Shown piece after piece: positions 1 to 64,000 of a stretch of DNA of 64,000 nucleotides. The stretch spans positions 62,001 through 126,000 of the forward strand of contig NZ_JANIAC010000004.1 in assembly GCF_024723255.1 (NCBI RefSeq), in the 5' to 3' direction. The first letter of the stretch is position 1, and every line of letters starts with the position of its first letter. The notes beneath the pieces were generated by a model. That model saw only the letters and a list, made by a program, of their open reading frames with translations. It was not told the origin of the DNA and searched no databases. Source of the stretch: Aestuariibaculum sp. M13. GTDB taxonomy: Bacteria; Bacteroidota; Bacteroidia; Flavobacteriales; Flavobacteriaceae. The translations under genes and the position numbers were made by a program.

Positions 1-346
1 CGCGACCGGCAATTACTAAATCGTAACCACCATCTTTTACCACATTGGCCAATTGTTTAGCAACAGAAAAACCATCGGTAGCAGGGGTGTTAACACGAAT
101 GGCAGCGTCGGCTCCAATCGCTAAGGCCTTACGAAGTGTAGGCTCTGTTTCAGCACCACCAACGTTAACCACGGTTACATGGGCACCTTGTTTTTCTTTA
201 AACCACATGGCGCGAGTTAGTCCGAACTCATCATTTGGGTTAATCACAAATTGAACACCATTGGTGTCGAATTTTGTGTCACCGTCGGTAAAATTGATTT
301 TTGATGTAGTGTCTGGAACATGACTAATGCACACTAATATTTTCAT
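1..346 (-). CDS. etfB: Electron transfer flavoprotein subunit beta, N-terminal part
   Basis: The minus-strand reading begins MKILVCISHVPDTTSKINF and stays open to the window edge (about 115 codons). It contains the EtfB core pattern (INPNDEFGLTRA, VVNVGG, TLRKALAIGADAAIRV, DLVIAGR). EtfB binds AMP and pairs with EtfA to carry electrons from acyl-CoA dehydrogenases to the quinone pool through ETF dehydrogenase. The C-terminal half and the expected etfA lie outside the window. It is divergent from pdhB across a 249-nt gap that holds a 24-bp palindrome, so the two genes could share control (inference). Confidence 0.93.
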   Translation of the reverse strand, partial: MKILVCISHVPDTTSKINFTDGDTKFDTNGVQFVINPNDEFGLTRAMWFKEKQGAHVTVVNVGGAETEPTLRKALAIGADAAIRVNTPATDGFSVAKQLANVVKDGGYDLVIAGR

Positions 347-502
347 CTGTATTATTTTTTAGTTGTTATGTAAAGGTCAGATGGAATTCGCCTGTAAACA
401 TTCGGTTGAAGTTAACTTTTTGCTACGGCTCATTTCATAATAATTTTTATTTAATAAGTCTATTTTGGTTGCGGCTACGAAGTTAATTATTTTATTCTGA
501 AT

Positions 503-526
503 ATTTATTATGCATGCATAATAAAT
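503..526. promoter_or_regulatory. 24-bp perfect palindrome between etfB and pdhB
   Basis: Each half-site is ATTTATTATGCA followed by its exact reverse complement, centred between 514 and 515. It lies in the divergent etfB/pdhB region, 157 nt from the etfB start and 69 nt from the pdhB start. A TAnnTTTG-like -7 box (565-572) lies between it and pdhB. The symmetry suits a dimeric regulator. The binding protein is unknown. Confidence 0.5.
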
Positions 527-595
527 TTTAAATAATTCTTTAATAAGAATATAGCTTTTATTCCTATTTTTGTGACTCGAATTAAAATAGATTTA

Positions 596-1573
596 ATGAA
601 GACAATACAATTTAGAGAAGCTATCTGCGAAGCCATGAGCGAAGAGATGCGTCGTGATGAGAGCGTATACTTAATGGGTGAAGAGGTAGCAGAGTATAAT
701 GGTGCTTACAAAGCATCAAAAGGAATGTTAGATGAATTTGGACCAAAGCGTGTAATCGATACACCTATCGCAGAGCTTGGTTTTGCGGGTATTGCTGTAG
801 GATCTACAATGACTGGTAACCGACCGATTGTAGAGTACATGACGTTTAACTTTTCTCTTGTTGGAATTGATCAGATTATAAATAATGCTGCTAAAATCAG
901 ACAAATGTCTGGTGGACAATTTAAATGTCCAATCGTTTTCCGTGGACCAACAGCGTCTGCAGGACAGTTAGGAGCAACACACTCACAGGCTTTCGAAAAC
1001 TGGTTTGCTAACACGCCAGGTTTAAAAGTTATCGTACCATCGACGCCTTACGATGCAAAAGGATTATTAAAAGCGGCTATCCGTGATGACGATCCGGTTA
1101 TTTTCATGGAAAGTGAGCAAATGTATGGAGATAAAGGTGAAGTGCCAGAAGGTGAATACGTTTTACCAATTGGTGTTGCCGATGTGAAGCGTGAAGGTAC
1201 CGATGTAACTATCGTGTCTTTTGGTAAAATCATTAAAGAAGCATTTAAAGCTGCTGATGAATTAGCTAAAGAAGGTATTTCTTGTGAAATTATCGATTTA
1301 CGTACCGTTCGTCCAATGGATAAGAAAGCGATTTTAGAGTCGGTAAAGAAAACAAACAGATTAGTTATTTTAGAAGAAGCCTGGCCTTTTGCTAACGTGT
1401 CTTCTGAGATTACTTATGTGGTACAATCTGAGGCATTCGATTATTTAGATGCTCCAATTGTAAAAATCAATACTGCTGATACACCAGCCCCTTATTCACC
1501 GGTGTTATTAGAAGAATGGCTTCCTAACAGCGAAGATGTTATTAAGGCTGTTAAGAAGGTATTGTATAAATAA
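596..1573 (+). CDS. pdhB: Pyruvate dehydrogenase E1 component, beta subunit
   Basis: The 325-residue product is a thiamine-pyrophosphate-dependent E1 beta subunit of the pyruvate dehydrogenase complex, which decarboxylates pyruvate in the cytoplasm with the alpha subunit. Visible family patterns are the N-terminal FREAICEAMSEEMRRD, MGEEVAEYNGAYK, the pyrimidine-binding region around GFAGIAVGSTMTGNRP, and the transketolase C-terminal domain beginning near TDVTIVSFGKI with EEAWPFANV. The start is set at the ATG encoding MKTIQFREA. A GTG at 572 is also in frame but gives an atypical N-terminus and overlaps a likely -7 box. The alpha subunit gene is not in the window. A hairpin terminator follows the stop. 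Confidence 0.95.
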   Translation: MKTIQFREAICEAMSEEMRRDESVYLMGEEVAEYNGAYKASKGMLDEFGPKRVIDTPIAELGFAGIAVGSTMTGNRPIVEYMTFNFSLVGIDQIINNAAKIRQMSGGQFKCPIVFRGPTASAGQLGATHSQAFENWFANTPGLKVIVPSTPYDAKGLLKAAIRDDDPVIFMESEQMYGDKGEVPEGEYVLPIGVADVKREGTDVTIVSFGKIIKEAFKAADELAKEGISCEIIDLRTVRPMDKKAILESVKKTNRLVILEEAWPFANVSSEITYVVQSEAFDYLDAPIVKINTADTPAPYSPVLLEEWLPNSEDVIKAVKKVLYK

Positions 1574-1596
1574 AAATATTATTTTTACGTTATATA

Positions 1597-1632
1597 AACT
1601 TCATCAACATAACTGTTGGTGAAGTTTTTTTT
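1597..1632 (+). terminator. Rho-independent terminator after pdhB
   Basis: AACTTCATCAAC (1597-1608) pairs with GTTGGTGAAGTT (1615-1626) with one G-U pair and a 6-nt loop, followed by eight T. It ends only 5 nt before the next start codon. Confidence 0.85.
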
Positions 1633-1637
1633 GTAAT

Positions 1638-4133
1638 ATGAACTTAAGACTACTTTTTATATTTTTTTATTTCGGAATGATTACGGCCTTTGCTCAAACA
1701 AAGGTTAGTGGCTATGTGTTCGATGAGTACGAACAGCCGGTTTCATTCGCCAACGTATTGTTTCAAGGATCTACGAAAGGAACCATTACCGACGAGAATG
1801 GTAAGTTTTATTTAGAATCCGACGAAACCTGGGACGCCTTAACAGTATCCTTCATAGGTTATGAAACCTTAGTTATTCCGTTAGAGAAAAAAGTCAATTA
1901 TAATTTAAAGTTCATATTAAAAGAAGAAGCAGCGCAATTAGATCAGGTATTAATTGTGTCTGGTAAACAATCTAAAAAGAACAATCCGGCGATTGATATT
2001 CTTCGAAAAATTTGGGAACACAAACGTAAAAATGGTTTGCGATTGTACAACCAGTACCAGTACGATAAATATGAAAAAGTAGAATTCGACATTAACACTA
2101 TAGATAGTGCACTTATAAAAAGTAAACTATTTCGAGGGATGGAATTTGTGTTCGAAGAAGTCGATACCTCTAATGTAACAGGTAAAACCTATCTACCTAT
2201 CTTTATTAATGAAGCCGTGTCTACGGTTTACGGTGATAATGTAATAAGTAAAGAAAAGGAAGTTTTAAACGGAAATAAAAACTCTGGTTTCAGCGATAAT
2301 CAGGTAATTATCGATTTTGTTGACGACCTGTATTCCGATTATAATATTTATGATAACTACATGAAGTTTTTCGATAAAAGCTTCGTGAGTCCTTTGTCAC
2401 GCACAGGAATTAACACCTATAATTATGTGTTAATGGACAGTGCTTATATAGATGACAAATGGTGCTACAATATTAAATATTATCCAAGACGTAAAAACGA
2501 ATTGACTTTTAAAGGCGATTTCTGGGTGGCCGATTCAACCTATGCCATAAAGGAAATAAATCTTCAGGCCTCTAAAAGTGCGAATATAAACTGGGTAAAA
2601 GATATTTATATTGAGCAGGAATTTGAGGTAGTGAGTGATTCTGTATTTCTGGTGAAACGTGATTATATGATGTCTGATTTTGCTTTTAAGAAAAAAGAAG
2701 AGGCACGTGGTATTTATGGAAAACGAACTACTTTATTCAATAATTATAAATTTGATATAACCAAGGATAAGAAGTTTTACGAAGACGAAGTTTTTAATTA
2801 CGATCAGGATGTTTACGATCGGGATGATGCTTTCTGGGATGCAAACCGAATGGAAGCTTTAAATAAAGATGAAAAAGGGGTTTATAAAATGTTAGACACC
2901 TTAAAAACTGTTAAGAAATTTAAACATCTTTATAATTTAGGAAGCATTTTAACGTCGGGATATATCGAATTTAATTCCTTGCCTTTAGATTACGGACCCA
3001 TTTTCTCAACCTTTGGATTTAATGAAGTTGAAGGTGTTCGTATCCGAACTGGTGGCCGAACCTATTTTGGTAAAAATGATTTATGGCGTTTAGAAGGGTA
3101 TCTAGCCTATGGTTTTAAAGATGATAAGTTTAAGTATGGCTTTTCAGGAAAATGGCTTTTAGATAAAAAGAATAGATTTATTATTTCTGCCGGAAACAGA
3201 CGCGATGTAGAGCAAATCGGGGTGAATTTAACGACTAATACCGATGTATTGGGTAGAAGTTTCGCATCGTCGGGGTTAATTACTACTGGTCCAAATGATA
3301 AACTTACCAGTATTAATTTAACGAGTTTGTATATCGAGACCGAACCGTTAAAAAATGTGGTATTTAAAATAGGAGGAAACTATCGAACTCTCGAGTCGGC
3401 ATCACCAACCTTTAGTTTAGATTATAATACGGAAGACGGCATAGTTTCTGAAATTAAACAATTTGAATCCTCGCTGTCGGTGTCTTATTTTCCAAAACGA
3501 AAAATGACAGGGTTCGGGGTTGAACGTTTACATGCCAACGATGATTATGCGAGCCTTTTTGCGCAGGTAACGAGAGGTGATAAAGAGTTTTTTAACAGCG
3601 ATTTCGATTATACAAAATTGCAATTTTCATACACACAACCTTGGCAAATTGGTGGTTTTGGCCGTTTAACTACCGTGGTTGAAGCTGGTAAAACCATAGG
3701 AGAGGTACCACTTGGGTTATTAAGTATCGTGCCCGGAAATCAATCATATTTTTCAATTTACAACACCTTTTCACAACTTGATTATTATGAGTTTGTTACC
3801 GACACGTATGCGTCGTTTCATGTTGAGCATAATTTTAACGGACGTTTATTTTCAAGAATTCCGTTTCTAAGAAAACTTAATTGGCGTGAAATTGTAAGTT
3901 TTAGAAGTGCCTGGGGAGAACTTTCAGATGAAAATATAGCTTTAAATACTACCGATAATCCATATGCCGTTCCGTTAATTGCTCCTAGTAATGAAATCTA
4001 TTATGAATATGGCTTTGGAATTGGAAATATTTTTAAAGTGTTTCGAATAGATTTTAACTTCAGAGGGAATTATTTCGACAATCCTGATGCTCGAAAATTC
4101 GGTGTAACAGGAACTTTTGGCTTCTATTTTTAG
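1638..4133 (+). CDS. DUF5686 / carboxypeptidase-regulatory-like domain outer-membrane protein
   Basis: This 831-residue protein has a signal peptide ending near ITAFAQ (residue 20). A CarboxypepD_reg-like beta-sandwich follows at about 22-100 (VSGYVFDEYEQPVSFANVLFQG, TDENGKF, VSFIGYETL). From about 125 to the end comes a DUF5686-type region rich in alternating aromatic and polar strands, with a C-terminus ending in GTFGFYF, typical of outer-membrane beta-barrels. The family is widespread in Bacteroidota and has no established function. Envelope location is inferred from the signal peptide and barrel-like end. The start codon lies 5 nt after the pdhB terminator U-run, so how the gene is transcribed is unclear. 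Confidence 0.85.
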   Translation: MNLRLLFIFFYFGMITAFAQTKVSGYVFDEYEQPVSFANVLFQGSTKGTITDENGKFYLESDETWDALTVSFIGYETLVIPLEKKVNYNLKFILKEEAAQLDQVLIVSGKQSKKNNPAIDILRKIWEHKRKNGLRLYNQYQYDKYEKVEFDINTIDSALIKSKLFRGMEFVFEEVDTSNVTGKTYLPIFINEAVSTVYGDNVISKEKEVLNGNKNSGFSDNQVIIDFVDDLYSDYNIYDNYMKFFDKSFVSPLSRTGINTYNYVLMDSAYIDDKWCYNIKYYPRRKNELTFKGDFWVADSTYAIKEINLQASKSANINWVKDIYIEQEFEVVSDSVFLVKRDYMMSDFAFKKKEEARGIYGKRTTLFNNYKFDITKDKKFYEDEVFNYDQDVYDRDDAFWDANRMEALNKDEKGVYKMLDTLKTVKKFKHLYNLGSILTSGYIEFNSLPLDYGPIFSTFGFNEVEGVRIRTGGRTYFGKNDLWRLEGYLAYGFKDDKFKYGFSGKWLLDKKNRFIISAGNRRDVEQIGVNLTTNTDVLGRSFASSGLITTGPNDKLTSINLTSLYIETEPLKNVVFKIGGNYRTLESASPTFSLDYNTEDGIVSEIKQFESSLSVSYFPKRKMTGFGVERLHANDDYASLFAQVTRGDKEFFNSDFDYTKLQFSYTQPWQIGGFGRLTTVVEAGKTIGEVPLGLLSIVPGNQSYFSIYNTFSQLDYYEFVTDTYASFHVEHNFNGRLFSRIPFLRKLNWREIVSFRSAWGELSDENIALNTTDNPYAVPLIAPSNEIYYEYGFGIGNIFKVFRIDFNFRGNYFDNPDARKFGVTGTFGFYF

Positions 4134-4240
4134 AATTTTGTTTTTATTTGGACTGTTAAATGCTTTATTGATAGTTTTTTAGTTTCAAAAAAATCAAAAT
4201 AACATTAATTGTCATTTTAACAAATTTTTATGTCAAACCT

Positions 4241-4272
4241 TTTGTTTAGTTAAATAACCCGATATAGTTTTG
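4241..4272 (+). promoter_or_regulatory. Bacteroidota-type promoter for the small exported protein
   Basis: TTTG (4241-4244), 20 nt, then TAGTTTTG (4265-4272), which matches TTTG-N17-23-TAnnTTTG. The next start codon is at 4282, so the predicted transcript has a leader of only a few nucleotides or none. Confidence 0.5.
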
Positions 4273-4281
4273 TTTTCCTGA

Positions 4282-4674
4282 ATGAAAAAAGCATTTTTTA
4301 AATATCTTCTTTTTCTCCTTGTATTCGTTTTAAACGGATATAATCAGTTGTATGCTAATGTAATTGAGCAAGACAACCATTGTTTGCCATGCATTAAGCA
4401 TAACCATTCTAATCAGGTTTCAGCTGATCATAAGTTAACTTTTACTCATGCAACTTCAGATGAGTCATTAGATTTAAAGGTTACCGAAATAGAAATTGAA
4501 GAGAGTGAAAAGGCACTTTCAAAAAAGATAGGGCAGGATAATGCGTTTACCGTATTTTATTTAGCTTCAGAACATCACTACAATATTAATAACAAAAGCC
4601 TGATTCCTAACGGGCTTTTTTGCTATACGCTCTTTAGTAAGCGTCACATTTTATTCCAGGTATTTAGAATATAG
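4282..4674 (+). CDS. Small exported protein of unknown function, upstream of an RND pump
   Basis: The product is a 130-residue protein I do not recognise. It opens with a hydrophobic signal sequence (MKKAFFKYLLFLLVFVLNGY, cleavage likely near LYANV). A His- and Cys-containing stretch follows (about residues 32-60: DNHCLPCIKHNHSN, DHKLTFTHA), then an acidic segment (TEIEIEESEKAL) and a hydrophobic C-terminus ending QVFRI. The CxxC plus histidines could bind metal, but this is only suggestive. It precedes the efflux operon by 227 nt and may be co-regulated with it. The start is supported by the promoter placement and the signal peptide. Confidence 0.6.
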   Translation: MKKAFFKYLLFLLVFVLNGYNQLYANVIEQDNHCLPCIKHNHSNQVSADHKLTFTHATSDESLDLKVTEIEIEESEKALSKKIGQDNAFTVFYLASEHHYNINNKSLIPNGLFCYTLFSKRHILFQVFRI

Positions 4675-4682
4675 AATCTGAA

Positions 4683-4760
4683 TAAGACCGAAAAGGGTCT
4701 TATAGCTGGCAAACTCATGCCAAATTACATTCTTTTTTATCACAAAAAAGGAATGCCTGC
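4683..4760 (+). other. Two hairpins between the small exported protein and the efflux operon
   Basis: AAGACC-GAAAAG-GGTCTT (4683-4700) and an A/T-rich hairpin (about 4728-4757, CATTCTTTTTT against AAAAAAGGAATG) lie in the 227-nt gap. Neither has a clean T-run after the stem. A GC-richer segment with ends GCAC/GTGC follows at 4818-4868. Function is unknown. Confidence 0.35.
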
Positions 4761-4901
4761 TTGTATCTCTATATTCTGGAAATAAGCAAAACCAAATTTT
4801 ATTAATTATTACAAAATGCACTTCGGCGAGACCTATGGCTTGTTGTGAGCTGCGCTATGCTTCGGTGCGTTTTAATCTGAATCAAAACACCCTATAAACA
4901 G

Positions 4902-5987
4902 ATGACAAAAAAGTTTCTATTAGTAATAGGTATGTGCACCTTGTTACTATCAACTAGTTGCGAATCAAAACATGAAAAAAAGGAAAAGGAAGTTGCCTTT
5001 TTAGTAACCAATCCTGTGGTTATGGACACCACAATAACTAAAGATTACGTGTGCCAAATTCATTCCATCAGAAATATTGAATTAAGAGCCTTGGAAAAAG
5101 GATATTTAAAAGCGATTCATGTTGATGAAGGGCAGACGGTAAAAAAAGGACAAAAAATGTTCGACATTATGCCTAACGTGTATCAAGCCGATTTACAAAA
5201 AGCGAAAGCTGAAGCAGAAGTTGCAGAAATTGAATATAAAAACACAAAAATGTTAGCCGATAACGATGTGGTTTCTGCAAACGAATTAAATATGAGTAAA
5301 GCTAATTTCGATAAAGCTAAAGCCGAAGTTGCCTTAGCTGAAACCCATTTAAGCTTTACCGATATCCGTGCACCGTTTGATGGTATTATGGATCACCTTC
5401 ATGTTCGTGAAGGAAGTTTGTTAGATGAAGGTGAATTGTTAACCTCTTTATCAGACAACAGTAAAATGTGGGTATACTTTAATGTTCCGGAGTCGGAGTA
5501 TTTAGATTATATCATGAACCATTCAAAAGAAAGTGCAAAGGAAGTAAGCCTTTTAATGGCAAACAATAGAAAATTTCCGCACGATGGAAAAGTGGAAACT
5601 ATTGAAGGAGAATTTAATAATGAAACCGGAAATATTGCTTTTAGAGCAACCTTCGATAATCCGGAAGGTATTTTAAGACACGGTGAAACAGGTAGCATTC
5701 TGATGAAAGTGCCATACAATGAAGCCATGATTATTCCTCAGAAAGCCACCTTCGAAATTCTGGATAAGAAGTTCGTTTTTGTTATCGATAAAGACCATGT
5801 TGTTAGACAACGTGAAATTACTATAGAAGCCGAATTACCACATTTATTCATCGTTCAAAAAGGGTTATCTACAAAAGATCAAATCCTTTTAGAAGGTATT
5901 AGAATGGTGAAAAATGGAGAAAAGATTCACACTAAGTTCGAAAAACCAAATGAGGTTATGACAAACTTAGAGGCGTATGCCGAGTAA
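4902..5987 (+). CDS. RND efflux pump periplasmic adaptor (membrane fusion) lipoprotein
   Basis: The 361-residue HlyD/AcrA-family adaptor has a lipobox, LSTSC, with the acylated Cys at residue 20. The first half-lipoyl motif (LRALEKGYLKAIHVDEGQTVKKGQ) lies at about 65-88. A coiled-coil hairpin rich in Lys, Ala and Glu spans about 95-145. The second half-lipoyl (FTDIRAPFDGIMDHLHVREGSLL) lies at about 150-172, followed by the beta-barrel and membrane-proximal domains. It bridges the inner-membrane RND transporter and the outer-membrane factor. It is the first gene of a tight three-gene operon, with 19 nt to the transporter. No linked regulator is visible, so induction is unknown. Confidence 0.93.
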   Translation: MTKKFLLVIGMCTLLLSTSCESKHEKKEKEVAFLVTNPVVMDTTITKDYVCQIHSIRNIELRALEKGYLKAIHVDEGQTVKKGQKMFDIMPNVYQADLQKAKAEAEVAEIEYKNTKMLADNDVVSANELNMSKANFDKAKAEVALAETHLSFTDIRAPFDGIMDHLHVREGSLLDEGELLTSLSDNSKMWVYFNVPESEYLDYIMNHSKESAKEVSLLMANNRKFPHDGKVETIEGEFNNETGNIAFRATFDNPEGILRHGETGSILMKVPYNEAMIIPQKATFEILDKKFVFVIDKDHVVRQREITIEAELPHLFIVQKGLSTKDQILLEGIRMVKNGEKIHTKFEKPNEVMTNLEAYAE

Positions 5988-6006
5988 TTAAAACACGTAC
6001 AACATT

Positions 6007-9000
6007 ATGTTTAGTAAATTTATAAAAAGACCGGTACTGGCTATTGTCATTTCGGTTATCATCGTATTTACGGGGTTGCTCGCCATTAAGCAGTTACCCA
6101 TTTCACAGTTCCCACAAATTGCACCAACCACGGTAAATATTTTTATAGCCTATCCGGGGTCTAGTGCCGATGTTTTGGTGAACTCCACGCTTATTCCTTT
6201 AGAAACAGCAATTAACGGGGTTCAAGGTATGCGTTACATCGCATCCGATGCTACAAGTGCCGGCGAAGGAACACTGCGTATTATTTTCGAACCGGGAACC
6301 GATCCCAACCAGGCGGTAGTTCGGGTAAAAACACGTGTCGACCAGGTTATGCCTTTATTACCGGAGCTGGTACAACGTGAGGGGGTAATTATTACACCGG
6401 TTCAGCCAAGTATGTTAATGTATGTGAACTTGTTTAGTAAGCAAAAAGATAACGATGAGAAGTTCCTTTACAATTATGCATACACTAAAATTATCCCGGA
6501 GATTCAGCGTATTAATGGTATTGCCAGTGCTCAGATTTTAGGAAGTAGAAAATATGCGATGCGTGTTTGGTTAAAACCAGACCGTATGCGTGCCTATAAT
6601 ATTTCGGCTGAAGAAGTTTTGGAAGCCATGCAGGATCAAAGTATTTTGGCCAGACCGGGTCGATTAGGAAGAAGTTCTGGCATTGCTTCGCAGTCATTAG
6701 AATATGTGTTGACTTATGAAAACCGATATAGCGAACCAGAACAGTATAAAGACATTATTATTCGAGCAAATGAAGAAGGCGAAACTTTAAGGCTTGCCGA
6801 TATTGCCGACGTAAAATTAGGAAGTGAGTTCTTCGATATTTATTCGAATTTAGATGGAAATCCATCAGCATCTATTGTATTAAAACAAACTTTTGGCAGT
6901 AATGGTAGCGATGTGATTGATGCTGTTAAAGATAAACTGAAAGAACTGGAAGAAGATTTACCTCCGGGAATAGAATATAAAATCAGTTACGATGTATCGA
7001 ATTTCTTAGATGCATCTATCGAACAAGTACTTCATACCTTGCGGGATGCCTTTATTTTAGTGGCTGTTGTGGTGTTCTTATTCTTAGGGGATTTGCGTTC
7101 AACATTAATTCCAATTATAGCGGTACCGGTATCCTTAATCGGTGCCTTCTTTGTGATGCAAATGTTCGGGCTTTCCATAAATTTAATTACCCTATTTGCT
7201 TTGGTATTGGCGATTGGTATTGTGGTCGACGATGCGATTGTGGTGGTGGAGGCCGTCCATTTAAAAATGGAAGAAGAGCATCTTACGCCTTATCAGGCAT
7301 CATACAAAGCATTAAGTGAAATTGGAGGTGCTATTGTTGCTATTACTTTGGTGATGGTGTCGGTATTTTTACCAATATCCTTCATGACTGGACCTGTTGG
7401 GGTGTTCTATCGTCAGTTTTCAATTACTATGGCGGGATCGATTATCATTTCAGCAGTCGTAGCATTAACATTAACACCGGTTTTATGTGCCATGATGTTG
7501 AAAAACAACCACGGTAAACCAAGAAAAAAATCACCTATAGATAAATTTATCGATTGGTTTAACCGCGGTTTCGAAAAACTTACCGGACGTTATGTTAACG
7601 TGTTGAATAAAATTGTAGCCAGACGCGTGTTAACCTTCGGAATGTTAATTGCGTTCTGTGTAGGTATCTTTTTTGCCAATAAATCGTTACCGGCAGGATT
7701 TATTCCAAGTGAGGATCAGGGAATGATTTATGCCATTATTCAAACCCCTCCGGGAGCAACCTTAGAGCGTACTAATGAGGTCGCCAGAAAACTTCAAAAA
7801 ATATGTGAAGAAACCGAAGGTGTAGAATCGGTATCCTCTTTAGCGGGTTACGAGATTATGACCGAAGGTCGTGGTTCTAACGCAGGGACCTGTTTAATTA
7901 ACTTAAAACCATGGAGCGAACGTCATCATTCGGTACACGAAATCATGGAAGAGTTAGAGGAAGAAACCAGAGATTTAGGCGCGGTGATTGAGTATTTCGA
8001 GCCGCCGGCAGTACCAGGTTTCGGGTCTTCAGGTGGTTTCTCTATGCGTTTATTAGATAAAACCAATTCAACCGATTATCATGAATTTGAACGCATAAAT
8101 AATCAGTTTTTAGATGCGTTATCAGCTCGTAAAGAGTTAACTGGATTGTTTACGTTTTATTCAGCAAATTATCCGCAGTATCATTTAAAAATTGATAATA
8201 AAAAAGCCATGCAAAAAGGGGTAACCATTGGTAAAGCCATGGAAAACCTTAATATTTTAATCGGTAGTACTTACGAGCAAGGATTCATTCGTTTTGGTCG
8301 TTTCTTTAAAGTATATACACAGGCTGCACCGGAATACCGCAGAATACCTTCAGATTTAGAAAAGCTTTATGTGAAGAATGAAGAAGGCGATATGGTGCCG
8401 TATTCAGCATTTATGACTTTAGAAAAACAATTGGGACCTAACGAGATTACACGATATAACCTGTACAATTCGGCAGCTATTCGTGGGTTACCGGCTAAGG
8501 GTTACACCAGTGGAGATGCAATTAATGCTATTAAAGAAGTAGCTGCTGAGGTGTTACCACGTGGCTACGATATTGCCTGGGAAGGATTAACCTACGACGA
8601 GGCAAACCGAGGAAACGAATCCATTTACATTTTCGCGGTGGTATTAATCTTCGTGTATTTCGTTTTAGCTGCACAATACGAAAGTTTCTTATTGCCATTA
8701 GCTGTTATCTTATCATTACCGGTTGGTATTTTCGGGTCGTTCTTATTGCTTAAAGGTATGGGATTAGCGAACGACGTATATGCACAAATCGGACTCATCA
8801 TGCTGGTAGGACTGCTCGGTAAAAATGCCGTATTAATTGTAGAGTTTGCGGTACAGAAACGACGAGAGGGCGCAACCATTTTAGAAGCAGCCATCGAAGG
8901 TGCTAAAGCGCGTTTCCGTCCTATTTTAATGACGTCTTTTGCGTTTATTGCCGGGTTAATTCCGTTAGTAATTGCAACAGGAGCCGGAGCCATTGGTAAC

Positions 9001-9252
9001 CGTACCATTGGTGGATCAGCAATGGGAGGTATGCTTTTAGGAACATTGTTTGGAGTTATTGTTATTCCAGGGCTGTACTACATTTTTGGAACTTTAGCCG
9101 ATGGTAAAACATTAATAAAAGATGAAAGCACAGAGCCCATTTCAGAAGAGTTTATGCGTGTTAATGAGGAAGAAGGTAGATTGCGAAATAAGGTGAATCA
9201 ATTAACAAATCTTTTAAAAAAAATAACCAAAAGATCAGACGATGAACAATAA
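6007..9252 (+). CDS. RND multidrug efflux transporter, HAE1 (AcrB-like) family
   Basis: The product has 1081 residues, slightly longer than AcrB because of a charged C-terminal tail. It starts MFSKFIKRPVLAIVISVII (TM1), followed by PISQFPQIAPTTVNIFIAYPGSSADV, a hallmark of the hydrophobe/amphiphile group. The proton-relay pair of TM4 is present in LAIGIVVDDAIVVVEAV. The second half repeats the fold (GFIPSEDQGMIYAIIQTPPG), with TM10-12 at LIMLVGLLGKNAVLIVEFA and after. It should be a proton-driven trimer exporting lipophilic compounds. Substrates cannot be read from sequence. Its end overlaps the next gene by 11 nt, which indicates translational coupling. Confidence 0.96.
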   Translation: MFSKFIKRPVLAIVISVIIVFTGLLAIKQLPISQFPQIAPTTVNIFIAYPGSSADVLVNSTLIPLETAINGVQGMRYIASDATSAGEGTLRIIFEPGTDPNQAVVRVKTRVDQVMPLLPELVQREGVIITPVQPSMLMYVNLFSKQKDNDEKFLYNYAYTKIIPEIQRINGIASAQILGSRKYAMRVWLKPDRMRAYNISAEEVLEAMQDQSILARPGRLGRSSGIASQSLEYVLTYENRYSEPEQYKDIIIRANEEGETLRLADIADVKLGSEFFDIYSNLDGNPSASIVLKQTFGSNGSDVIDAVKDKLKELEEDLPPGIEYKISYDVSNFLDASIEQVLHTLRDAFILVAVVVFLFLGDLRSTLIPIIAVPVSLIGAFFVMQMFGLSINLITLFALVLAIGIVVDDAIVVVEAVHLKMEEEHLTPYQASYKALSEIGGAIVAITLVMVSVFLPISFMTGPVGVFYRQFSITMAGSIIISAVVALTLTPVLCAMMLKNNHGKPRKKSPIDKFIDWFNRGFEKLTGRYVNVLNKIVARRVLTFGMLIAFCVGIFFANKSLPAGFIPSEDQGMIYAIIQTPPGATLERTNEVARKLQKICEETEGVESVSSLAGYEIMTEGRGSNAGTCLINLKPWSERHHSVHEIMEELEEETRDLGAVIEYFEPPAVPGFGSSGGFSMRLLDKTNSTDYHEFERINNQFLDALSARKELTGLFTFYSANYPQYHLKIDNKKAMQKGVTIGKAMENLNILIGSTYEQGFIRFGRFFKVYTQAAPEYRRIPSDLEKLYVKNEEGDMVPYSAFMTLEKQLGPNEITRYNLYNSAAIRGLPAKGYTSGDAINAIKEVAAEVLPRGYDIAWEGLTYDEANRGNESIYIFAVVLIFVYFVLAAQYESFLLPLAVILSLPVGIFGSFLLLKGMGLANDVYAQIGLIMLVGLLGKNAVLIVEFAVQKRREGATILEAAIEGAKARFRPILMTSFAFIAGLIPLVIATGAGAIGNRTIGGSAMGGMLLGTLFGVIVIPGLYYIFGTLADGKTLIKDESTEPISEEFMRVNEEEGRLRNKVNQLTNLLKKITKRSDDEQ

Positions 9253-10693
9253 AAGAAAACATATGTTACACTATAAAAAAATAGGGTTGCTGGGTGCTAT
9301 CGTTTTAACCAGTCTGTATTCTTGTGTGCCGACTATCGAGGTCATGAAAGAACGAAAGGATGTGCCGGAACAATTCGAAAATCAATCTTTAGATACGACT
9401 AATACCGCCGATGTTCATTGGCAGGACTATTTTACCGACCCGCATTTGTATGCCTTAATTGAAACGGCATTACAGAATAATCAGGAGTTGAATATTACCT
9501 TACAGGAAATTGAAATTGCCCGTAATGAAGTGAAAGCTAAAAAAGGAGAGTATTTGCCTTTTGTAGATTTTAAAGCTGGTGCTGAAGTTGAAAAAGTTGG
9601 ACGTTATACCAGTCAGGGTGCGAATGACGCTAATACAGATATCAGACCGGGAGAGGAATTTCCTGAGCCTTTACCGAATTACGGTTTGGCGCTTCAGGCG
9701 CGTTGGGAACTTGACGTTTGGAAAAAGTTGCGCAATGCAAAAAAGGCAACCTACCAGCGTTATATTGCTTCGGTTGAAGGCCGAAACTTTTTGGTGACAA
9801 ATCTGATTTCTGAAATCGCCAATTCCTATTATGAATTGCTGGCTTTAGATAATCAATTACGCATTGTTGAAGAAAATATCAAAATTCAATCTAACGCCTT
9901 AAATATTGTAAAACTTCAAAAGCAGGCGGCTCGCGTTACCGAGTTAGCGGTGAAACGTTTTGAAGCCGAGGTGATGCACACCAGAAGTTTACAATTCGAT
10001 ATTAAACAGCAAATCGTGGAAACAGAAAACAATATAAACTTTTTGGTGGGTAGATTTCCGCAGACGGTTATTAGAAGTTCGGACTCGTTTTACGATTTAA
10101 TCCCTGAACATTTAGCGGTTGGTGTGCCTGCGCAATTGTTGGAAAATCGCCCGGATATCCGTCAGGCGGAAATGGAGCTGGAAGCAGCGAAGCTGGATAT
10201 AAAAGTGGCTAAAGCCAGATTTTATCCGTCGCTTGGTATCTCGGCAGGGGTAGGCTTGGAAGCTTTTAAACCATCGCTGTTAACCGAAACTCCAGAGTCG
10301 TTATTGTATTCGGTGGTTGGTGATATTGCAGGGCCACTTATTAATAGAAATGAAATAAAAGCGGCGTATTATAATGCCAGCGCAAAGCAAATACAAGCAG
10401 TATTTAATTATGAAAGAACGGTGTTGAACGCGTATCTAGAAGTTGCTAATCAGCTCTCTAAAATTAGTAATCTTGACAAAAGCTACGATTTGAAATCGCA
10501 GAAAGTAGATGCGCTTACCCGTTCTATCGAAATTTCGAATACCTTGTTTAAGTCGGCAAGAGCAGATTATTTAGAAGTGTTGTTAACTCAAAGAGAAGCA
10601 TTAGAGTCTAAATTTGAGTTGGTTGAAACTAAAAAGGAGCAAATGAATGCGATGGTTAATATGTATCGTGCTTTAGGAGGTGGTTGGGATTAA
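9242..10693 (+). CDS. Outer-membrane efflux lipoprotein, NodT/OprM family
   Basis: The 483-residue TolC-like outer-membrane factor has a lipobox within LTSLYSCVPTIEV (Cys near residue 28). The family pattern VHWQDYFTDPHLYALIETAL is followed by two outer-membrane efflux repeats with long helices (ISEIANSYYELLALDNQLRIVEENI, then VPAQLLENRPDIRQAEMELEAAKLDIKVAKARFYPSLGISA). It completes the tripartite pump with the two genes upstream. The start overlaps the transporter stop. A second Met at residue 8 is possible. A strong terminator lies 30 nt after the stop. Confidence 0.95.
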   Translation: MNNKRKHMLHYKKIGLLGAIVLTSLYSCVPTIEVMKERKDVPEQFENQSLDTTNTADVHWQDYFTDPHLYALIETALQNNQELNITLQEIEIARNEVKAKKGEYLPFVDFKAGAEVEKVGRYTSQGANDANTDIRPGEEFPEPLPNYGLALQARWELDVWKKLRNAKKATYQRYIASVEGRNFLVTNLISEIANSYYELLALDNQLRIVEENIKIQSNALNIVKLQKQAARVTELAVKRFEAEVMHTRSLQFDIKQQIVETENNINFLVGRFPQTVIRSSDSFYDLIPEHLAVGVPAQLLENRPDIRQAEMELEAAKLDIKVAKARFYPSLGISAGVGLEAFKPSLLTETPESLLYSVVGDIAGPLINRNEIKAAYYNASAKQIQAVFNYERTVLNAYLEVANQLSKISNLDKSYDLKSQKVDALTRSIEISNTLFKSARADYLEVLLTQREALESKFELVETKKEQMNAMVNMYRALGGGWD

Positions 10694-10722
10694 GCCTCTC
10701 CTGGTTTTAGTGTTTTGATGAG

Positions 10723-10756
10723 AAAACCCCAAAGGACTTAGTCTTTTGGGGTTTTT
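10723..10756. terminator. Bidirectional terminator between efflux operon and lipoprotein gene
   Basis: AAAACCCCAAAGGAC (10723-10737) pairs with GTCTTTTGGGGTTTT (10741-10755) with one wobble. A T-run on the plus strand and an A-run upstream allow use from both sides. The flanking genes converge. Confidence 0.9.
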
Positions 10757-10767
10757 GATTAAAACTA

Positions 10768-11298
10768 TTATTGGTTTGTTAAATAGTATTCTACATTTAT
10801 GATTTCCATTGTACTTGCACTTCCATAAATTAATGATTCTTCCTTGTCAAAAGTGAGCGTACAGGAAGAATTAGCATCAATGCTATAGCAATGATTTGCT
10901 GCATTTGAAGCATAGTAATTGCCAGAAGTATATTCAACGTTATCAGATTTTATCGTTAATACAGCAATACCTTCCACAGGAAAATTATTTGGGTTATTAA
11001 GTTTGATTTCAAACTGAAGTCTAGAGGTGTCATTGCCAGTATCAGGGGTGTAATTGAAACTAATAATCTCATATGTGAAGTTTTCTAATATTGGCGCATT
11101 AACTTCAATAGGTTCTGGGTCGGGAGTGTCACAAGGAACTTCCATGGTTGTTTCGTAATAATAAGATTGATTATTTACGAAATAAACATTATTTACGGTT
11201 ATAGTTTTGGTACAATCATCATCTTTGGAATTGTCACAACTATAAGTGAGAATTAAGTAAGTGCATGCGAGAAGATATTTAATCGTTTTTATTAGCAT
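10768..11298 (-). CDS. Small predicted lipoprotein of unknown function
   Basis: The 176-residue minus-strand product has signal MLIKTIKYLLACTYLILTYSC with the lipid-modified Cys at about residue 21, followed by an acidic DNSKDDD. The rest looks like an immunoglobulin-like beta-sandwich: a proline-rich linker (PCDTPDPEPIEVNAP) and strands such as LQFEIKLNNPNNFPVEGIAVLTIKSDN. I do not recognise a named family. The ATG at 11298 is preferred over an in-frame TTG two codons earlier. Its own terminator sequence is the hairpin shared with the efflux operon. Confidence 0.7.
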   Translation of the reverse strand: MLIKTIKYLLACTYLILTYSCDNSKDDDCTKTITVNNVYFVNNQSYYYETTMEVPCDTPDPEPIEVNAPILENFTYEIISFNYTPDTGNDTSRLQFEIKLNNPNNFPVEGIAVLTIKSDNVEYTSGNYYASNAANHCYSIDANSSCTLTFDKEESLIYGSASTMEIINVEYYLTNQ

Positions 11299-11347
11299 GT
11301 TCAATAAAATTTAAGGCTTATCATTAATAAATGAGGTTTAAAAGAAA

Positions 11348-11375
11348 ACCCCAAATAATAAAAGTTATTTGGGGT
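11348..11375 (-). terminator. Hairpin terminator between lipoprotein and M1 peptidase genes
   Basis: ACCCCAAATAA (11348-11358) pairs perfectly with TTATTTGGGGT (11365-11375). On the minus strand the stem is followed by a T-rich run, placing it as the terminator of the peptidase gene. Confidence 0.85.
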
Positions 11376-11397
11376 CAAAATTATAAATTATTACTGT

Positions 11398-13626
11398 TTA
11401 TTTTTGAGTTTTCTTCTCTTTAAAACTATCAAAATCCGATGGAGTTTCTGTTTTAGGGAAACTGTTATTGCTCATATCGGTATCGGCAAATTCAAAATTA
11501 GGATCTAAATTCACCGTGCTTACTTCTTTGTCTTTTAAAAAGGTTTTAGTCACTTCATATTCGTTAAGTCTCCAGATATCGGCAGGTAATTTGTCGGTTT
11601 CTTTTGAGCCATCGGTATATACCCACTCAATAGTTACAGGCATGATTAAACCACCAATATTTTTTATAGTGATTTCATAAATGTTTTTGCCTTGTAATTG
11701 TTTACGCATTTCGGTTTCGTCCAGTCTGGATAAAAATCCACCGTAAGCATTATCAGGTGTATCGGTCATGGTAATCACTTCTGGTCCGTTTGAAAAATCT
11801 TTTGGGTTTTCAGCAGTGCTTTCCCCTTCAATTTTCACGGATTTCTTTTTCTGCTGATCTTCAATGTTCAGGTTTTCTTCGTAAACTTTATACCATTTTA
11901 CATTGCTTAATTCCATGTCAACATGATCCACAGTGAAAAACCAGCCTCTAAAAAACCAATCTAAATCGGTAGCTGTAGCATCTTCAAGTGTTCTGAATAA
12001 ATCGCCTGGATTTGGGTGTTTGTATTTCCAGCGATTAGCATATTCTTTAAATGCCTGGTCGAATAATTCTTTGCCAATAATTGATTCGCGAAGCATTTGT
12101 AATCCTACCGTTGGTTTTTGGTAAAAGTTGTTTCCAAATTGGGTTAATAATTCGTTATCTGAAGTGGTCATGATTGGGCGTAAAATATTTTTATCGCCAC
12201 TCATAAACGGCACAATGCTTTTTGGTGTGGTATAACTGAATTGAGGGTAGCGTTCTTCAATAGTACGCTGGTGGATAAACGTGTTTAAACCTTCGTCCAT
12301 CCACATCCATTTACGCTCATCTGAACTTACAATCATCGGGAACCAGTTATGTCCCACTTCGTGAACAATGGTGCCAATCATTCCTTTTATAGCGCCGTCA
12401 CTCATTTTGCCATCTTTTGGGCGACCACCATTAAAGCTAATCATTGGGAATTCCATACCAATATTAGAAGTGTTCACCGAAATAGCTACTGGATATGGGT
12501 AGTCAAAAGTGGCTTCAGAATACACTTCCAAAGCATTTTTTATCGCTTTTGTAGATTCTTCTTCCCATACCGGAAGGCCTTCTTCAGGAAAGTAAGACAT
12601 CGCCATTACTGTATTGGTTGGTAATTTAACGGCCTGAGCATCCCATATAAACTTTCTTGAAGATGCAAATGAAAAATCTCTTACGTTTTCAGCATGGAAT
12701 TTCCATGTTTTCGTTTTTGAGCTTTTTGTTTTTTTATTAGCGGCAGCTTCTTCCTGAGTGATGATTAAAACAGGTTTATCGAACGATTTTTTGGCATCAT
12801 CAAAGCGTTTTCTTTGTGTTTTTGTTAATACATTTTCACTATTTTGAAGTTCTCCAGTTGCTGCAACCACATGATCTTCAGGAACGGTAATTTCAACATC
12901 GTAATCACCAAACTCCAAAGCGAATTCACCTAGGCGTCTAAATTGTTGATTTTGCCAGCCTTCGGTATCGTTATAAACCGCCATTCTTGGAAACCAGTGC
13001 GCAATTAAATAAATGGTATTGTCATCTTCCGGGAAATATTCATAACCTTCACGACTTAACATATACATGCTTCTGTCGGTAATCGGGTAAGACCAGCCTA
13101 AAGAAAAACTCAAGCTTTCACCAGATTTTAAAGGTGTGTTTAAAAGAACCTTCATCATGGTGTTATTCACCAAGGCTTTAATTGTGTTTCCAGAAGTATC
13201 TTTTATGTATTTAATGGAATAACCTGCCGGGAAGTCAATAGCTCTGGTAAGGAATTGCATTTGTCGGCTGTTCATACCATCGGAAACACCACCTAAGGCA
13301 TCACCAAAATCAGGGTTTTCTTTTTTGTTGACGTTTTGTTCCAGTTGAAGCCATAAATAGGTTAGGTCGTCTGGTGAATTGTTGTAATACGTAATGGTTT
13401 CTTCTCCAGTTAAAACATTTGTTTTTTCATCTATTGAAGCTTTGATTTTGTAATCGGCTCGTTGTTGCCAGTATTCACGTCCGGGAGCGCCACTAGCGGT
13501 ACGGTAAGAGTTTGGTGGTGCAATCATATTATCGATTGGCTCAAATTTGCCTTGCCATGGTTTGGTTTGTGCCTGTGCAGAAAAAATGGCACAGACGGGC
13601 AATAGAAGTAAGTAATGTAAACGCAT
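11398..13626 (-). CDS. M1 family zinc metallopeptidase, exported
   Basis: The 742-residue protein has a signal peptide (MRLHYLLLLPVCAIFSAQAQ). It carries the M1 zinc site HEVGHNW starting near residue 421, with the third ligand Glu in WMWMDEGLNTF, 18 residues on (HExxH-x18-E). GMEFP just upstream corresponds to the GxMEN substrate-binding motif. The N-terminal half contains the beta-sandwich domain typical of M1 aminopeptidases. It probably degrades peptides in the periplasm or at the surface. The C-terminal 130 residues are polar and family-specific. It is a single-gene unit with its own terminator. Confidence 0.9.
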   Translation of the reverse strand: MRLHYLLLLPVCAIFSAQAQTKPWQGKFEPIDNMIAPPNSYRTASGAPGREYWQQRADYKIKASIDEKTNVLTGEETITYYNNSPDDLTYLWLQLEQNVNKKENPDFGDALGGVSDGMNSRQMQFLTRAIDFPAGYSIKYIKDTSGNTIKALVNNTMMKVLLNTPLKSGESLSFSLGWSYPITDRSMYMLSREGYEYFPEDDNTIYLIAHWFPRMAVYNDTEGWQNQQFRRLGEFALEFGDYDVEITVPEDHVVAATGELQNSENVLTKTQRKRFDDAKKSFDKPVLIITQEEAAANKKTKSSKTKTWKFHAENVRDFSFASSRKFIWDAQAVKLPTNTVMAMSYFPEEGLPVWEEESTKAIKNALEVYSEATFDYPYPVAISVNTSNIGMEFPMISFNGGRPKDGKMSDGAIKGMIGTIVHEVGHNWFPMIVSSDERKWMWMDEGLNTFIHQRTIEERYPQFSYTTPKSIVPFMSGDKNILRPIMTTSDNELLTQFGNNFYQKPTVGLQMLRESIIGKELFDQAFKEYANRWKYKHPNPGDLFRTLEDATATDLDWFFRGWFFTVDHVDMELSNVKWYKVYEENLNIEDQQKKKSVKIEGESTAENPKDFSNGPEVITMTDTPDNAYGGFLSRLDETEMRKQLQGKNIYEITIKNIGGLIMPVTIEWVYTDGSKETDKLPADIWRLNEYEVTKTFLKDKEVSTVNLDPNFEFADTDMSNNSFPKTETPSDFDSFKEKKTQK

Positions 13627-13825
13627 AAATATTTAAAGTTAGTCACAATAGAAGGACAAGATAATAAATAGTTTGAGTCGAGTTGTTAAAACAGGCCGAG
13701 AATTGCATTATACTTGGAATAAGTGGGGTTTTCCCGTAAAATTATACAGATATAATTTGATTTGGAATTTAAAGAAAATGAGTTCAAACGTTTAACCTTA
13801 AATTATGATTATAAATCCTAAGCTT

Positions 13826-13859
13826 TTGTTGTTAAATGCATAAGTGTTCAGTACATTTG
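13826..13859 (+). promoter_or_regulatory. Promoter of the pyrophosphatase gene
   Basis: The -7 box TACATTTG (13852-13859) matches TAnnTTTG exactly. A TTG at 13829-13831 (20-nt spacer) or 13826-13828 (23-nt spacer) supplies the -33 element. Its position rules out the upstream in-frame ATG at 13844 as the start of ppa. Confidence 0.65.
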
Positions 13860-13879
13860 CACGACCAAATACGAATATA

Positions 13880-14404
13880 ATGAGCAACGAACAAGTAACA
13901 TTTGATGTTTTAATAGAAATCCCAAAGGGTAGTAGAAATAAATACGAATACGATTTTACATTACACAAAATCCGTTTTGATCGCATGTTGTTTTCATCGA
14001 TGATGTATCCGGGTGATTACGGTTTTATTCCTGAAACCTTAGCACTAGATCAAGACCCTTTAGATATTTTAGTTTTAGGGCATCAGCCGACTTTCCCAAT
14101 GGTAGTTATGGAGGTAAGACCAATTGGTGTTTTCTATATGACTGATGAGAAAGGTCCGGATGAAAAAGTTATTTGTGTTCCTGTATCAGATCCAATCTGG
14201 AGTAAAAAGATGGATATTAGCGATATTAACCCACACCGTTTAAAAGAAATCGAGCATTTCTTCCAGGTATATAAAGACTTAGAGAAGAAAAAAGTAGATA
14301 CAGGTGGATGGGGTAATGCAGACGATGCGGTTAGAATTTACCAGGAGTGTGTGAAGCGTTATGAAGAAAGCGACCACAAGAAAAAAAGAACCTTTACAAT
14401 CTAA
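13880..14404 (+). CDS. ppa: Inorganic pyrophosphatase, soluble family I
   Basis: The 174-residue cytoplasmic enzyme hydrolyses diphosphate to phosphate. Family I active-site patterns are present: EIPKGSRNKYEYD (catalytic Lys/Glu/Tyr), MMYPGDYGFIPET, and the metal-binding DQDPLDILVLG. The length is normal for bacterial family I enzymes. The ATG encoding MSNEQVTFDVLIEIPKG is chosen because an upstream in-frame ATG lies inside the promoter. A hairpin terminator follows, and the next gene encodes a membrane pyrophosphatase, so both ways of removing diphosphate sit side by side. Confidence 0.95.
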   Translation: MSNEQVTFDVLIEIPKGSRNKYEYDFTLHKIRFDRMLFSSMMYPGDYGFIPETLALDQDPLDILVLGHQPTFPMVVMEVRPIGVFYMTDEKGPDEKVICVPVSDPIWSKKMDISDINPHRLKEIEHFFQVYKDLEKKKVDTGGWGNADDAVRIYQECVKRYEESDHKKKRTFTI

Positions 14405-14438
14405 ATTCACAGATTAATAAAATATTGTAAAATGAATG

Positions 14439-14468
14439 AGCCATCTTTAACAAAAGGTGGCTTTTTTT
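14439..14468 (+). terminator. Terminator after ppa
   Basis: AGCCATCTTT (14439-14448) pairs with AAAGGTGGCT (14453-14462) with one wobble, followed by a T-run to 14468. Confidence 0.85.
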
Positions 14469-14535
14469 ATCACTTATATTTTCCTATTTTTAGCAGTAAT
14501 AAAAAAATATATTAACATAAAACCAATAAACTAAT

Positions 14536-16917
14536 ATGGAATTAATAGTGAACTTTTTACCGCTTTTCGGAGTGTTGGCATTAGCATTTGTATTTATTAA
14601 AAGTGCCTGGGTGTCCAAGCAGGATCAGGGCAATGAAAAAATGATTAAAATTGCTAAAAATATAGCCGATGGGGCTATGTCGTTCCTTAAAGCCGAATAT
14701 AAAATTTTATCAATATTTGTTATTGCCGTAGCCGTTTTATTGTATTTTAAAGGAAGTGCCGAAGCAGGCTCTAACGGTATGGTTGCAGTATCATTTATTG
14801 TGGGCGCTATTTGTTCTGCGTTAGCAGGTTTTATAGGAATGAAAGTAGCTACCAAAGCCAATGTAAGAACTACAAGTGCCGCGAGAGTATCCTTAGGGAA
14901 AGCACTTGAGGTGGCTTTTGCTGGTGGTGCTGTTATGGGACTTGGTGTTGTGGGCTTAGGTGTACTTGGATTAAGCGGCCTTTTCATGATTTATAGCGAA
15001 ATGGGCTGGGGCATCAACGAAGTGCTTAATGTGCTTTCCGGATTTTCTCTTGGAGCTTCGTCAATTGCATTATTTGCACGTGTAGGCGGTGGAATTTACA
15101 CCAAAGCTGCCGATGTAGGTGCCGATTTAGTAGGGAAGGTGGAAGCAGGTATCCCTGAAGATCACCCGTTAAACCCAGCAACCATTGCCGATAACGTTGG
15201 AGATAACGTAGGAGATGTTGCCGGAATGGGAGCCGATTTATTTGAGTCTTATGTGGGATCTATTATCGGAACCATGGTACTGGGTGCTTTTATTATAACG
15301 CCCGATTTTAACGGACTTGGAGCTGTTTATTTACCGTTGGTATTAGCAGCTGTAGGTATTATTATGTCTATTATAGGTACTTTCTTTGTAAAAGTTAAAG
15401 ACGGCGGGAATCCACAAACGGCTTTAAATATTGGTGAGTTCGGCTCAGCAGGGTTAATGGTTGTTGCCTCTTATTTTATTATTAATACCATGATTCCAAC
15501 GGGAACCGAAGGTTTGCCAAATGGAGCAATGGGAGTCTTTATCGCTGTAATTGCTGGGTTAATAGCTGGTTTAGCAGTAGGTAAGGTAACTGAATATTAT
15601 ACAGGAACAGGGAAAGCACCAGTAAATTCCATTGTTAAGCAATCTGAAACAGGTTCTGCAACTAATATTATTGCCGGATTAGGTATTGGGATGATGTCTA
15701 CAGCAATTCCAATTATTTTAATTGCTGCGGCTATTTTAGTGTCGCATTATTTTGCAGGATTATATGGTATCGCTATTGCGGCTGTGGGGATGTTAGCAAA
15801 CACAGGAATTCAGTTAGCAGTTGATGCTTACGGACCTATTTCTGATAATGCTGGAGGTATTGCTGAAATGGCTGAATTACCAAGTGAAGTTCGTGAGCGT
15901 ACTGATAAATTAGATGCAGTTGGAAATACTACAGCAGCCATTGGAAAGGGATTTGCGATTGCTTCGGCAGCTTTAACAGCTTTGGCGTTATTTGCAGCCT
16001 TTATGAAAACAGCAAATGTAACGGCTATCGATGTGTCGCAACCAGATATTATGGCGGGATTACTTGTAGGAGGAATGTTGCCTTTTGTGTTTTCAGCTTT
16101 ATCGATGAATGCTGTTGGACGTGCAGCCATGGCTATGATTGAAGAAGTTCGTCGTCAGTTTAGAGATATTCCGAAGCTAAAAGCAGCTTTAGAAGTGATG
16201 CGTAAATACGATTCAGATATGAGCAAAGCTTCAGAAGCCGACAGAAAAATATTTGATGAAGCCGATGGCGTTGCAGAATACGAAAAATGTGTGGCTATTT
16301 CAACACAAGCGTCGATAAGAGAAATGGTATTGCCAGGACTTTTGGCGATTGCCGTACCTGTAGCTATCGGATTTATTGGAGGAGCAGAAATGTTAGGCGG
16401 TTTATTAGCTGGAGTGACGACTTGTGGTGTGCTTATGGCGATTTTTCAGTCTAATGCGGGTGGTGCCTGGGATAACGCTAAAAAAACTATTGAAGAGCAA
16501 GGAAGAAAAGGAACTGATGCGCATAAAGCGGCAGTGGTAGGAGATACGGTTGGAGATCCGTTTAAAGATACTTCAGGTCCTTCATTAAATATTTTGTTAA
16601 AATTAATGTCGGTGGTAGCTTTAGTTATTGCTCCAAGTATTGCCTTATCTGTTGATGAAGAAACGGCTTATGCTGCGAATCAGGTAGAGGTTGCTAAAGA
16701 AATAAAAGTAAATATGACTAAGAACGATGATGGTACTGTAAAAGCAATAGTAACTACGGTAACGACTTCTAATGGAGAAACATCAACATCGTATGATACT
16801 TTTGAGGGAGCAGAAGATGAAGTGAAGTCTAGTGTTGAAGCTTTAGGTGAAAAATCAGGTGATCATATTGTTGTGAAAAAAGTTGCTAAAGAAGTAGAGG
16901 TTGAAATAGGAGATTAA
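14536..16917 (+). CDS. hppA: Membrane-bound ion-translocating pyrophosphatase, K+-dependent type
   Basis: The 793-residue polytopic pump couples diphosphate hydrolysis to H+ or Na+ export. The diagnostic catalytic loop is intact at about 192-240 ([36 protein letters not shown]). The second-half motif [10 protein letters not shown] (463-472) has Ala at 467 and Gly at 470, the residues found in the K+-dependent subfamily; K+-independent enzymes carry Lys and Thr there. H+ versus Na+ specificity cannot be assigned safely by eye. An 88-residue hydrophilic tail (about 706-793, Thr/Glu/Lys/Val-rich) extends beyond the last membrane helix. Given the known topology it would lie outside the cytoplasm. 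A terminator follows. Confidence 0.95.
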
Positions 16918-16939
16918 ATTTCAACTTATAATAAATAAT

Positions 16940-16968
16940 AAAAGCCGCATGTTTAATGCGGCTTTTTT
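16940..16968 (+). terminator. Terminator after hppA
   Basis: AAAAGCCGCAT (16940-16950) pairs perfectly with ATGCGGCTTTT (16956-16966), and the T-run continues to 16968. Confidence 0.9.
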
Positions 16969-17136
16969 ATTGCTTTTTATTTAACCGAAAACGTTATCGT
17001 TCTGTGCATTTTTTCGAGGTTTCATTTTTATGCTGAAAATGCAATATTTCTATCCTTAATATTGATTTTTGAAAATATTATTAGCTAAAATATGAGTACC
17101 TTTATTCATAGTTTTTAATGTGAAATCGATTAACCT

Positions 17137-18729
17137 ATGAAGACGAAATTTTCAGAAATACCTGAACAATATAGAATTACCTCATTAATCCATCAAAATA
17201 GTTATTTAGTTTCCGGTGAACTAAAAGAATGGCACGGAGAAACGGCAGAAGTTTTTTCTACTATTTCTTCTAACGAAGATTATAAGCCTACCTTGTTAGG
17301 AACAGTACCTCAATTAGGTGAAAAGGAAGCTGCAGAATCTCTTAATTCTGCTTTAGAAGCTTTCGATAAAGGTCAGGGGTTATGGCCAACAATGAAAGTG
17401 ATTGATAGAATTGCTTGCATGACCAAGTTTGTCGAGCAGATGAAGACCAAGCGTGAAGAAATTGTAAAACTTTTAATGTGGGAAATAGGTAAAAACCTGC
17501 CAGATTCTCAAAAGGAGTTCGACAGAACTGTAGATTATATTTACGATACCATTGAAGCTTATAAACAAATTGATCGCGATTCTGCAAAGTTTGAGAAGAG
17601 CGAGGGTGTTTATGCTCATATTCGTCGTGGACCATTAGGAGTGGTGTTATGTTTAGGGCCTTATAATTATCCGTTAAACGAAACATTTTCATTGCTTATT
17701 CCTGCGTTAATCATGGGGAATACGGTGATTTTTAAACCTGCAAAACACGGTGTGTTATTAATAAGTCCGCTGTTAGAAGCTTTTCAAAGTAGTTTCCCAA
17801 AAGGCGTAGTTAATATTGTGTATGGTCGCGGACGTACTTTGGCAACGCCAATCATGCAATCTGGAAAAATTGATGTTTTGGCGTTAATTGGTAACAGTAA
17901 ATCGGCTAACGCTTTACAATCGCAACACCCTAAAGGGAATAGGTTACGTATGGTTTTAGGGTTGGAAGCCAAGAATCCGGCGATTATTTTACCAGATGCC
18001 GATTTAGATTTAGCAGTAGAAGAGTGTATTGCTGGAACATTATCTTTTAACGGGCAACGTTGTACGGCGCTAAAAGTAGTATATGTTCATGAATCAGTAG
18101 CTGAAGAGTTTAATAGACGTTTTTCCTATAAAGTGGATCAATTAAAATTTGGAAATCCTTGGGAAGCTGGTGTTAAATTAACCCCTTTACCGGAAGTTGA
18201 AAAACCAGCTTACATCCAGGAATTAATTGATGATGCTTTAGAGAAAGGAGCGACTATTTTAAATGAAAAGGGCGGGGAAACAACAGAAAATTTTATTTAT
18301 CCTGCTGTACTTTATCCTGTAAATAAGGAGATGCGTGTATATCAGGAAGAACAATTTGGACCAGTAATTCCAGTGATATCATTTTCAGATATAGAAGAAC
18401 CTTTAGATGATATGGCAGAATCGAACTATGGGCAACAAGTGAGTTTGTTTGGTAAAAATGTACATACGTTAGCGCCGCTTATTGATACTTTGGTAAATTT
18501 AGTTTGTCGTGTGAATTTAAACAGTTCTTGCCAACGCGGACCAGACGTTTATCCGTTTACAGGAAGAAAAGATTCGGCTTATGGAACATTAAGTGTACAT
18601 GATGCGTTACGTTCATTCTCTATTAGAACCTTTGTGGCCTCAAAAGATAATGATTACAACAGAGCCATTTTAAATGAACTTTTGGATAAAAAGGTGTCTA
18701 ATTTTATTAGTACGGATTATATCCTTTAA
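17137..18729 (+). CDS. gapN: NADP-dependent non-phosphorylating glyceraldehyde-3-phosphate dehydrogenase
   Basis: The 530-residue aldehyde dehydrogenase-fold protein is of the GapN type. It oxidises glyceraldehyde 3-phosphate directly to 3-phosphoglycerate, yielding NADPH without ATP. The GapN pattern [11 protein letters not shown], the FKPAK cofactor loop, the general-base Glu within LGLEAKNP (near residue 276) and the catalytic Cys in FNGQRCTAL (residue 309) are all visible. Other aldehyde dehydrogenases are less likely because of the NYPLNE signature and the length. It forms its own unit between two terminators, next to the pyrophosphatases, which fits an NADPH and diphosphate-economy neighbourhood (inference). 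Confidence 0.88.
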
Positions 18730-18750
18730 ATTGAAAATAATTTAGTTGAT

Positions 18751-18786
18751 AAAAAAAATCGAGGGTTGAAGCCCTCGATTTTTTTT
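18751..18786. terminator. Bidirectional terminator between gapN and fucosidase gene
   Basis: A perfect 15-bp stem (18751-18765 with 18772-18786) has a GC core CGAGGG/CCCTCG and A/T ends giving U-runs in both directions. The flanking genes converge. Confidence 0.92.
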
Positions 18787-18803
18787 GTGTGTAGAATATT
18801 GTT

Positions 18804-20192
18804 TTAGTTGTCTGTGCTGAAAACTTCAAAAGATTTAATTTCCGGATTTCCTTTAGATTCGGTAATTTTTAAACGCACTTGTGAAACATTTAGCTCATCA
18901 AACTTATGGATAAATTTATGCCCAATACAAGAGCCTTCAAAAATAGTTTTCCAGCCTTCCTTAGTTTTTCCTTCTAAAACAAAAGCTCTCACACGTTCTC
19001 CAATGGCAATGTTTTCGGCCAAGACAATTTGATTAATGTTTTGAGTTTTTGAAAGCTTTATAGTTAGTTTAGATTTGTTCCCAGATGTTGTTCTAGCCGG
19101 GTTTGAAAACTTCCGATTGATTTCATCTCCAAATTCCTTCAGGCGTTTTACATCAGGCTCAGGAATTAGTCCGTTCGGGTCTGGGGTAATGCCTAAAATA
19201 AGCGAACTATTATGACCAACCGAGTTGTAGTACATGGCCATTAGGTGTTCTAAAGGGAAAATGTGTTCTTCGTCATTAGGTTCCCAAAACCATTCATGAC
19301 GACCGTTATAACCTCTAAGCGGGGCATCGCTCATGGCTGGCATGTAATATTTACCATCAGGATCTCCTGTCTTTAATAACTCGAAATTGTTTTTAAAAAT
19401 GACCTCTTGATTGGTAGAATGTGAGTAAGGAAATGGATAAGTGCCCCAACTAGGATAAGGTACTTTTCCAGATTCGCTGCCACCCCAACGAATATCTGCG
19501 CGTTGCGTGTTGTGATAAAAAATAATATTTTTTTGATGCTTTTCAGCAATAGGTAAAATGTCGGCTCCACCTTGTTCCGGACCATGAGCCCCGCCGTCGA
19601 ACCAAACCATAGCCAAATCGCCATAACGAGACATAAGCTCGTCTACCATACCTTCACACATACGGTTGTAATGCTTTTGGCGATTCTCGGCAAATGTGCC
19701 AGTTCCTTGTACTTTAAAATCGTGAATACCATAGAACGAATTCCAACGTATGCCAATGTAAATACCTGGCTTTACGCCATATTTTCTACAAGATTCAACA
19801 AAATCTTTTACAATATCGCCTTTTCCATCTTTCCATTTTACAGCTTTTAAACAGTATGGATTAACATCACTTTGGTATAAGGCAAAACCAGTTTCGTGCG
19901 TCGCGGTAAGAATCGCTAAATTACAACCAGCATCTTTAACCGATTTAATCCACTGGTCGGTATCAAGTTGTTTAGGGTTAAAAATATTGATGACTTCAAC
20001 CGGTGTAATTCTGTTGATTTTTTGGTTGTACTGTTTGTTGTCGAATACATGAAGGTCGTAGTGAAAAACAGCAACCAATTCGGCATCTTGCCAATCTAAT
20101 TGAGCTTGCGTTGGAATTGGAACTTCGGTTTGTGCTACCAGCACTTGTATTGAAAGAAATAAAAGAAATAAAGTGGATTTTATAAGGTTCAT
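18804..20192 (-). CDS. Alpha-L-fucosidase family protein (GH29), exported
   Basis: The 462-residue protein has a signal peptide (ending VLVAQ, about residue 20) and a GH29 barrel. Visible patterns are LAILTATHETGFALYQSD, YGVKPGIYIGIRWNSF and the nucleophile motif MVWFDGGAHG with Asp near residue 199. The C-terminal about 80 residues resemble a small beta-sandwich of the galactose-binding type (ERVRAFVLEG, VSQVRLKITES). The HETGF in place of the usual HHDGF, together with the overall pattern, suggests a divergent GH29 subfamily that may act on a different alpha-fucoside or alpha-galactoside-like substrate. It is the last gene of a minus-strand group with a second GH29 and a TonB receptor. Confidence 0.82.
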   Translation of the reverse strand: MNLIKSTLFLLFLSIQVLVAQTEVPIPTQAQLDWQDAELVAVFHYDLHVFDNKQYNQKINRITPVEVINIFNPKQLDTDQWIKSVKDAGCNLAILTATHETGFALYQSDVNPYCLKAVKWKDGKGDIVKDFVESCRKYGVKPGIYIGIRWNSFYGIHDFKVQGTGTFAENRQKHYNRMCEGMVDELMSRYGDLAMVWFDGGAHGPEQGGADILPIAEKHQKNIIFYHNTQRADIRWGGSESGKVPYPSWGTYPFPYSHSTNQEVIFKNNFELLKTGDPDGKYYMPAMSDAPLRGYNGRHEWFWEPNDEEHIFPLEHLMAMYYNSVGHNSSLILGITPDPNGLIPEPDVKRLKEFGDEINRKFSNPARTTSGNKSKLTIKLSKTQNINQIVLAENIAIGERVRAFVLEGKTKEGWKTIFEGSCIGHKFIHKFDELNVSQVRLKITESKGNPEIKSFEVFSTDN

Positions 20193-20262
20193 GTAATATA
20201 TTTTAAAAAATTAAGGTTGGTTTTGTTTTAATACGTTTCAATTTTAGATATCCCAGAGTTTT

Positions 20263-22167
20263 TTATTCATTAATTTCAGAACCGTAAACTTGTAATTTTT
20301 TTAAATGAAGGGCCGCAGTAGAGGAGGACTCTACAGAAACTTTTATATATCGCCCTTTAATTCCAGGTAATTCTATTCCGGCATTAAACTGGGTTACCGG
20401 AACTTCCCAATGATAAAAGCTTCCTTTTTTATCTTCAATTTTGTTCCAGTTTTCACCATCTATTGAAGTAAAGACACTAAAATTAAGATCGTTGGTTAAA
20501 TAATGTTTCTGATTAAAAATATCGATACCTTTAACTTGGTAATTTTTTTCTAAATCTATAATTGCAAATGCTTCTTTTTCTTCTTTACTATGAAAAGCAA
20601 AAGGGCTGTTAAATAGTTTGTTTGAAAATAATAAATTATGGAAACTAGAATCGTCTTCCTGAGATTGTGAACTTATTGTGAAGGTCGCATTATCCGAAAT
20701 AATATTGCCGTATAAAGGGTCTGAAAATAAGGAGTTAGACAAAGGGTCTCCAGACATTTCAGTAATTGTCTTTTTACATGTAAGCTCGATAATAATGGTT
20801 TCTTCGTTTTTGTTTGCTTTTGAAAGATTAAAAACAATTTCCGATTTGTTTTGAGTGAAACTTATTTCTCCACCTGTAAGTAATTGGGCTTTTTTTATTT
20901 TTGAAGGTATTGCAGGCAGCTTTAATGAATTAAGCGATTTGTCGGTAATGTGTAAATAAATGGTTTTGTCTTCGTACGTGCTACCTCCCCATTTTTGAGG
21001 ATACCAAGGGCCTCCTTTAGTATTGTAAATAGATTGTCCGTAGGTTTTCATCCATTGGCCAACTTCTTCCAATCGTTCTACCTCGACATCATCAAATGCA
21101 CCATTCCATTGTGAACCCCAACTTAAAAGCATATTACCATTTCCGCAGGCAGTAGACGTTATCATTTTAATAATTTTTTCTTTTGATTTTGGTGGGGTTC
21201 CAGAATAAGACCAGGAATGTGTTAGTGTAATGCAACTTTCCCAAGGGCGCTCCTGGTACATGCCAATTTTTTGTTCAGGCGTATCAAAATCTCCAGGAAT
21301 TGAAGCACGATTGTTAATTATAATTCCTGGTTGTAATTTACGTATCATTCTGGTTAATTCTTCAGAATCCCACATATCGGCCGTAAACATACCACCCCAC
21401 CAAGAAGCATCAAACCAAAAAATATCCACTTTGCCGTAATTCGTGCATAATTCTTTAACTACATTGAATTGATATGCTTTGTATTTATCGTGTGTAGGTC
21501 CTGGAAGGACTTTTTCAACACCTGGCTTAGCGTTAAAATAGGGTGCTTCTTTTTGACGGACAACCAACGTTGTGTCTATAGGTGCGTAATCTGGATGATA
21601 CCAATCACGTTGCGAATAATAGATTCCAAATTTCATGTTTGCTTCATGACAGGCATCGGCGATTTCTTTTAAATAATCTCTCCCAAAAGGCGTATTTGTA
21701 ACCTTGAAATCTGAATATTTTGTATCCCACATATGAAAACCATCATGATGTTTAGCGATGGTTACAATGTATTTCATGCCTGCATCTTTGGCAATCTTAA
21801 CCCACTTTTTGGCGTCGAAATTTTCAAATTTAAAGTGTTCAGGATAGGTAACCCAAACGGAGTCTGCAATAGGACCATGACCGCCATCAGGCGCTTTTCT
21901 TGTGTAGCACATACCCCAACTAAGGTCTTTTTTAATATACGTTGAAAGGCCAAAATGGATAAACATGCCGTATCGAGCATCATTGAACCATTGCATGTCT
22001 TCCTTCGTAGCAAAGTTGCTGGAGTCCCATTCTGCTTCGCTAAATAATTGTATATGGTTCCATCTTGCATTTTTATCCGTTTTATTACCACGTACAGACC
22101 ATTGTGCGTTGATTGAATGGAAAGAACAAATTAAAAGGAAAATAAGGGCGGTAAGTTGTTTTGTCAT
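20263..22167 (-). CDS. Alpha-L-fucosidase (GH29) with C-terminal discoidin-like domain, exported
   Basis: The 634-residue enzyme has a signal peptide ending at SINAQ. GH29 patterns are strong: WFNDARYGMFIHFGLSTY, VTIAKHHDGFHMWDT, FGIYYSQRDWYHPDY, and the nucleophile in FWFDASWWGG (Asp near residue 253). After the barrel comes a beta-rich linker and, from about residue 500, an F5/8 type C-like sugar-binding domain (DLEKNYQVKGIDIFNQ, GIKGRYIKVSVES). It should release alpha-linked L-fucose from oligosaccharides in the periplasm. The spacing to the neighbouring fucosidase is 70 nt, consistent with one operon starting at the TonB receptor. Confidence 0.9.
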   Translation of the reverse strand: MTKQLTALIFLLICSFHSINAQWSVRGNKTDKNARWNHIQLFSEAEWDSSNFATKEDMQWFNDARYGMFIHFGLSTYIKKDLSWGMCYTRKAPDGGHGPIADSVWVTYPEHFKFENFDAKKWVKIAKDAGMKYIVTIAKHHDGFHMWDTKYSDFKVTNTPFGRDYLKEIADACHEANMKFGIYYSQRDWYHPDYAPIDTTLVVRQKEAPYFNAKPGVEKVLPGPTHDKYKAYQFNVVKELCTNYGKVDIFWFDASWWGGMFTADMWDSEELTRMIRKLQPGIIINNRASIPGDFDTPEQKIGMYQERPWESCITLTHSWSYSGTPPKSKEKIIKMITSTACGNGNMLLSWGSQWNGAFDDVEVERLEEVGQWMKTYGQSIYNTKGGPWYPQKWGGSTYEDKTIYLHITDKSLNSLKLPAIPSKIKKAQLLTGGEISFTQNKSEIVFNLSKANKNEETIIIELTCKKTITEMSGDPLSNSLFSDPLYGNIISDNATFTISSQSQEDDSSFHNLLFSNKLFNSPFAFHSKEEKEAFAIIDLEKNYQVKGIDIFNQKHYLTNDLNFSVFTSIDGENWNKIEDKKGSFYHWEVPVTQFNAGIELPGIKGRYIKVSVESSSTAALHLKKLQVYGSEINE

Positions 22168-22285
22168 AATTTTTAATTGGTTCGAGAGGGTTTAAAGTAT
22201 TAGGTTCAATATTATTACTTAGCTCAATGTTTTTACCCTTAATTTTTACTATTAAATCTTAATTTTTAAAAAGAGCAAACATGTA

Positions 22286-25090
22286 TTAAATTTTGTAGTT
22301 TAATTTTAAAAATGTTCCTCGAGGTAATACAGGTACTACAATAAAGCTGACATCGGGATTGCCTTCAATATAATCTTTTGTAATTCCGTTGGCACTGGCT
22401 CCAAAACTATTTGCTCCGTAGAAATTGGCTAAACCTTCTGAATTAAAAAGATTGGTAATAAGTAAACTGGTTGAAATATTGTTTGATATTTTATATGTCA
22501 TTCCAAAATCAAAAATACTATAAGCAGGTAGTTGAAAAGCATTAGCCACGTTAGCTTCTCTTTCTCCCATAAATTGCCATTTAACAAAACTGGACATGTT
22601 TTTAAATTCATATTCCGTACTTAGATTAAACATGACCGTTGGATTATATGGAAGTGTATTTCCTGAGTAATTGGTTATACTATCGTCTTCAGTATCGGCA
22701 GTTCCGTTAGCATTGTAAATAGTCCATGTTTTTGTTTTAGGGTTTTGAAGTATTCCATTGAATAGGAATTTCAGGTTCTTTAAGGGCGAGTAAATACTTT
22801 CCCATTCCAAACCTATTGTTTTTGAACTGTTAAACTGCATAGGGGTGTAAAAAACGGCATTGGTAGTTTCATCAAATTCAAAGTTAGATGCTCCAATTTT
22901 ATTAAGCTGACTGTAAAACAAAGTTCCTGCAATTGAAAAATTGGTTAAACTTGATTTTAACCCCAGTTCTAATTGATTTATTTTCTGAATTTCGCCTTTT
23001 CTGTTTATTGGAGTGTTGGAGAAATTGTTGAAATAGTAATTCAGTTCCGGAGCCTTATTGCCCTTTGAGAACCTTAAAAAGAGAGCAGTTTGTTTAGATG
23101 TTTTATAATTAACCCCTCCAGAATACGAAATGTAATTGTAGGTGAAATTGAATAGGTCTTTTTCTCCGGTTGGTGTTAATACGCCATTGTCATAATCGGT
23201 ATAAGGGTTGCTATCTAAACCTCCATTTTGGGTAAATGGAGCATAGCGGTCGTTACTGCCTTTATGTGTAATGCTTTCAAATCTGACACCGAGATCTAAA
23301 TTCAGATTGTTTGTTAATAGCCAGTTGTCATTGGCGAAGGATGCCAGTTGAGTAATATGAGCACGGCTATTGCCAAAAAATAAACCGCCGTAATTGCTTA
23401 CTCCGTTTTGGTCTGATAAATACGTTATGGGTTCGTTCGGATTTTCTAGAGTTACAGATAACATTCTAGGATTGTTTTCATAAGTGACAAAAGCAAAGCT
23501 TCCTTGCGTAAATACAGAGGTGTTTGATAATCCTGTAGCAAATCCGAAGTTTAAAATATGATTCTCGAATTGCTTTTTTAAAATAAGTTGCTGAATTAAT
23601 TCATCGGCTTCATTGTCTTTTAGCCATGTTGAAGTGCCCATAATGGCATCATTCGGTAATCGACCATCAGTTAAATATTGGAATGATTCTCCTGCTAAAA
23701 TACCGCTATTATCAATTCTGGCTAATTCAATTCCAGACTGGGTGTCTTTAAAAACAATTTGACCTATTGGGAATTGTGCACCTGTAATAAAGTAAGCTAA
23801 CGGATTATTTAAAGAAACAAAGGCATTACTAATTGAAGTTTGCCAGTTGGCGCTTTTAGTTGAAACTTTTATGTTGTTTTTTATGGTCCAGTTATTACCT
23901 AATTTTTGAGATAAATCTATTCCAAAAGCATAGTCCTGTGCATGAATACCTTTAGCAGGATTAAAATGATCTAAAGACAGCAAGTTTCTGCCATCAGGAA
24001 TCGAGGCGTTAAATTCAGGCATCATTAAGGCAGTCGATTTAAAACTTTGTCCGAAAGCGGGCTGCGGATTATTCCAATTTACAGCTGAAACTCCAGTATA
24101 GCGATTCGTGTTATCGTTTAATAGTTTTCCGTAGAATTTAAAATACCCACGACTGTTTTCCTTTAAAACATTGAATTTAAATTGTCCGCCTTTACTGAAC
24201 GTGAAATTTGTATTTCTGGCACCATCATCATGTCTATAATGCCCGCCGGCGTTTATATACCAGTTGTTACCTAGAGGACTGCCAATAGAAGCATCTGCTC
24301 TGTAAAACATATTGTTGTTCCCTTGTGTTCCTGTCTGTAGTTGAATCTCACCACCTAGTACATTTCTTTTTTTGTTAGAGATGAAATTAAAAATTCCGCC
24401 AGGAGCATTCATGGAAGTTATTGAAGCATTTCCTCCTCTAATGGCTTCAAGTTTGGTGGTTGTTATGTCGTTTCTGTAAAATAAATCAGGGGCGTAATAT
24501 GAATGCTGAACAAGGCTAATAGGTAGTCCGTCTTCCTGAAGAGCTACGTAATACCAACCCATGTCGTCTTCTGCAGATGCCGAAATACCTCTGGTGTAAA
24601 CACGGGTAAAAACTTCACCGGCCGAAGCATCAGTAAAGATTCCAGGGATATTTTGAATTATTTGAGCTGTTCCACGAACAGGTATTTTAGATAGATCATT
24701 TTCATTAAGATTACTTATAGAGTTGCTAGACTCTAATTTGTTTCTGGAGTCAAAATTTCCTGTAACAACAATGGTTTCAAGATTTAATAAATCATCCTCT
24801 AAAGTGTAAAATAATTTTAAAGTTTGATTTTGAATTTTTATGGAGTCTGTTAATGTTTTATATCCTAAATGACTTATTGAAATTTGAAAGTTTCCGTTTG
24901 GAATATTTTTTAAATGATATGAATTTTCGGAATAAGAAATTGTAAAATAATTAGAAGAATTTAAACTTATGCTGGCATCTTTAAGGACGTCGTCTTTATT
25001 GTTTTTTACAGTTATAAGAATTTGATTTTGAGCCGATAAATTAAATGAATAAAAAATAGCAATTAGAAAGAGTATAAAGTTGCTTTTCAC
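22286..25090 (-). CDS. TonB-dependent receptor, no SusD partner
   Basis: The 934-residue outer-membrane transporter has a signal peptide (ending FNLSAQ). A carboxypeptidase-regulatory-like N-terminal domain at about 22-100 is followed by the TonB-box-like LETIVVTGNF, a plug domain (IIQNIPGIF, VYTRGISAS, LEAIRGGNASITSMNAPGGIFNFIS) and a 22-strand-type barrel ending in the C-terminal aromatic-containing LKLNYKI. The start codon is GTG (25088-25090); no ATG fits the signal peptide better. It heads the minus-strand fucosidase group, so import of a fucose-containing glycan or glycoside is inferred. The classical SusD lipoprotein is absent next to it. Confidence 0.9.
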   Translation of the reverse strand: MKSNFILFLIAIFYSFNLSAQNQILITVKNNKDDVLKDASISLNSSNYFTISYSENSYHLKNIPNGNFQISISHLGYKTLTDSIKIQNQTLKLFYTLEDDLLNLETIVVTGNFDSRNKLESSNSISNLNENDLSKIPVRGTAQIIQNIPGIFTDASAGEVFTRVYTRGISASAEDDMGWYYVALQEDGLPISLVQHSYYAPDLFYRNDITTTKLEAIRGGNASITSMNAPGGIFNFISNKKRNVLGGEIQLQTGTQGNNNMFYRADASIGSPLGNNWYINAGGHYRHDDGARNTNFTFSKGGQFKFNVLKENSRGYFKFYGKLLNDNTNRYTGVSAVNWNNPQPAFGQSFKSTALMMPEFNASIPDGRNLLSLDHFNPAKGIHAQDYAFGIDLSQKLGNNWTIKNNIKVSTKSANWQTSISNAFVSLNNPLAYFITGAQFPIGQIVFKDTQSGIELARIDNSGILAGESFQYLTDGRLPNDAIMGTSTWLKDNEADELIQQLILKKQFENHILNFGFATGLSNTSVFTQGSFAFVTYENNPRMLSVTLENPNEPITYLSDQNGVSNYGGLFFGNSRAHITQLASFANDNWLLTNNLNLDLGVRFESITHKGSNDRYAPFTQNGGLDSNPYTDYDNGVLTPTGEKDLFNFTYNYISYSGGVNYKTSKQTALFLRFSKGNKAPELNYYFNNFSNTPINRKGEIQKINQLELGLKSSLTNFSIAGTLFYSQLNKIGASNFEFDETTNAVFYTPMQFNSSKTIGLEWESIYSPLKNLKFLFNGILQNPKTKTWTIYNANGTADTEDDSITNYSGNTLPYNPTVMFNLSTEYEFKNMSSFVKWQFMGEREANVANAFQLPAYSIFDFGMTYKISNNISTSLLITNLFNSEGLANFYGANSFGASANGITKDYIEGNPDVSFIVVPVLPRGTFLKLNYKI

Positions 25091-25414
25091 GTAGTATTTA
25101 ATTAAATTTTTTGGAGTTAGTTGTTTCTAAACAAATATATAAATAAAGCAATATGTGAGATTGATGTATTTATTTTTTGCGTTTACTCAAGATTTTAGTG
25201 AAGTAGCTAATAGGATTCTTTGTTGAATTCTTAATGAAATTGCTTTATGTTGAGTTATTTATGTGCAAAATAAAGTAAAATTGAATATATTATTAATTTT
25301 TGTGAAAATTACATGCTTTTTAAGAAATGTAATAATTTGGTTTAAAAATTTTATGTAATATTGCATCATCTAGTTAACGAAAGGGGCTAACGCCGACGAT
25401 TTAGAGTTACTATT
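25091..25414. other. AT-rich divergent region with promoters for the receptor and the arginine leader
   Basis: This is the first half of a 623-nt gap without long genes. On the minus strand, TATATTTG (complement of 25132-25139) is an exact -7 box for the TonB receptor, without a convincing -33 partner. On the plus strand, TTTG (25336-25339) and TAATATTG (25356-25363) form an imperfect promoter with a 16-nt spacer for the arginine leader. Otherwise I see only AT-rich sequence. Confidence 0.45.
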
Positions 25415-25512
25415 ATGAAAACGACAAATTATATTTTTACATTTTTAAATGTTCAGTCTTTGAACATAAGTTTTAACGCATTTATTCCTGCACGTCGTTT
25501 TCGCCGCCCCTT
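25381..25512 (+). promoter_or_regulatory. Putative arginine attenuator RNA (long-range stem enclosing a leader ORF)
   Basis: AAGGGGC (25381-25387) can pair with GCCCCTT (25506-25512), and CGACG (25394-25398) with CGTCG (25493-25497). This forms a two-segment helix that encloses nearly all of the leader ORF. The 3' arm consists of its Arg codons. A ribosome stalled on those codons would prevent the helix. A second hairpin (GAGGTAGG 25534-25541 with CCTGCTTC 25547-25554, two wobbles) follows. No strong classical terminator is seen; the only candidate is a weak stem at 25594-25610 with T5 at 25620-25624. Confidence 0.5.
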
Positions 25513-25522
25513 GAGGGTTTAA
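25415..25522 (+). CDS. Candidate arginine-rich leader peptide of the arg-pro operon
   Basis: The 35-codon ORF begins MKTTNYIFTF and ends PARRFRRPLRV. Five of its last nine codons encode arginine (CGT CGT at 27-28, CGC CGC at 30-31, AGG at 34), while the first 26 codons contain none. It lies 192 nt upstream of an eleven-gene arginine and proline biosynthesis operon on the same strand. Clustered cognate codons just before the stop are the signature of leader peptides used in ribosome-mediated attenuation. That the peptide is translated and regulatory is inference. No homologue is known to me. Confidence 0.55.
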   Translation: MKTTNYIFTFLNVQSLNISFNAFIPARRFRRPLRV

Positions 25523-25713
25523 TAATTTATTTCGAGGTAGGTGTGCCCTGCTTCTTCAACAAAAAAGAATCCATTTAACTTTACCTAAATTTAACTCACT
25601 TGCAGTGTGTTATGTTGTGTTTTTAGGTTTATTCTAGTAATTTTATTCGGATTCTAAAAACAAGCAACAAATATTTATTATCATAACATTTTATTTATAA
25701 CCTAGATTGGTTT
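25523..25713 (+). other. Long untranslated leader between arginine leader ORF and operon
   Basis: This 191-nt stretch has no ORF worth calling. It contains the hairpin at 25534-25554 and the weak stem plus T5 at 25594-25624. No purine-rich ribosome-binding site precedes the first gene, as is common in this phylum. Confidence 0.4.
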
Positions 25714-26340
25714 ATGAAAAACATTGAGGTATTAATTGCCAATAAATCACATGCTAAATACGCAGAAATTATCTGCGAAACCATTGCTGAATCAGCCGCT
25801 GTAAGAGGGACAGGTATTGCCAGACGTACTCCAGAATATATCACAAAAAAATTGGAAAATGGAAATGCGGTTATAGCCTTGGAAGGCGAAAAGTTTGCAG
25901 GGTTTTGTTATATAGAACTTTGGGGACATGGTAAGTTTGTGGCCAACTCAGGATTAATTGTACATCCTGATTACAGAAATGTGGGTTTGGCAAAAAAGAT
26001 AAAACACAAAATTTTTAAGCATTCAAGAACTAAATTTCCTGATGCTAAAGTTTTTAGTATAACAACCGGTTTAGCCGTTATGAAAATGAACAGTGATTTA
26101 GGTTATAAACCTGTGCCATTTTCTGAGTTAACCGACGATTCAACATTTTGGGATGGTTGTCAGACTTGTAGAAATTACGATGTTTTAACAAGAACCAACC
26201 GAAAAATGTGTTTGTGTACAGGGATGCTTTACGACCCTAAATCAAAATTAGAAAAACAGAAAAAAGTAAAAGAAAAGGTTTTCAACAGATTAAAACATAT
26301 CAAGGAAACCATGTTCTTAAAAAAAAAAGACCAAAAGTAA
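25714..26340 (+). CDS. GNAT-family acyltransferase, probable N-acylglutamate synthase
   Basis: The 208-residue GNAT protein has the acyl-CoA pyrophosphate-binding region at NSGLIVHPDYRNVGLAKKIK (about 78-97; RxxGL/A form). First place in the arginine operon, with no argA or argJ elsewhere in the cluster, suggests it makes the N-acylglutamate that starts the pathway. A cysteine group, DGCQTCRNY and RKMCLCTG (Cys 149, 152, 166, 168), is spaced like a metal site and is unusual for a GNAT enzyme. The C-terminal 35 residues are very Lys-rich. Whether the donor is acetyl-CoA or succinyl-CoA is open; the transcarbamylase downstream points to succinyl. Confidence 0.75.
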   Translation: MKNIEVLIANKSHAKYAEIICETIAESAAVRGTGIARRTPEYITKKLENGNAVIALEGEKFAGFCYIELWGHGKFVANSGLIVHPDYRNVGLAKKIKHKIFKHSRTKFPDAKVFSITTGLAVMKMNSDLGYKPVPFSELTDDSTFWDGCQTCRNYDVLTRTNRKMCLCTGMLYDPKSKLEKQKKVKEKVFNRLKHIKETMFLKKKDQK

Positions 26341-26348
26341 TATAGCAG

Positions 26349-27527
26349 ATGAAAAAATTAGTAATTGCCTATAGTGGCGGGTTAGATACTTCGTATTGTG
26401 CAGTAAGCTTATCAAAAGAATTTGAAGTGCATGCTGTAAGTGTAAACACCGGTGGATTTACCAGAGCCGAGATTGATAGAATTGAAGCAAATGCCTATAA
26501 AATGGGTGTAACAACCTATAAAAATATAGATGCGGTAGCAACGTTTTATCAAAAAGTAGTAAAGTACTTAGTTTTTGGAAACGTATTAAAAAACAATACA
26601 TATCCGTTATCTGTAAGTGCAGAACGTATTATTCAGGCTATTGAGATTATTGAGTACGCAAAGAGTATTGATGCCGAGTATATTGCTCACGGTAGTACGG
26701 GTGCTGGTAACGATCAGGTGCGTTTCGATATGATTTTCCAAACTTTGGCACCAGATATTGAAATTATAACACCAATTAGAGATAAAAAATTAACAAGACA
26801 GGAAGAAATCGACTATTTAAAAGCTAATGGTATTGATATGCCATGGGAAAAAGCAAAATATTCGATTAACAAAGGACTTTGGGGAACCAGTGTTGGAGGA
26901 TCTGAAACTTTAACTTCTGAAAAACCACTACCAAGTGAAGCTTACCCATCTCAGTTAAAACATTCTGAAGAAGAAAAAGTGAAATTAACCTTCGAAAAAG
27001 GAGAGTTGGTAGCTGTTAATGGTATTGAAAACGATCCTGAAATCAATATTGAAACTTTAAATAATTTGGCATCGGCCTATGCCATTGGTAGAGATATTCA
27101 CGTGGGTGATACTATTGTTGGTATTAAAGGTCGTGTTGGTTTTGAAGCTGCTGCGGCATTAATCACTATTAAAGCGCACCACTTATTAGAAAAGCATACG
27201 CTTACTAAATGGCAGTTACAACACAAGGAATATATTGCAAGTTTCTACGGCATGCATTTACACGAAGGATTATACTTAGATCCGGTAATGCGCGATATGG
27301 AAGCCTTTTTACAAAGTAGTCAGGATAAAGTTAGCGGTGATGTAACAGTAACATTAAAACCTTATCACTTTACGTTAGATGGTATTTCATCAGAGCACGA
27401 TTTAATGAGTGCGAAGTTTGGTAGCTACGGCGAGGAGAATAAGGGCTGGACGGCAGATGAAGCTAAAGGATTTATTAAAATCTTTGGAAACCAGAACAAG
27501 ATTTATCAACAGGTAAATTCAAATTAA
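26349..27527 (+). CDS. argG: Argininosuccinate synthase
   Basis: The 392-residue cytoplasmic enzyme condenses citrulline and aspartate with ATP. The N-terminal PP-loop is AYSGGLDTSY (about 8-17). The family patterns IAHGSTGAGNDQVRFD, PIRDKKLTRQEEIDYLKANG and KYSINKGLWGTSVGG are present. The length is near the usual 395-400. It starts 8 nt after the GNAT gene, so the two are co-transcribed. A 130-nt gap with a degenerate dispersed repeat separates it from argC. Confidence 0.97.
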   Translation: MKKLVIAYSGGLDTSYCAVSLSKEFEVHAVSVNTGGFTRAEIDRIEANAYKMGVTTYKNIDAVATFYQKVVKYLVFGNVLKNNTYPLSVSAERIIQAIEIIEYAKSIDAEYIAHGSTGAGNDQVRFDMIFQTLAPDIEIITPIRDKKLTRQEEIDYLKANGIDMPWEKAKYSINKGLWGTSVGGSETLTSEKPLPSEAYPSQLKHSEEEKVKLTFEKGELVAVNGIENDPEINIETLNNLASAYAIGRDIHVGDTIVGIKGRVGFEAAAALITIKAHHLLEKHTLTKWQLQHKEYIASFYGMHLHEGLYLDPVMRDMEAFLQSSQDKVSGDVTVTLKPYHFTLDGISSEHDLMSAKFGSYGEENKGWTADEAKGFIKIFGNQNKIYQQVNSN

Positions 27528-27539
27528 AATAGAACTAAA

Positions 27540-27645
27540 GCTTGTCATCCTGAATTGTCACACTGAGCATTTGATATTAAGAGGAACAAACACTGTTTGT
27601 GGGAGTTTTAAAAGTGTTGTTTCAGTACCTAAATGATGAGTTTGA
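27540..27645 (+). repeat. Degenerate intergenic repeat between argG and argC
   Basis: TTGTCATCCTGAATTGTCA with CACTGAGCA, and later GTTGTTTCAGTACCTAAATGATGAG, resemble a decayed copy of the dispersed GTCATCCTGAA...TTTCAGGATCT type of palindromic intergenic element found in many Bacteroidota genomes. The assignment is from memory of such elements and is not tested. Confidence 0.35.
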
Positions 27646-27657
27646 AAAACAGTAAAA

Positions 27658-28641
27658 ATGAAAAATATTCAAGTTGGAATTATTGGTGGTGCAGGGTATA
27701 CTGCCGGTGAATTGGTTAGATTACTAATCAATCATTCACGAGCAGAACTTAACTTTGTATACAGTACATCTAACGCAGGAAATAAAATAAGTAAAATTCA
27801 TCAGGATCTTGTGGGTTCTCTGGATTTGGAGTTTACCGATACGGTAAATCCGGATGTTGACGTGTTGTTTTTGTGTCTTGGGCATGGTAATTCGGTTAAA
27901 TTCTTATCGGAAAACAGCTTTTCAGAAAACACAAAAATCATCGATTTAGGGAACGATTTCAGATTGGAAGCCGATAAAGTTTTTAATGGAAAAAACTTTG
28001 TTTACGGGCTGCCTGAATTACAATGGGAAGCTATTAAAACAGCTAATTATATTGCAAATCCAGGATGTTTTGCAACAGCTATTCAATTAGGTTTGTTGCC
28101 ACTGGCGAATGCAGGATTGTTAAATGAAGATGTTCACATTAATGCGGTAACCGGAGCTACCGGAGCAGGAACGTCCCTTTCGGCAACGACACACTACACG
28201 TGGCGCGATAATAACTTTTCATATTATAAACCCTTTACGCATCAGCATTTAGGAGAAATTAACCAATCGGTGAAACAATTACAAGGCGGGTTCGATTCAG
28301 ATATTTTATTTATGCCTAACCGAGGAAATTTTTCTAGGGGAATTTTCGCAACGCTTTACACCGATTTTTCGGGTTCGGTTGAAGAAGCTAAAGCGCTTTA
28401 TAAAGATTTTTATGAAGATGCTGAATTTACGTTTATTTCCGATGAAGAATTACATTTAAAACAGGTAGTTAATACCAATAAGTGTTTAATTCATTTACAT
28501 AAACATAACGGAAAATTGTTAATAACCAGTATTATAGATAATTTATTAAAAGGTGCTTCCGGGCAGGCTGTTCAGAATATGAATTTAATGTTCGGACTTG
28601 AAGAAACCACTGGGTTGAACTTGAAAGCGACTTATTTCTAA
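27658..28641 (+). CDS. argC: N-acyl-gamma-glutamyl-phosphate reductase
   Basis: The 327-residue NADPH-dependent reductase has the nucleotide-binding motif GIIGGAGYTAGELVRLL at about 7-23 and the catalytic Cys in ANPGCFATAIQL (near residue 139). The TGATGAGTSLSATTHYTWRDNNF and HQHLGEI patterns are typical of ArgC. It reduces N-acylglutamyl phosphate to the semialdehyde. The length matches the short ArgC type. It precedes proC by 20 nt. Confidence 0.96.
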   Translation: MKNIQVGIIGGAGYTAGELVRLLINHSRAELNFVYSTSNAGNKISKIHQDLVGSLDLEFTDTVNPDVDVLFLCLGHGNSVKFLSENSFSENTKIIDLGNDFRLEADKVFNGKNFVYGLPELQWEAIKTANYIANPGCFATAIQLGLLPLANAGLLNEDVHINAVTGATGAGTSLSATTHYTWRDNNFSYYKPFTHQHLGEINQSVKQLQGGFDSDILFMPNRGNFSRGIFATLYTDFSGSVEEAKALYKDFYEDAEFTFISDEELHLKQVVNTNKCLIHLHKHNGKLLITSIIDNLLKGASGQAVQNMNLMFGLEETTGLNLKATYF

Positions 28642-28661
28642 TAAAAAGAACTAACCAACAC

Positions 28662-29453
28662 ATGAAAATAGCAGTAATAGGAATCGGTAATTTAGGAAGT
28701 TCGATTGCAAACGGACTTATTAAAAACAATACTTTTTCATTGTTTTTAAGTAGCCGAAAAGCGAGTAGCTTAGAGGCGTTTAAAGGCGTTGAAAACGTTG
28801 AAACGACTAACAACAATGCGTGGGCTGTAGAGCAGTCAGATATTGTTATTTTCGCTTTACAACCCAAACATATAGATAAGGTTCTGGAAGAAGTTTCAGG
28901 GAAAATTACCGAAAACCATATTGTTATTTCTGTGGCTGCCGGAGTTGAAATTCCAAGGATTGAAAGTATTATTGGAAGCGATAAAAATATCATGCGTGTC
29001 ATGCCTAATACAGCGATTTCTATTGGTAAATCGATGACCTGTATTTCGGCAAACGATAAAGCTCAGGATAAAGTGAGTTTAGCACAGGATATTTTTAATC
29101 AATTAGGAACAACATTGGTGATTCCGGAAGAATTAATACAGGCAGCAACCGTTATCTGCGCCAGCGGAATTGCGTTTTGGATGCGCTTGGTTCGTGCTAC
29201 GACACAAGGGGCTATTCAGTTAGGTTTCGAAGCCCATGAAGCTCACCAATTAGCAACACAAACCTGTTATGGAGCAGCTAGTTTATTAATTGAAAGCGGG
29301 AAACACCCAGAACAGGAAATCGATCGTGTAACGACTCCAAGTGGTTGTACGATAGAAGGTTTGAATGCTATGGAACATAATGGATTAAGCTCTGCTTTAA
29401 TTCAGGGGCTTATAGCTTCATTCGAAAAAATTAATCAAATTAAAAAGAATTAA
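28662..29453 (+). CDS. proC: Pyrroline-5-carboxylate reductase
   Basis: The 263-residue enzyme catalyses the last step of proline synthesis. The NAD(P)-binding motif IGIGNLGSSIANGL lies at the N-terminus, followed by ALQPKHIDKVLEEV, MRVMPNTAISIGKSMT, and the C-terminal signature ASLLIESGKHPEQEIDRVTTPSGCTIEGLNAME. It sits inside the arginine cluster and is separated from argD by one base, so proline and arginine synthesis appear to share a transcript. Confidence 0.96.
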   Translation: MKIAVIGIGNLGSSIANGLIKNNTFSLFLSSRKASSLEAFKGVENVETTNNNAWAVEQSDIVIFALQPKHIDKVLEEVSGKITENHIVISVAAGVEIPRIESIIGSDKNIMRVMPNTAISIGKSMTCISANDKAQDKVSLAQDIFNQLGTTLVIPEELIQAATVICASGIAFWMRLVRATTQGAIQLGFEAHEAHQLATQTCYGAASLLIESGKHPEQEIDRVTTPSGCTIEGLNAMEHNGLSSALIQGLIASFEKINQIKKN

Positions 29454-29454
29454 A

Positions 29455-30594
29455 ATGCCATTATTTGACGTTTATCCACTATATAATGTAACGCCGGTAT
29501 CGGCGAAGGGTATTCACGTTTACGACGAAAATAATACCGAATATTTAGACCTTTACGGTGGTCATGCCGTAATTTCTATTGGTCATGCGCATCCTAATTA
29601 TGTGGCTGCGATTACCAATCAGGTGAATGCTTTAGGATTTTATTCAAATGCTATTCAAAATCCAATCCAGGTGGAATTGGCCGATAAGTTGGAAGCACTT
29701 TCTGGTTGTGAAGGTTACAACTTATTTTTGTGTAATTCAGGTGCCGAAGCGAATGAAAATGCATTAAAGTTAGCCTCTTTTAAAACAGGAAAGTCGCGTG
29801 TGGTGGCGTTTAAAAACGGATTCCACGGACGTACATCGGCGGCTGTTGCAGCAACCGATAATCCTAATATTATAGCACCAATAAATGCGCAGCAGGAAGT
29901 AACCATTCTGGAGTTAAACGATATTGAAGGTGTAAAAACCGAGTTAGAAAAAGGAGATGTTTGTGCGGTTATTGTTGAATTTATTCAAGGGGTTGGAGGT
30001 TTAGATCAGGCTACTGCCGAATTTTACGAGCAGGTTGATACGCTTTGTAAAGCGAATAACACCTATTTTATTGCCGATGAGGTACAGTCTGGTTACGGAC
30101 GTTCCGGGAAATTCTTCGCGTTTCAGCATTATAATGTGACTCCGGAAGTGATTTCAATTGCTAAAGGTATGGGTAACGGATTTCCTATTGGCGGGATTTT
30201 AATTCATCCGGATATTGAAGCAAAATACGGTATGTTAGGAACCACTTTTGGTGGTAATCATTTAGCATGTGCTGCTGGTTTAGCGGTTTTAAACACCATT
30301 GAAGAAGAACAATTAATCGACAATGTGAATGCGATGGCTGAGTATTTTATTTCAATTGCTAAAAATATTCCTCAGATAAAAAATATAAAAGGACGTGGCT
30401 TAATGCTTGGTTTAGAATTCGATTTTGAAGTGGGAGATTTAAGAAAGAAATTAATCTACGATCACCATATTTTTACTGGTGGGGCTTCAAATAAAAAGTT
30501 ACTTAGAATTTTACCACCATTAACAATTAAAAAGGAACATATCGATCAGTTTTTTAAGGCCTTAAAAAAGGAGCTAGAAGCGGTTGAAGTATAA
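29455..30594 (+). CDS. argD: N-acylornithine aminotransferase (class III)
   Basis: The 379-residue PLP enzyme converts N-acylglutamate semialdehyde to N-acylornithine. Class III features are LDLYGGHAVISIGHAHP, LCNSGAEANENALKLA, FKNGFHGRTSAAVA, IADEVQSGYGRSGKFFAFQHY and the PLP lysine in SIAKGMGNGFPIGG (near residue 238). It is shorter than E. coli ArgD (406) but full-length for this group. The acyl group may be acetyl or succinyl. Confidence 0.93.
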   Translation: MPLFDVYPLYNVTPVSAKGIHVYDENNTEYLDLYGGHAVISIGHAHPNYVAAITNQVNALGFYSNAIQNPIQVELADKLEALSGCEGYNLFLCNSGAEANENALKLASFKTGKSRVVAFKNGFHGRTSAAVAATDNPNIIAPINAQQEVTILELNDIEGVKTELEKGDVCAVIVEFIQGVGGLDQATAEFYEQVDTLCKANNTYFIADEVQSGYGRSGKFFAFQHYNVTPEVISIAKGMGNGFPIGGILIHPDIEAKYGMLGTTFGGNHLACAAGLAVLNTIEEEQLIDNVNAMAEYFISIAKNIPQIKNIKGRGLMLGLEFDFEVGDLRKKLIYDHHIFTGGASNKKLLRILPPLTIKKEHIDQFFKALKKELEAVEV

Positions 30595-30603
30595 AAATAA
30601 CGT

Positions 30604-30629
30604 GTCATTTCGCCGATAGGAGAAATCAC
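30604..30629 (+). repeat. Short dispersed-repeat-like hairpin between argD and proA
   Basis: GTCATTTCGCCGATAGGAGA plus AATCAC resembles the GTCATTTCGA...GAGAAATCT element scattered through many Bacteroidota genomes. The stem is ATTTC (30607-30611) with GAAAT (30622-30626). Confidence 0.4.
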
Positions 30630-30644
30630 ATAAGGATATAAAAA

Positions 30645-31841
30645 ATGAACACCTTATTATCAATTGAAACAAGAAACGCTGTATTGTTAAAAATGGCTGA
30701 ACTTCTTGAAAAAGAACGTACAGCGATTATAGAAATTAACAAAGCCGATCTTGAAGCTTACAATGGCGACGACATTTCGATGTACGATCGTTTAAAAGTG
30801 AACGATGCTAAAGTAGACGAAATGATTGCTTCGGTAACGCATTTAGCATCTCAGGCAGACCCCGTTGGTGTAGAGCGTTTTAGTTTCAAGCACGATAATG
30901 GCATGCAGGTGTATAATAAAACTGCATCCTTCGGAACGGTGCTGATTATTTACGAATCGCGCCCGGATGTTACCGTTGAAGCGGCTGGTATTGCCTTTAA
31001 ATCGGGGAACAAAATTTTACTTAAGGGCGGAAAGGAATCTACCGATTCTAATTTAAAAATTGTTGATTTGTGGCATGAGGCTTTAAAAGCAAATGGAGCG
31101 TCGACTGAATGGGTAGAATATTTACAATTCAACAGAACCGAAACACAGGCGTTTTTGGAAAATCCAACACAAAAAGTCGATTTAATTGTGCCACGTGGTG
31201 GCGAGCGTTTAATTGCTTTTGTGAAGGAACATGCGACTTGTCCGGTAATTATTAGCGGACGTGGAAATAACTTTGTGTATGTGCATAAAGAAGCCGATTT
31301 GGATATTGCTTTAAAAGTGATTATCAATGCTAAAACAGCTAAAATTTCGGCGTGTAATGCACTTGATAAAGTGTTAATTGATGCTAATCTTCCGAATAAG
31401 AAAAGCTTTATAAATACATTAATTTCAGAATTAAAGAATTTTGATGTTCAGATTTTAGGTGATGAAAACATAGCGAAATATGAAGGTGTTGAAGCTATAG
31501 AATCTGACGATATCTGGTATCAGGAGTTTTTAGATTTTAAAATCGCTATTGCTGAAATCGGGTCAACTCAGGTGGCTATTGCCATGATCAACCAATATTC
31601 TGGTGGGCATTCTTCTTCAATTATTACAACTAATGAGGATGAAGCGAAAGTATTTATGGAAAATGTAGATACTGCAGCGGTGTACCACAACGCTTCAACG
31701 CGTTTTACCGATGGTGGTCAGTTAGGACTTGGAGGAGAATTAGCGATTAGTACCGATAAATTACATCAACGTGGTCCGATAGGTTTACAGCATTTAGTAA
31801 CGAATAAATGGTATGTTCACGGTAACGGACAAATAAGATAG
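30645..31841 (+). CDS. proA: Glutamate-5-semialdehyde dehydrogenase (gamma-glutamyl phosphate reductase)
   Basis: The 398-residue aldehyde dehydrogenase-fold enzyme has the ProA patterns IYESRPDVTVEAAGIAFKSG, LLKGGKES, LIVPRGGERLIAFV and ISACNALDKVLID, where the Cys (near residue 236) is the catalytic nucleophile. The C-terminal AVYHNASTRFTDGGQLGLGGE is diagnostic. It reduces glutamyl 5-phosphate to the semialdehyde, feeding proC. Two bases separate it from proB, so the two ProA/ProB partners are tightly coupled. Confidence 0.96.
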   Translation: MNTLLSIETRNAVLLKMAELLEKERTAIIEINKADLEAYNGDDISMYDRLKVNDAKVDEMIASVTHLASQADPVGVERFSFKHDNGMQVYNKTASFGTVLIIYESRPDVTVEAAGIAFKSGNKILLKGGKESTDSNLKIVDLWHEALKANGASTEWVEYLQFNRTETQAFLENPTQKVDLIVPRGGERLIAFVKEHATCPVIISGRGNNFVYVHKEADLDIALKVIINAKTAKISACNALDKVLIDANLPNKKSFINTLISELKNFDVQILGDENIAKYEGVEAIESDDIWYQEFLDFKIAIAEIGSTQVAIAMINQYSGGHSSSIITTNEDEAKVFMENVDTAAVYHNASTRFTDGGQLGLGGELAISTDKLHQRGPIGLQHLVTNKWYVHGNGQIR

Positions 31842-31843
31842 GC

Positions 31844-32608
31844 ATGCAGAAAAAGAAACGCATATTACTTAAGGTAGGTTCTAATACATTAACCAAAGAA
31901 ACCGATAATATTTCCAGAGGAAAAATCGAAGACTTGGCAAGTCAGATAGCAGAGTTGAAGGATACCTGCGAATTTGTTATTGTAAGTTCGGGAGCCATTG
32001 CCGTGGCTAAACAGTTTGTGAAACTGGAAAGTAAGCAAAAGGATGTTTTTGTAAAACAGGCTTTGGCATCTATCGGTCAGCCGCACTTAATAAGAATATA
32101 TCAGGAGATTTTCAGAGAATACGGGTTGTTAACATCACAGTGTTTGTTATCGTATTCCGATTTCGAAAAAAAGGAAAGTCGTACCAATATTGTTAATACC
32201 ATTAATGTGTTGGTGAACAATAATTATATTCCCATTATTAATGAAAATGATACGGTTGCAACCGATGAAATTAAATTTGGCGATAATGATAAACTGGGTG
32301 CTTTAACAGCATCGCTTTTAGAAGCCGATTTATTTATTATAGCAACCAATACCAATGGTATTTACACCAAGGAATCTATGGAAAACGGTACGCCACAAAC
32401 CATAGAGTTAGTTGAAGATTTTGAAGCTTTACAAAGTGAAGTTGTTAACTCAAAATCATCACATGGAAGTGGAGGTATGCAATCAAAAATAGAAGCTGCC
32501 GCCGTAGCCAAAAAAGCAAATATTGAGACTTGGATTGTTAACGGACTGGAAGATCGTTTTATGCTGAATGCTTTCGAAAACAAAGTGCCGTTTACCAAGA
32601 TTAAATAA
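31844..32608 (+). CDS. proB: Glutamate 5-kinase, short form without PUA domain
   Basis: The 254-residue amino-acid kinase has KVGSNTLT at the N-terminus, VSSGAIAVA, the glutamate/proline-site region NTINVLVNNNYIPIINENDTVATDEIKFGDNDKL, and SHGSGGMQSKIEAA. It phosphorylates glutamate in the first step of proline synthesis. E. coli ProB has 367 residues because of a C-terminal PUA domain. Here the protein ends after the kinase fold, so feedback behaviour and oligomer state may differ. Confidence 0.95.
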   Translation: MQKKKRILLKVGSNTLTKETDNISRGKIEDLASQIAELKDTCEFVIVSSGAIAVAKQFVKLESKQKDVFVKQALASIGQPHLIRIYQEIFREYGLLTSQCLLSYSDFEKKESRTNIVNTINVLVNNNYIPIINENDTVATDEIKFGDNDKLGALTASLLEADLFIIATNTNGIYTKESMENGTPQTIELVEDFEALQSEVVNSKSSHGSGGMQSKIEAAAVAKKANIETWIVNGLEDRFMLNAFENKVPFTKIK

Positions 32609-32628
32609 AAAACTAAAGAACTATACAG

Positions 32629-33567
32629 ATGAAATATTACACCTCCATACATGATATCGATGACATCAATTCCTGGATTGAGGAAGCTAAAGAGTTAAAA
32701 CAAGATCCGTTAAAACATCTTGAATTGGGACGCAATAAAACCCTTGGGTTATTGTTCTTTAATTCAAGTTTGCGTACGCGGTTAAGCACTCAAAAAGCAG
32801 CCTTAAACTTAGGGATGAATCCTATTGTAATGAATGTTTCCGGAGATGCCTGGGGTATTGAGTTTGGAGATGGAACTGTTATGAATGGAAATACAGCCGA
32901 GCATATAAAGGAAGCTGCTGCGGTGGTTTCTCAATATTGCGATGTTATTGCCGTTAGAGCGTTTCCAACATTAACCGATAAGACTAAAGATGAAAGTGAA
33001 GAAGTTCTAAATGCTTTTAAAAAGTATGCCTCTGTACCTTTAGTTAATATGGAAAGTGCTACGGGCCACCCGCTACAAGCGTTAACTGATGCGATAACTA
33101 TTTCAGAATATAAGAAAAAGGACAGACCAAAAGTGGTGTTAAGCTGGGCGCCTCATGTTAAGGCGTTGCCTCATGCGGTAGCGAATAGTTTTACTCAGGC
33201 CATGCAGAAAATGGATGTCGATTTTGTAATTACCAATCCTGAGGGGTATAATTTAAGTCCGGACATTGTTGGCGATACACCTGTAATTCATAATCAGGAA
33301 GAAGCCTTAAAAGATGCTGATTTTGTTTACGTGAAAAACTGGAGTTGTTATGAAGACTACGGAAAAGTAATTAATACAGACCCGAATTGGATGATTACTA
33401 AAGATAAAATTGGTGATGCTAAATTTATGCACTGTTTACCGGTAAGGCGCAATGTTATTGTTGAAGATGCTGTTTTAGATAGCGATAGTTCAATCGTTAT
33501 TCAACAGGCAAATAACAGAACGTATGCGGCGCAATTAGTATTAAAGAAAATATTGGAAAATGCCTAA
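32629..33567 (+). CDS. argF': N-succinylornithine (or N-acetylornithine) carbamoyltransferase
   Basis: The 312-residue transcarbamylase is of the AOTCase/SOTCase group, not ordinary ornithine transcarbamylase. It shows FFNSSLRTRLSTQKAA (carbamoyl-phosphate loop), GDAWGIEFG, VVLSWAPHVKALPHAVANSF, KNWSCYEDYG and FMHCLPVRRNVIV, as in Bacteroides SOTCase. The residue that distinguishes the subtypes (Glu92 in Xanthomonas AOTCase, Pro90 in B. fragilis SOTCase) is Ala90 here (NGNTAEH). Substitution of Glu92 by Ala is reported to turn AOTCase into SOTCase, so succinylornithine is the favoured substrate. Its stop overlaps argB by 8 nt. Confidence 0.9.
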   Translation: MKYYTSIHDIDDINSWIEEAKELKQDPLKHLELGRNKTLGLLFFNSSLRTRLSTQKAALNLGMNPIVMNVSGDAWGIEFGDGTVMNGNTAEHIKEAAAVVSQYCDVIAVRAFPTLTDKTKDESEEVLNAFKKYASVPLVNMESATGHPLQALTDAITISEYKKKDRPKVVLSWAPHVKALPHAVANSFTQAMQKMDVDFVITNPEGYNLSPDIVGDTPVIHNQEEALKDADFVYVKNWSCYEDYGKVINTDPNWMITKDKIGDAKFMHCLPVRRNVIVEDAVLDSDSSIVIQQANNRTYAAQLVLKKILENA

Positions 33568-34342
33568 AGAAAAATTATCCATAGTAAAAATAGGAGGAAA
33601 CATAATTGAAGATGCTTCAGCTTTAGCTGACTTTTTAAAATTGTTTTCAGGATTAGAAGGAAAGAAAATTTTAGTGCATGGAGGCGGAAAACGCGCGACA
33701 CATATCGCTTCAAAACTGGGTATAGAATCGCAAATGGTTAACGGTCGTCGTATTACGGATGCAGAAACTTTAGAAGTCATTACCATGGTTTATGGTGGCT
33801 TGGTCAACAAAAATATTGTTGCCCAGCTACAGGCTTTAAGTATTGATGCTATTGGATTAACCGGAGCCGATGCCAACAGTATTACTTCAGATAAACGCCC
33901 CGTAAAAGAGGTCGATTTCGGATTTGTGGGCGATGTAAAATCGGTGGCTTATCATTCAGTAAATAAGTTAATTGAAGCTAATTTTACACCTGTTTTCTGC
34001 GCCATTACCCACGATGGTAAGGGGCAGTTGTTAAACACTAATGCCGATACGATTACCTCGCAAATTGCTATCGGAATGAGTGAACTTTACGAAACTTCTA
34101 TTTATTACTGTTTTGAATTGAACGGTGTTTTAAAAGATATCAACGATAAGAATTCTGTTATTAAACACATAGACACCAAGTTATATGGTGAATTATTAGA
34201 GCAAGGTATTATTGCCGATGGTATGCTGCCAAAATTAGAAAACTGTTTCGATGCACTTAATAATGGCGTTGCAACTATAAATATGGGAAATACCTCGATG
34301 TTGACACAGGAAAATGATAATTTTACAGCCATAACATTATAA
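33560..34342 (+). CDS. argB: N-acylglutamate kinase
   Basis: The 260-residue amino-acid kinase has KIGGNIIED, the substrate loop LVHGGGKRATHIASKLGI, MVNGRRITDAETLEVITMVYGGLVNKNIVA, and GMLPKLENCFDALNNGV. It phosphorylates N-acetyl- or N-succinylglutamate, giving the substrate of ArgC. The N-terminal arginine-binding helix of arginine-sensitive kinases is lacking, which suggests the type not inhibited by arginine and leaves control to expression (inference). It overlaps argF' and is one base from the next gene. Confidence 0.94.
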   Translation: MPKEKLSIVKIGGNIIEDASALADFLKLFSGLEGKKILVHGGGKRATHIASKLGIESQMVNGRRITDAETLEVITMVYGGLVNKNIVAQLQALSIDAIGLTGADANSITSDKRPVKEVDFGFVGDVKSVAYHSVNKLIEANFTPVFCAITHDGKGQLLNTNADTITSQIAIGMSELYETSIYYCFELNGVLKDINDKNSVIKHIDTKLYGELLEQGIIADGMLPKLENCFDALNNGVATINMGNTSMLTQENDNFTAITL

Positions 34343-34343
34343 A

Positions 34344-35411
34344 ATGACGGAAGTAGAATTAAAAAACGATGCAATAAATCTATTAAAACAATTAATAGAA
34401 ACACAGTCTTTCTCTTCAGAGGAAGATCAGACCGCATTGCTTATTGAAGATTGGTTTAAGCGTTATAATATAGATTGCAAGCGCACCCAAAATAACGTTT
34501 GGGCAGTCAATAAATATTTCGATGAGAGCAAACCAACCTTATTATTAAACTCACATCACGATACGGTAAAGCCTAACAGTGCTTACACCAAAGATCCGTT
34601 TAAAGCCATTGTTGAAGAAGGTAAATTATACGGATTAGGAAGTAACGATGCAGGAGGTTGTTTGGTGTCGTTAATTGCAACCTTCACCTATTTTTACAGT
34701 ACAGAAGATTTAAAATATAATTTAGTCATTGTCGCTTCCGCGGAAGAGGAAAGTAGCGGGCCAAACGGCTTAAACAGTATGCTACCAATCATTCCTAAAG
34801 TGGATGTGGCGATAGTAGGTGAGCCAACTTTAATGAATCTGGCTGTTGCCGAAAAAGGTCTGGTGGTATTCGATGCTGTTGTGGCTGGAACGCCGAGCCA
34901 CGCCGCGCATCCAAACGATAATAACGCCATTTACAATACTATTGAAGTCTTACAGTGGTTTAAGGATTTTAAATTTGAAAAGACGTCTGAAGCTTTAGGT
35001 GATGTAAAACTTACGGTTACTCAGGTCAACGCCGGGTCACAACATAATGTGGTGCCAGGTCACGTCGATTTGGTAATTGATGTTCGTGTAAATGATGCTT
35101 ACAGTAATGCTGAAATTGCCGAAATTTTACAAGCTCAGTCGCCATGCACGAGTATTAAGCCAAGAAGCTTGCGATTAAATTCGTCAAGTATTCCAGTAGA
35201 GCACCCTTTAGTTCAGGAAGGTGTGGCAATGGGAAGAACAACATACGGGTCGCCAACATTATCAGATCAGGCGGTGTTAAGCTGTCCGTCGTTAAAGTTA
35301 GGACCAGGAGACAGCACGCGCTCACATTCCGCAGATGAATTTATTTATCTGAATGAAATTGAACAAGGCATAGATATTTATATTGAATTGTTAAAACGTG
35401 TCATCGTTTAA
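34344..35411 (+). CDS. argE: M20 family deacylase, probable N-acylcitrulline or N-acylornithine deacylase
   Basis: The 355-residue M20 metallopeptidase-fold enzyme shows zinc-site patterns LLLNSHHDTVKP, GLGSNDAGGCL and ASAEEESSGPNGL, the last with the catalytic Glu. The dimerisation domain is around AGTPSHAAHPNDNNAIYNT and the C-terminal ligand region around GPGDSTRSHSADEFI. In a pathway using the argF'-type transcarbamylase it would remove the acyl group from acylcitrulline, not acylornithine. The exact acyl group is unproven. It is separated from argB by one base and from argH by 35 nt. Confidence 0.88.
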   Translation: MTEVELKNDAINLLKQLIETQSFSSEEDQTALLIEDWFKRYNIDCKRTQNNVWAVNKYFDESKPTLLLNSHHDTVKPNSAYTKDPFKAIVEEGKLYGLGSNDAGGCLVSLIATFTYFYSTEDLKYNLVIVASAEEESSGPNGLNSMLPIIPKVDVAIVGEPTLMNLAVAEKGLVVFDAVVAGTPSHAAHPNDNNAIYNTIEVLQWFKDFKFEKTSEALGDVKLTVTQVNAGSQHNVVPGHVDLVIDVRVNDAYSNAEIAEILQAQSPCTSIKPRSLRLNSSSIPVEHPLVQEGVAMGRTTYGSPTLSDQAVLSCPSLKLGPGDSTRSHSADEFIYLNEIEQGIDIYIELLKRVIV

Positions 35412-35446
35412 ACAATTCAACGAATAAACAAATAAACAGAGATAGA

Positions 35447-36721
35447 ATGAAACTTTGGGATAAAGGTATATCAATCGATAAAAAAATAGAGCAATTTACT
35501 GTTGGTAACGACAGGGAAATTGATATTCATATTGCAAAATACGATGTTATTGCATCTAAAGCACACGCCAAAATGCTTCATAAGATTGGTATTTTAACCA
35601 CTATTGAATTAGAGCAATTACTTGGAGGTTTAGACCTTTTAGCGAATGAAATTGAAGCTGGAGAATTTGTTATCGATGCTCAGTTTGAAGACGTACATTC
35701 TAAGATAGAATACGAACTAACAGCTAATTTAGGCGATGTTGGTAAAAAGATTCACACGGCACGCTCAAGAAACGATCAGGTTTTAGTGGCTTGTCATTTA
35801 TACTACAAGGAAAATCTTGGCTTGGTTAGAGAAAAAGTAAAAACGCTTTTTGAAACCTTGTTGAGTCAGGCTGAGGTTTATAAAGATAAGGTTTTACCGG
35901 GCTATACGCATTTACAAGTGGCGATGCCATCGTCTTTCGGGTTATGGTTTTCAGCCTATGCCGAGCAAATGATTGACGATGTCTTTTTAATTGATGCAGC
36001 CATAAAAACGGTAGATCAAAATCCGTTGGGATCTGCAGCTGGTTATGGAAGTTCCTTCCCGATAGATCGTGAATTTACCACCAAAGAAATGGAATTTGCG
36101 ACGTTAAAATACAACGTGGTAGCAGCACAAATGGGGCGTGGTAAAAACGAACGCACTATTTCGGCAGCTTTAGGAAGTTTAGCCAATACCATGGCGCGTT
36201 TCGCGATGGATACTTGCTTGTATATGAGTCAGAATTTCGGTTTTATTTCATTCCCGGATGAATTAACAACCGGAAGTAGTATCATGCCACATAAAAAGAA
36301 TCCGGATGTATTCGAATTGATTCGTGGTAAGTGTAACAAAATTCAGGCTTTACAAACCGAAATGGTTTTAATTACTAATAATTTACCAAGTGGTTACCAT
36401 CGTGATTTTCAGTTGTTAAAAGAAAATATGATTGCAGCTTTTGAAGAAATTAAAGATATTCTGGATATTTTCAATTTCTCTATTCAACAAGTTATTGTAA
36501 AAGATATTGATATCAACGACGAAAAATATAAATACTTATTTACGGTTGATAATATTAATACCTTGGTTGTTGAAGGGCAAACCTTTAGAGAGGCATATCA
36601 AAAAATAGGGGGACAAGTTCAGGATGGAACTTATGTGCCGGATACCTCAAAAAAACACACACACGAAGGTAGTATTCACAACTTATGTTTAGATAAAATT
36701 CGAGATAAGTTTCCTGAATAA
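35447..36721 (+). CDS. argH: Argininosuccinate lyase
   Basis: The 424-residue enzyme of the fumarase/aspartase superfamily cleaves argininosuccinate to arginine and fumarate. It shows FEDVHSKIEYELTANLGDVG, HTARSRNDQVLVACHLY, YTHLQVAMPSSFGLWF, NPLGSAAGYGSSFPIDRE, and the superfamily signature GSSIMPHKKNPDVFE (about residues 277-291). It is slightly shorter than the 450-470 usual for the family. It is the last gene of the arginine-proline operon and a terminator follows. Confidence 0.95.
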   Translation: MKLWDKGISIDKKIEQFTVGNDREIDIHIAKYDVIASKAHAKMLHKIGILTTIELEQLLGGLDLLANEIEAGEFVIDAQFEDVHSKIEYELTANLGDVGKKIHTARSRNDQVLVACHLYYKENLGLVREKVKTLFETLLSQAEVYKDKVLPGYTHLQVAMPSSFGLWFSAYAEQMIDDVFLIDAAIKTVDQNPLGSAAGYGSSFPIDREFTTKEMEFATLKYNVVAAQMGRGKNERTISAALGSLANTMARFAMDTCLYMSQNFGFISFPDELTTGSSIMPHKKNPDVFELIRGKCNKIQALQTEMVLITNNLPSGYHRDFQLLKENMIAAFEEIKDILDIFNFSIQQVIVKDIDINDEKYKYLFTVDNINTLVVEGQTFREAYQKIGGQVQDGTYVPDTSKKHTHEGSIHNLCLDKIRDKFPE

Positions 36722-36747
36722 ACTAACCTTTAGGTCAATGAAAAATG

Positions 36748-36791
36748 AAATCACATTAGAGAGTTAATCGCTTTTTAATGTGATTTTTATT
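36748..36791 (+). terminator. Terminator at end of the arg-pro operon
   Basis: AAATCACATTA (36748-36758) pairs perfectly with TAATGTGATTT (36776-36786) across a 17-nt loop, followed by a T-rich run. Confidence 0.8.
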
Positions 36792-36852
36792 TTTTGGAGG
36801 CTGTCTGTTAAGCTTAAAAGCTTCGTATATTGTTTATGTTAATTCAAAGGTT

Positions 36853-37926
36853 ATGGCTAGCAAGGAGTCTGCGTTTTTAAGTTATGTGCATAGTTTTCGT
36901 GGCTTAGCCATTTTAATTATCGTATTTGGTCACGCTGTTGCTGCTGCTACTATAGGGGCACGAGGTGTTTTCGACGAATCCTATTTGTTAGTCATGATTA
37001 GCGAGGTGTTTTATCATGACAGCACCATTTATTTTGCGATTATTTCGGGATTGCTTTTTAGCAGTGTTTTAAAACCAAAAGGATTTAAGCGTTTTTATGT
37101 AAGTAAGCTTAAGTTCATCATTGTGCCTTATATTTTTCTAACCTTAATTTTTACGTTTCTTAGAATTAGGTTTAAAAGTCAGGAAGGATTTTTTGAGAAT
37201 TTTTGGTTTTACCTTAGCACAACTTTTCGGAATTTAATTTACGGGAAAGCTAATTTTGTGATGTGGTACATTCCTGTTTTAGTGTTTCTTTATTTAGTTA
37301 CTCCGGTTTTAGATTGGCTCCAAAACAAAAGTAATTTTACAAAAGGATTATTCTTGTTAGTTGTTTTGATGCCGCTTGTAATTTCAAGAATTCAAATGGC
37401 CCATGAATATGTTTTAAAGCTTGAAACGATGTTGTATTTTACCGGAGCCTATGCTTTTGGCATGTGGTTGGGAAGCGATATAAATGAAACACTTGGAAAG
37501 TTTAAAGCATATAAATTTCAGATTCTTGCAATAGCAATTTTAAGCACTTTAAGCTTGTTTTATTTGTATAATAATCAGTTGGATTATTTTGGAAAAGTTT
37601 CTTTAAAAGAATCGTTGTTTTACGTTCAGAAGCTATGCTTCACGGTTTTAATCTTATTAGTGTTTAAGAAGTTTGAATACAGGCAAATAAAATGGCTTAA
37701 TGTAGTAGCGAGAGATTCATTTGCTATTTATTTTTTACATGGGTTTATATTATTTAGTTCTCTGTCATTGTTTAAATCGGTGTTGTTATTTAATGAAATA
37801 GAGCCGTTAAATATTATTTCAGGAACTGTTTTGTTGCTGGTTTATTCTGTAGGTTTAAGTTTGCTTACGGTTTATTTATCTAGAAAAATTTTTAAACGCT
37901 ATTCGAGATTTTTGGTGGGGGCATAA
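36853..37926 (+). CDS. Acyltransferase family 3 membrane protein
   Basis: The 357-residue polytopic membrane protein opens with the acyltransferase-3 pattern FLSYVHSFRGLAILIIVFGHAV (R-G-hydrophobic with a following His). About ten hydrophobic segments can be counted, including FVMWYIPVLVFLYLVTPVL and SFAIYFLHGFILFSSLSLF. Members of this family transfer acyl groups to sugars or lipids of the cell envelope. The substrate is unknown. It has its own terminator and no obvious partner genes. Confidence 0.85.
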   Translation: MASKESAFLSYVHSFRGLAILIIVFGHAVAAATIGARGVFDESYLLVMISEVFYHDSTIYFAIISGLLFSSVLKPKGFKRFYVSKLKFIIVPYIFLTLIFTFLRIRFKSQEGFFENFWFYLSTTFRNLIYGKANFVMWYIPVLVFLYLVTPVLDWLQNKSNFTKGLFLLVVLMPLVISRIQMAHEYVLKLETMLYFTGAYAFGMWLGSDINETLGKFKAYKFQILAIAILSTLSLFYLYNNQLDYFGKVSLKESLFYVQKLCFTVLILLVFKKFEYRQIKWLNVVARDSFAIYFLHGFILFSSLSLFKSVLLFNEIEPLNIISGTVLLLVYSVGLSLLTVYLSRKIFKRYSRFLVGA

Positions 37927-37932
37927 AATTAA

Positions 37933-37960
37933 AAAAGCGCATAGGAGACTATGCGCTTTT
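37933..37960. terminator. Bidirectional terminator between acyltransferase and leuB
   Basis: AAAAGCGCATAG (37933-37944), loop GAGA, CTATGCGCTTTT (37949-37960). The stem is a perfect 12 bp between convergent genes. Confidence 0.9.
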
Positions 37961-38003
37961 AAGGACTACAATAATTTTAATTTTGGTGACTAACTCAAAG
38001 TAA

Positions 38004-39122
38004 TCAAATGATTGTGGACTGCCCTAAATGTATGTTGGTAAAGTTTAGATTGGTTTCGTCAGGATTATTAATAAAATCCTCGATGAAGTCTCCTACCTTA
38101 GTTGTGGTTATATGATCGTATTTCGTATTTAAATCGGGAGTGGTAATGTGTAGTTTAATAGATTTGTCTACACCTTCACGAACCAATGCTGCTTCATCAT
38201 CTAGTCCAAAATGTTCTAGCAACATGGCTGCCGATAAAATAGAGGCAATAGGATTAGCAATGCCTTTATTAGCACCTTTTGTATACGCACCGTGAATTGG
38301 TTCAAACATGGCATGTTTATCTCCAATGGAGGCTGAAGCTAATAATCCTATTGATCCCACGATAACGCTGGCTTCTTCCGATAAAATATCGCCAAACATG
38401 TTTTCGGTTAAAATAACATCAAACTGTCTTGGGTTGATAATAAGCTCCATGGCGGCATTATCAATAAAAAGATAGTCTACGGTTACATCTGGGTATTGTG
38501 GGGCTAACTCTTGTACTATTCTACGCCATAAACGCGAACTTTCCAACACATTAGCTTTGTCAACCAATGCTAATTTACGTTTTCTGGACTGTGCGGCTTT
38601 AAAGGCTAAATGCGTTATACGCTCAACTTCAAAGCGGTTGTATTCGCAAATGTCTGAGGCTTTGTTTCCATCATCACTTAAAAACTTTTCACCAAAATAA
38701 ATGCCACCGGTAAGCTCGCGGTAAATAAGAATATTGGTATCCTTAATTTGCCTTTTCTTAAGCGACGATTTATTTAATAATTCTTCGTAAGCAATTACGG
38801 GTCTGATATTGGTATATAAACCTAACGATTTTCGTAATCCTAAAAGACCTTGCTCGGGTCTTACTTTAGCATTAGGGTCTAAATCGTAAGATGTGTTTCC
38901 AATAGCGCCGAATAAAACGGCGTCTGCGTTCTCACATAGATCTAAGGTTTCTTCTGGTAGTGGGATGCCGGTTTTTTGAATGGCAGTTGCACCGACCAAA
39001 CCTTCGGTAAAATTAAATACATGGTTAAATTCCATAGCTATAGCTTTCAAGACCTTTACGGCTTGAGCTGTAACTTCCGGACCGGCACCATCACCAGGTA
39101 AAACAGCTATATTTAATTTCAT
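38004..39122 (-). CDS. leuB: 3-isopropylmalate dehydrogenase
   Basis: The 372-residue NAD-dependent enzyme has LPGDGAGPEVTAQAV at the N-terminus, LLGLRKSLGLYTNIRPV with the substrate Arg residues, FRELTGG-like YRELTGGIYFGE, and NMFGDILSEEASVIVGSIGLLASAS followed by FEPIHGAYTKGANKGIANPIA. It decarboxylates 3-isopropylmalate in leucine synthesis. It lies 13 nt after leuA in a two-gene minus-strand unit. leuC and leuD are not in the window. Confidence 0.96.
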   Translation of the reverse strand: MKLNIAVLPGDGAGPEVTAQAVKVLKAIAMEFNHVFNFTEGLVGATAIQKTGIPLPEETLDLCENADAVLFGAIGNTSYDLDPNAKVRPEQGLLGLRKSLGLYTNIRPVIAYEELLNKSSLKKRQIKDTNILIYRELTGGIYFGEKFLSDDGNKASDICEYNRFEVERITHLAFKAAQSRKRKLALVDKANVLESSRLWRRIVQELAPQYPDVTVDYLFIDNAAMELIINPRQFDVILTENMFGDILSEEASVIVGSIGLLASASIGDKHAMFEPIHGAYTKGANKGIANPIASILSAAMLLEHFGLDDEAALVREGVDKSIKLHITTPDLNTKYDHITTTKVGDFIEDFINNPDETNLNFTNIHLGQSTII

Positions 39123-39135
39123 AAGCTACGTGTTT

Positions 39136-40311
39136 TTAAGCAGAGACAATCTCTTTGTATAATCTGCTGTGTTCTATAATATAGTGAATATCATCATCTT
39201 CAACTTCTTTTTTCTTATCTGCAAAATCTAAAAAGTTCTGATAGATTTCATCTAATTGAAGCTTTGTTAATTCGTATCCAACATTTTTTGCTCTATAGGC
39301 TAAAGCTGCTCTACCACTTCTTGCAGTAAGAACGATAGCCGATTCTGTAACGCCTACATCTTTAGGGTCTATAATTTCGTAAGTTTCACGATTTTTAATC
39401 ACACCATCCTGGTGAATACCTGAACTGTGAGCAAAGGCATTTGCACCTACAATAGCTTTGTTTGGCTGCGTGTAAATACCCATATTATCTGAAACTAAAT
39501 GGCTTAAACCGTATAGCATTTCGGTTTTAATATTCGTATCAAGATTTAAATAAGGATGTTGCTTTAATATCATAACAACTTCTTCTAAAGCTGTATTTCC
39601 AGCACGCTCACCAATACCATTAATAGTACATTCAATTTGTCTTGCACCGTTTATAACACCTTCAATAGAGTTAGCTGTTGCTAAGCCTAAATCGTTGTGG
39701 CAGTGACAAGATAAAATGGCTTTATCGATACCTTTTACGTTTTCTTTTAAATATTTAATTTTTGCACCATACTCGCTTGGTAAACAATATCCTGTTGTAT
39801 CTGGAATATTTAAAACCGTAGCACCTGCTTTTATCACTTCCTCACACACACGTGCTAAGTAAGCGTTGTCTGTTCTTCCTGCATCCTCAGCGTAAAACTC
39901 AACATCTTCAACAAAAGATTTAGCATATTTAACGGCTTTAACAGCGCGTTCTATAATATCATCTTGATTCGATTTAAATTTAAATTTAATATGTGAATCA
40001 GAAGTTCCGATACCAGTATGAATTCTAGGTTTTTTAGCATATTTTAGCGCATCGGCCGCTACTTTAATATCGTTTTCAACCGAGCGTGTTAAACCACAAA
40101 CTGTAGCGTTTTTTACAATTTTAGAAATGGCTTCTACCGATTTGAAATCGCCAGGGCTTGATACAGGAAAACCAGCCTCAATAATATCAACACCTAAATT
40201 ATCGAGCTGTTCAGCTATGATTAATTTTTGTTCGGTATTTAATTTGCAGCCTGGGACTTGCTCTCCATCGCGAAGCGTTGTGTCAAAAATTTGGACGTTC
40301 GTATTAGTCAT
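39136..40311 (-). CDS. leuA: 2-isopropylmalate synthase, short form lacking the LeuA dimer/regulatory domain
   Basis: The 391-residue HMGL-like TIM-barrel enzyme has [16 protein letters not shown] (metal-binding), [25 protein letters not shown], and the GHFGNDLG-equivalent [16 protein letters not shown], then [17 protein letters not shown]. Typical LeuA has about 520 residues with a C-terminal leucine-binding domain. This protein ends after the catalytic and linker helices, so leucine feedback by that domain is not possible. A homocitrate or citramalate synthase is an alternative, but the leuB neighbour and motifs favour LeuA. Confidence 0.88.
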
Positions 40312-40459
40312 TTAGTAAAATAAATTTTCATTTTGATTTACGAATGTATACTTTGGTTTTGTAAATGGATAATTGGTCGATTTTTTTTTACGATGTTTAA
40401 CTGTGTAGCTGTTCAGTTAAAATATTGTAAATCAGTATTTTAAAACTGTTTTTAGAACT

Positions 40460-42019
40460 ATGACAAAAGAACAAAAAGATAATTTGTTTGTATTGGTAAA
40501 ATCGCTTTCAAAGTCAGAAAAGCGCCAGTTTAAGCTCTATGTAGGGCGGTTAGGTGTGAATGAAGATTCAAAATTTTTAACTCTCTTTAATATTCTTGAA
40601 AAGTTACCAGCTTACGACGAAGCAACCATCTTAAAAAAGGGAGTTGTAAAAAAAGAACAGTTATCTAATTTAAAGGCCCATTTATATAAGCAGATTCTTA
40701 TTAGTCTTCGTTTAAACCCGTCGCACCAAACCATTAGAATTCAAATCCGGGAACAGTTAGATTTCGCAACCATACTCTATCATAAAGGACTTTATAAACA
40801 AAGTTTGAAAATATTAGATAAGGCCAAGAATCTGGCGATTGCAAATGAGGAAAAGAATGTGGCTTACGAAATTGTGGAGTTTGAGAAAATCATTGAGTCA
40901 CAATATATCACTCGAAGTTTAAATAACCGAGCAGACGAGTTGGCCATTCAGGCGAAGGAATTGAGTCAGCAAAATGTTATTGCTAGTAAACTTTCAAATC
41001 TTTCACTTCAGTTGTATGGGCAATTTCTAAAAACTGGTTATGTAAAAAATGCCAAGGAAAGCACGCGTATTATTAAATATTATAATGCCCGAATGCCTAA
41101 GTATGATATTAATAAACTTGGGTTTAGAGAAAAACTTTGGTTGTATAAAGCAAACCTTTGGTATAGTTTTTTAACCTTAGATTTTTTGGCGAGTTATAAA
41201 TATGCGACTAAGTGGGTCGATTTGTTTTATGAGAACAGGGATATGATGATTTTAAATCCGGTGTTCTTCTTACGCGGAAATCATTATTTGTTAGAAGCTT
41301 TGTTTTACCTGAGACATTATGAAAAGTTTAAAGAAACACTTATTCGTTTAGAGAATGTCACTCAGGAAAAGTGGTTTACCAGAGACGATAACGTTGATGG
41401 GTTAACCTTCCTGTATATCTATAACAATAAATTTAATCTTCATTTTATTGAAGGGACTTTTAAAGAAGGTTTGCCTTTGGTTGAAGAAGTTTTGGAAAAA
41501 CTTAAAGATTTTAGAGATCGTATTGATGAGCATCACGTTATGGTATTCTATTATAAGATAGCCAGTATGTATTTTGGTGCCGGAGAAACCAAAAAGTGTA
41601 TTTACTATTTGGAGAAAATCATAAGTAATAAATCCCTTCAAATGCGTGAAGATTTATTGTGTTTTTCAAGAATTTTGAATTTGGTAGCACATTACGAAGC
41701 CGGAATGGATTATAATCTCGACACCCTAATAAGAAGCACCTATAAATTCCTTATTAAAATGGAAGATTTGTATGAAGTTCAAAAGGAGTTCATTAAATTT
41801 TTACGTGGTTTAGGCGATATTTATCCGCATGAAGTGAAGAACGAATTTATAAAACTTCATAAAAAATTAAAACAGTATGAAAACGATCCTCACCAAAGTC
41901 GGGCATTTTTATATTTAGATATTATTTCCTGGCTGGAATCTAAAATTCAAAACCGACCAATCGATTTAGTCATTAAGAATAAGTTTTACGAGATGCGTTT
42001 TAATCGTAAAGAGGGTTAA
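40460..42019 (+). CDS. Uncharacterised helical-repeat (TPR-like) cytoplasmic protein
   Basis: The 519-residue protein has no signal peptide or membrane segment and does not match a named family I know. It is almost entirely helical by appearance. Repeated aromatic/alanine helix pairs (AYEIVEFEKIIESQYI, KLWLYKANLWYSFLTLDFL, YLLEALFYLRHYEKFKETLIRL, CIYYLEKIISNKS) suggest TPR-like repeats and a scaffolding role. The N-terminus (TKEQKDNLFVLVKSLSKSEKRQFKLY) is basic. It is divergent from leuA and monocistronic, followed by the S-box region. Function is unknown. Confidence 0.7.
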   Translation: MTKEQKDNLFVLVKSLSKSEKRQFKLYVGRLGVNEDSKFLTLFNILEKLPAYDEATILKKGVVKKEQLSNLKAHLYKQILISLRLNPSHQTIRIQIREQLDFATILYHKGLYKQSLKILDKAKNLAIANEEKNVAYEIVEFEKIIESQYITRSLNNRADELAIQAKELSQQNVIASKLSNLSLQLYGQFLKTGYVKNAKESTRIIKYYNARMPKYDINKLGFREKLWLYKANLWYSFLTLDFLASYKYATKWVDLFYENRDMMILNPVFFLRGNHYLLEALFYLRHYEKFKETLIRLENVTQEKWFTRDDNVDGLTFLYIYNNKFNLHFIEGTFKEGLPLVEEVLEKLKDFRDRIDEHHVMVFYYKIASMYFGAGETKKCIYYLEKIISNKSLQMREDLLCFSRILNLVAHYEAGMDYNLDTLIRSTYKFLIKMEDLYEVQKEFIKFLRGLGDIYPHEVKNEFIKLHKKLKQYENDPHQSRAFLYLDIISWLESKIQNRPIDLVIKNKFYEMRFNRKEG

Positions 42020-42127
42020 TTTTAAGTGTAAATTGAAAATTTTTGAAAAATTTATATAAAAAAATTAGGTTTTTTACTTTTTCTAATTGAATATTTGCAT
42101 TCACAAAGTTCAAACACTTATTGAAAT

Positions 42128-42248
42128 GTTATCAAGAAAGGTGGAGGGATTAGACCCTTTGAAGCCTTAGCAACCCTTTACCTGTAAAGAAGGTGCTAAA
42201 TTCTACCCAGTTCTATACTTACTTATTAGGACCTTATGGATAGATAAC
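42128..42248 (+). ncRNA. SAM-I (S-box) riboswitch upstream of the metX-thrA fusion
   Basis: P1 is GTTATC (42128-42133) with GATAAC (42243-42248). The S-box core is clear: ATCAAGAAAGGTGGAGGGA, then GACCCTTTGAAGCCTTAGCA with ACC, then GAAGGTGCTAAATTCTACCC. It binds S-adenosylmethionine and should lower expression of the downstream homoserine and methionine genes when SAM is plentiful. It lies in a 338-nt gap that otherwise holds the expression platform and a weak -7 box near 42090-42097. Confidence 0.93.
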
Positions 42249-42267
42249 GAAGCGTATTACCGTTGGT

Positions 42268-42331
42268 AAACATCAATTCTTTATAACATTTTTTAAGCAC
42301 ATTACTAAGTAATGATGTTTCGGGCTTTTTT
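42268..42331 (+). terminator. Candidate expression-platform terminator of the first S-box
   Basis: AAACATCA (42268-42275) pairs with TGATGTTT (42313-42320), with an inner alternative hairpin CATTAC-TAA-GTAATG (42300-42314). A T-run (42326-42331) follows a short GC segment. The arrangement suits transcription termination but the stem is interrupted. Confidence 0.5.
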
Positions 42332-42357
42332 GTCATTAACAAAAATTAAAACATATT

Positions 42358-45300
42358 TTGAGTACAAAGTTGCATCATATTGTTATAAAAGATTACGTTA
42401 CCGAAAGCGGGGTTCTTAATACTGAAATTAAATTAAGTTATCAGCTGTTTGGTAAAGCTCTGGGTACAGCACCTATAGTTTTAATTAACCATGCTTTAAC
42501 GGGTAATAGTAACGTTTCGGGAAAAGATGGATGGTGGAAAGATCTCGTAGATGACGATAAAGTTATCGATACCAAACTTTACACGGTTTTGGCTTTTAAT
42601 ATTCCAGGAAATGGTTACGATAGTTTTGTAATTGAAAACTACAAAGATTTTGTAGCCAGAGATATTGCTAAAATATTCTTAATCGGATTAAAAGAGTTAA
42701 ACATCAATAAGCTTTTCGCTATTGTTGGAGGTTCTTTAGGAGGAGGTATTGCATGGGAGATGGCGGTATTAAGTCCGGATTTGGCCGAGCATTTAATTCC
42801 TGTTGCAACCGATTGGAAATCGACCGATTGGTTAATTGCGAACTGCCAGATTCAGGAGCAGTTTTTAATCAATTCGAAAAATCCGGTACACGATGCCCGA
42901 ATGCACGCCATGTTGTGTTACCGAACACCAGAATCTTTCAATGAGCGTTTTCAACGTTCAAAAAATGAAGAGTTGGAAATTTTTAATGTAGAAAGCTGGT
43001 TGTTACATCACGGTAAAAAATTGCAAGAACGTTTTCAGCTGTCTGCATATAAATTGATGAATCAATTATTGAAAACCATTGATGTTACTAAAAACAGACC
43101 AACCGATTTTAATGTGTTGGAAAATATTCACGGTAACATTCATATAGTAGGTGTAGATTCCGATTTGTTTTTTACAGCCGAAGAAAACAGGCAAACACAC
43201 AAACAACTTGCGGTATCGAATCCGAACGTTACGTATAACGAAATTCATTCCGTTCACGGGCATGATGCCTTTTTAATGGAATATGAGCAATTAGAAAAAA
43301 TAGTAGAAGGCATTTTTGTGCCAAACTCTAAAAACAGAAGAATGAAAGTATTAAAATTTGGAGGGAAATCTTTAGCAAATGGTAACGGATTAAATACCGT
43401 TATTTCAATTATAGAAAATAAAATTAATAACGGCGAAAAGATTACTGTTGTGGTGTCGGCACGTGGTTCGGCTACCGACGATTTAGAGTCTATTTTAGAG
43501 AAGGCAGTTAAAGGAAAAGATTATCAAGTCGATTTACAGGCGTTTAAAGATTATCAGGTAGCGCCTTTACCAAACATCGATTTTTCAAAAGAATTTGCGA
43601 TACTTGATAAGTTGTTTGAAGGCGTAAGTTTACTTGGCGATTACAGTAAAAAAACCAAAGATGAAATTCTGGCACAAGGCGAATTACTTTCAGTGAAATT
43701 AATTTCAAGTGTATTAAACGAGCGTAACATTAAATCCAATGTAGTAGACTCCAGAACGCTGATTAAAACCGATAATGTTTTTGGAAATGCACAGCCAATT
43801 TCGCAGGTATCGAAAGACAATGTTAAGAACTTTTATAAAGCAACTCCAAGTGATACGGTAAATATTGTAACCGGATTTATCGCTTCAAATAAAAGCAATG
43901 AAACAACCACTTTAGGAAGAAACGGAAGTAATTATTCGGCTGCATTGCTAGCTAATTTCTTAGATGCCGAAGAGTTACAAAACTACACCCACGTAAATGG
44001 TATTTACACAGCAAATCCGGATTTGGTTGAGGATGCTAAAATTATTAGAGAATTATCGTTTAGTGAAGCCAACGAGTTAGCCAATTTTGGAGCTACCGTT
44101 TTACACGCCAAAACAATTATTCCATTAGTTGAGAAAAATATCAACTTACGTATTTTAAATACGTTTAATGCGGATGATGCAGGGACTTTAATTACAGCAA
44201 AACCAAATTCTAAGGAAGTAACCTCGTTATCAGTGTTAGACAATGTCGCTTTAATTAATTTAGAAGGGCGTGGTTTATTGGGGAAAAGTGGTGTCGATGC
44301 ACGTATTTTTGGAGCTTTAGCTAAAAAAGATATTAGCGTGAGTATCATTTCTCAAGGCTCATCAGAGAGAGGTATTGGGTTAATTATTAATGCAGATCAG
44401 GCAACCAATGCGGTACTGGCTTTAGAGCGTGAGTTTGAAAACGATTTTTATTCACAGGATGTTAATAAGATTGGTGTTGTTGACGATGTTTCGGTAATTT
44501 CGATTATTGGTATTGAGTTGAGCTCGTTTCATAAACCATTCAATGCTTTAATTAGAAATCAAATTACCCCGTTATTATTCAATAATACGGTAACTGGGAA
44601 GAATGTGAGTTTGGTTGTTAAAAAGAATCAACTGCATAAAGCCATGAATGTGATTCACGGTGAAATCTTCGGAATTTCTAAGAAAATAAACATTGCTATT
44701 TTTGGTCACGGTGGTGTTGGTGGCGCATTAATTAACCAGATTTTAAAATCGAAAGAAGACATTGAAAAACGTAAAGGTGTACTTTTAAATGTGTTTGCTA
44801 TTGCGAATTCTAAAAAGTTACTTTTAGATAAGAAAGGTGTTAGCGAAAACTGGAAAGAAGCAATTGCTAATTCACCATTAGAAAGTTCAATTCAGGATGT
44901 TATAACCTTTGCTAAAAATAATCATTTAGAGAATTTAATTGCTGTTGATAATACTGCAAGTCCGAGTTTCCATGATAATTATGTGCCATTTGTAGAAGCT
45001 GGTTTCGACTTGGTATCGTCTAATAAAATAGCAAATACTATTTCGCATAAATTCTACACCGATTTACGTGAGCAGTTAAAAGCGCATAACAAAGAGTATT
45101 TATATGAAACCACTGTTGGTGCCGGTTTACCATTAATTGATACCATTAAATTGTTACATGAATCAGGTGAAAATATTACCAGAATTCGTGGGGTATTCTC
45201 AGGGACACTAAGTTATTTGTTTAATAATTTCTCTGTACAGGATAAACCATTTAGTGAAATTGTTCAGGAAACAATTGATAAAGGATTTACCGAGCCAGAT

Positions 45301-45759
45301 CCGCGTGAGGATTTTTCAGGAAATGATGTGGCAAGAAAATTATTAATTTTAGCCAGAGAATTAGATTTGAAAAATGAATTTGAGGATGTCGCTGTTCAGA
45401 ATTTAATTCCTGAAGCTTATCGTGAAATTTCTGTTCAGGAATTTTTAGGTCAGTTAGATGTTTTAAATGATGAATTTCAGAAGATAAAAGAAAACCAAGA
45501 ACCAAATCATGTATTGCGTTATGTGGGTGATTTGTCTGGCGATTTATCTCAGGATAAGGGCGTTTTAGAAGTGAAATTAGTGTCAATTCCAGAAGACAGT
45601 ACGCTAGGTCACGTTAAAGGAAGTGATGCTATTTTTGAAATTTTCACCGAATCTTATGGCGAGCAACCTATCGTTATTCAAGGAGCCGGTGCCGGAGCAG
45701 AGGTAACCGCTCGTGGTGTGTTTGGTGATATTTTAAGATTATCGAAACACGTAAATTAA
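42358..45759 (+). CDS. thrA: Fused homoserine O-acyltransferase / aspartokinase / homoserine dehydrogenase
   Basis: The 1133-residue protein has three enzyme modules. Residues 1 to about 325 are a MetX-type alpha/beta hydrolase with a likely triad of Ser126 (VGGSLGGG), Asp269 (VDSDLFF) and His302 (HGHDAFL), plus YRTPESFNERF. From Met329 (MKVLKFGGKSLANGNG) comes an aspartokinase with ACT domains. From about residue 779 (IAIFGHGGVGGALINQIL) comes homoserine dehydrogenase. It covers aspartate phosphorylation, homoserine formation and homoserine acylation. The start is TTG; an in-frame stop lies seven codons upstream and no ATG fits. The SAM riboswitch upstream indicates methionine-type control. 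Homoserine kinase is not nearby. Confidence 0.92.
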   Translation: MSTKLHHIVIKDYVTESGVLNTEIKLSYQLFGKALGTAPIVLINHALTGNSNVSGKDGWWKDLVDDDKVIDTKLYTVLAFNIPGNGYDSFVIENYKDFVARDIAKIFLIGLKELNINKLFAIVGGSLGGGIAWEMAVLSPDLAEHLIPVATDWKSTDWLIANCQIQEQFLINSKNPVHDARMHAMLCYRTPESFNERFQRSKNEELEIFNVESWLLHHGKKLQERFQLSAYKLMNQLLKTIDVTKNRPTDFNVLENIHGNIHIVGVDSDLFFTAEENRQTHKQLAVSNPNVTYNEIHSVHGHDAFLMEYEQLEKIVEGIFVPNSKNRRMKVLKFGGKSLANGNGLNTVISIIENKINNGEKITVVVSARGSATDDLESILEKAVKGKDYQVDLQAFKDYQVAPLPNIDFSKEFAILDKLFEGVSLLGDYSKKTKDEILAQGELLSVKLISSVLNERNIKSNVVDSRTLIKTDNVFGNAQPISQVSKDNVKNFYKATPSDTVNIVTGFIASNKSNETTTLGRNGSNYSAALLANFLDAEELQNYTHVNGIYTANPDLVEDAKIIRELSFSEANELANFGATVLHAKTIIPLVEKNINLRILNTFNADDAGTLITAKPNSKEVTSLSVLDNVALINLEGRGLLGKSGVDARIFGALAKKDISVSIISQGSSERGIGLIINADQATNAVLALEREFENDFYSQDVNKIGVVDDVSVISIIGIELSSFHKPFNALIRNQITPLLFNNTVTGKNVSLVVKKNQLHKAMNVIHGEIFGISKKINIAIFGHGGVGGALINQILKSKEDIEKRKGVLLNVFAIANSKKLLLDKKGVSENWKEAIANSPLESSIQDVITFAKNNHLENLIAVDNTASPSFHDNYVPFVEAGFDLVSSNKIANTISHKFYTDLREQLKAHNKEYLYETTVGAGLPLIDTIKLLHESGENITRIRGVFSGTLSYLFNNFSVQDKPFSEIVQETIDKGFTEPDPREDFSGNDVARKLLILARELDLKNEFEDVAVQNLIPEAYREISVQEFLGQLDVLNDEFQKIKENQEPNHVLRYVGDLSGDLSQDKGVLEVKLVSIPEDSTLGHVKGSDAIFEIFTESYGEQPIVIQGAGAGAEVTARGVFGDILRLSKHVN

Positions 45760-45763
45760 TTTG

Positions 45764-45790
45764 TTATTCCTGTGAATACAGGAATCTATA
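45764..45790 (+). repeat. REP-like hairpin between thrA fusion and metZ
   Basis: ATTCCTGT (45766-45773), loop GAAT, ACAGGAAT (45778-45785), followed by CTATA. It resembles the dispersed ATTCCTGCGAAAGCAGGAAT intergenic element. No T-run, so it is not a standard terminator. Confidence 0.5.
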
Positions 45791-45851
45791 AAAGTAAATT
45801 AGTCTGATTAGATACCTTTTAATCTATTCATGACAAGAAAAAATAAATAAA

Positions 45852-47021
45852 ATGAGTCAAGAAAAACATTTTGAAACATTAGCAGTTAGAACCCAGTCGG
45901 AAACAACACAGTTTTCAGAACATTCCGTGCCTTTGTATTTAACATCGGGATTTGTTTTTGATGATGCCGAAGAAATGAGAGCGTCGTTTGCTGAAGAAAA
46001 ACAACGCGATTTATATAGTCGATACAGCAACCCGAACGTGAACGAGTTTGTAGAGAAAGTTTGTTTAATGGAGGGTGCAGAAAGTGGCTATGCTTTTGCC
46101 AGCGGTATGGCAGCTGTGTTTTCAACCTTTGCAACATTATTAGATGCTGGAGATCATGTGGTGTCTTGTAGCTCTGTTTTTGGGGCAACTCACGGGTTGT
46201 TTACCAAGTATTTTCCGAAATGGAATATTGAATGTTCTTATTTCAATATTAATGAAACTGAAACGATTGAAAGTTTAATAAAACCGAATACGAAGTTTTT
46301 ATACGCTGAAACTCCAACCAATCCGGGTGTAGATGTAATAGACTTAGATTTTTTAAGTACCATTTGTAAAAAGCATAATATTCTTTTGGTTATTGACAAC
46401 TGCTTTGCGACACCGTATTTACAAAACCCGATTAAACATGGAGCCGATATCGTTATTCATTCAGCGACGAAGTTAATGGATGGTCAAGGCCGTGTTTTAG
46501 GAGGTGTTGCTGTTGGTAAAAAGGAATTGATAAGAGAAATTTATTTATTCTCACGTCTTACGGGTCCTGCTATGAGTCCGTTTAATGCCTGGGTGTTGTC
46601 AAAATCTTTAGAAACTTTGGCAGTACGAACAGAGAAGCATTGTGAAAATGCGCTTAAAATTGCTGAGTTTTTAGAAAGTCACCCGAAAGTAAAATGGGTA
46701 AAATATCCGTTTTTAAAATCGCACCCTCAATACGAAATTGCTAAAAAGCAAATGCGTTTAGGAGGAAGTATAGTCGCTTTTGAAGTTGAAGGTGGCGTTG
46801 AAGGTGGACGTTCATTTTTTGATAATATTAAAATGTGTTCCCTATCGGCTAATTTAGGGGATACAAGAACCATTGTAACGCATCCGGCAAGTACAACACA
46901 TGCAAAAGTTGAACCTGAAGTAAAAGCAGCTGTTGGTATTACCGATGGTTCGGTACGTATTTCTGCAGGTTTAGAGCATATCGATGATATTATTGCCGAT
47001 TTAAAACAAGCATTAGGATAA
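45852..47021 (+). CDS. metZ: O-acylhomoserine sulfhydrylase, MetZ-like
   Basis: The 389-residue Cys/Met-metabolism PLP enzyme has DLYSRYSNPNVNEFVEKVCLMEGAE, FASGMAAVFSTFATLLDAGDH, the aspartate region LLVIDNCFATPYLQNP and the PLP Lys in IHSATKLMDGQGRVLGG (near residue 205). The DGQGR after the lysine is characteristic of O-succinylhomoserine sulfhydrylase MetZ. The fused acyltransferase upstream makes the substrate. It would combine O-acylhomoserine with sulfide to give homocysteine directly, linking to the sulfide pathway downstream. The acyl group is unproven, because MetX-fold enzymes can be acetyl- or succinyltransferases. Confidence 0.9.
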   Translation: MSQEKHFETLAVRTQSETTQFSEHSVPLYLTSGFVFDDAEEMRASFAEEKQRDLYSRYSNPNVNEFVEKVCLMEGAESGYAFASGMAAVFSTFATLLDAGDHVVSCSSVFGATHGLFTKYFPKWNIECSYFNINETETIESLIKPNTKFLYAETPTNPGVDVIDLDFLSTICKKHNILLVIDNCFATPYLQNPIKHGADIVIHSATKLMDGQGRVLGGVAVGKKELIREIYLFSRLTGPAMSPFNAWVLSKSLETLAVRTEKHCENALKIAEFLESHPKVKWVKYPFLKSHPQYEIAKKQMRLGGSIVAFEVEGGVEGGRSFFDNIKMCSLSANLGDTRTIVTHPASTTHAKVEPEVKAAVGITDGSVRISAGLEHIDDIIADLKQALG

Positions 47022-47044
47022 CATACAGATTATTAAATCAAAAT

Positions 47045-47082
47045 AAAAAGGCGTTACTCTTTTAAAAGTAACGCCTTTTTTT
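47045..47082. terminator. Bidirectional terminator between metZ and DUF2264 gene
   Basis: AAAAAGGCGTTACT (47045-47058) pairs perfectly with AGTAACGCCTTTTT (47067-47080), with further T to 47082. The flanking genes converge. Confidence 0.92.
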
Positions 47083-47097
47083 ATGCGACAATATAAA

Positions 47098-48306
47098 TTA
47101 GTTTTTATACTTATCTCTTGCAACATCCGGATTGCTGCCCCAAACCTTAACACTTGTCCATGGTTCTCGTTTTGATGTCCAGAACGAATGATTTTCAGGA
47201 AGTCCTAATGGTAAAAATCCTAAAGAGGTTAAATATAAACTTCCGGTGTTAATGTAAGGTTCTGCCATTTTAGGTTGGTATCCTACAACACCAAGTTGTA
47301 ACCACCCTTTTTTGTCGTAAGTACCGTCGGCTTTTAATACACGTTTTAAAACTGCCGTTAAAGCAGAGCGAACTTGTGCTTCAGATAATTCAACAGGTAA
47401 TTGCTCTAAAAGTGCCATTTGGGATAGTAATTGAAAACTTCCAAATCTGTATACCGAAGAGCGACCAATAACAGGGTAAGTGCCTTCAGGTGAAATTTGG
47501 CGCTCTAAAATTTCGGCGTAGCGTTGTGCACGTTTTATAACATCTTCTTCTAATCTTTTATAAGGATGATTAGACTGTTTAATAGTTGTAACTACATCAA
47601 TTAGCATCGGATGAATAACAAAGGAATTGTAATAATCCCAGTGGTAATATTTTCCATCAGAATACAAACCGTCGCCAACATACCATTCCATGTGTTTGTT
47701 TAAAGCGTATTCAATACGTAGATAGTCGGCTTCATCGGTAAATTTTACGAAGAAAGTTTCAACAGTTGCAGCAAACAGTAACCAGTTATTATATGGGACA
47801 TTTTTTATGGTTCTCGATTTTTTAAAGGCATCAATTACCATTTGTTTGGTTTCCGCTGAAAGTGGCTCCCATAGTTGTTTTGGAGCTCTTAAAAATCCTT
47901 GAGCAAGAAAAGCGGCATCAACTAATGGTTGACTTCCCTTATCAAAATTTAAATAATCTTTAGATTTTGGGTTTACCGCATTGCGGATGGCCTTTTGAGT
48001 TAGCTCAATATATTTTTTACGTAGTTCTCCCTCCTTTGTGTTGTCTGGTCCTAATTCTAACCAAGGAGCAATACCTGCCATAAGTCTTCCGAAAGCTTCA
48101 AGACCAGCGAAATTACTTCGGTCGCCGTAATCAAAACTACTTTGCTCAGTAGGCATAGTCGCTTTAAGTTTATCCTTAGCTAACGCTGTTAAAACAGGAT
48201 CGGACATTTTTATTAATTCTTCTACCCAAAGTTCACGATCACTTTGAGCTGTAATAAGTTGAACTGAGATTAGAAGGATTAATAAGAATAATATGTTTTT
48301 TTTCAT
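47098..48306 (-). CDS. DUF2264 family exported protein
   Basis: The 402-residue protein has a signal peptide (ending QLITAQS). The DUF2264 pattern is clear: FAGLEAFGRLMAGIAPWLELG, LNFDKGSQPLVDAAFLAQGFLRAP, VPYNNWLLFAATVETFF and DGLYSDGKYYHWDYYNSFVIHPM. The fold is expected to be an alpha/alpha toroid, as in many polysaccharide-processing enzymes. Activity is not established. It lies 3 nt downstream of the GH88 gene in the same minus-strand unit, so it probably works on uronate-containing oligosaccharides. Confidence 0.85.
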   Translation of the reverse strand: MKKNILFLLILLISVQLITAQSDRELWVEELIKMSDPVLTALAKDKLKATMPTEQSSFDYGDRSNFAGLEAFGRLMAGIAPWLELGPDNTKEGELRKKYIELTQKAIRNAVNPKSKDYLNFDKGSQPLVDAAFLAQGFLRAPKQLWEPLSAETKQMVIDAFKKSRTIKNVPYNNWLLFAATVETFFVKFTDEADYLRIEYALNKHMEWYVGDGLYSDGKYYHWDYYNSFVIHPMLIDVVTTIKQSNHPYKRLEEDVIKRAQRYAEILERQISPEGTYPVIGRSSVYRFGSFQLLSQMALLEQLPVELSEAQVRSALTAVLKRVLKADGTYDKKGWLQLGVVGYQPKMAEPYINTGSLYLTSLGFLPLGLPENHSFWTSKREPWTSVKVWGSNPDVARDKYKN

Positions 48307-48309
48307 GGT

Positions 48310-49512
48310 TTATTTTAAAGTTTTTTGTCTGTAAAGGGCTTCTAAGAAATAGTAATCGGCGTAATTTAATGGTACATCGATTTCAGAATTGTGAGGAAGA
48401 CTTCCAACGGAATGTTTTAATAAAAACCCGTTATTTGTTGTTGGTTCAGCAAAATAATCAGGGCTGCTTAAAGAGTTGATAATGCTGTTTGCGAAATTTT
48501 TATAAGACTTGCTTTCTTTTTTATCTAAAAACGTACATAATTCGTATAAAGCTGAAGCTGTAATGGCTGCTGCCGAAGCATCACGAGGTGTGTCGTTGTT
48601 TAGAGGGACATTATAATCCCAGTACGGAATGTTGTCTTTTGGTAAATTCGGATGATTTTTAATGTAATCGGCAATATGTAACGCTTGTTCTAAATATTTC
48701 GGGTCTTTGGTTTCTCTGTAGCAAAGCGTAAAACCGTAAAGTCCCCAGGCCTGACCACGAGCCCACGATGAATCATCGGCATAACCCTGATGTGTTTTTT
48801 TAGCTAATATTTCTCCCGTTTCTGTATCGTAGTTCAATACATGGTAAGATGAATAATCTGTTCTGAAGTGATTTTTCATAGTGGTGTTAGCATGTGAAAC
48901 AGCCACATTGTAATAAGTTGAGTCTCCTGAAATTTTGGTTGCATGGAATAGTAATTCAAGATTCATCATGTTATCGACAATTACAGGGCAATTCCATTGT
49001 TTGCTGGCATTCCAGGATTGAATAATGCCCGCTTTAGGGCGAAAACGTGTTACTAAAGACTTTGCGGTTTGAACAATAACGTCATCGTATGCTTTTGAAG
49101 GTGATTTTTTAAGGGCATTTCCATAGCTGCATTCCATCATAAAACCGATGTCATGATTTTCCTTCCAGTATTGTACACTATCTAATCTTTCTGTGTATTG
49201 TGTAGCAAGTGTTTCCCACTTCGAATCATTTGTTAAAAGATTTAAATACCATAATGAACCCGGATAGAAACCACTGGTCCAGTCGTAAATACCGGTCAAT
49301 CCGGTTTCTCCATTTTTTCTAATGGATCTCGGCATCATACGTTTGGAATTTAGTTTATCGTAAATGCTGTTACTTAAAAAGGTGTATTGCTCAGTACTGG
49401 CTTTTACAATTTTATTGAAGGATTTAATGGGTTTAACATCGCTGTTACTATAGCTTTGAAGTATTAGAATAACAGAAAGCAGGGTTAAGGACTTTAAAAT
49501 GTTTTTAATCAT
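48310..49512 (-). CDS. Unsaturated glucuronyl hydrolase (GH88), exported
   Basis: The 400-residue GH88 enzyme has an N-terminal signal sequence (hydrophobic to about residue 22). Two catalytic-type aspartates are visible: Asp121 in HDIGFMMECSYG and Asp180 in CPVIVDNMMNLELLF, spaced 59 apart as in characterised members (88 and 149 in the Bacillus enzyme). DDSSWARGQAWGLYGFTLCYRE is a strong family signature. It hydrolyses the unsaturated uronic acid end left by polysaccharide lyases. No lyase, sulfatase or transporter is next to it, so the parent polysaccharide is unknown. Confidence 0.9.
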   Translation of the reverse strand: MIKNILKSLTLLSVILILQSYSNSDVKPIKSFNKIVKASTEQYTFLSNSIYDKLNSKRMMPRSIRKNGETGLTGIYDWTSGFYPGSLWYLNLLTNDSKWETLATQYTERLDSVQYWKENHDIGFMMECSYGNALKKSPSKAYDDVIVQTAKSLVTRFRPKAGIIQSWNASKQWNCPVIVDNMMNLELLFHATKISGDSTYYNVAVSHANTTMKNHFRTDYSSYHVLNYDTETGEILAKKTHQGYADDSSWARGQAWGLYGFTLCYRETKDPKYLEQALHIADYIKNHPNLPKDNIPYWDYNVPLNNDTPRDASAAAITASALYELCTFLDKKESKSYKNFANSIINSLSSPDYFAEPTTNNGFLLKHSVGSLPHNSEIDVPLNYADYYFLEALYRQKTLK

Positions 49513-49663
49513 GTTTTAGTGATAGTTTGTTTTCAAAGTTCCTAAAAGTATAAAAATCTATTAAATTGGCTAAGTGTGTTCGATAACAATTATTTTTATA
49601 TTTCGAATTTTTCAATTTTTAATGATGTTTATAAGATTTTAATTAATTAACTATATTTACACC

Positions 49664-50080
49664 ATGTTATCTAAGAAAACGAAATACGGATTAAAGGCGC
49701 TTACTTTTATTGCAAGACAAGAAGGTGATGTGCCTGTGCAAGTTGGTGAAATTGCCAAAGGCGAGCAGATTCCGCAGAAATTCTTAGAAAGCATTTTACT
49801 TACTTTAAGAAAAGCGGGCGTTTTAGGATCTAAAAAAGGGAAACACGGCGGCTATTATTTGCGTCATGAACCTTCGCAAATTAATATGGCCGATGTGATG
49901 CGTGTCTTAGAAGGTCCCATTGCTATGGTACCTTGCGTGAGTTTAAATTTCTACGAAAAATGCGACGATTGTGTTAACGAAGCGCAATGTAGCGTGCATA
50001 AACTCATGATTCAGGTGCGAGATAGTAATCTTAACGTGTTTAAAAACACAACATTAGCTGACTTGTCTTTTTCAGAATAG
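49664..50080 (+). CDS. Rrf2-family transcriptional regulator with cysteine cluster
   Basis: The 138-residue regulator has a winged helix (SKKTKYGLKALTFIARQEGD, QIPQKFLESILLTLRKAGVL, SKKGKHGGYYL) and the Rrf2 dimer helix. Cysteines 91, 100, 103 and 109 (VPCVSLNFYEKCDDCVNEAQC) occupy the region where IscR binds an Fe-S cluster, so it may sense Fe-S, redox or sulfur state. It is the first gene before the sulfate assimilation operon. Two nested palindromes sit on that operon's promoter, 100-150 nt from its stop. Control of the cys genes is an inference from position. Confidence 0.85.
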   Translation: MLSKKTKYGLKALTFIARQEGDVPVQVGEIAKGEQIPQKFLESILLTLRKAGVLGSKKGKHGGYYLRHEPSQINMADVMRVLEGPIAMVPCVSLNFYEKCDDCVNEAQCSVHKLMIQVRDSNLNVFKNTTLADLSFSE

Positions 50081-50173
50081 CTAATAATTCTCAAAAAATC
50101 ATATTCTTTTAAGAAATAATTTTCAGTTAAACTGATAAAATTTTCCATTATCCGAAAAAGTTGAATAACTTGC

Positions 50174-50203
50174 TTGGTCATGTAAAATATTGTTTTACAT
50201 TTG
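50174..50203 (+). promoter_or_regulatory. Promoter of the sulfate assimilation operon
   Basis: TTG (50174-50176), 19-nt spacer, TACATTTG (50196-50203). Both boxes match the Bacteroidota consensus exactly. The predicted start of transcription is near 50208-50212. Confidence 0.7.
50180..50200. promoter_or_regulatory. Palindrome overlapping the cys promoter -7 region
   Basis: ATGTAAAA (50180-50187), 5-nt centre, TTTTACAT (50193-50200). The arms are perfect and lie between the -33 and -7 boxes and into the -7 box. A bound dimer would block RNA polymerase. It is a candidate operator, possibly for the Rrf2 regulator just upstream. Confidence 0.5.
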
Positions 50204-50205
50204 TA

Positions 50206-50228
50206 ATTCCTATTAATTCTATAGGAAT
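50206..50228. promoter_or_regulatory. Palindrome at the cys operon transcription start
   Basis: ATTCCTAT (50206-50213), 7-nt centre, ATAGGAAT (50221-50228). The perfect arms span the predicted start site. It is a second candidate operator, distinct in sequence from the first. Confidence 0.5.
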
Positions 50229-50246
50229 AATGTAAATAGTAAGAAA

Positions 50247-50510
50247 ATGATTGAGCAAGTATTAACAAATTCAAGTCAGAAAGAAAAAACGACCTATAAA
50301 ACCGATGCAGCTTCAGAGAAGCCAATCAGGAGTGTGGTTAAGTCTTTAAGCTGGAGAACTATAGGAACTCTGGATACTATTTTAATCTCCTGGATTGTAA
50401 CCGGAGAATTAACATTAGCCTTTTCTATAGGCTCTATAGAGTTAGTTACAAAAATGGTGCTTTACTTTTTTCACGAGCGCATTTGGAATTCCATTAAATG
50501 GGGAAAATAA
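50247..50510 (+). CDS. DUF2061 small membrane protein
   Basis: The 87-residue protein has a polar N-terminus of about 30 residues, then the DUF2061 core: RSVVKSLSWRTIGTLDTILISWIVTG with one membrane segment, and FSIGSIELVTKMVLYFFHERIWNSIKWG with a second. Function is unknown. It is 8 nt before cysH and behind the operon promoter, so it is almost certainly co-expressed with sulfate reduction. A role in sulfate uptake or membrane organisation is only a guess. Confidence 0.85.
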   Translation: MIEQVLTNSSQKEKTTYKTDAASEKPIRSVVKSLSWRTIGTLDTILISWIVTGELTLAFSIGSIELVTKMVLYFFHERIWNSIKWGK

Positions 50511-50518
50511 ATTGAGTT

Positions 50519-51139
50519 ATGATTACAGAAGATACATTACAGGAACTAAATAAGATATATAAAGACGCGAAACCGTCTGAAATTATTAAAAAAGCTTTGG
50601 AGTTGAATGAAGAAGCCGTGGTAACCACAAATTTCAGACCTTATGAAGCAGCTATTTTACATGCTGTGAAACAGGAAGCGTCATCTATTCCGGTGGTATG
50701 GTGCGATACCGGATACAATACACCACAAACCTACAGACACGCCGAGCAAGTTATTAAAGATTTGGATTTAAATGTGTTTTTATATGTGCCAAAACAAACT
50801 GCTGCACATCGCGATGTAGTTATGGGAATTCCAGGTGTCGATGCACCGGAACACGCTTTATTTACAGAGCAAGTGAAGTTAGAGCCTTTCAGACGTGCAA
50901 TGGAAGAGCATAAACCAAAAGTTTGGTTTACAAATTTACGTCAGGGACAAACAGCTTTTAGAGATAGTATTGGTATATTTAGTGTGAGTAAAGATGGGGT
51001 TTTAAAAGTAAGTCCGTTCTATTATTGGTCTGACGCCGATTTAGATACTTATTTGCAAGACCACAATTTGCCGAATGAGTTTAAATATTTCGATCCAACT
51101 AAAGCATTAGCAAACCGAGAGTGTGGTTTACATGCTTAA
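50519..51139 (+). CDS. cysH: PAPS/APS reductase family protein, cluster-less type
   Basis: The 206-residue enzyme has an adenine alpha-hydrolase fold with VVWCDTGYNTPQTYRHAEQV, WFTNLRQGQTAFRDSIG, VSPFYYWSDADLDTYLQDHNLP and the C-terminal active-site NRECGLHA. It has only two cysteines (62 and 203). The paired cysteines that bind the 4Fe-4S cluster in APS reductases are absent, which by the usual rule indicates a PAPS reductase. Yet no APS kinase (cysC) is present in this operon and CysN has no kinase extension, so the true substrate is uncertain. It is shorter than E. coli CysH (244). Confidence 0.85.
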   Translation: MITEDTLQELNKIYKDAKPSEIIKKALELNEEAVVTTNFRPYEAAILHAVKQEASSIPVVWCDTGYNTPQTYRHAEQVIKDLDLNVFLYVPKQTAAHRDVVMGIPGVDAPEHALFTEQVKLEPFRRAMEEHKPKVWFTNLRQGQTAFRDSIGIFSVSKDGVLKVSPFYYWSDADLDTYLQDHNLPNEFKYFDPTKALANRECGLHA

Positions 51140-51160
51140 GAAAACAATTAAAAAATTACG

Positions 51161-52066
51161 ATGAACAAAGACACATCACATATCAATTCATTAGAAAACG
51201 AAGCGATTTACATTATTAGAGAAGTAGCAGCACAATTTGAAAGACCTGTACTGTTATTTTCAGGAGGAAAAGATTCTATCACATTGGTAAGACTGGCTGT
51301 TAAAGCCTTTTATCCGGCAAAAGTACCTTTTCCTTTAATGCATATCGATACCGGACATAATTTTCCGGAAACTATTGAATTTAGAGATCGTTTGGTTGAA
51401 GAATTAGGACTTGAACTTATTGTTAGAAATGTTCAGGATTCTATTGATGAAGGAAAAGTAAAAGAAGAAACAGGGCGTTACGCTAGTAGAAACCAGTTGC
51501 AAACCACAACGCTTTTAGATGCTATTGAAGAATTTAAGTTCGATGCTTGTATTGGTGGTGCACGTCGCGATGAGGAAAAAGCAAGAGCTAAAGAACGTAT
51601 TTTCTCTGTGCGAGACGATTTTGGTCAGTGGGATGAGAAAAACCAGCGTCCGGAATTATTTGATATGTTAAATGGTCAGATCGATTTAGGTCAGAACGTT
51701 CGTGTGTTCCCAATTTCTAACTGGACAGAGTTAGATGTTTGGTCTTATATAGAAGAAGAAAATATTGAAATTCCTTCCATCTATTTTGCACACAAACGTA
51801 AAGTGTTCTTAAGAGATGGTATGATTTGGTCTGCAGATGACGAAGTGGTTTACAGAGATGATCATGAAGAAGTAATTGAAGAATTAGTGCGTTTTAGAAC
51901 AGTAGGAGATATGAGTTGTACGGCAGCCGTGTTATCGGATGCAACAACCATTACCAAAGTAGTTGAAGAAATTCGCGAAAGCACCATTTCAGAGCGTGGA
52001 GCGCGTATTGATGATAAGCGTTCAGAGGCTGCGATGGAAAAACGTAAGCAACAAGGGTATTTCTAA
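51161..52066 (+). CDS. cysD: Sulfate adenylyltransferase subunit 2
   Basis: The 301-residue ATP-pyrophosphatase-fold subunit has the PP-loop SGGKDS at 34-39, then PLMHIDTGHNFPETIEFRD, GGARRDEEKARAKERIFSVRDDFGQWDEKNQRPE and the C-terminal RGARIDDKRSEAAMEKRKQQGYF. With CysN it makes adenosine 5'-phosphosulfate from sulfate and ATP. The length matches E. coli CysD. It follows cysH by 21 nt. Confidence 0.97.
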   Translation: MNKDTSHINSLENEAIYIIREVAAQFERPVLLFSGGKDSITLVRLAVKAFYPAKVPFPLMHIDTGHNFPETIEFRDRLVEELGLELIVRNVQDSIDEGKVKEETGRYASRNQLQTTTLLDAIEEFKFDACIGGARRDEEKARAKERIFSVRDDFGQWDEKNQRPELFDMLNGQIDLGQNVRVFPISNWTELDVWSYIEEENIEIPSIYFAHKRKVFLRDGMIWSADDEVVYRDDHEEVIEELVRFRTVGDMSCTAAVLSDATTITKVVEEIRESTISERGARIDDKRSEAAMEKRKQQGYF

Positions 52067-52157
52067 AAATTAACAATTACCCATAACTACAGAAACTTTT
52101 AAAACGAATTAAAAATTAAACTAATGGTTCAGACTATTAGTTACAGCATAAAAACTT

Positions 52158-53405
52158 ATGGAAGTATTAAAAATAGCAACAGCAGGAAGTGTAGATGACG
52201 GAAAAAGTACGTTAATAGGTCGTATTCTTTACGATACGAAATCATTAACTACCGACAAGTTAGAGGCTATAGAAAAAACAAGTAAACAACGCGGTTATGA
52301 TTATTTGGATTTCTCGTTGGCTACCGATGGTTTAGTGGCAGAAAGAGAACAAGGGATTACTATCGATGTGGCTCATATTTATTTTTCAACAAAAAAGAAA
52401 AGCTACATTATTGCCGATACACCTGGTCATGTGGAGTATACACGAAACATGGTAACGGGAGCATCAACGTCGCAGGCTTCTATCATTTTAATCGATGCAA
52501 GAAAAGGGGTTATCGAACAAACCAACCGTCACTTCTTTATCAATAATTTATTACGAATTAAAGATATTGTTGTTGCTATTAACAAAATGGATTTGGTAGA
52601 TTATTCTGAAGAAGTTTATAACAAAATCAAAGCAGATTTTGAAGAGCTGATGAGTAAGCGTGATTATCAGGATCAAAAAATCACTTTTATTCCTGTAAGT
52701 GCTTTAAAAGGAGATAATGTTGTTCATAAGTCAGATAAGATGTCTTGGTATAAAGGGCAGGCTTTATTAGAGCATTTAGAGCAATTAAACAAAGCCGATA
52801 TTTATAATGTAGGAACGCCTCGTTTCCCGGTTCAGTATGTTATTCGTCCTAAAACTGAAGAGTTTCACGATTTTAGAGGCTACGCCGGAAAAGTGTATGG
52901 TGGTAATTTAAGTGTTGGAGATGAGGTGATTGTATTGCCATCTAAAACCAGATCGAAAATTAAAGACATCTACTTTTATAATGAAAAGTATGAAACCGCT
53001 TCAAGACGATCTTCGGTTACCATCACTTTAGAAGATGATATTAACGTAAGTCGTGGCGATATGATTGTTAAAGAAAACGATATACCAACTATCGACAAAC
53101 AGTTTACAGCAAATGTATGTTGGATGGATGCAGAGCATTTAACACCAGGAACAAAGTACGTCGTTCAGCATGGTGTTAATAAGGTGTTAGCAAAAGTAGA
53201 TCGAATCAATCATAAGATACATCCTGATTACTCAGGGATAGAGAAAGATGTTACCGAGTTAAAAGTAAACGATATTGCTTCGGTAACGTTTAAATTAAAT
53301 AAACCTATTTTTTACGATCAATTTAAAAATCACAGAACAAACGGTTCTTTCATTTTAATTGATACGCAATCCAACAATACGGTAGGAGCAGGGTTTATCC
53401 AGTAA
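52158..53405 (+). CDS. cysN: Sulfate adenylyltransferase subunit 1 (GTPase)
   Basis: The 415-residue translation-factor-like GTPase has G1 AGSVDDGKST (9-18), the switch region EREQGITIDVAHIYF, G3 DTPGHVEYTRNM and G4 NKMD. C-terminal beta-barrel domains follow (FPVQYVIRPKTEEFHDFRGYAGKVYGG). It energises CysD. It is shorter than E. coli CysN (475) and ends at the last barrel strand with no APS kinase domain fused. Confidence 0.96.
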   Translation: MEVLKIATAGSVDDGKSTLIGRILYDTKSLTTDKLEAIEKTSKQRGYDYLDFSLATDGLVAEREQGITIDVAHIYFSTKKKSYIIADTPGHVEYTRNMVTGASTSQASIILIDARKGVIEQTNRHFFINNLLRIKDIVVAINKMDLVDYSEEVYNKIKADFEELMSKRDYQDQKITFIPVSALKGDNVVHKSDKMSWYKGQALLEHLEQLNKADIYNVGTPRFPVQYVIRPKTEEFHDFRGYAGKVYGGNLSVGDEVIVLPSKTRSKIKDIYFYNEKYETASRRSSVTITLEDDINVSRGDMIVKENDIPTIDKQFTANVCWMDAEHLTPGTKYVVQHGVNKVLAKVDRINHKIHPDYSGIEKDVTELKVNDIASVTFKLNKPIFYDQFKNHRTNGSFILIDTQSNNTVGAGFIQ

Positions 53406-53441
53406 AAATTAAATTTTAACCAATAAAACCAATGAAATCTT

Positions 53442-53456
53442 CCTCCGTTTTGGAGG
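53442..53456 (+). other. Small GGAGG hairpin upstream of the sulfite reductase gene
   Basis: CCTCC-GTTTT-GGAGG. The GGAGG is a Shine-Dalgarno-like sequence but sits 16 nt before the start codon and would be sequestered in the stem. The effect on translation is unknown. Confidence 0.3.
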
Positions 53457-53472
53457 CTAGACAGGCTGAATT

Positions 53473-55566
53473 ATGCAAAGTTTTAGAACAGAAATAGAGA
53501 ATCCAATTGTAGAAAAGGATATTATTGAATTAGCTCGAAAGATCGAGTTGTTTAATAATGGAAATATTGATGAAGAGAAATTCAGAAGTCTGCGTTTAGC
53601 TCGTGGTGTTTACGGTCAACGTCAGGAAGGCGTGCAAATGATTCGTATTAAATTACCTTACGGAAAAGTAAAGAGCAACCAGTTAAGAAGAATTTCTGAT
53701 GTAAGTGATGAGTATTCTCGTGGACGTTTGCATATTACCACGCGTCAGGATATCCAGATTCACTATGTCGATTTAAATAGAACGCCGGAACTTTGGGCTG
53801 AACTTGAAAAAGACGATGTTACGTTAAGGGAAGCCTGTGGAAACACGGTACGAAACGTAACAGCCAGTGAAACCGCAGGTATCGATGTTAACGAACCATT
53901 CGATGTGTCGCCATATGCAGATGCCTTGTATAAGTTCTTTTTAAGAAATCCAATTTGTCAGGAAATGGGACGTAAGTTTAAAGTGTCGTTTTCATCAACC
54001 GATGCCGATACAGGATTAGCTTACATGCACGATTTAGGTTTTATTGCTAAAAGTGAAAATGGGGTTCGTGGATTTAAAGTGATGATTGGTGGTGGACTTG
54101 GGTCGCAGCCACGTCATGCCGATGTGCTTTATGATTTTCTTCCAAGCGATAAAATCATCCCGACTATGGAAGGTGTATTAAGGATTTTTGATCGTTACGG
54201 TGAGCGTAAAAGCCGCGCCAAAGCACGTATGAAATTCTTAATCAAGGATATTGGTTTAGAGGCTTTCAAAGCTTTAGTTGAAGAAGAGCAAAATGCGATT
54301 GAATTTAAAACGGTAGCTATTGATGCTGATGCTTACGAAGTTTCGGTGCCCGTTTCGGTTGAAGCACCACAGGTTGAGATTAAAGATCAAAAGGCTTTTG
54401 AAATCTGGAAATCAACAAACTTAATTCCTCAAAAGCAGGAAGGTTATGTGGCTATAGGAATAAAAGTGCTTTTAGGTGATTTTTATACCGATAAAGCCCG
54501 TTTATTAGCCGATTTGGTAGATAAATACGCCGCAGGAGAAATTCGTTTAACATTGCGTCAGAATATTGTGATTCCTTTTGTTAAGGAAGAATTAGTGCCG
54601 TTTTTCTATACGGAATTGGAAAAATTAGGTTTCGTAGAAGTAGGTTATAATAAAGCGGTTGATATTACAGCGTGTCCGGGAACTGATACCTGTAATTTAG
54701 GTATTGCAAGTAGTACAGGTATTGCAGATGAGTTAGAGCGCGTTATTAAAGCTGAATATCCACAATATTTAAACAACGACGATGTTGTAATTAAAATTAG
54801 TGGATGTATGAATGCCTGCGGACAGCACAACATGGCTAACATTGGTTTTCAAGGGATGTCAGTTCGTACACCAGATAAATTAGTAGCGCCGGCCTTGCAA
54901 GTCTTGTTAGGCGGTGGTAACTTAGGTGATGGTAACGGATTATTTGCCGACAAGGTAGTGAAAGTGCCAAGTCGTAGAGGACCTGAGGCATTACGTCGAA
55001 TTTTAGATGATTTTGAAGCAAATTCCAACGGAAAATCGTTTATTGAGTATTATAAAGCCACAGGAGATCGTTATTTTTACGATTTATTAAACGATCTTCA
55101 GGATGTGACTAATTTAACACCAGAAGATTTTATCGACTGGGGTAACGAAGAAAAGTACGAAAAAGAGATTGGTGTTGGAGAGTGTGCAGGTGTTGTAATT
55201 GATCTAGTAGCAACCCTGTTCTTAGAAAGTGAAGAGAAAATTGAAAATGCGCAGGAATCCTTAAATAATAAAGTGTATTCAAGTGCTATTTACCACGCTT
55301 ACAGTTCTTTGGTTAATTCGGCGAAAGCCATTTTGTTAGCTGAAAACAAAAAGACAAACACACATGCGGGCATCATTAGTGATTTTGATACTGAGTTTGT
55401 GGCAAGTGGTAAATTAGATTTGGGAGCTTCTTTCTCTGATATCATCTATCAAATTAATAAATTTGCTCCTACAGAGGAGTTTGCTGTAAGGTATATTGCA
55501 GAAGCAAATCAGTTTTTAGATAAAGTGAGAGCTTTTAGAGAAGCAGATAAGAGTGTAGTAGCCTAA
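53473..55566 (+). CDS. Sulfite (nitrite/sulfite) reductase hemoprotein with C-terminal HEPN domain
   Basis: The 697-residue protein has the duplicated NIR/SIR ferredoxin-like and 4Fe-4S domains over about 1-550. GRLHITTRQDIQIHYV and ITLRQNIV-like IRLTLRQNIVIPF are visible. The siroheme/4Fe-4S cysteines are Cys401, Cys407 (ACPGTDTCNLG) and Cys445, Cys449 (SGCMNACGQHN). It reduces sulfite to sulfide with six electrons. Residues about 560-697 form an added helical HEPN-like domain (AQESLNNKVYSSAIYHAYSSLVNSAKAIL). No clear catalytic RNase Rx4-6H motif is seen in it. The context of cysD/N and siroheme genes favours sulfite over nitrite. Confidence 0.92.
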   Translation: MQSFRTEIENPIVEKDIIELARKIELFNNGNIDEEKFRSLRLARGVYGQRQEGVQMIRIKLPYGKVKSNQLRRISDVSDEYSRGRLHITTRQDIQIHYVDLNRTPELWAELEKDDVTLREACGNTVRNVTASETAGIDVNEPFDVSPYADALYKFFLRNPICQEMGRKFKVSFSSTDADTGLAYMHDLGFIAKSENGVRGFKVMIGGGLGSQPRHADVLYDFLPSDKIIPTMEGVLRIFDRYGERKSRAKARMKFLIKDIGLEAFKALVEEEQNAIEFKTVAIDADAYEVSVPVSVEAPQVEIKDQKAFEIWKSTNLIPQKQEGYVAIGIKVLLGDFYTDKARLLADLVDKYAAGEIRLTLRQNIVIPFVKEELVPFFYTELEKLGFVEVGYNKAVDITACPGTDTCNLGIASSTGIADELERVIKAEYPQYLNNDDVVIKISGCMNACGQHNMANIGFQGMSVRTPDKLVAPALQVLLGGGNLGDGNGLFADKVVKVPSRRGPEALRRILDDFEANSNGKSFIEYYKATGDRYFYDLLNDLQDVTNLTPEDFIDWGNEEKYEKEIGVGECAGVVIDLVATLFLESEEKIENAQESLNNKVYSSAIYHAYSSLVNSAKAILLAENKKTNTHAGIISDFDTEFVASGKLDLGASFSDIIYQINKFAPTEEFAVRYIAEANQFLDKVRAFREADKSVVA

Positions 55567-56351
55567 TGGCCATAAAAAGCAGAGCTATGAGTAAAATAAC
55601 CCCGAAATTAACAGTTGTAGGCGCAGGGCCAGGCGATGTTGAGTTAATTACATTGAAAGCCATTAAAGCTATTGAGGCTGCTAATGTGATTCTTTATGAT
55701 GCATTGATTAATGAAGAACTTTTAAAGTATGCTTCAGTAGATACCGAGTTGATTTTTGTGGGTAAACGTAAAGGGTGCTATGCTTTTCAGCAGAAACAAA
55801 TCAATGAGTTAATTGTTGCTAAGGCCAAAGAAAAAGGTCATGTTGTACGATTAAAAGGTGGCGACCCTTTTATTTTTGGTCGTGGTGCAGAAGAAATAGA
55901 TCATGCCAGAGGTTTTGGTTTGGAAACTTTTGTAGTTCCTGGAATTACATCGGCGATTGCTGTGCCGGCTTATCAAGGCATTCCATTAACAAAGCGTGGA
56001 TCTTCCGAAAGTTTTTGGGTCATTACAGCGACTACTAAAAACCATAGTTTGTCAACCGATGTGCCTTTAGCAGCAAAATCAACAGCTACAGTTGTTATCC
56101 TTATGGGGATGCATAAATTGGCTGAAATTGTTGAAATTTTTAAGTCGGAAGGAAAGCAGGATACACCAATGGCTATCATCCAAAATGGTACGAGAGCAGA
56201 TGAAAATGTTGGTATTGGAACCGTTAGTACGATTGAAGCTATAGTTGCTGAAAGGCAATTAGCCTCGCCTGCGATTATTGTTATTGGAGATGTGGTTGAA
56301 AAACGAGTAGAGTTATCAACGATGTGTGAAGAAATAAATAAAATGGTTTAG
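55566..56351 (+). CDS. cobA: Uroporphyrinogen-III C-methyltransferase
   Basis: The 261-residue SAM-dependent methyltransferase has VVGAGPGDVELITLKAIKAIEAANVILYDALI at the N-terminus, RLKGGDPFIFGRGAEEIDHA, VVPGITSAIAVPAYQGIPLTKRG and ATVVILMGMHKL. It makes precorrin-2 for siroheme, the cofactor of the sulfite reductase encoded just upstream. The ATG overlaps the previous stop by one base. A second ATG at 55587 begins closer to the conserved domain and is an equally possible start. Confidence 0.95.
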   Translation: MAIKSRAMSKITPKLTVVGAGPGDVELITLKAIKAIEAANVILYDALINEELLKYASVDTELIFVGKRKGCYAFQQKQINELIVAKAKEKGHVVRLKGGDPFIFGRGAEEIDHARGFGLETFVVPGITSAIAVPAYQGIPLTKRGSSESFWVITATTKNHSLSTDVPLAAKSTATVVILMGMHKLAEIVEIFKSEGKQDTPMAIIQNGTRADENVGIGTVSTIEAIVAERQLASPAIIVIGDVVEKRVELSTMCEEINKMV

Positions 56352-56360
56352 TCTTAAAGT

Positions 56361-56963
56361 ATGGAAAGGAATAATTTATATCCTGTTTTTTTAAAGACAA
56401 GCCAGCTAAACGTACTCATAGTAGGAGGGGGAAATGTTGCTGAAGAAAAATTAGGATTTCTGTTAAAATCAAGTCCAGATGCTAATGTCACCATCGTGTC
56501 TCCAATGTTTAGAGAAGGGACGTTGGCATTAGCCGAAAAAGGCCATGTGAAATTAATAGAATCGAAGTATAAAAAGCGTTTTTTAAAAGGACATCATATT
56601 GTTATTGCGACCACCGATGTGCCTAAAGTTAATGTTAAAGTGCATAAACATTGCCGCAAACGTAGTATTTTAATAAACGTTGCCGATAATCCACCGTATT
56701 GTGATTTTTATATGGGAGGTATTGTTACAAAAGGAAACGTGAAAGTGGCGATTTCAACAAACGGAAAATCGCCAACAACAGCCAAACGATTACGTCAGTT
56801 TTTTGAGGATGTGATTCCTGAAAATGTTGACGATTTGGTGAAGAATTTAAACGAATATAGAAAAACTATAAAAGGTGATTTCGAACAAAAGGTGGAAACA
56901 CTAAACGAATTTACCAAAGGATTGATTGAAACATCCGCAATTAAGTCGAATCAAGAAGAATAA
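56361..56963 (+). CDS. Precorrin-2 dehydrogenase / sirohydrochlorin ferrochelatase (CysG N-terminal, Met8-like)
   Basis: The 200-residue protein has a Rossmann fold with NVLIVGGGNVAEEKLGFLL (17-35), IVIATTDVPKVN, INVADNPPYCDFYMGGIVTKGNVKVAISTNGKSPTTAKRLR. It oxidises precorrin-2 with NAD and inserts iron to finish siroheme. In E. coli this activity and the methyltransferase are fused as CysG; here they are two adjacent genes 9 nt apart. Confidence 0.93.
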   Translation: MERNNLYPVFLKTSQLNVLIVGGGNVAEEKLGFLLKSSPDANVTIVSPMFREGTLALAEKGHVKLIESKYKKRFLKGHHIVIATTDVPKVNVKVHKHCRKRSILINVADNPPYCDFYMGGIVTKGNVKVAISTNGKSPTTAKRLRQFFEDVIPENVDDLVKNLNEYRKTIKGDFEQKVETLNEFTKGLIETSAIKSNQEE

Positions 56964-56985
56964 AATGTAATTAATGTTTCATGTG

Positions 56986-57023
56986 ATGATAAAAAAGTTG
57001 AAGGAAGTCGCATGATAAAAAAG
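56986..57023 (+). repeat. 12-bp direct repeat before the NADPH reductase gene
   Basis: ATGATAAAAAAG occurs at 56986-56997 and again at 57012-57023, 26 nt start to start, in the 70-nt gap. It may be a tandem regulatory site or chance in A-rich sequence. Confidence 0.3.
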
Positions 57024-57033
57024 AATCGTAAAA

Positions 57034-58086
57034 ATGATTAAGACAGATATACTAATAATAGGGGCAGGACCAACAGGGTTATTTACAGTTTTCGAAGCAG
57101 GATTGTTAAAACTTAAATGTCATTTAATTGACGCGTTGCCACAACCTGGCGGACAGTGTTCAGAAATTTATCCTAAAAAGCCAATTTATGATATTCCTGG
57201 ATTTCCGGAAGTATTAGCTGGCGATTTAACAAAAAACTTGTTAGAGCAAGGAAAACAATTCGAGCCGGGATTCACTTTAGGTGAGCGAGCTGAAACCATT
57301 GAAAAACAAGAAGACGGATCGTTCATTGTAACAACCAATAAAGGAACAAAGCATCAGGCACCTGTAGTGGCTATCGCTGGAGGTTTAGGGTCTTTCGAGC
57401 CAAGAAAGCCTGCAATTGACGGTATTGAGAATTACGAAGATAAAGGCGTAGAATACTTCATTAAAGATCCTGAAGTTTATAGAAATAAAAAAGTGGTTAT
57501 TTCTGGTGGAGGAGATTCTGCTTTAGACTGGAGTATTTTTCTTGCCGACGTGGCTTCAGAAGTTACCTTAATTCACAGAAGAAATGAGTTTAGAGGCGCT
57601 TTAGATTCAGTTGAAAAGGTAAGTGAATTAAAACTTTTAGGGAAAATCAATTTAATTACTCCAGCTGAGGTTACCGGATTAAATGGCGATGGTAAAATAG
57701 AATCGGTTACTGTAAATAAAGACGGTGAAGAATTCAAGATTGAAACCGATCATTTTATTCCGCTATTCGGATTATCACCAAAATTAGGTCCTATTGGAGA
57801 TTGGGGGTTAGAAATTGAGAAAAATGCGATTAAAGTAGATAACTCAAGAAACTACCAAACCAATATAGATGGAATCTTTGCTATTGGTGACGTTAATACC
57901 TATCCAGAGAAATTAAAATTAATTCTTTGTGGTTTCCACGAAGCGACATTAATGTGTCAGGCGGCATACCGCATCATCAACCCAGGTAAAAAATATGTGT
58001 TGAAATATACAACAGTAAGTGGAATTGATGGTTTCGACGGAACTCGTAAAGAAGCACCAAAAGCAGTTGTACAGTCTATTCAATAA
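57034..58086 (+). CDS. Thioredoxin-reductase-like ferredoxin-NADP+ reductase
   Basis: The 350-residue flavoprotein has an FAD motif IIGAGPTGLFTVFEAGLL, the PQPGGQCSEIYPKKPIYDIPGFPEV pattern and an NADP motif VVISGGGDSALDWSIFLA followed by LIHRRNEFRGA. The redox CxxC of thioredoxin reductases is absent, which is typical of the YumC-like ferredoxin/flavodoxin reductase group. Its position between siroheme genes and cysE suggests that it supplies electrons to the sulfite reductase through a ferredoxin. Confidence 0.9.
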   Translation: MIKTDILIIGAGPTGLFTVFEAGLLKLKCHLIDALPQPGGQCSEIYPKKPIYDIPGFPEVLAGDLTKNLLEQGKQFEPGFTLGERAETIEKQEDGSFIVTTNKGTKHQAPVVAIAGGLGSFEPRKPAIDGIENYEDKGVEYFIKDPEVYRNKKVVISGGGDSALDWSIFLADVASEVTLIHRRNEFRGALDSVEKVSELKLLGKINLITPAEVTGLNGDGKIESVTVNKDGEEFKIETDHFIPLFGLSPKLGPIGDWGLEIEKNAIKVDNSRNYQTNIDGIFAIGDVNTYPEKLKLILCGFHEATLMCQAAYRIINPGKKYVLKYTTVSGIDGFDGTRKEAPKAVVQSIQ

Positions 58087-58155
58087 GATAGTGTATCTTT
58101 ATAAGGTGTAAACTTTAAGTAGGAATACCGACCATAACTGTATACTTTAATTTTT

Positions 58156-58225
58156 TAAGATGCAATTCATATAGTTAAGACATTCAAAATGAAAAGAATC
58201 GATTAATTATATGAATTGCATCTTA
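58156..58225. repeat. Perfect 18-bp inverted repeat upstream of cysE
   Basis: TAAGATGCAATTCATATA (58156-58173) and its exact reverse complement (58208-58225) are separated by 34 nt. The second arm ends 20 nt before the cysE ATG. As RNA it would form a very stable hairpin in the leader. As DNA each arm is also part of a spaced palindrome. There is no T-run after it, so it is not a standard terminator, and no flanking target duplication is seen. Confidence 0.75.
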
Positions 58226-58245
58226 GCGTTAAAATCTGTAAACTA

Positions 58246-59016
58246 ATGAAACTGAGCAAAGAGTTAAACGATAAGTTGGTTAATAAAAAATATAATGTCC
58301 GTCTCAAGGATGTTGTAGAAAGCTTTACTAAGAACCTGTTTTATTATTTGTTCGACGCTCATGATGACGAATTAGAGTGTCTCAGAAAAACATTTTTAGA
58401 CATTTCCTGCAACTTTCAGATTGATAATGGTGAAGCCGTTTGGAATGAATTTCAGGCTAAATTCCCTATCATAAAAGAAAAGCTTGAATTGGATGCTATA
58501 GCTGTGGTTAATTTCGACCCGGCAACAAAAAGTTTGGAGGAAGTATATCTGGCTTGTCCTGGTTTTTACGCGATTTCTATTTATCGTTTAAGTCACGAAT
58601 TGTATGTACAGCAAGTACCTATAATTCCGAGAATGATGAGTGAATATGTGCATGGTATTACCGGTATCGATATTCACCCTGGAGCGACTATTGGGGAATC
58701 CTTTTTCTTAGATCATGGAACAGGAATCGTTATTGGAGAAACTTCAATTATCAAAAATAATGTGAAGATTTTTCAGGGAGTTACCTTGGGAGGAATTCAG
58801 GTAAAAAAGAGTATGCAGTCAACTAAGCGTCACCCAACCATCGAAGACAATGTTACTATTTATGCTAATGCAACGATCCTTGGAGGTGATATTTCAATAG
58901 GTGCAAACAGTACCATTGGGGCAAACGTTTGGATTACGCAATCCGTTCCGGAAAATTCATTAGTAACCTATCAAACCGAAATAAAAATCAGACCCAAAAA
59001 GAATGGCATCCGTTAA
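58246..59016 (+). CDS. cysE: Serine O-acetyltransferase
   Basis: The 256-residue enzyme makes O-acetylserine from serine and acetyl-CoA. The N-terminal helical domain is followed by the left-handed beta-helix with GIDIHPGATIGESFFLDHGTGIVIGETSIIKNNVKIFQGVTLGG. The ATG giving MKLSKELNDK is chosen; an in-frame TTG at 58216 would put the start inside the inverted repeat. The C-terminus is not the short Ile-ending tail of E. coli CysE, so complex formation with the partner may differ. It overlaps cysM by 14 nt. Confidence 0.93.
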   Translation: MKLSKELNDKLVNKKYNVRLKDVVESFTKNLFYYLFDAHDDELECLRKTFLDISCNFQIDNGEAVWNEFQAKFPIIKEKLELDAIAVVNFDPATKSLEEVYLACPGFYAISIYRLSHELYVQQVPIIPRMMSEYVHGITGIDIHPGATIGESFFLDHGTGIVIGETSIIKNNVKIFQGVTLGGIQVKKSMQSTKRHPTIEDNVTIYANATILGGDISIGANSTIGANVWITQSVPENSLVTYQTEIKIRPKKNGIR

Positions 59017-59893
59017 AGGTATTTTAAATCATATAGGAAACACACCACTTATCGATGCGAGTCACTTGGTGGGAAAAGACAATTTAAAGTTATATCTAAA
59101 GCTTGAGGGCGATAACCCTGGAGGAAGTGTGAAAGATCGTGCTGCCTTTAATATGATTAATGAAGCTTTAAAGCGAGGTGATATAAAACCTGGTGGAACT
59201 TTAGTTGAAGCAACAAGCGGAAATACCGGTATTGCTTTAGCGCTTATAGCAAGTTTGTTCGGGGTTAATATGGTATTAATCATGCCTGAAAATTCCACTG
59301 AAGAACGGGTGAAAACCATGCGTGCTTATGGCGCAGAAGTGATTTTAACACCTGCCGATGTTGGTATTGAAGGTTCTCGCGATTTAGCCTTTAAACTCCG
59401 TGATGAAAAAGGCTATGTATTATTAAATCAGTTCGAAAATAACGATAACTGGAAAGCACATTACAAAACTACAGGTCCTGAAATTTGGAAAGATACTGAT
59501 GGTGAAGTCACGCATTTTGTATCGGCTATGGGAACAACAGGAACCATTATGGGCGTGTCTACGTTTTTAAAGGAACAAAATAAAGATGTTACTATTGTAG
59601 GTGCTCAACCCGAAGATGGTGCTAAAATTCCGGGAATTAGAAAATGGCCGGAAGAATATGTGCCCAAGTTTTTCGACCGCTCAAAAGTAGATGTTGTAGT
59701 CGATGTGAGTGAAGAAAACGCAAAAAATACAACCAAACGACTGGCTAAAGAAGCCGGTGTTTTTGCTGGGATGAGTAGTGGCGGAGCGGTGTATTGTGCC
59801 TTAGAAATCGCAAAAACTATCGATAAAGGCGTTATTGTAGCTATTATTTGCGATCGTGGGGATCGATATTTGTCATCTTCTCTGTTCGAATAA
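59003..59893 (+). CDS. cysM: Cysteine synthase B (O-acetylserine sulfhydrylase)
   Basis: The 296-residue PLP enzyme has the PLP Lys44 in NPGGSVKDRAAF, the substrate loop EATSGNTGIALA, MGTTGTIMGVSTFL and the short C-terminal ending ICDRGDRYLSS typical of CysM. It uses sulfide from the operon above to form cysteine. CysM in some bacteria also accepts thiosulfate. It is translationally coupled to cysE through a 14-nt overlap. Confidence 0.93.
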   Translation: MASVKGILNHIGNTPLIDASHLVGKDNLKLYLKLEGDNPGGSVKDRAAFNMINEALKRGDIKPGGTLVEATSGNTGIALALIASLFGVNMVLIMPENSTEERVKTMRAYGAEVILTPADVGIEGSRDLAFKLRDEKGYVLLNQFENNDNWKAHYKTTGPEIWKDTDGEVTHFVSAMGTTGTIMGVSTFLKEQNKDVTIVGAQPEDGAKIPGIRKWPEEYVPKFFDRSKVDVVVDVSEENAKNTTKRLAKEAGVFAGMSSGGAVYCALEIAKTIDKGVIVAIICDRGDRYLSSSLFE

Positions 59894-59945
59894 TCAGGAT
59901 ATTTTATTTTTCTTCATTTCATGAGGATAAAAAAAATATATATAG

Positions 59946-59953
59946 TATTTTTG
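59946..59953 (+). promoter_or_regulatory. -7 box of the metH riboswitch transcript
   Basis: TATTTTTG matches TAnnTTTG and lies 31 nt before the S-box P1 stem. No clear -33 TTG is seen at the right distance. Confidence 0.45.
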
Positions 59954-59983
59954 CACCCCTAGTTCATAAACTTAATAATTAAT

Positions 59984-60107
59984 GTTATCAAGAAAGGTAG
60001 AGGGAATAGACCCGTTGAAGCCTTGGCAACCCTTTATCTTTTAAAGAAGGTGCTACGTTCTACTGCTTTGTCCTGAATTTATTTAAGGAACTAATCAGAA
60101 AGATAAC
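59984..60107 (+). ncRNA. SAM-I (S-box) riboswitch upstream of metH
   Basis: P1 is GTTATC (59984-59989) with GATAAC (60102-60107). The core ATCAAGAAAGGTAGAGGGA, then GACCCGTTGAAGCCTTGGCA with ACC, then GAAGGTGCTACGTTCTACTG is very close in sequence to the S-box at 42128. It controls the split methionine synthase genes. A weak hairpin (GAAAGT with ACTTTTC near 60109-60127) follows, without a clear terminator. Confidence 0.93.
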
Positions 60108-60156
60108 GGAAAGTCTTTTTACTTTTCTTGATGACATACAGATATAAATTATCAAA

Positions 60157-61164
60157 ATGTCAAACATACACAAAGCCTTAGAGGAGCGTATTTTAGTGTT
60201 AGATGGAGCCATGGGAACCATGTTGCAACGCTATAAATTTACCGAAGAAGATTTTCGAGGTGAGCGTTTTAAAGATTATCCAACACCATTACAGGGGAAT
60301 AACGACTTATTGTCAATTACCCAGCCGCAGGCTATAAAAGAAGTTCATGCCAAATATTTTGAAGCCGGAGCCGATATCGTGGAAACCAATACGTTTTCTG
60401 GGACTACCATCGCTATGGCCGATTATCATATGGAAGACTTGGTGTATGAGTTAAACTATCAATCAGCAAAAATAGCAAAGGAAGTTGCTGATGATTTTAC
60501 CGCTAAGGAACCACATAAACCGCGATTTGTAGCAGGTTCTATCGGACCAACAAACCGTACGGCAAGTATGTCTCCAGATGTTAACGATCCTGGATATCGT
60601 GCAGTGACTTTTGATGAGTTACGTATTGCTTATAAACAACAAGTTGAAGCCCTATTAGATGGTGGTGCCGATTTATTATTGGTAGAAACCGTATTCGATA
60701 CGCTGAATGCTAAAGCAGCATTATTTGCTATTGAAGAGGTGAAAGATGAGCGTAATATTGATGTTCCGGTTATGTTAAGCGGAACGATTACCGATGCTTC
60801 GGGAAGAACCTTATCTGGACAAACAGCTGAAGCTTTTTTAATTTCAGTATCACATATTCCGTTATTATCTATTGGATTTAACTGTGCTTTAGGAGCGAAT
60901 TTATTACAGCCGCATTTAGAGGCGATTGCAAATAAAACTGATTTTGCCATTTCAGCCCACCCAAATGCCGGTTTACCAAATGCCTTTGGAGAATACGATG
61001 AATCTCCTGAAGAAATGGGTGAGCAAATTGAAGAGTATTTAAAGAAAAATTTAATAAATATAATTGGTGGATGCTGTGGAACAACACCGGAGCATATTAA
61101 AGTTATTGCAGATTTAGCTGCAAAATACAAACCAAGAAAAGCAGTTGAAACAGCGACACTTTAA
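60157..61164 (+). CDS. metH: Methionine synthase, homocysteine-binding module (MetH N-terminal part)
   Basis: The 335-residue homocysteine S-methyltransferase domain begins LEERILVLDGAMGTMLQRYKF and contains ETNTFSGTTIAMADY, VAGSIGPTNRTASMSPDVNDPGYRAVTFDEL and LVETVFDTLNAKAAL. Zinc ligands are in FNCALGAN and IIGGCCGTTPEHI. It is the first module of cobalamin-dependent methionine synthase, here a separate gene. Its stop is 3 nt before the next gene, which carries the rest. Together they have 1225 residues, the size of intact MetH. Confidence 0.94.
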   Translation: MSNIHKALEERILVLDGAMGTMLQRYKFTEEDFRGERFKDYPTPLQGNNDLLSITQPQAIKEVHAKYFEAGADIVETNTFSGTTIAMADYHMEDLVYELNYQSAKIAKEVADDFTAKEPHKPRFVAGSIGPTNRTASMSPDVNDPGYRAVTFDELRIAYKQQVEALLDGGADLLLVETVFDTLNAKAALFAIEEVKDERNIDVPVMLSGTITDASGRTLSGQTAEAFLISVSHIPLLSIGFNCALGANLLQPHLEAIANKTDFAISAHPNAGLPNAFGEYDESPEEMGEQIEEYLKKNLINIIGGCCGTTPEHIKVIADLAAKYKPRKAVETATL

Positions 61165-61167
61165 TCA

Positions 61168-63840
61168 ATGAAAGTAAAGCAAACAAAATACATGAAATTG
61201 TCTGGTTTAGAGCCTTTGGTTTTAAATGAGAACAGTAATTTCATAAATGTAGGAGAGCGAACAAATGTAGCAGGATCACGAAAGTTTTTACGTTTAATTA
61301 AAGACGAACAATTCGATGAAGCCTTAGATATAGCACGTCATCAGGTAGATGGTGGTGCACAGATTATTGATATAAATATGGACGACGGACTTATAGACGG
61401 AAAAGAGTCTATGGTACGTTTTCTTAATTTAATTGCTGCCGAACCAGATATTTCTCGAGTACCTATCATGATTGATAGCTCGAAATGGGAAATTATTGAA
61501 GCTGGTTTACAGGTGGTACAGGGGAAATGTGTGGTAAATTCCATTTCCTTAAAAGAAGGTGAAGAGAAATTCATCTGGGAAGCAAAACAAATTAAACGTT
61601 ACGGTGCTGCGGTTATCGTTATGGCGTTTGATGAAGTTGGGCAGGCCGATAATTATGAAAGAAGAATAGAGATTGCAGAACGTTCTTATCGTATTCTTGT
61701 TGATAAAGTAGGTTTTCCTTCAGAAGATATCATTTTCGACTTAAATATATTTCCGGTTGCTACCGGAATGGACGAACACCGAAAAAATGCTATCGATTTT
61801 ATTGAAGCTACACGCTGGGTTCGTCAAAATCTGGAGAATGTAAGTGTAAGTGGAGGTGTGAGTAATGTGTCGTTTTCGTTTAGGGGAAATGATACTGTTC
61901 GTGAAGCTATGCACTCGGTGTTTTTATACCATGCCATTCAGGCCGGAATGAATATGGGTATTGTAAACCCGACCATGTTGGAGGTTTACGACGATATTCC
62001 GAAGGATTTATTAGAGCATGTTGAAGACGTTGTTTTAGATCGTCGTGATGATGCTACCGAGCGTTTACTTGAGTTTGCCGAAACTGTAAAAGGGACAAAA
62101 GCCGAAAAAACAGTCGATTTATCTTGGCGTGAAAATCCTGTTCAGGATCGTATTACTCATGCTTTGGTAAAAGGAATTGACGCTTTTATTATTGAAGATG
62201 TTGAAGCAGCCAGATTAGAATCTGAAAAGCCAATTGATGTGATTGAAGGTCATTTAATGATTGGTATGAATGTGGTTGGTGATTTGTTTGGCGCTGGTAA
62301 AATGTTCTTGCCTCAGGTGGTAAAATCAGCTCGTGTGATGAAGAAAGCCGTAGCCTATTTAAATCCGTTTATTGAAGCTGAAAAGTCTGAAGAATCAGAG
62401 CCTGTTGGAAAAGTATTAATGGCAACTGTAAAAGGAGATGTTCACGATATTGGTAAAAATATTGTAAGTGTGGTGTTGGCATGTAACAACTACGAGATTA
62501 TCGATTTAGGGGTTATGGTTCCACCAGAAAAAATTATTGAAACAGCCATTAAAGAGCGTGTTGATGCTATTGGACTTTCGGGATTAATTACACCATCGCT
62601 TGATGAAATGGTGTATTTAGCAAAGGAAATGCAGCGCGAGAATTTTAGTGTGCCGTTGTTAATTGGTGGAGCAACCACTTCAAAAGCACATACAGCTGTA
62701 AAAATTGATCCGCAGTACGAAAATGCCGTGGTTCATGTTAACGATGCATCGCGTGCAGTTACCGTTGTAGGTGATTTGTTAAACAAGAAAACATCAAATG
62801 AATACGTTGCTAAACTTAAAAAAGACTACGATGAATTCCGTGAGAAGTTTTTAAAACGCGGAAAAGAGAAATCGTTTATTTCTATTGAAGAAGCACGTAA
62901 ACGTAAATATAAAATTGATTGGGAACAGACTGAAATTATAAAACCTAAGGAATTAGGTGTTCAGATGTTGAAGCAATTAAGCTTGAAAGAATTAGTGCCT
63001 TACATCGATTGGAGTCCGTTTTTTAGAAGCTGGGATTTACATGGTAAATTCCCGGATATTTTAACGGATAAGGTTGTTGGTGAGCAGGCTTCTATTATGT
63101 ATAAAGAGGCTCAGGAGATGATTGAAGAAATCATTGCGAAGCAACTTTTAAAACCAAAAGCGGTTTTCGGATTGTTTGAAGCGAATAGCATCAATGATGA
63201 TGATATTTCGGTTCAGAAGAAAGGAAAAGAAGTAGCCGTGTTCAGAACGTTGCGTCAGCAATTAAGCAAGCGTGAAGGGATTCCTAATCATGCGTTGGCC
63301 GATTTTATTGCGCCTAAAGAGAGTGGTAAAACCGATTATATCGGTGCGTTTTGTGTGGGGATTTTTGGTGCTCAGGAATTAGCTGATGATTATCGTGCAA
63401 AAGGCGATGATTACAACGGTATTATGGCTCAGGCTATCGCCGATCGTTTTGCTGAAGCTTTTGCCGAATATTTACACAAGCAAATTAGAACGAAGCACTG
63501 GGGGTATGCTGATGATGAAGATTTAACAAACGACGATTTAATTAAAGAAAGTTACAAAGGTATTCGTCCGGCACCGGGCTATCCGGCGTGTCCAGACCAT
63601 TTAGAAAAAGAAACCATTTGGGAACTTTTAGATGTTGAAAACATTATTGGTGTTAAATTAACAGAGAGTTTAGCGATGTGGCCAGCAGCTGCGGTTTCTG
63701 GGTATTATTTTGCAAACCCTGAAGCGAAGTACTTTGGTTTAGGTAAAATTACCGACGATCAGGTAACCGATTATGCAAATCGTAAAGGCATAGATAAATC
63801 GAAAGCCGATAAATGGTTACATCCAAATATCGCTGACTAA
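61168..63840 (+). CDS. metH: Methionine synthase, folate, B12 and activation modules (MetH C-terminal part)
   Basis: The 890-residue protein has a pterin-binding domain ([51 protein letters not shown]), the B12 cap helices, the cobalamin-binding motif [15 protein letters not shown] with His426 as the lower ligand, and [13 protein letters not shown]. The C-terminal AdoMet-binding activation domain includes [15 protein letters not shown]. It transfers methyl from methyltetrahydrofolate to homocysteine bound by the upstream protein. A second start (ATG at 61192) is possible. Confidence 0.95.
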
Positions 63841-63853
63841 TAGTTAAAGAATT

Positions 63854-64000
63854 ATGACAGTCGATTTTATAGAATTATCGTTAGGAAGCCACATGATTTC
63901 TCATGGTTATGATGCTGAAAACAATGAAGTTTTAGAGCATGTGGTTGTTGAAGGTTTTTCTAAAAAAGTGGTTGCTATTTCAAGAATAAAATCGGTTAGT
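63854..64000 (+). CDS. Unidentified protein downstream of metH, 5' part only
   Basis: An open frame of 49 codons starts MTVDFIELSLGSHMISHGYD and runs off the window. It begins 13 nt after metH, so it is probably in the same S-box-controlled operon. I do not recognise a family. The visible part looks like a small beta-rich protein (VVVEGFSKKVVAISRIKSVS). metF would be a natural next gene further on. Confidence 0.6.
   Translation, partial: MTVDFIELSLGSHMISHGYDAENNEVLEHVVVEGFSKKVVAISRIKSVS

What the first reader, a model, noticed from the sequence alone, without database searches (positions are those of the whole stretch)
25415..25522. Arginine-rich leader ORF before an arginine biosynthesis operon
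A 35-codon ORF has no Arg in its first 26 codons and five in the last nine (codons 27, 28, 30, 31, 34). It sits alone in front of eleven arg/pro genes. Concentrated cognate codons before the stop are the hallmark of attenuation leaders. I know of no described arginine leader of this kind in Flavobacteriaceae. If real, one leader would control both arginine and proline synthesis.
Basis: partly seen in the sequence, partly recalled or inferred. Interest (0 to 1): 0.85.

Follow-up and report, generated by a model that had tools for sequence, protein, structure and literature searches.

The report
Arginine-codon leader switch before arginine genes
A tiny gene that ends in a run of arginine codons sits in front of the arginine and proline synthesis genes, and related bacteria keep the same arrangement, which suggests the cell senses arginine shortage by a ribosome slowing down there.

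Summary
In detail: a 35-codon ORF (25415-25522) has Arg at codons 27, 28, 30, 31, 34, directly before an 11-gene arg/pro operon, and this is not chance. Comparison supports ribosome-mediated leader control that is widespread in the family. The ORF's Arg tail overlaps an RNA module: hairpin X on the last Arg-Pro codons and stop, then hairpin T. A model of X-T gave 91 strong hits in 149 family genomes, all 567-896 nt upstream of argG, none in genomes without argG. In 90 X-T segments the ORF frame is open at least 20 codons in 90 (other frames 16, 18), with at least 3 Arg in the last ten codons in 83 (2, 0). Control-zone Arg codons are CGY in 157/171; genes prefer AGA. ArgR was found in 0/120 family genomes. 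The 5' half is modular: many relatives have a second Arg-rich ORF there; this genus, Aquimarina and others carry an invariant 5' RNA domain instead. No classical terminator was found, so the step after ribosome stalling is inferred. New variant of a known kind.

The parts
25336..25363 (+). Predicted promoter: TTTG (25336-25339), 16 nt, TAATATTG (25356-25363)
   Evidence: Sequence. Class A loci: TAnnnTTG in 43, TAnnTTTG in 5, neither in 2 of 50; class B: TAnnTTTG in 43, neither in 6 of 49. TAnnTTTG is the flavobacterial sigma-A -7 box (PMC9723704, passage). Start site not measured.
25371..25412 (+). Invariant 5' RNA domain: outer stem UAG-U-UAAC/GUUA-CUA, internal loop GAAAGG/GACGAUUUAGA, inner stem GGC/GCC with a 4-nt loop
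   Evidence: AACGAAAGGGGC exact in 99 of 100 loci, loop of 4 nt in 98 of 100; GCCGACGATTTAGAGTTA is invariant because loci were chosen by it. Model R1: 19 of 397 family genomes at 67-74 bits; the other listed hits reach at most 34.6 bits. The stems are compatible but scarcely covary.
25415..25522 (+). Leader ORF (ORF2), 35 codons, ATG to TAA, Arg codons 27, 28, 30, 31, 34
25416..25425 (+). Helix H 5' arm UGAAAACGAC (start codon region)
   Evidence: Pairs with 25494-25503; in class A two pairs show G-C to A-U in 5 of 45 sequences each.
25450..25466 (+). Hairpin P2 UGUUCA-gucuu-UGAACA inside the ORF
   Evidence: In the MFE fold; one pair changes UA to CG in 3 of 45 class A sequences, and the class B equivalent covaries at several pairs.
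25493..25507 (+). Arg codons CGT CGT (TTT) CGC CGC = control zone; 25494-25503 is also the 3' arm of helix H
   Evidence: CGY in 157 of 171 control-zone Arg codons over 90 X-T segments.
25506..25518 (+). Hairpin X (CCC...GGG) over the last Arg and Pro codons; GCCCCUU (25506-25512) can pair instead with AAGGGGC of the 5' domain (25381-25387)
   Evidence: X columns paired in 96% of cells of 84 sequences but without covariation. In the window itself X is weak (0.09 expected pairs) and the MFE prefers the pairing with the 5' domain.
25534..25554 (+). Hairpin T GAGGUAGG-UGUGC-CCUGCUUC
   Evidence: Core AGGTGNGYCC in 47 of 50 class A loci, which were not chosen by it. Arms: 7 of 8 pairs have changes on both sides.
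25714..36721 (+). Operon downstream: GNAT, argG, argC, proC, argD, proA, proB, argF', argB, argE, argH

Best explanation
The leader is a ribosome-mediated arginine sensor for the arg/pro operon. Shown by comparison: the small ORF is conserved as an ORF, its end is enriched in CGY arginine codons, and those codons overlap the 5' arm of hairpin X, which is followed by a U-rich spacer of about 12 nt and hairpin T. Inferred: when charged tRNA-Arg for CGY codons is scarce, the ribosome stalls on the Arg codons, covers the 5' arm of X, and the operon is expressed. When arginine is plentiful the ribosome finishes and leaves, X forms (or, in this genus, the 5' domain captures GCCCC), and expression is cut off early. 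How X acts (premature termination at the U-rich spacer, Rho, or mRNA turnover) and what T does are unknown.
For: Arg enrichment: class A 188 Arg in 500 last-ten codons vs 20 in 1252 other codons; class B 98/490 vs 20/982. Class A synonymous fraction highest in the ORF frame, 0.347 vs 0.222 and 0.195. In 90 distinct X-T segments (from 92 of 107 loci given) the ORF frame is open at least 20 codons upstream in 90 vs 16 and 18; at least 3 Arg in the last ten codons in 83 vs 2 and 0. X-T model, hits of 28 bits or more: 91 of 102 argG genomes, 567-896 nt upstream of argG, incl. 28 of 33 whose loci had not been fetched when the model was made; none in the other 47 genomes. Codon switch: control-zone Arg codons CGY 157/171, upstream part of the same frames AGR 34/40, long ORFs AGA 1050/2301; biased control codons fit selective-charging theory (PMC1183508, passages). 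ArgR domain in 0 of 120 family genomes against 8 of 14 control genomes. One natural exception fits: in an uncultured Aquimarina (isolate 694) the same leader heads a lone proC gene and the last ten codons hold no Arg (..VPGFFFPSGV), while that genome's argG keeps an X-T module with an Arg-rich ORF upstream.
Against: No intrinsic-terminator-like site in 25100-25800. T forms equally with or without a simulated ribosome on the Arg codons (median 0.76 in both); the 14 nt after T are 25% U and look A-rich further on, so T is neither the switched part nor a classical terminator. X shows no covariation. Class B leaders mostly have two Arg in the last ten codons (35 of 49), show no coding signal by synonymous fraction (0.339 vs 0.375 and 0.275), and none of 49 has the T core. 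In two class B loci the ORF is cut short while the 5' domain stays (L115, L121). Conserved Phe and Pro beside the Arg, and CGC richness, may partly reflect RNA pairing or a peptide effect. 11 of 102 argG genomes lack a strong X-T hit.
Confidence: 0.72

Rival explanations
1. Arrest-peptide sensor: the nascent peptide (R-F-x-R-R-P or F-P-R-R-P) itself binds arginine or another metabolite in the ribosome tunnel and stalls, as TnaC or SpeFL do (recalled). The control would then depend on peptide sequence, not tRNA charging.
For: Phe next to the Arg is conserved in class A (43 of 45) and class B (33 of 39 that could be aligned, of 42); the Pro codon after it varies at the third base in class B (CCT 26, CCA 7, CCG 2 of 39); many loci without the 5' domain keep FPRRP.
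Against: More distant relatives keep little but Arg and the hairpin, e.g. LRRRP, RRTSVRV, RRRRRP. The CGY codon switch has no reason under a peptide-only model, and the last Pro is encoded by the X arm.
Confidence: 0.13
2. The 5' RNA domain is the real sensor (riboswitch or protein-binding site) and the ORF is secondary in this clade.
For: The domain is almost invariant across 100 loci while flanks diverge; it lies at the predicted 5' end of the transcript; it occupies the place of a first Arg-rich ORF of other genera; it stays when the ORF is cut short (L115, L121).
Against: Strong R1 hits in only 19 of 397 family genomes although X-T with an Arg-ORF is common; it also heads a lone proC gene (L097). 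Its stems scarcely covary.
Confidence: 0.1
3. A structured 5' leader acts through RNA stability or a fixed level of expression, and the ORF only clears or protects the RNA, without amino-acid sensing.
For: T does not respond to ribosome position in folding and is not a terminator; strict hairpin conservation would also suit an RNA-binding protein or a processing site.
Against: It does not explain Arg-specific enrichment, the CGY switch, or the loss of Arg codons at the lone proC gene.
Confidence: 0.05

Closest known systems
trp/his/thr-type ribosome-mediated transcription attenuators of enterobacteria (PMC1183508, passages; details recalled)
   Same: Short leader ORF with clustered cognate codons, biased to certain synonymous codons, before a biosynthetic operon.
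   Different: No intrinsic terminator found here. Control codons lie on the 5' arm of a hairpin that overlaps the stop codon, so the stalled ribosome would block it directly. Arginine is the amino acid, and there is a second conserved hairpin T.
orf34/speF leader of Salmonella (PMC6386406, abstract and outline)
   Same: Leader ORF with consecutive Arg codons; the abstract reports ribosome pausing there without arginine changing RNA structure, with Rho and RNase G involved.
   Different: Controls ornithine decarboxylase, not arginine synthesis. Its peptide and RNA were not compared with this one here.
Leader-peptide attenuation inferred in Flavobacterium psychrophilum (PMC9723704, passages)
   Same: Same bacterial family; leader peptides upstream of amino-acid biosynthesis operons.
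   Different: The passages seen name no arginine operon and no X-T module; its supplements could not be read here.
pyrBI (pyrL) attenuator of E. coli (recalled, no call)
   Same: The leader ribosome directly blocks the RNA hairpin.
   Different: pyrBI senses UTP through polymerase pausing, not through cognate codons.

Membership tests
Amino-acid leader-peptide control element (broad sense) | Conserved short ORF directly upstream of a biosynthetic operon | tested here: met
   90 of 90 X-T segments have the frame open at least 20 codons
Amino-acid leader-peptide control element (broad sense) | Cognate codons clustered near its end | tested here: met
   83 of 90 with at least 3 Arg in the last ten codons; class A 188/500 vs 20/1252
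[quoted passage not shown]
   No expression data
trp-type transcription attenuator | Intrinsic terminator (GC hairpin plus U-run) in the leader | tested here: not met
   0 sites in 25100-25800; the 14 nt after T are 25% U over 90 segments. X has only a U-rich spacer, 58% U, mean 12 nt
trp-type transcription attenuator | Mutually exclusive hairpins chosen by ribosome position | tested here: inconclusive
   Masking the Arg codons removes X by construction and leaves T unchanged; in the window 5' GGGGC and the X 3' arm compete for GCCCC
Riboswitch | Match to a described family | tested here: not met
   No Rfam match at gathering score in the leader; four matches at E 1.2-9.2, all far below gathering scores
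Riboswitch | Direct ligand binding | not testable with these tools
   -
TnaC/SpeFL-type arrest peptide | Peptide sequence conserved beyond cognate residues | tested here: inconclusive
   Phe conserved in classes A and B but not in distant loci
ArgR-controlled operon | ArgR present in the genome | tested here: not met
   PF02863: 0 of 120 family genomes, own genome included

The most novel reading that the evidence does not exclude
Flavobacteriaceae run arginine control without the ArgR repressor through a two-stage leader. Stage two is a CGY-isoacceptor sensor built on a new RNA module (X-T), whose T hairpin (bulged A, GG-UGNGY-CC) is a binding site for an unknown factor. Stage one is interchangeable between an Arg-codon ORF and an invariant 5' aptamer-like RNA, which would then be a candidate arginine-pathway riboswitch that took over the job of a leader peptide.
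Probability: 0.12. Interest if true: 0.88.

Novelty: new variant of a known kind. Interest (0 to 1): 0.62.

Why it matters
Flavobacteriaceae are abundant in the sea and, in the 120 genomes sampled, lack ArgR, so how they control arginine synthesis is open. The module gives a precise, testable answer, a covariance model for annotation, a striking natural codon switch (CGY in the control zone, AGR elsewhere) for testing selective tRNA charging, and a case where a peptide ORF and a structured RNA seem to exchange roles. If true, one leader would set arginine and proline supply together.

Tried and rejected
Tried and set aside. (1) Leader peptide search in 199 family genomes: 65 had a match at E up to 1; of the loci looked at besides the own copy (L002-L031) only L003, L004 and L014 sit before the arg operon; the others look like chance. 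(2) Other copies in the own genome: none convincing. (3) Rfam: two SAM riboswitches elsewhere in the window; nothing at gathering score in the leader. (4) Weak R1 hits L160-L164: each falls within or at the end of an unrelated ORF. (5) T as a terminator or switched hairpin: rejected. (6) A pairing between the T loop and the Arg codons: looked at by eye on a few sequences, registers differ, dropped. (7) The 5' domain as coding: its frame reads NERGxxRRFRV in 98 of 100, but 57 of 100 have no in-frame ATG/GTG/TTG within 18 nt upstream (42 have a TTG, 1 a GTG), two loci with other loop lengths leave the frame, and 99 of 100 show no synonymous change in AACGAAAGGGGC; coding is unlikely but not excluded. 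(8) P1b tetraloop as UNCG: 35 of 50 in class A (column-shuffled expectation 26.4), 5 of 49 in class B (1.3): weak support only. (9) X-T outside the family: 295 class-wide genomes (some of the own family), hits of 28 bits or more only in the family, the rest at most 26.2 bits; the output lists only two genomes of another family of the same order. (10) Class B synonymous test: no coding signal. (11) Pair-count controls: for X-T the observed covariation score 0.208 beats all 500 shuffles, but sliding by -1 still gives 0.185, and sliding by +1 gives more cells changed on both sides (57 vs 42), since T stems align in more than one register.

Rows dropped and parts given: near-identical rows before structure and codon counts (45 of 50 class A and 42 of 49 class B kept; 44 and 36 used); L097 left out of both classes; 15 of 107 loci had no X-T regex hit, 6 of them with the class B domain; argG upstream regions were read for 89 genomes besides the own (29, 60) of 138 argG genomes; L235 and five class A segments were left out of alignment A3 (84 of 90). 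In one search I took handles G000-G148 to be the 149 genomes.

Full report
WHAT IS THERE. The ORF at 25415-25522 is as reported and its Arg cluster is beyond chance: 1 of 596 window ORFs of 20-60 aa has at least five Arg in the last nine codons, and 0 of 2000 mononucleotide shuffles of the intergenic region made one on that strand. Downstream lie eleven co-directional genes. The intergenic region also holds a flavobacterial-type promoter at 25336-25363, and 25370-25560 folds with z = -1.95 (7 of 200 shuffles fold as well). The scan for intrinsic terminators in 25100-25800 found none.

CLOSE RELATIVES. A search for the peptide found the same ORF before the same acetyltransferase gene in a same-genus genome and in two other genera. 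Besides the ORF, about 40 nt upstream of it were almost invariant. A scan of GTDB genomes for GCCGACGATTTAGAGTTA gave 97 stretches, whose titles name Flavobacteriaceae genera, Flavobacteriaceae or Bacteroidia. They fall into class A (48, like the window: Aestuariibaculum, Aquimarina, one MAG), class B (48: Algibacter, Polaribacter, Tamlana, Aquimarina and others; mostly GTG start and an ..RFPxxRP end) and one odd locus, L097. With three loci from other calls (window, L043, L042) I worked with 50 class A and 49 class B. Seven of the 97 slices end before the next gene; in the others the first ORF reads, by eye, as one of two acetyltransferase-like proteins, except L097, where it is proC (Pfam was run on one class B protein only, 20.3 bits against a cut-off of 20.7).

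CODING EVIDENCE. Class A ORFs are 32-40 codons (40 of 50 are 35); class B 30 codons in 41 of 49. Arg is enriched in the last ten codons: 188/500 vs 20/1252 (A) and 98/490 vs 20/982 (B). The synonymous fraction is highest in the ORF frame for A (0.347 vs 0.222, 0.195) but not for B (0.339 vs 0.375, 0.275). So class B alone would not prove translation.

STRUCTURE. In class A the start-codon region pairs with the Arg codons (helix H) with compensatory changes, and a hairpin P2 sits in the ORF; class B has a covarying P2. The 5' domain is drawn as a hairpin with an invariant internal loop: AACGAAAGGGGC exact in 99 of 100 loci. Its stems are compatible in nearly all sequences but scarcely covary, so its structure rests on invariance and on the A/B difference in the outer stem. 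GGGGC in this domain can pair with GCCCC at the ORF end, which is the minimum-energy fold in the window.

WIDER MODULE. Anchoring on argG (138 of 199 family genomes) showed that many arg operons without the 5' domain still have a leader ORF with an Arg-rich end, often ..FPRRP, and often a second, upstream ORF ending RxRRRF or similar. The shared part is X (CGY-CGC-CCN-stop-GGG) plus T ((G)GAAC..AGGUGNGYCC..GUUC(C)). A regular expression found it in 92 of 107 loci given, 75 of them among the 89 argG loci L178-L266. It fixes the T core, so that core's invariance in the alignment is partly selection; in class A loci, not chosen by it, the core is present in 47 of 50, and in class B, which has a different A/U-rich hairpin there, in 0 of 49. 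T arms covary: 7 of 8 pairs have changes on both sides and the score exceeds all 500 shuffles, though a slide by one column scores nearly as high; X pairs in 96% of cells but does not covary. In 90 distinct segments the ORF frame is open at least 20 codons in 90 (16 and 18 in the other frames) with at least three Arg in the last ten codons in 83 (2 and 0); the expression fixes one Arg codon but not the openness of the frame. The seven exceptions have one or two Arg.

SPECIFICITY. The X-T model (84 sequences) gave 91 hits of 28 bits or more in 149 family genomes, one per genome, all 567-896 nt upstream of argG on its strand. That is 91 of 102 argG genomes, including 28 of 33 whose loci had not been fetched when the model was made, and none of the other 47. 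Weaker hits (up to 25.6 bits) are scattered. Of the 11 misses three carry the class B domain (G017, G051, G121), three were fetched but have no match to the expression (G110, G134, G140) and five were not fetched. In 295 class-wide genomes hits of 28 bits or more were confined to the family. The 5' domain is far rarer: 19 of 397 family genomes. A first Arg-rich ORF was found in 44 of 74 X-T loci without the domain (shuffled rate 0.7%), and in 0 of 50 class A loci. In class B 6 of 49 loci met the criterion, but all six are the 5' domain itself read as a peptide.

CODON SWITCH AND REPRESSOR. Arg codons in the eight codons before the terminal Arg-Pro core are CGY in 157 of 171; the upstream part of the same frames uses AGR in 34 of 40; long ORFs of the same loci use AGA in 1050 of 2301. 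Part of the bias may come from RNA pairing; I did not test other pairings in loci without helix H. PMC1183508 (passages) says selective charging explains such bias in E. coli leaders and was verified for Arg tRNAs. The ArgR domain was found in 0 of 120 family genomes against 8 of 14 controls, a Bacteroides among them.

A NATURAL VARIANT. In an uncultured Aquimarina (isolate 694) the 5' domain (one base changed in AACGAAAGGGGC, 55.5 bits) and, by eye, helix H, P2, X and T are recognisable before a lone proC, but the terminal codons read Pro-Gly-Phe-Phe-Phe-Pro. The same genome has argG elsewhere, with an X-T module and Arg-rich ORFs upstream (L175). This is one locus, but it suggests that Arg codons are kept only where arginine genes are controlled.

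MECHANISM. Shown: ORF, Arg tail, X overlapping it, T, module specificity. Inferred: stalling on CGY codons blocks X and lets expression proceed. Folding with a masked ribosome removes X by construction and leaves T unchanged, so T is not the switch; the U-rich X-T spacer (58% U) makes early termination after X conceivable. Rho or RNA decay are equally open.

LITERATURE. Searches listed no paper on an arginine leader peptide in Bacteroidetes; some searches showed only the top 20 of 114, 12 of 22, 12 of 123 and 8 of 69, and only openly licensed papers are held. PMC9723704 (passages) reports leader-peptide attenuation upstream of amino-acid operons in F. psychrophilum in general terms. PMC6386406 (abstract, outline) describes Arg-codon pausing at speF. 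PMC8632094 (passages) describes uORF motifs; 'Flavobacter' does not occur in its main text.

VERDICT. What seems new is the X-T module, the codon switch, the exchange of the 5' half, and the absence of ArgR in the genomes sampled.

Noticed in passing
42126-42250 and 59982-60109: Two SAM riboswitches (RF00162, 73 and 76 bits); the genes after them look methionine-related by eye.
   Followed up: no
L097:4911-5300 (uncultured Aquimarina isolate 694): The 5' domain and leader architecture before a lone proC gene, with no Arg left in the last ten codons; possible change of specificity.
   Followed up: partly
25534-25554 and homologous T hairpins: T (stem, bulged A, GG-loop-CC) resembles a phage coat-protein operator in outline (recalled); it could be a protein site.
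   Followed up: no
25371-25412: The invariant 5' domain is open in the frame reading NERGxxRRFRV, in frame with the leader ORF in class A; no conserved start codon.
   Followed up: partly
L235, L236, L239, L240: In a few genera the CCC/GGG hairpin seems replaced by other complementary sequence such as GCAC/GUGC and the peptide end changes to RRTSVRV or similar (seen by eye).
   Followed up: no
18804-22167: Two neighbouring minus-strand genes that look like alpha-L-fucosidases, beside a TonB-type receptor gene (22286-25090); names by eye only.
   Followed up: no
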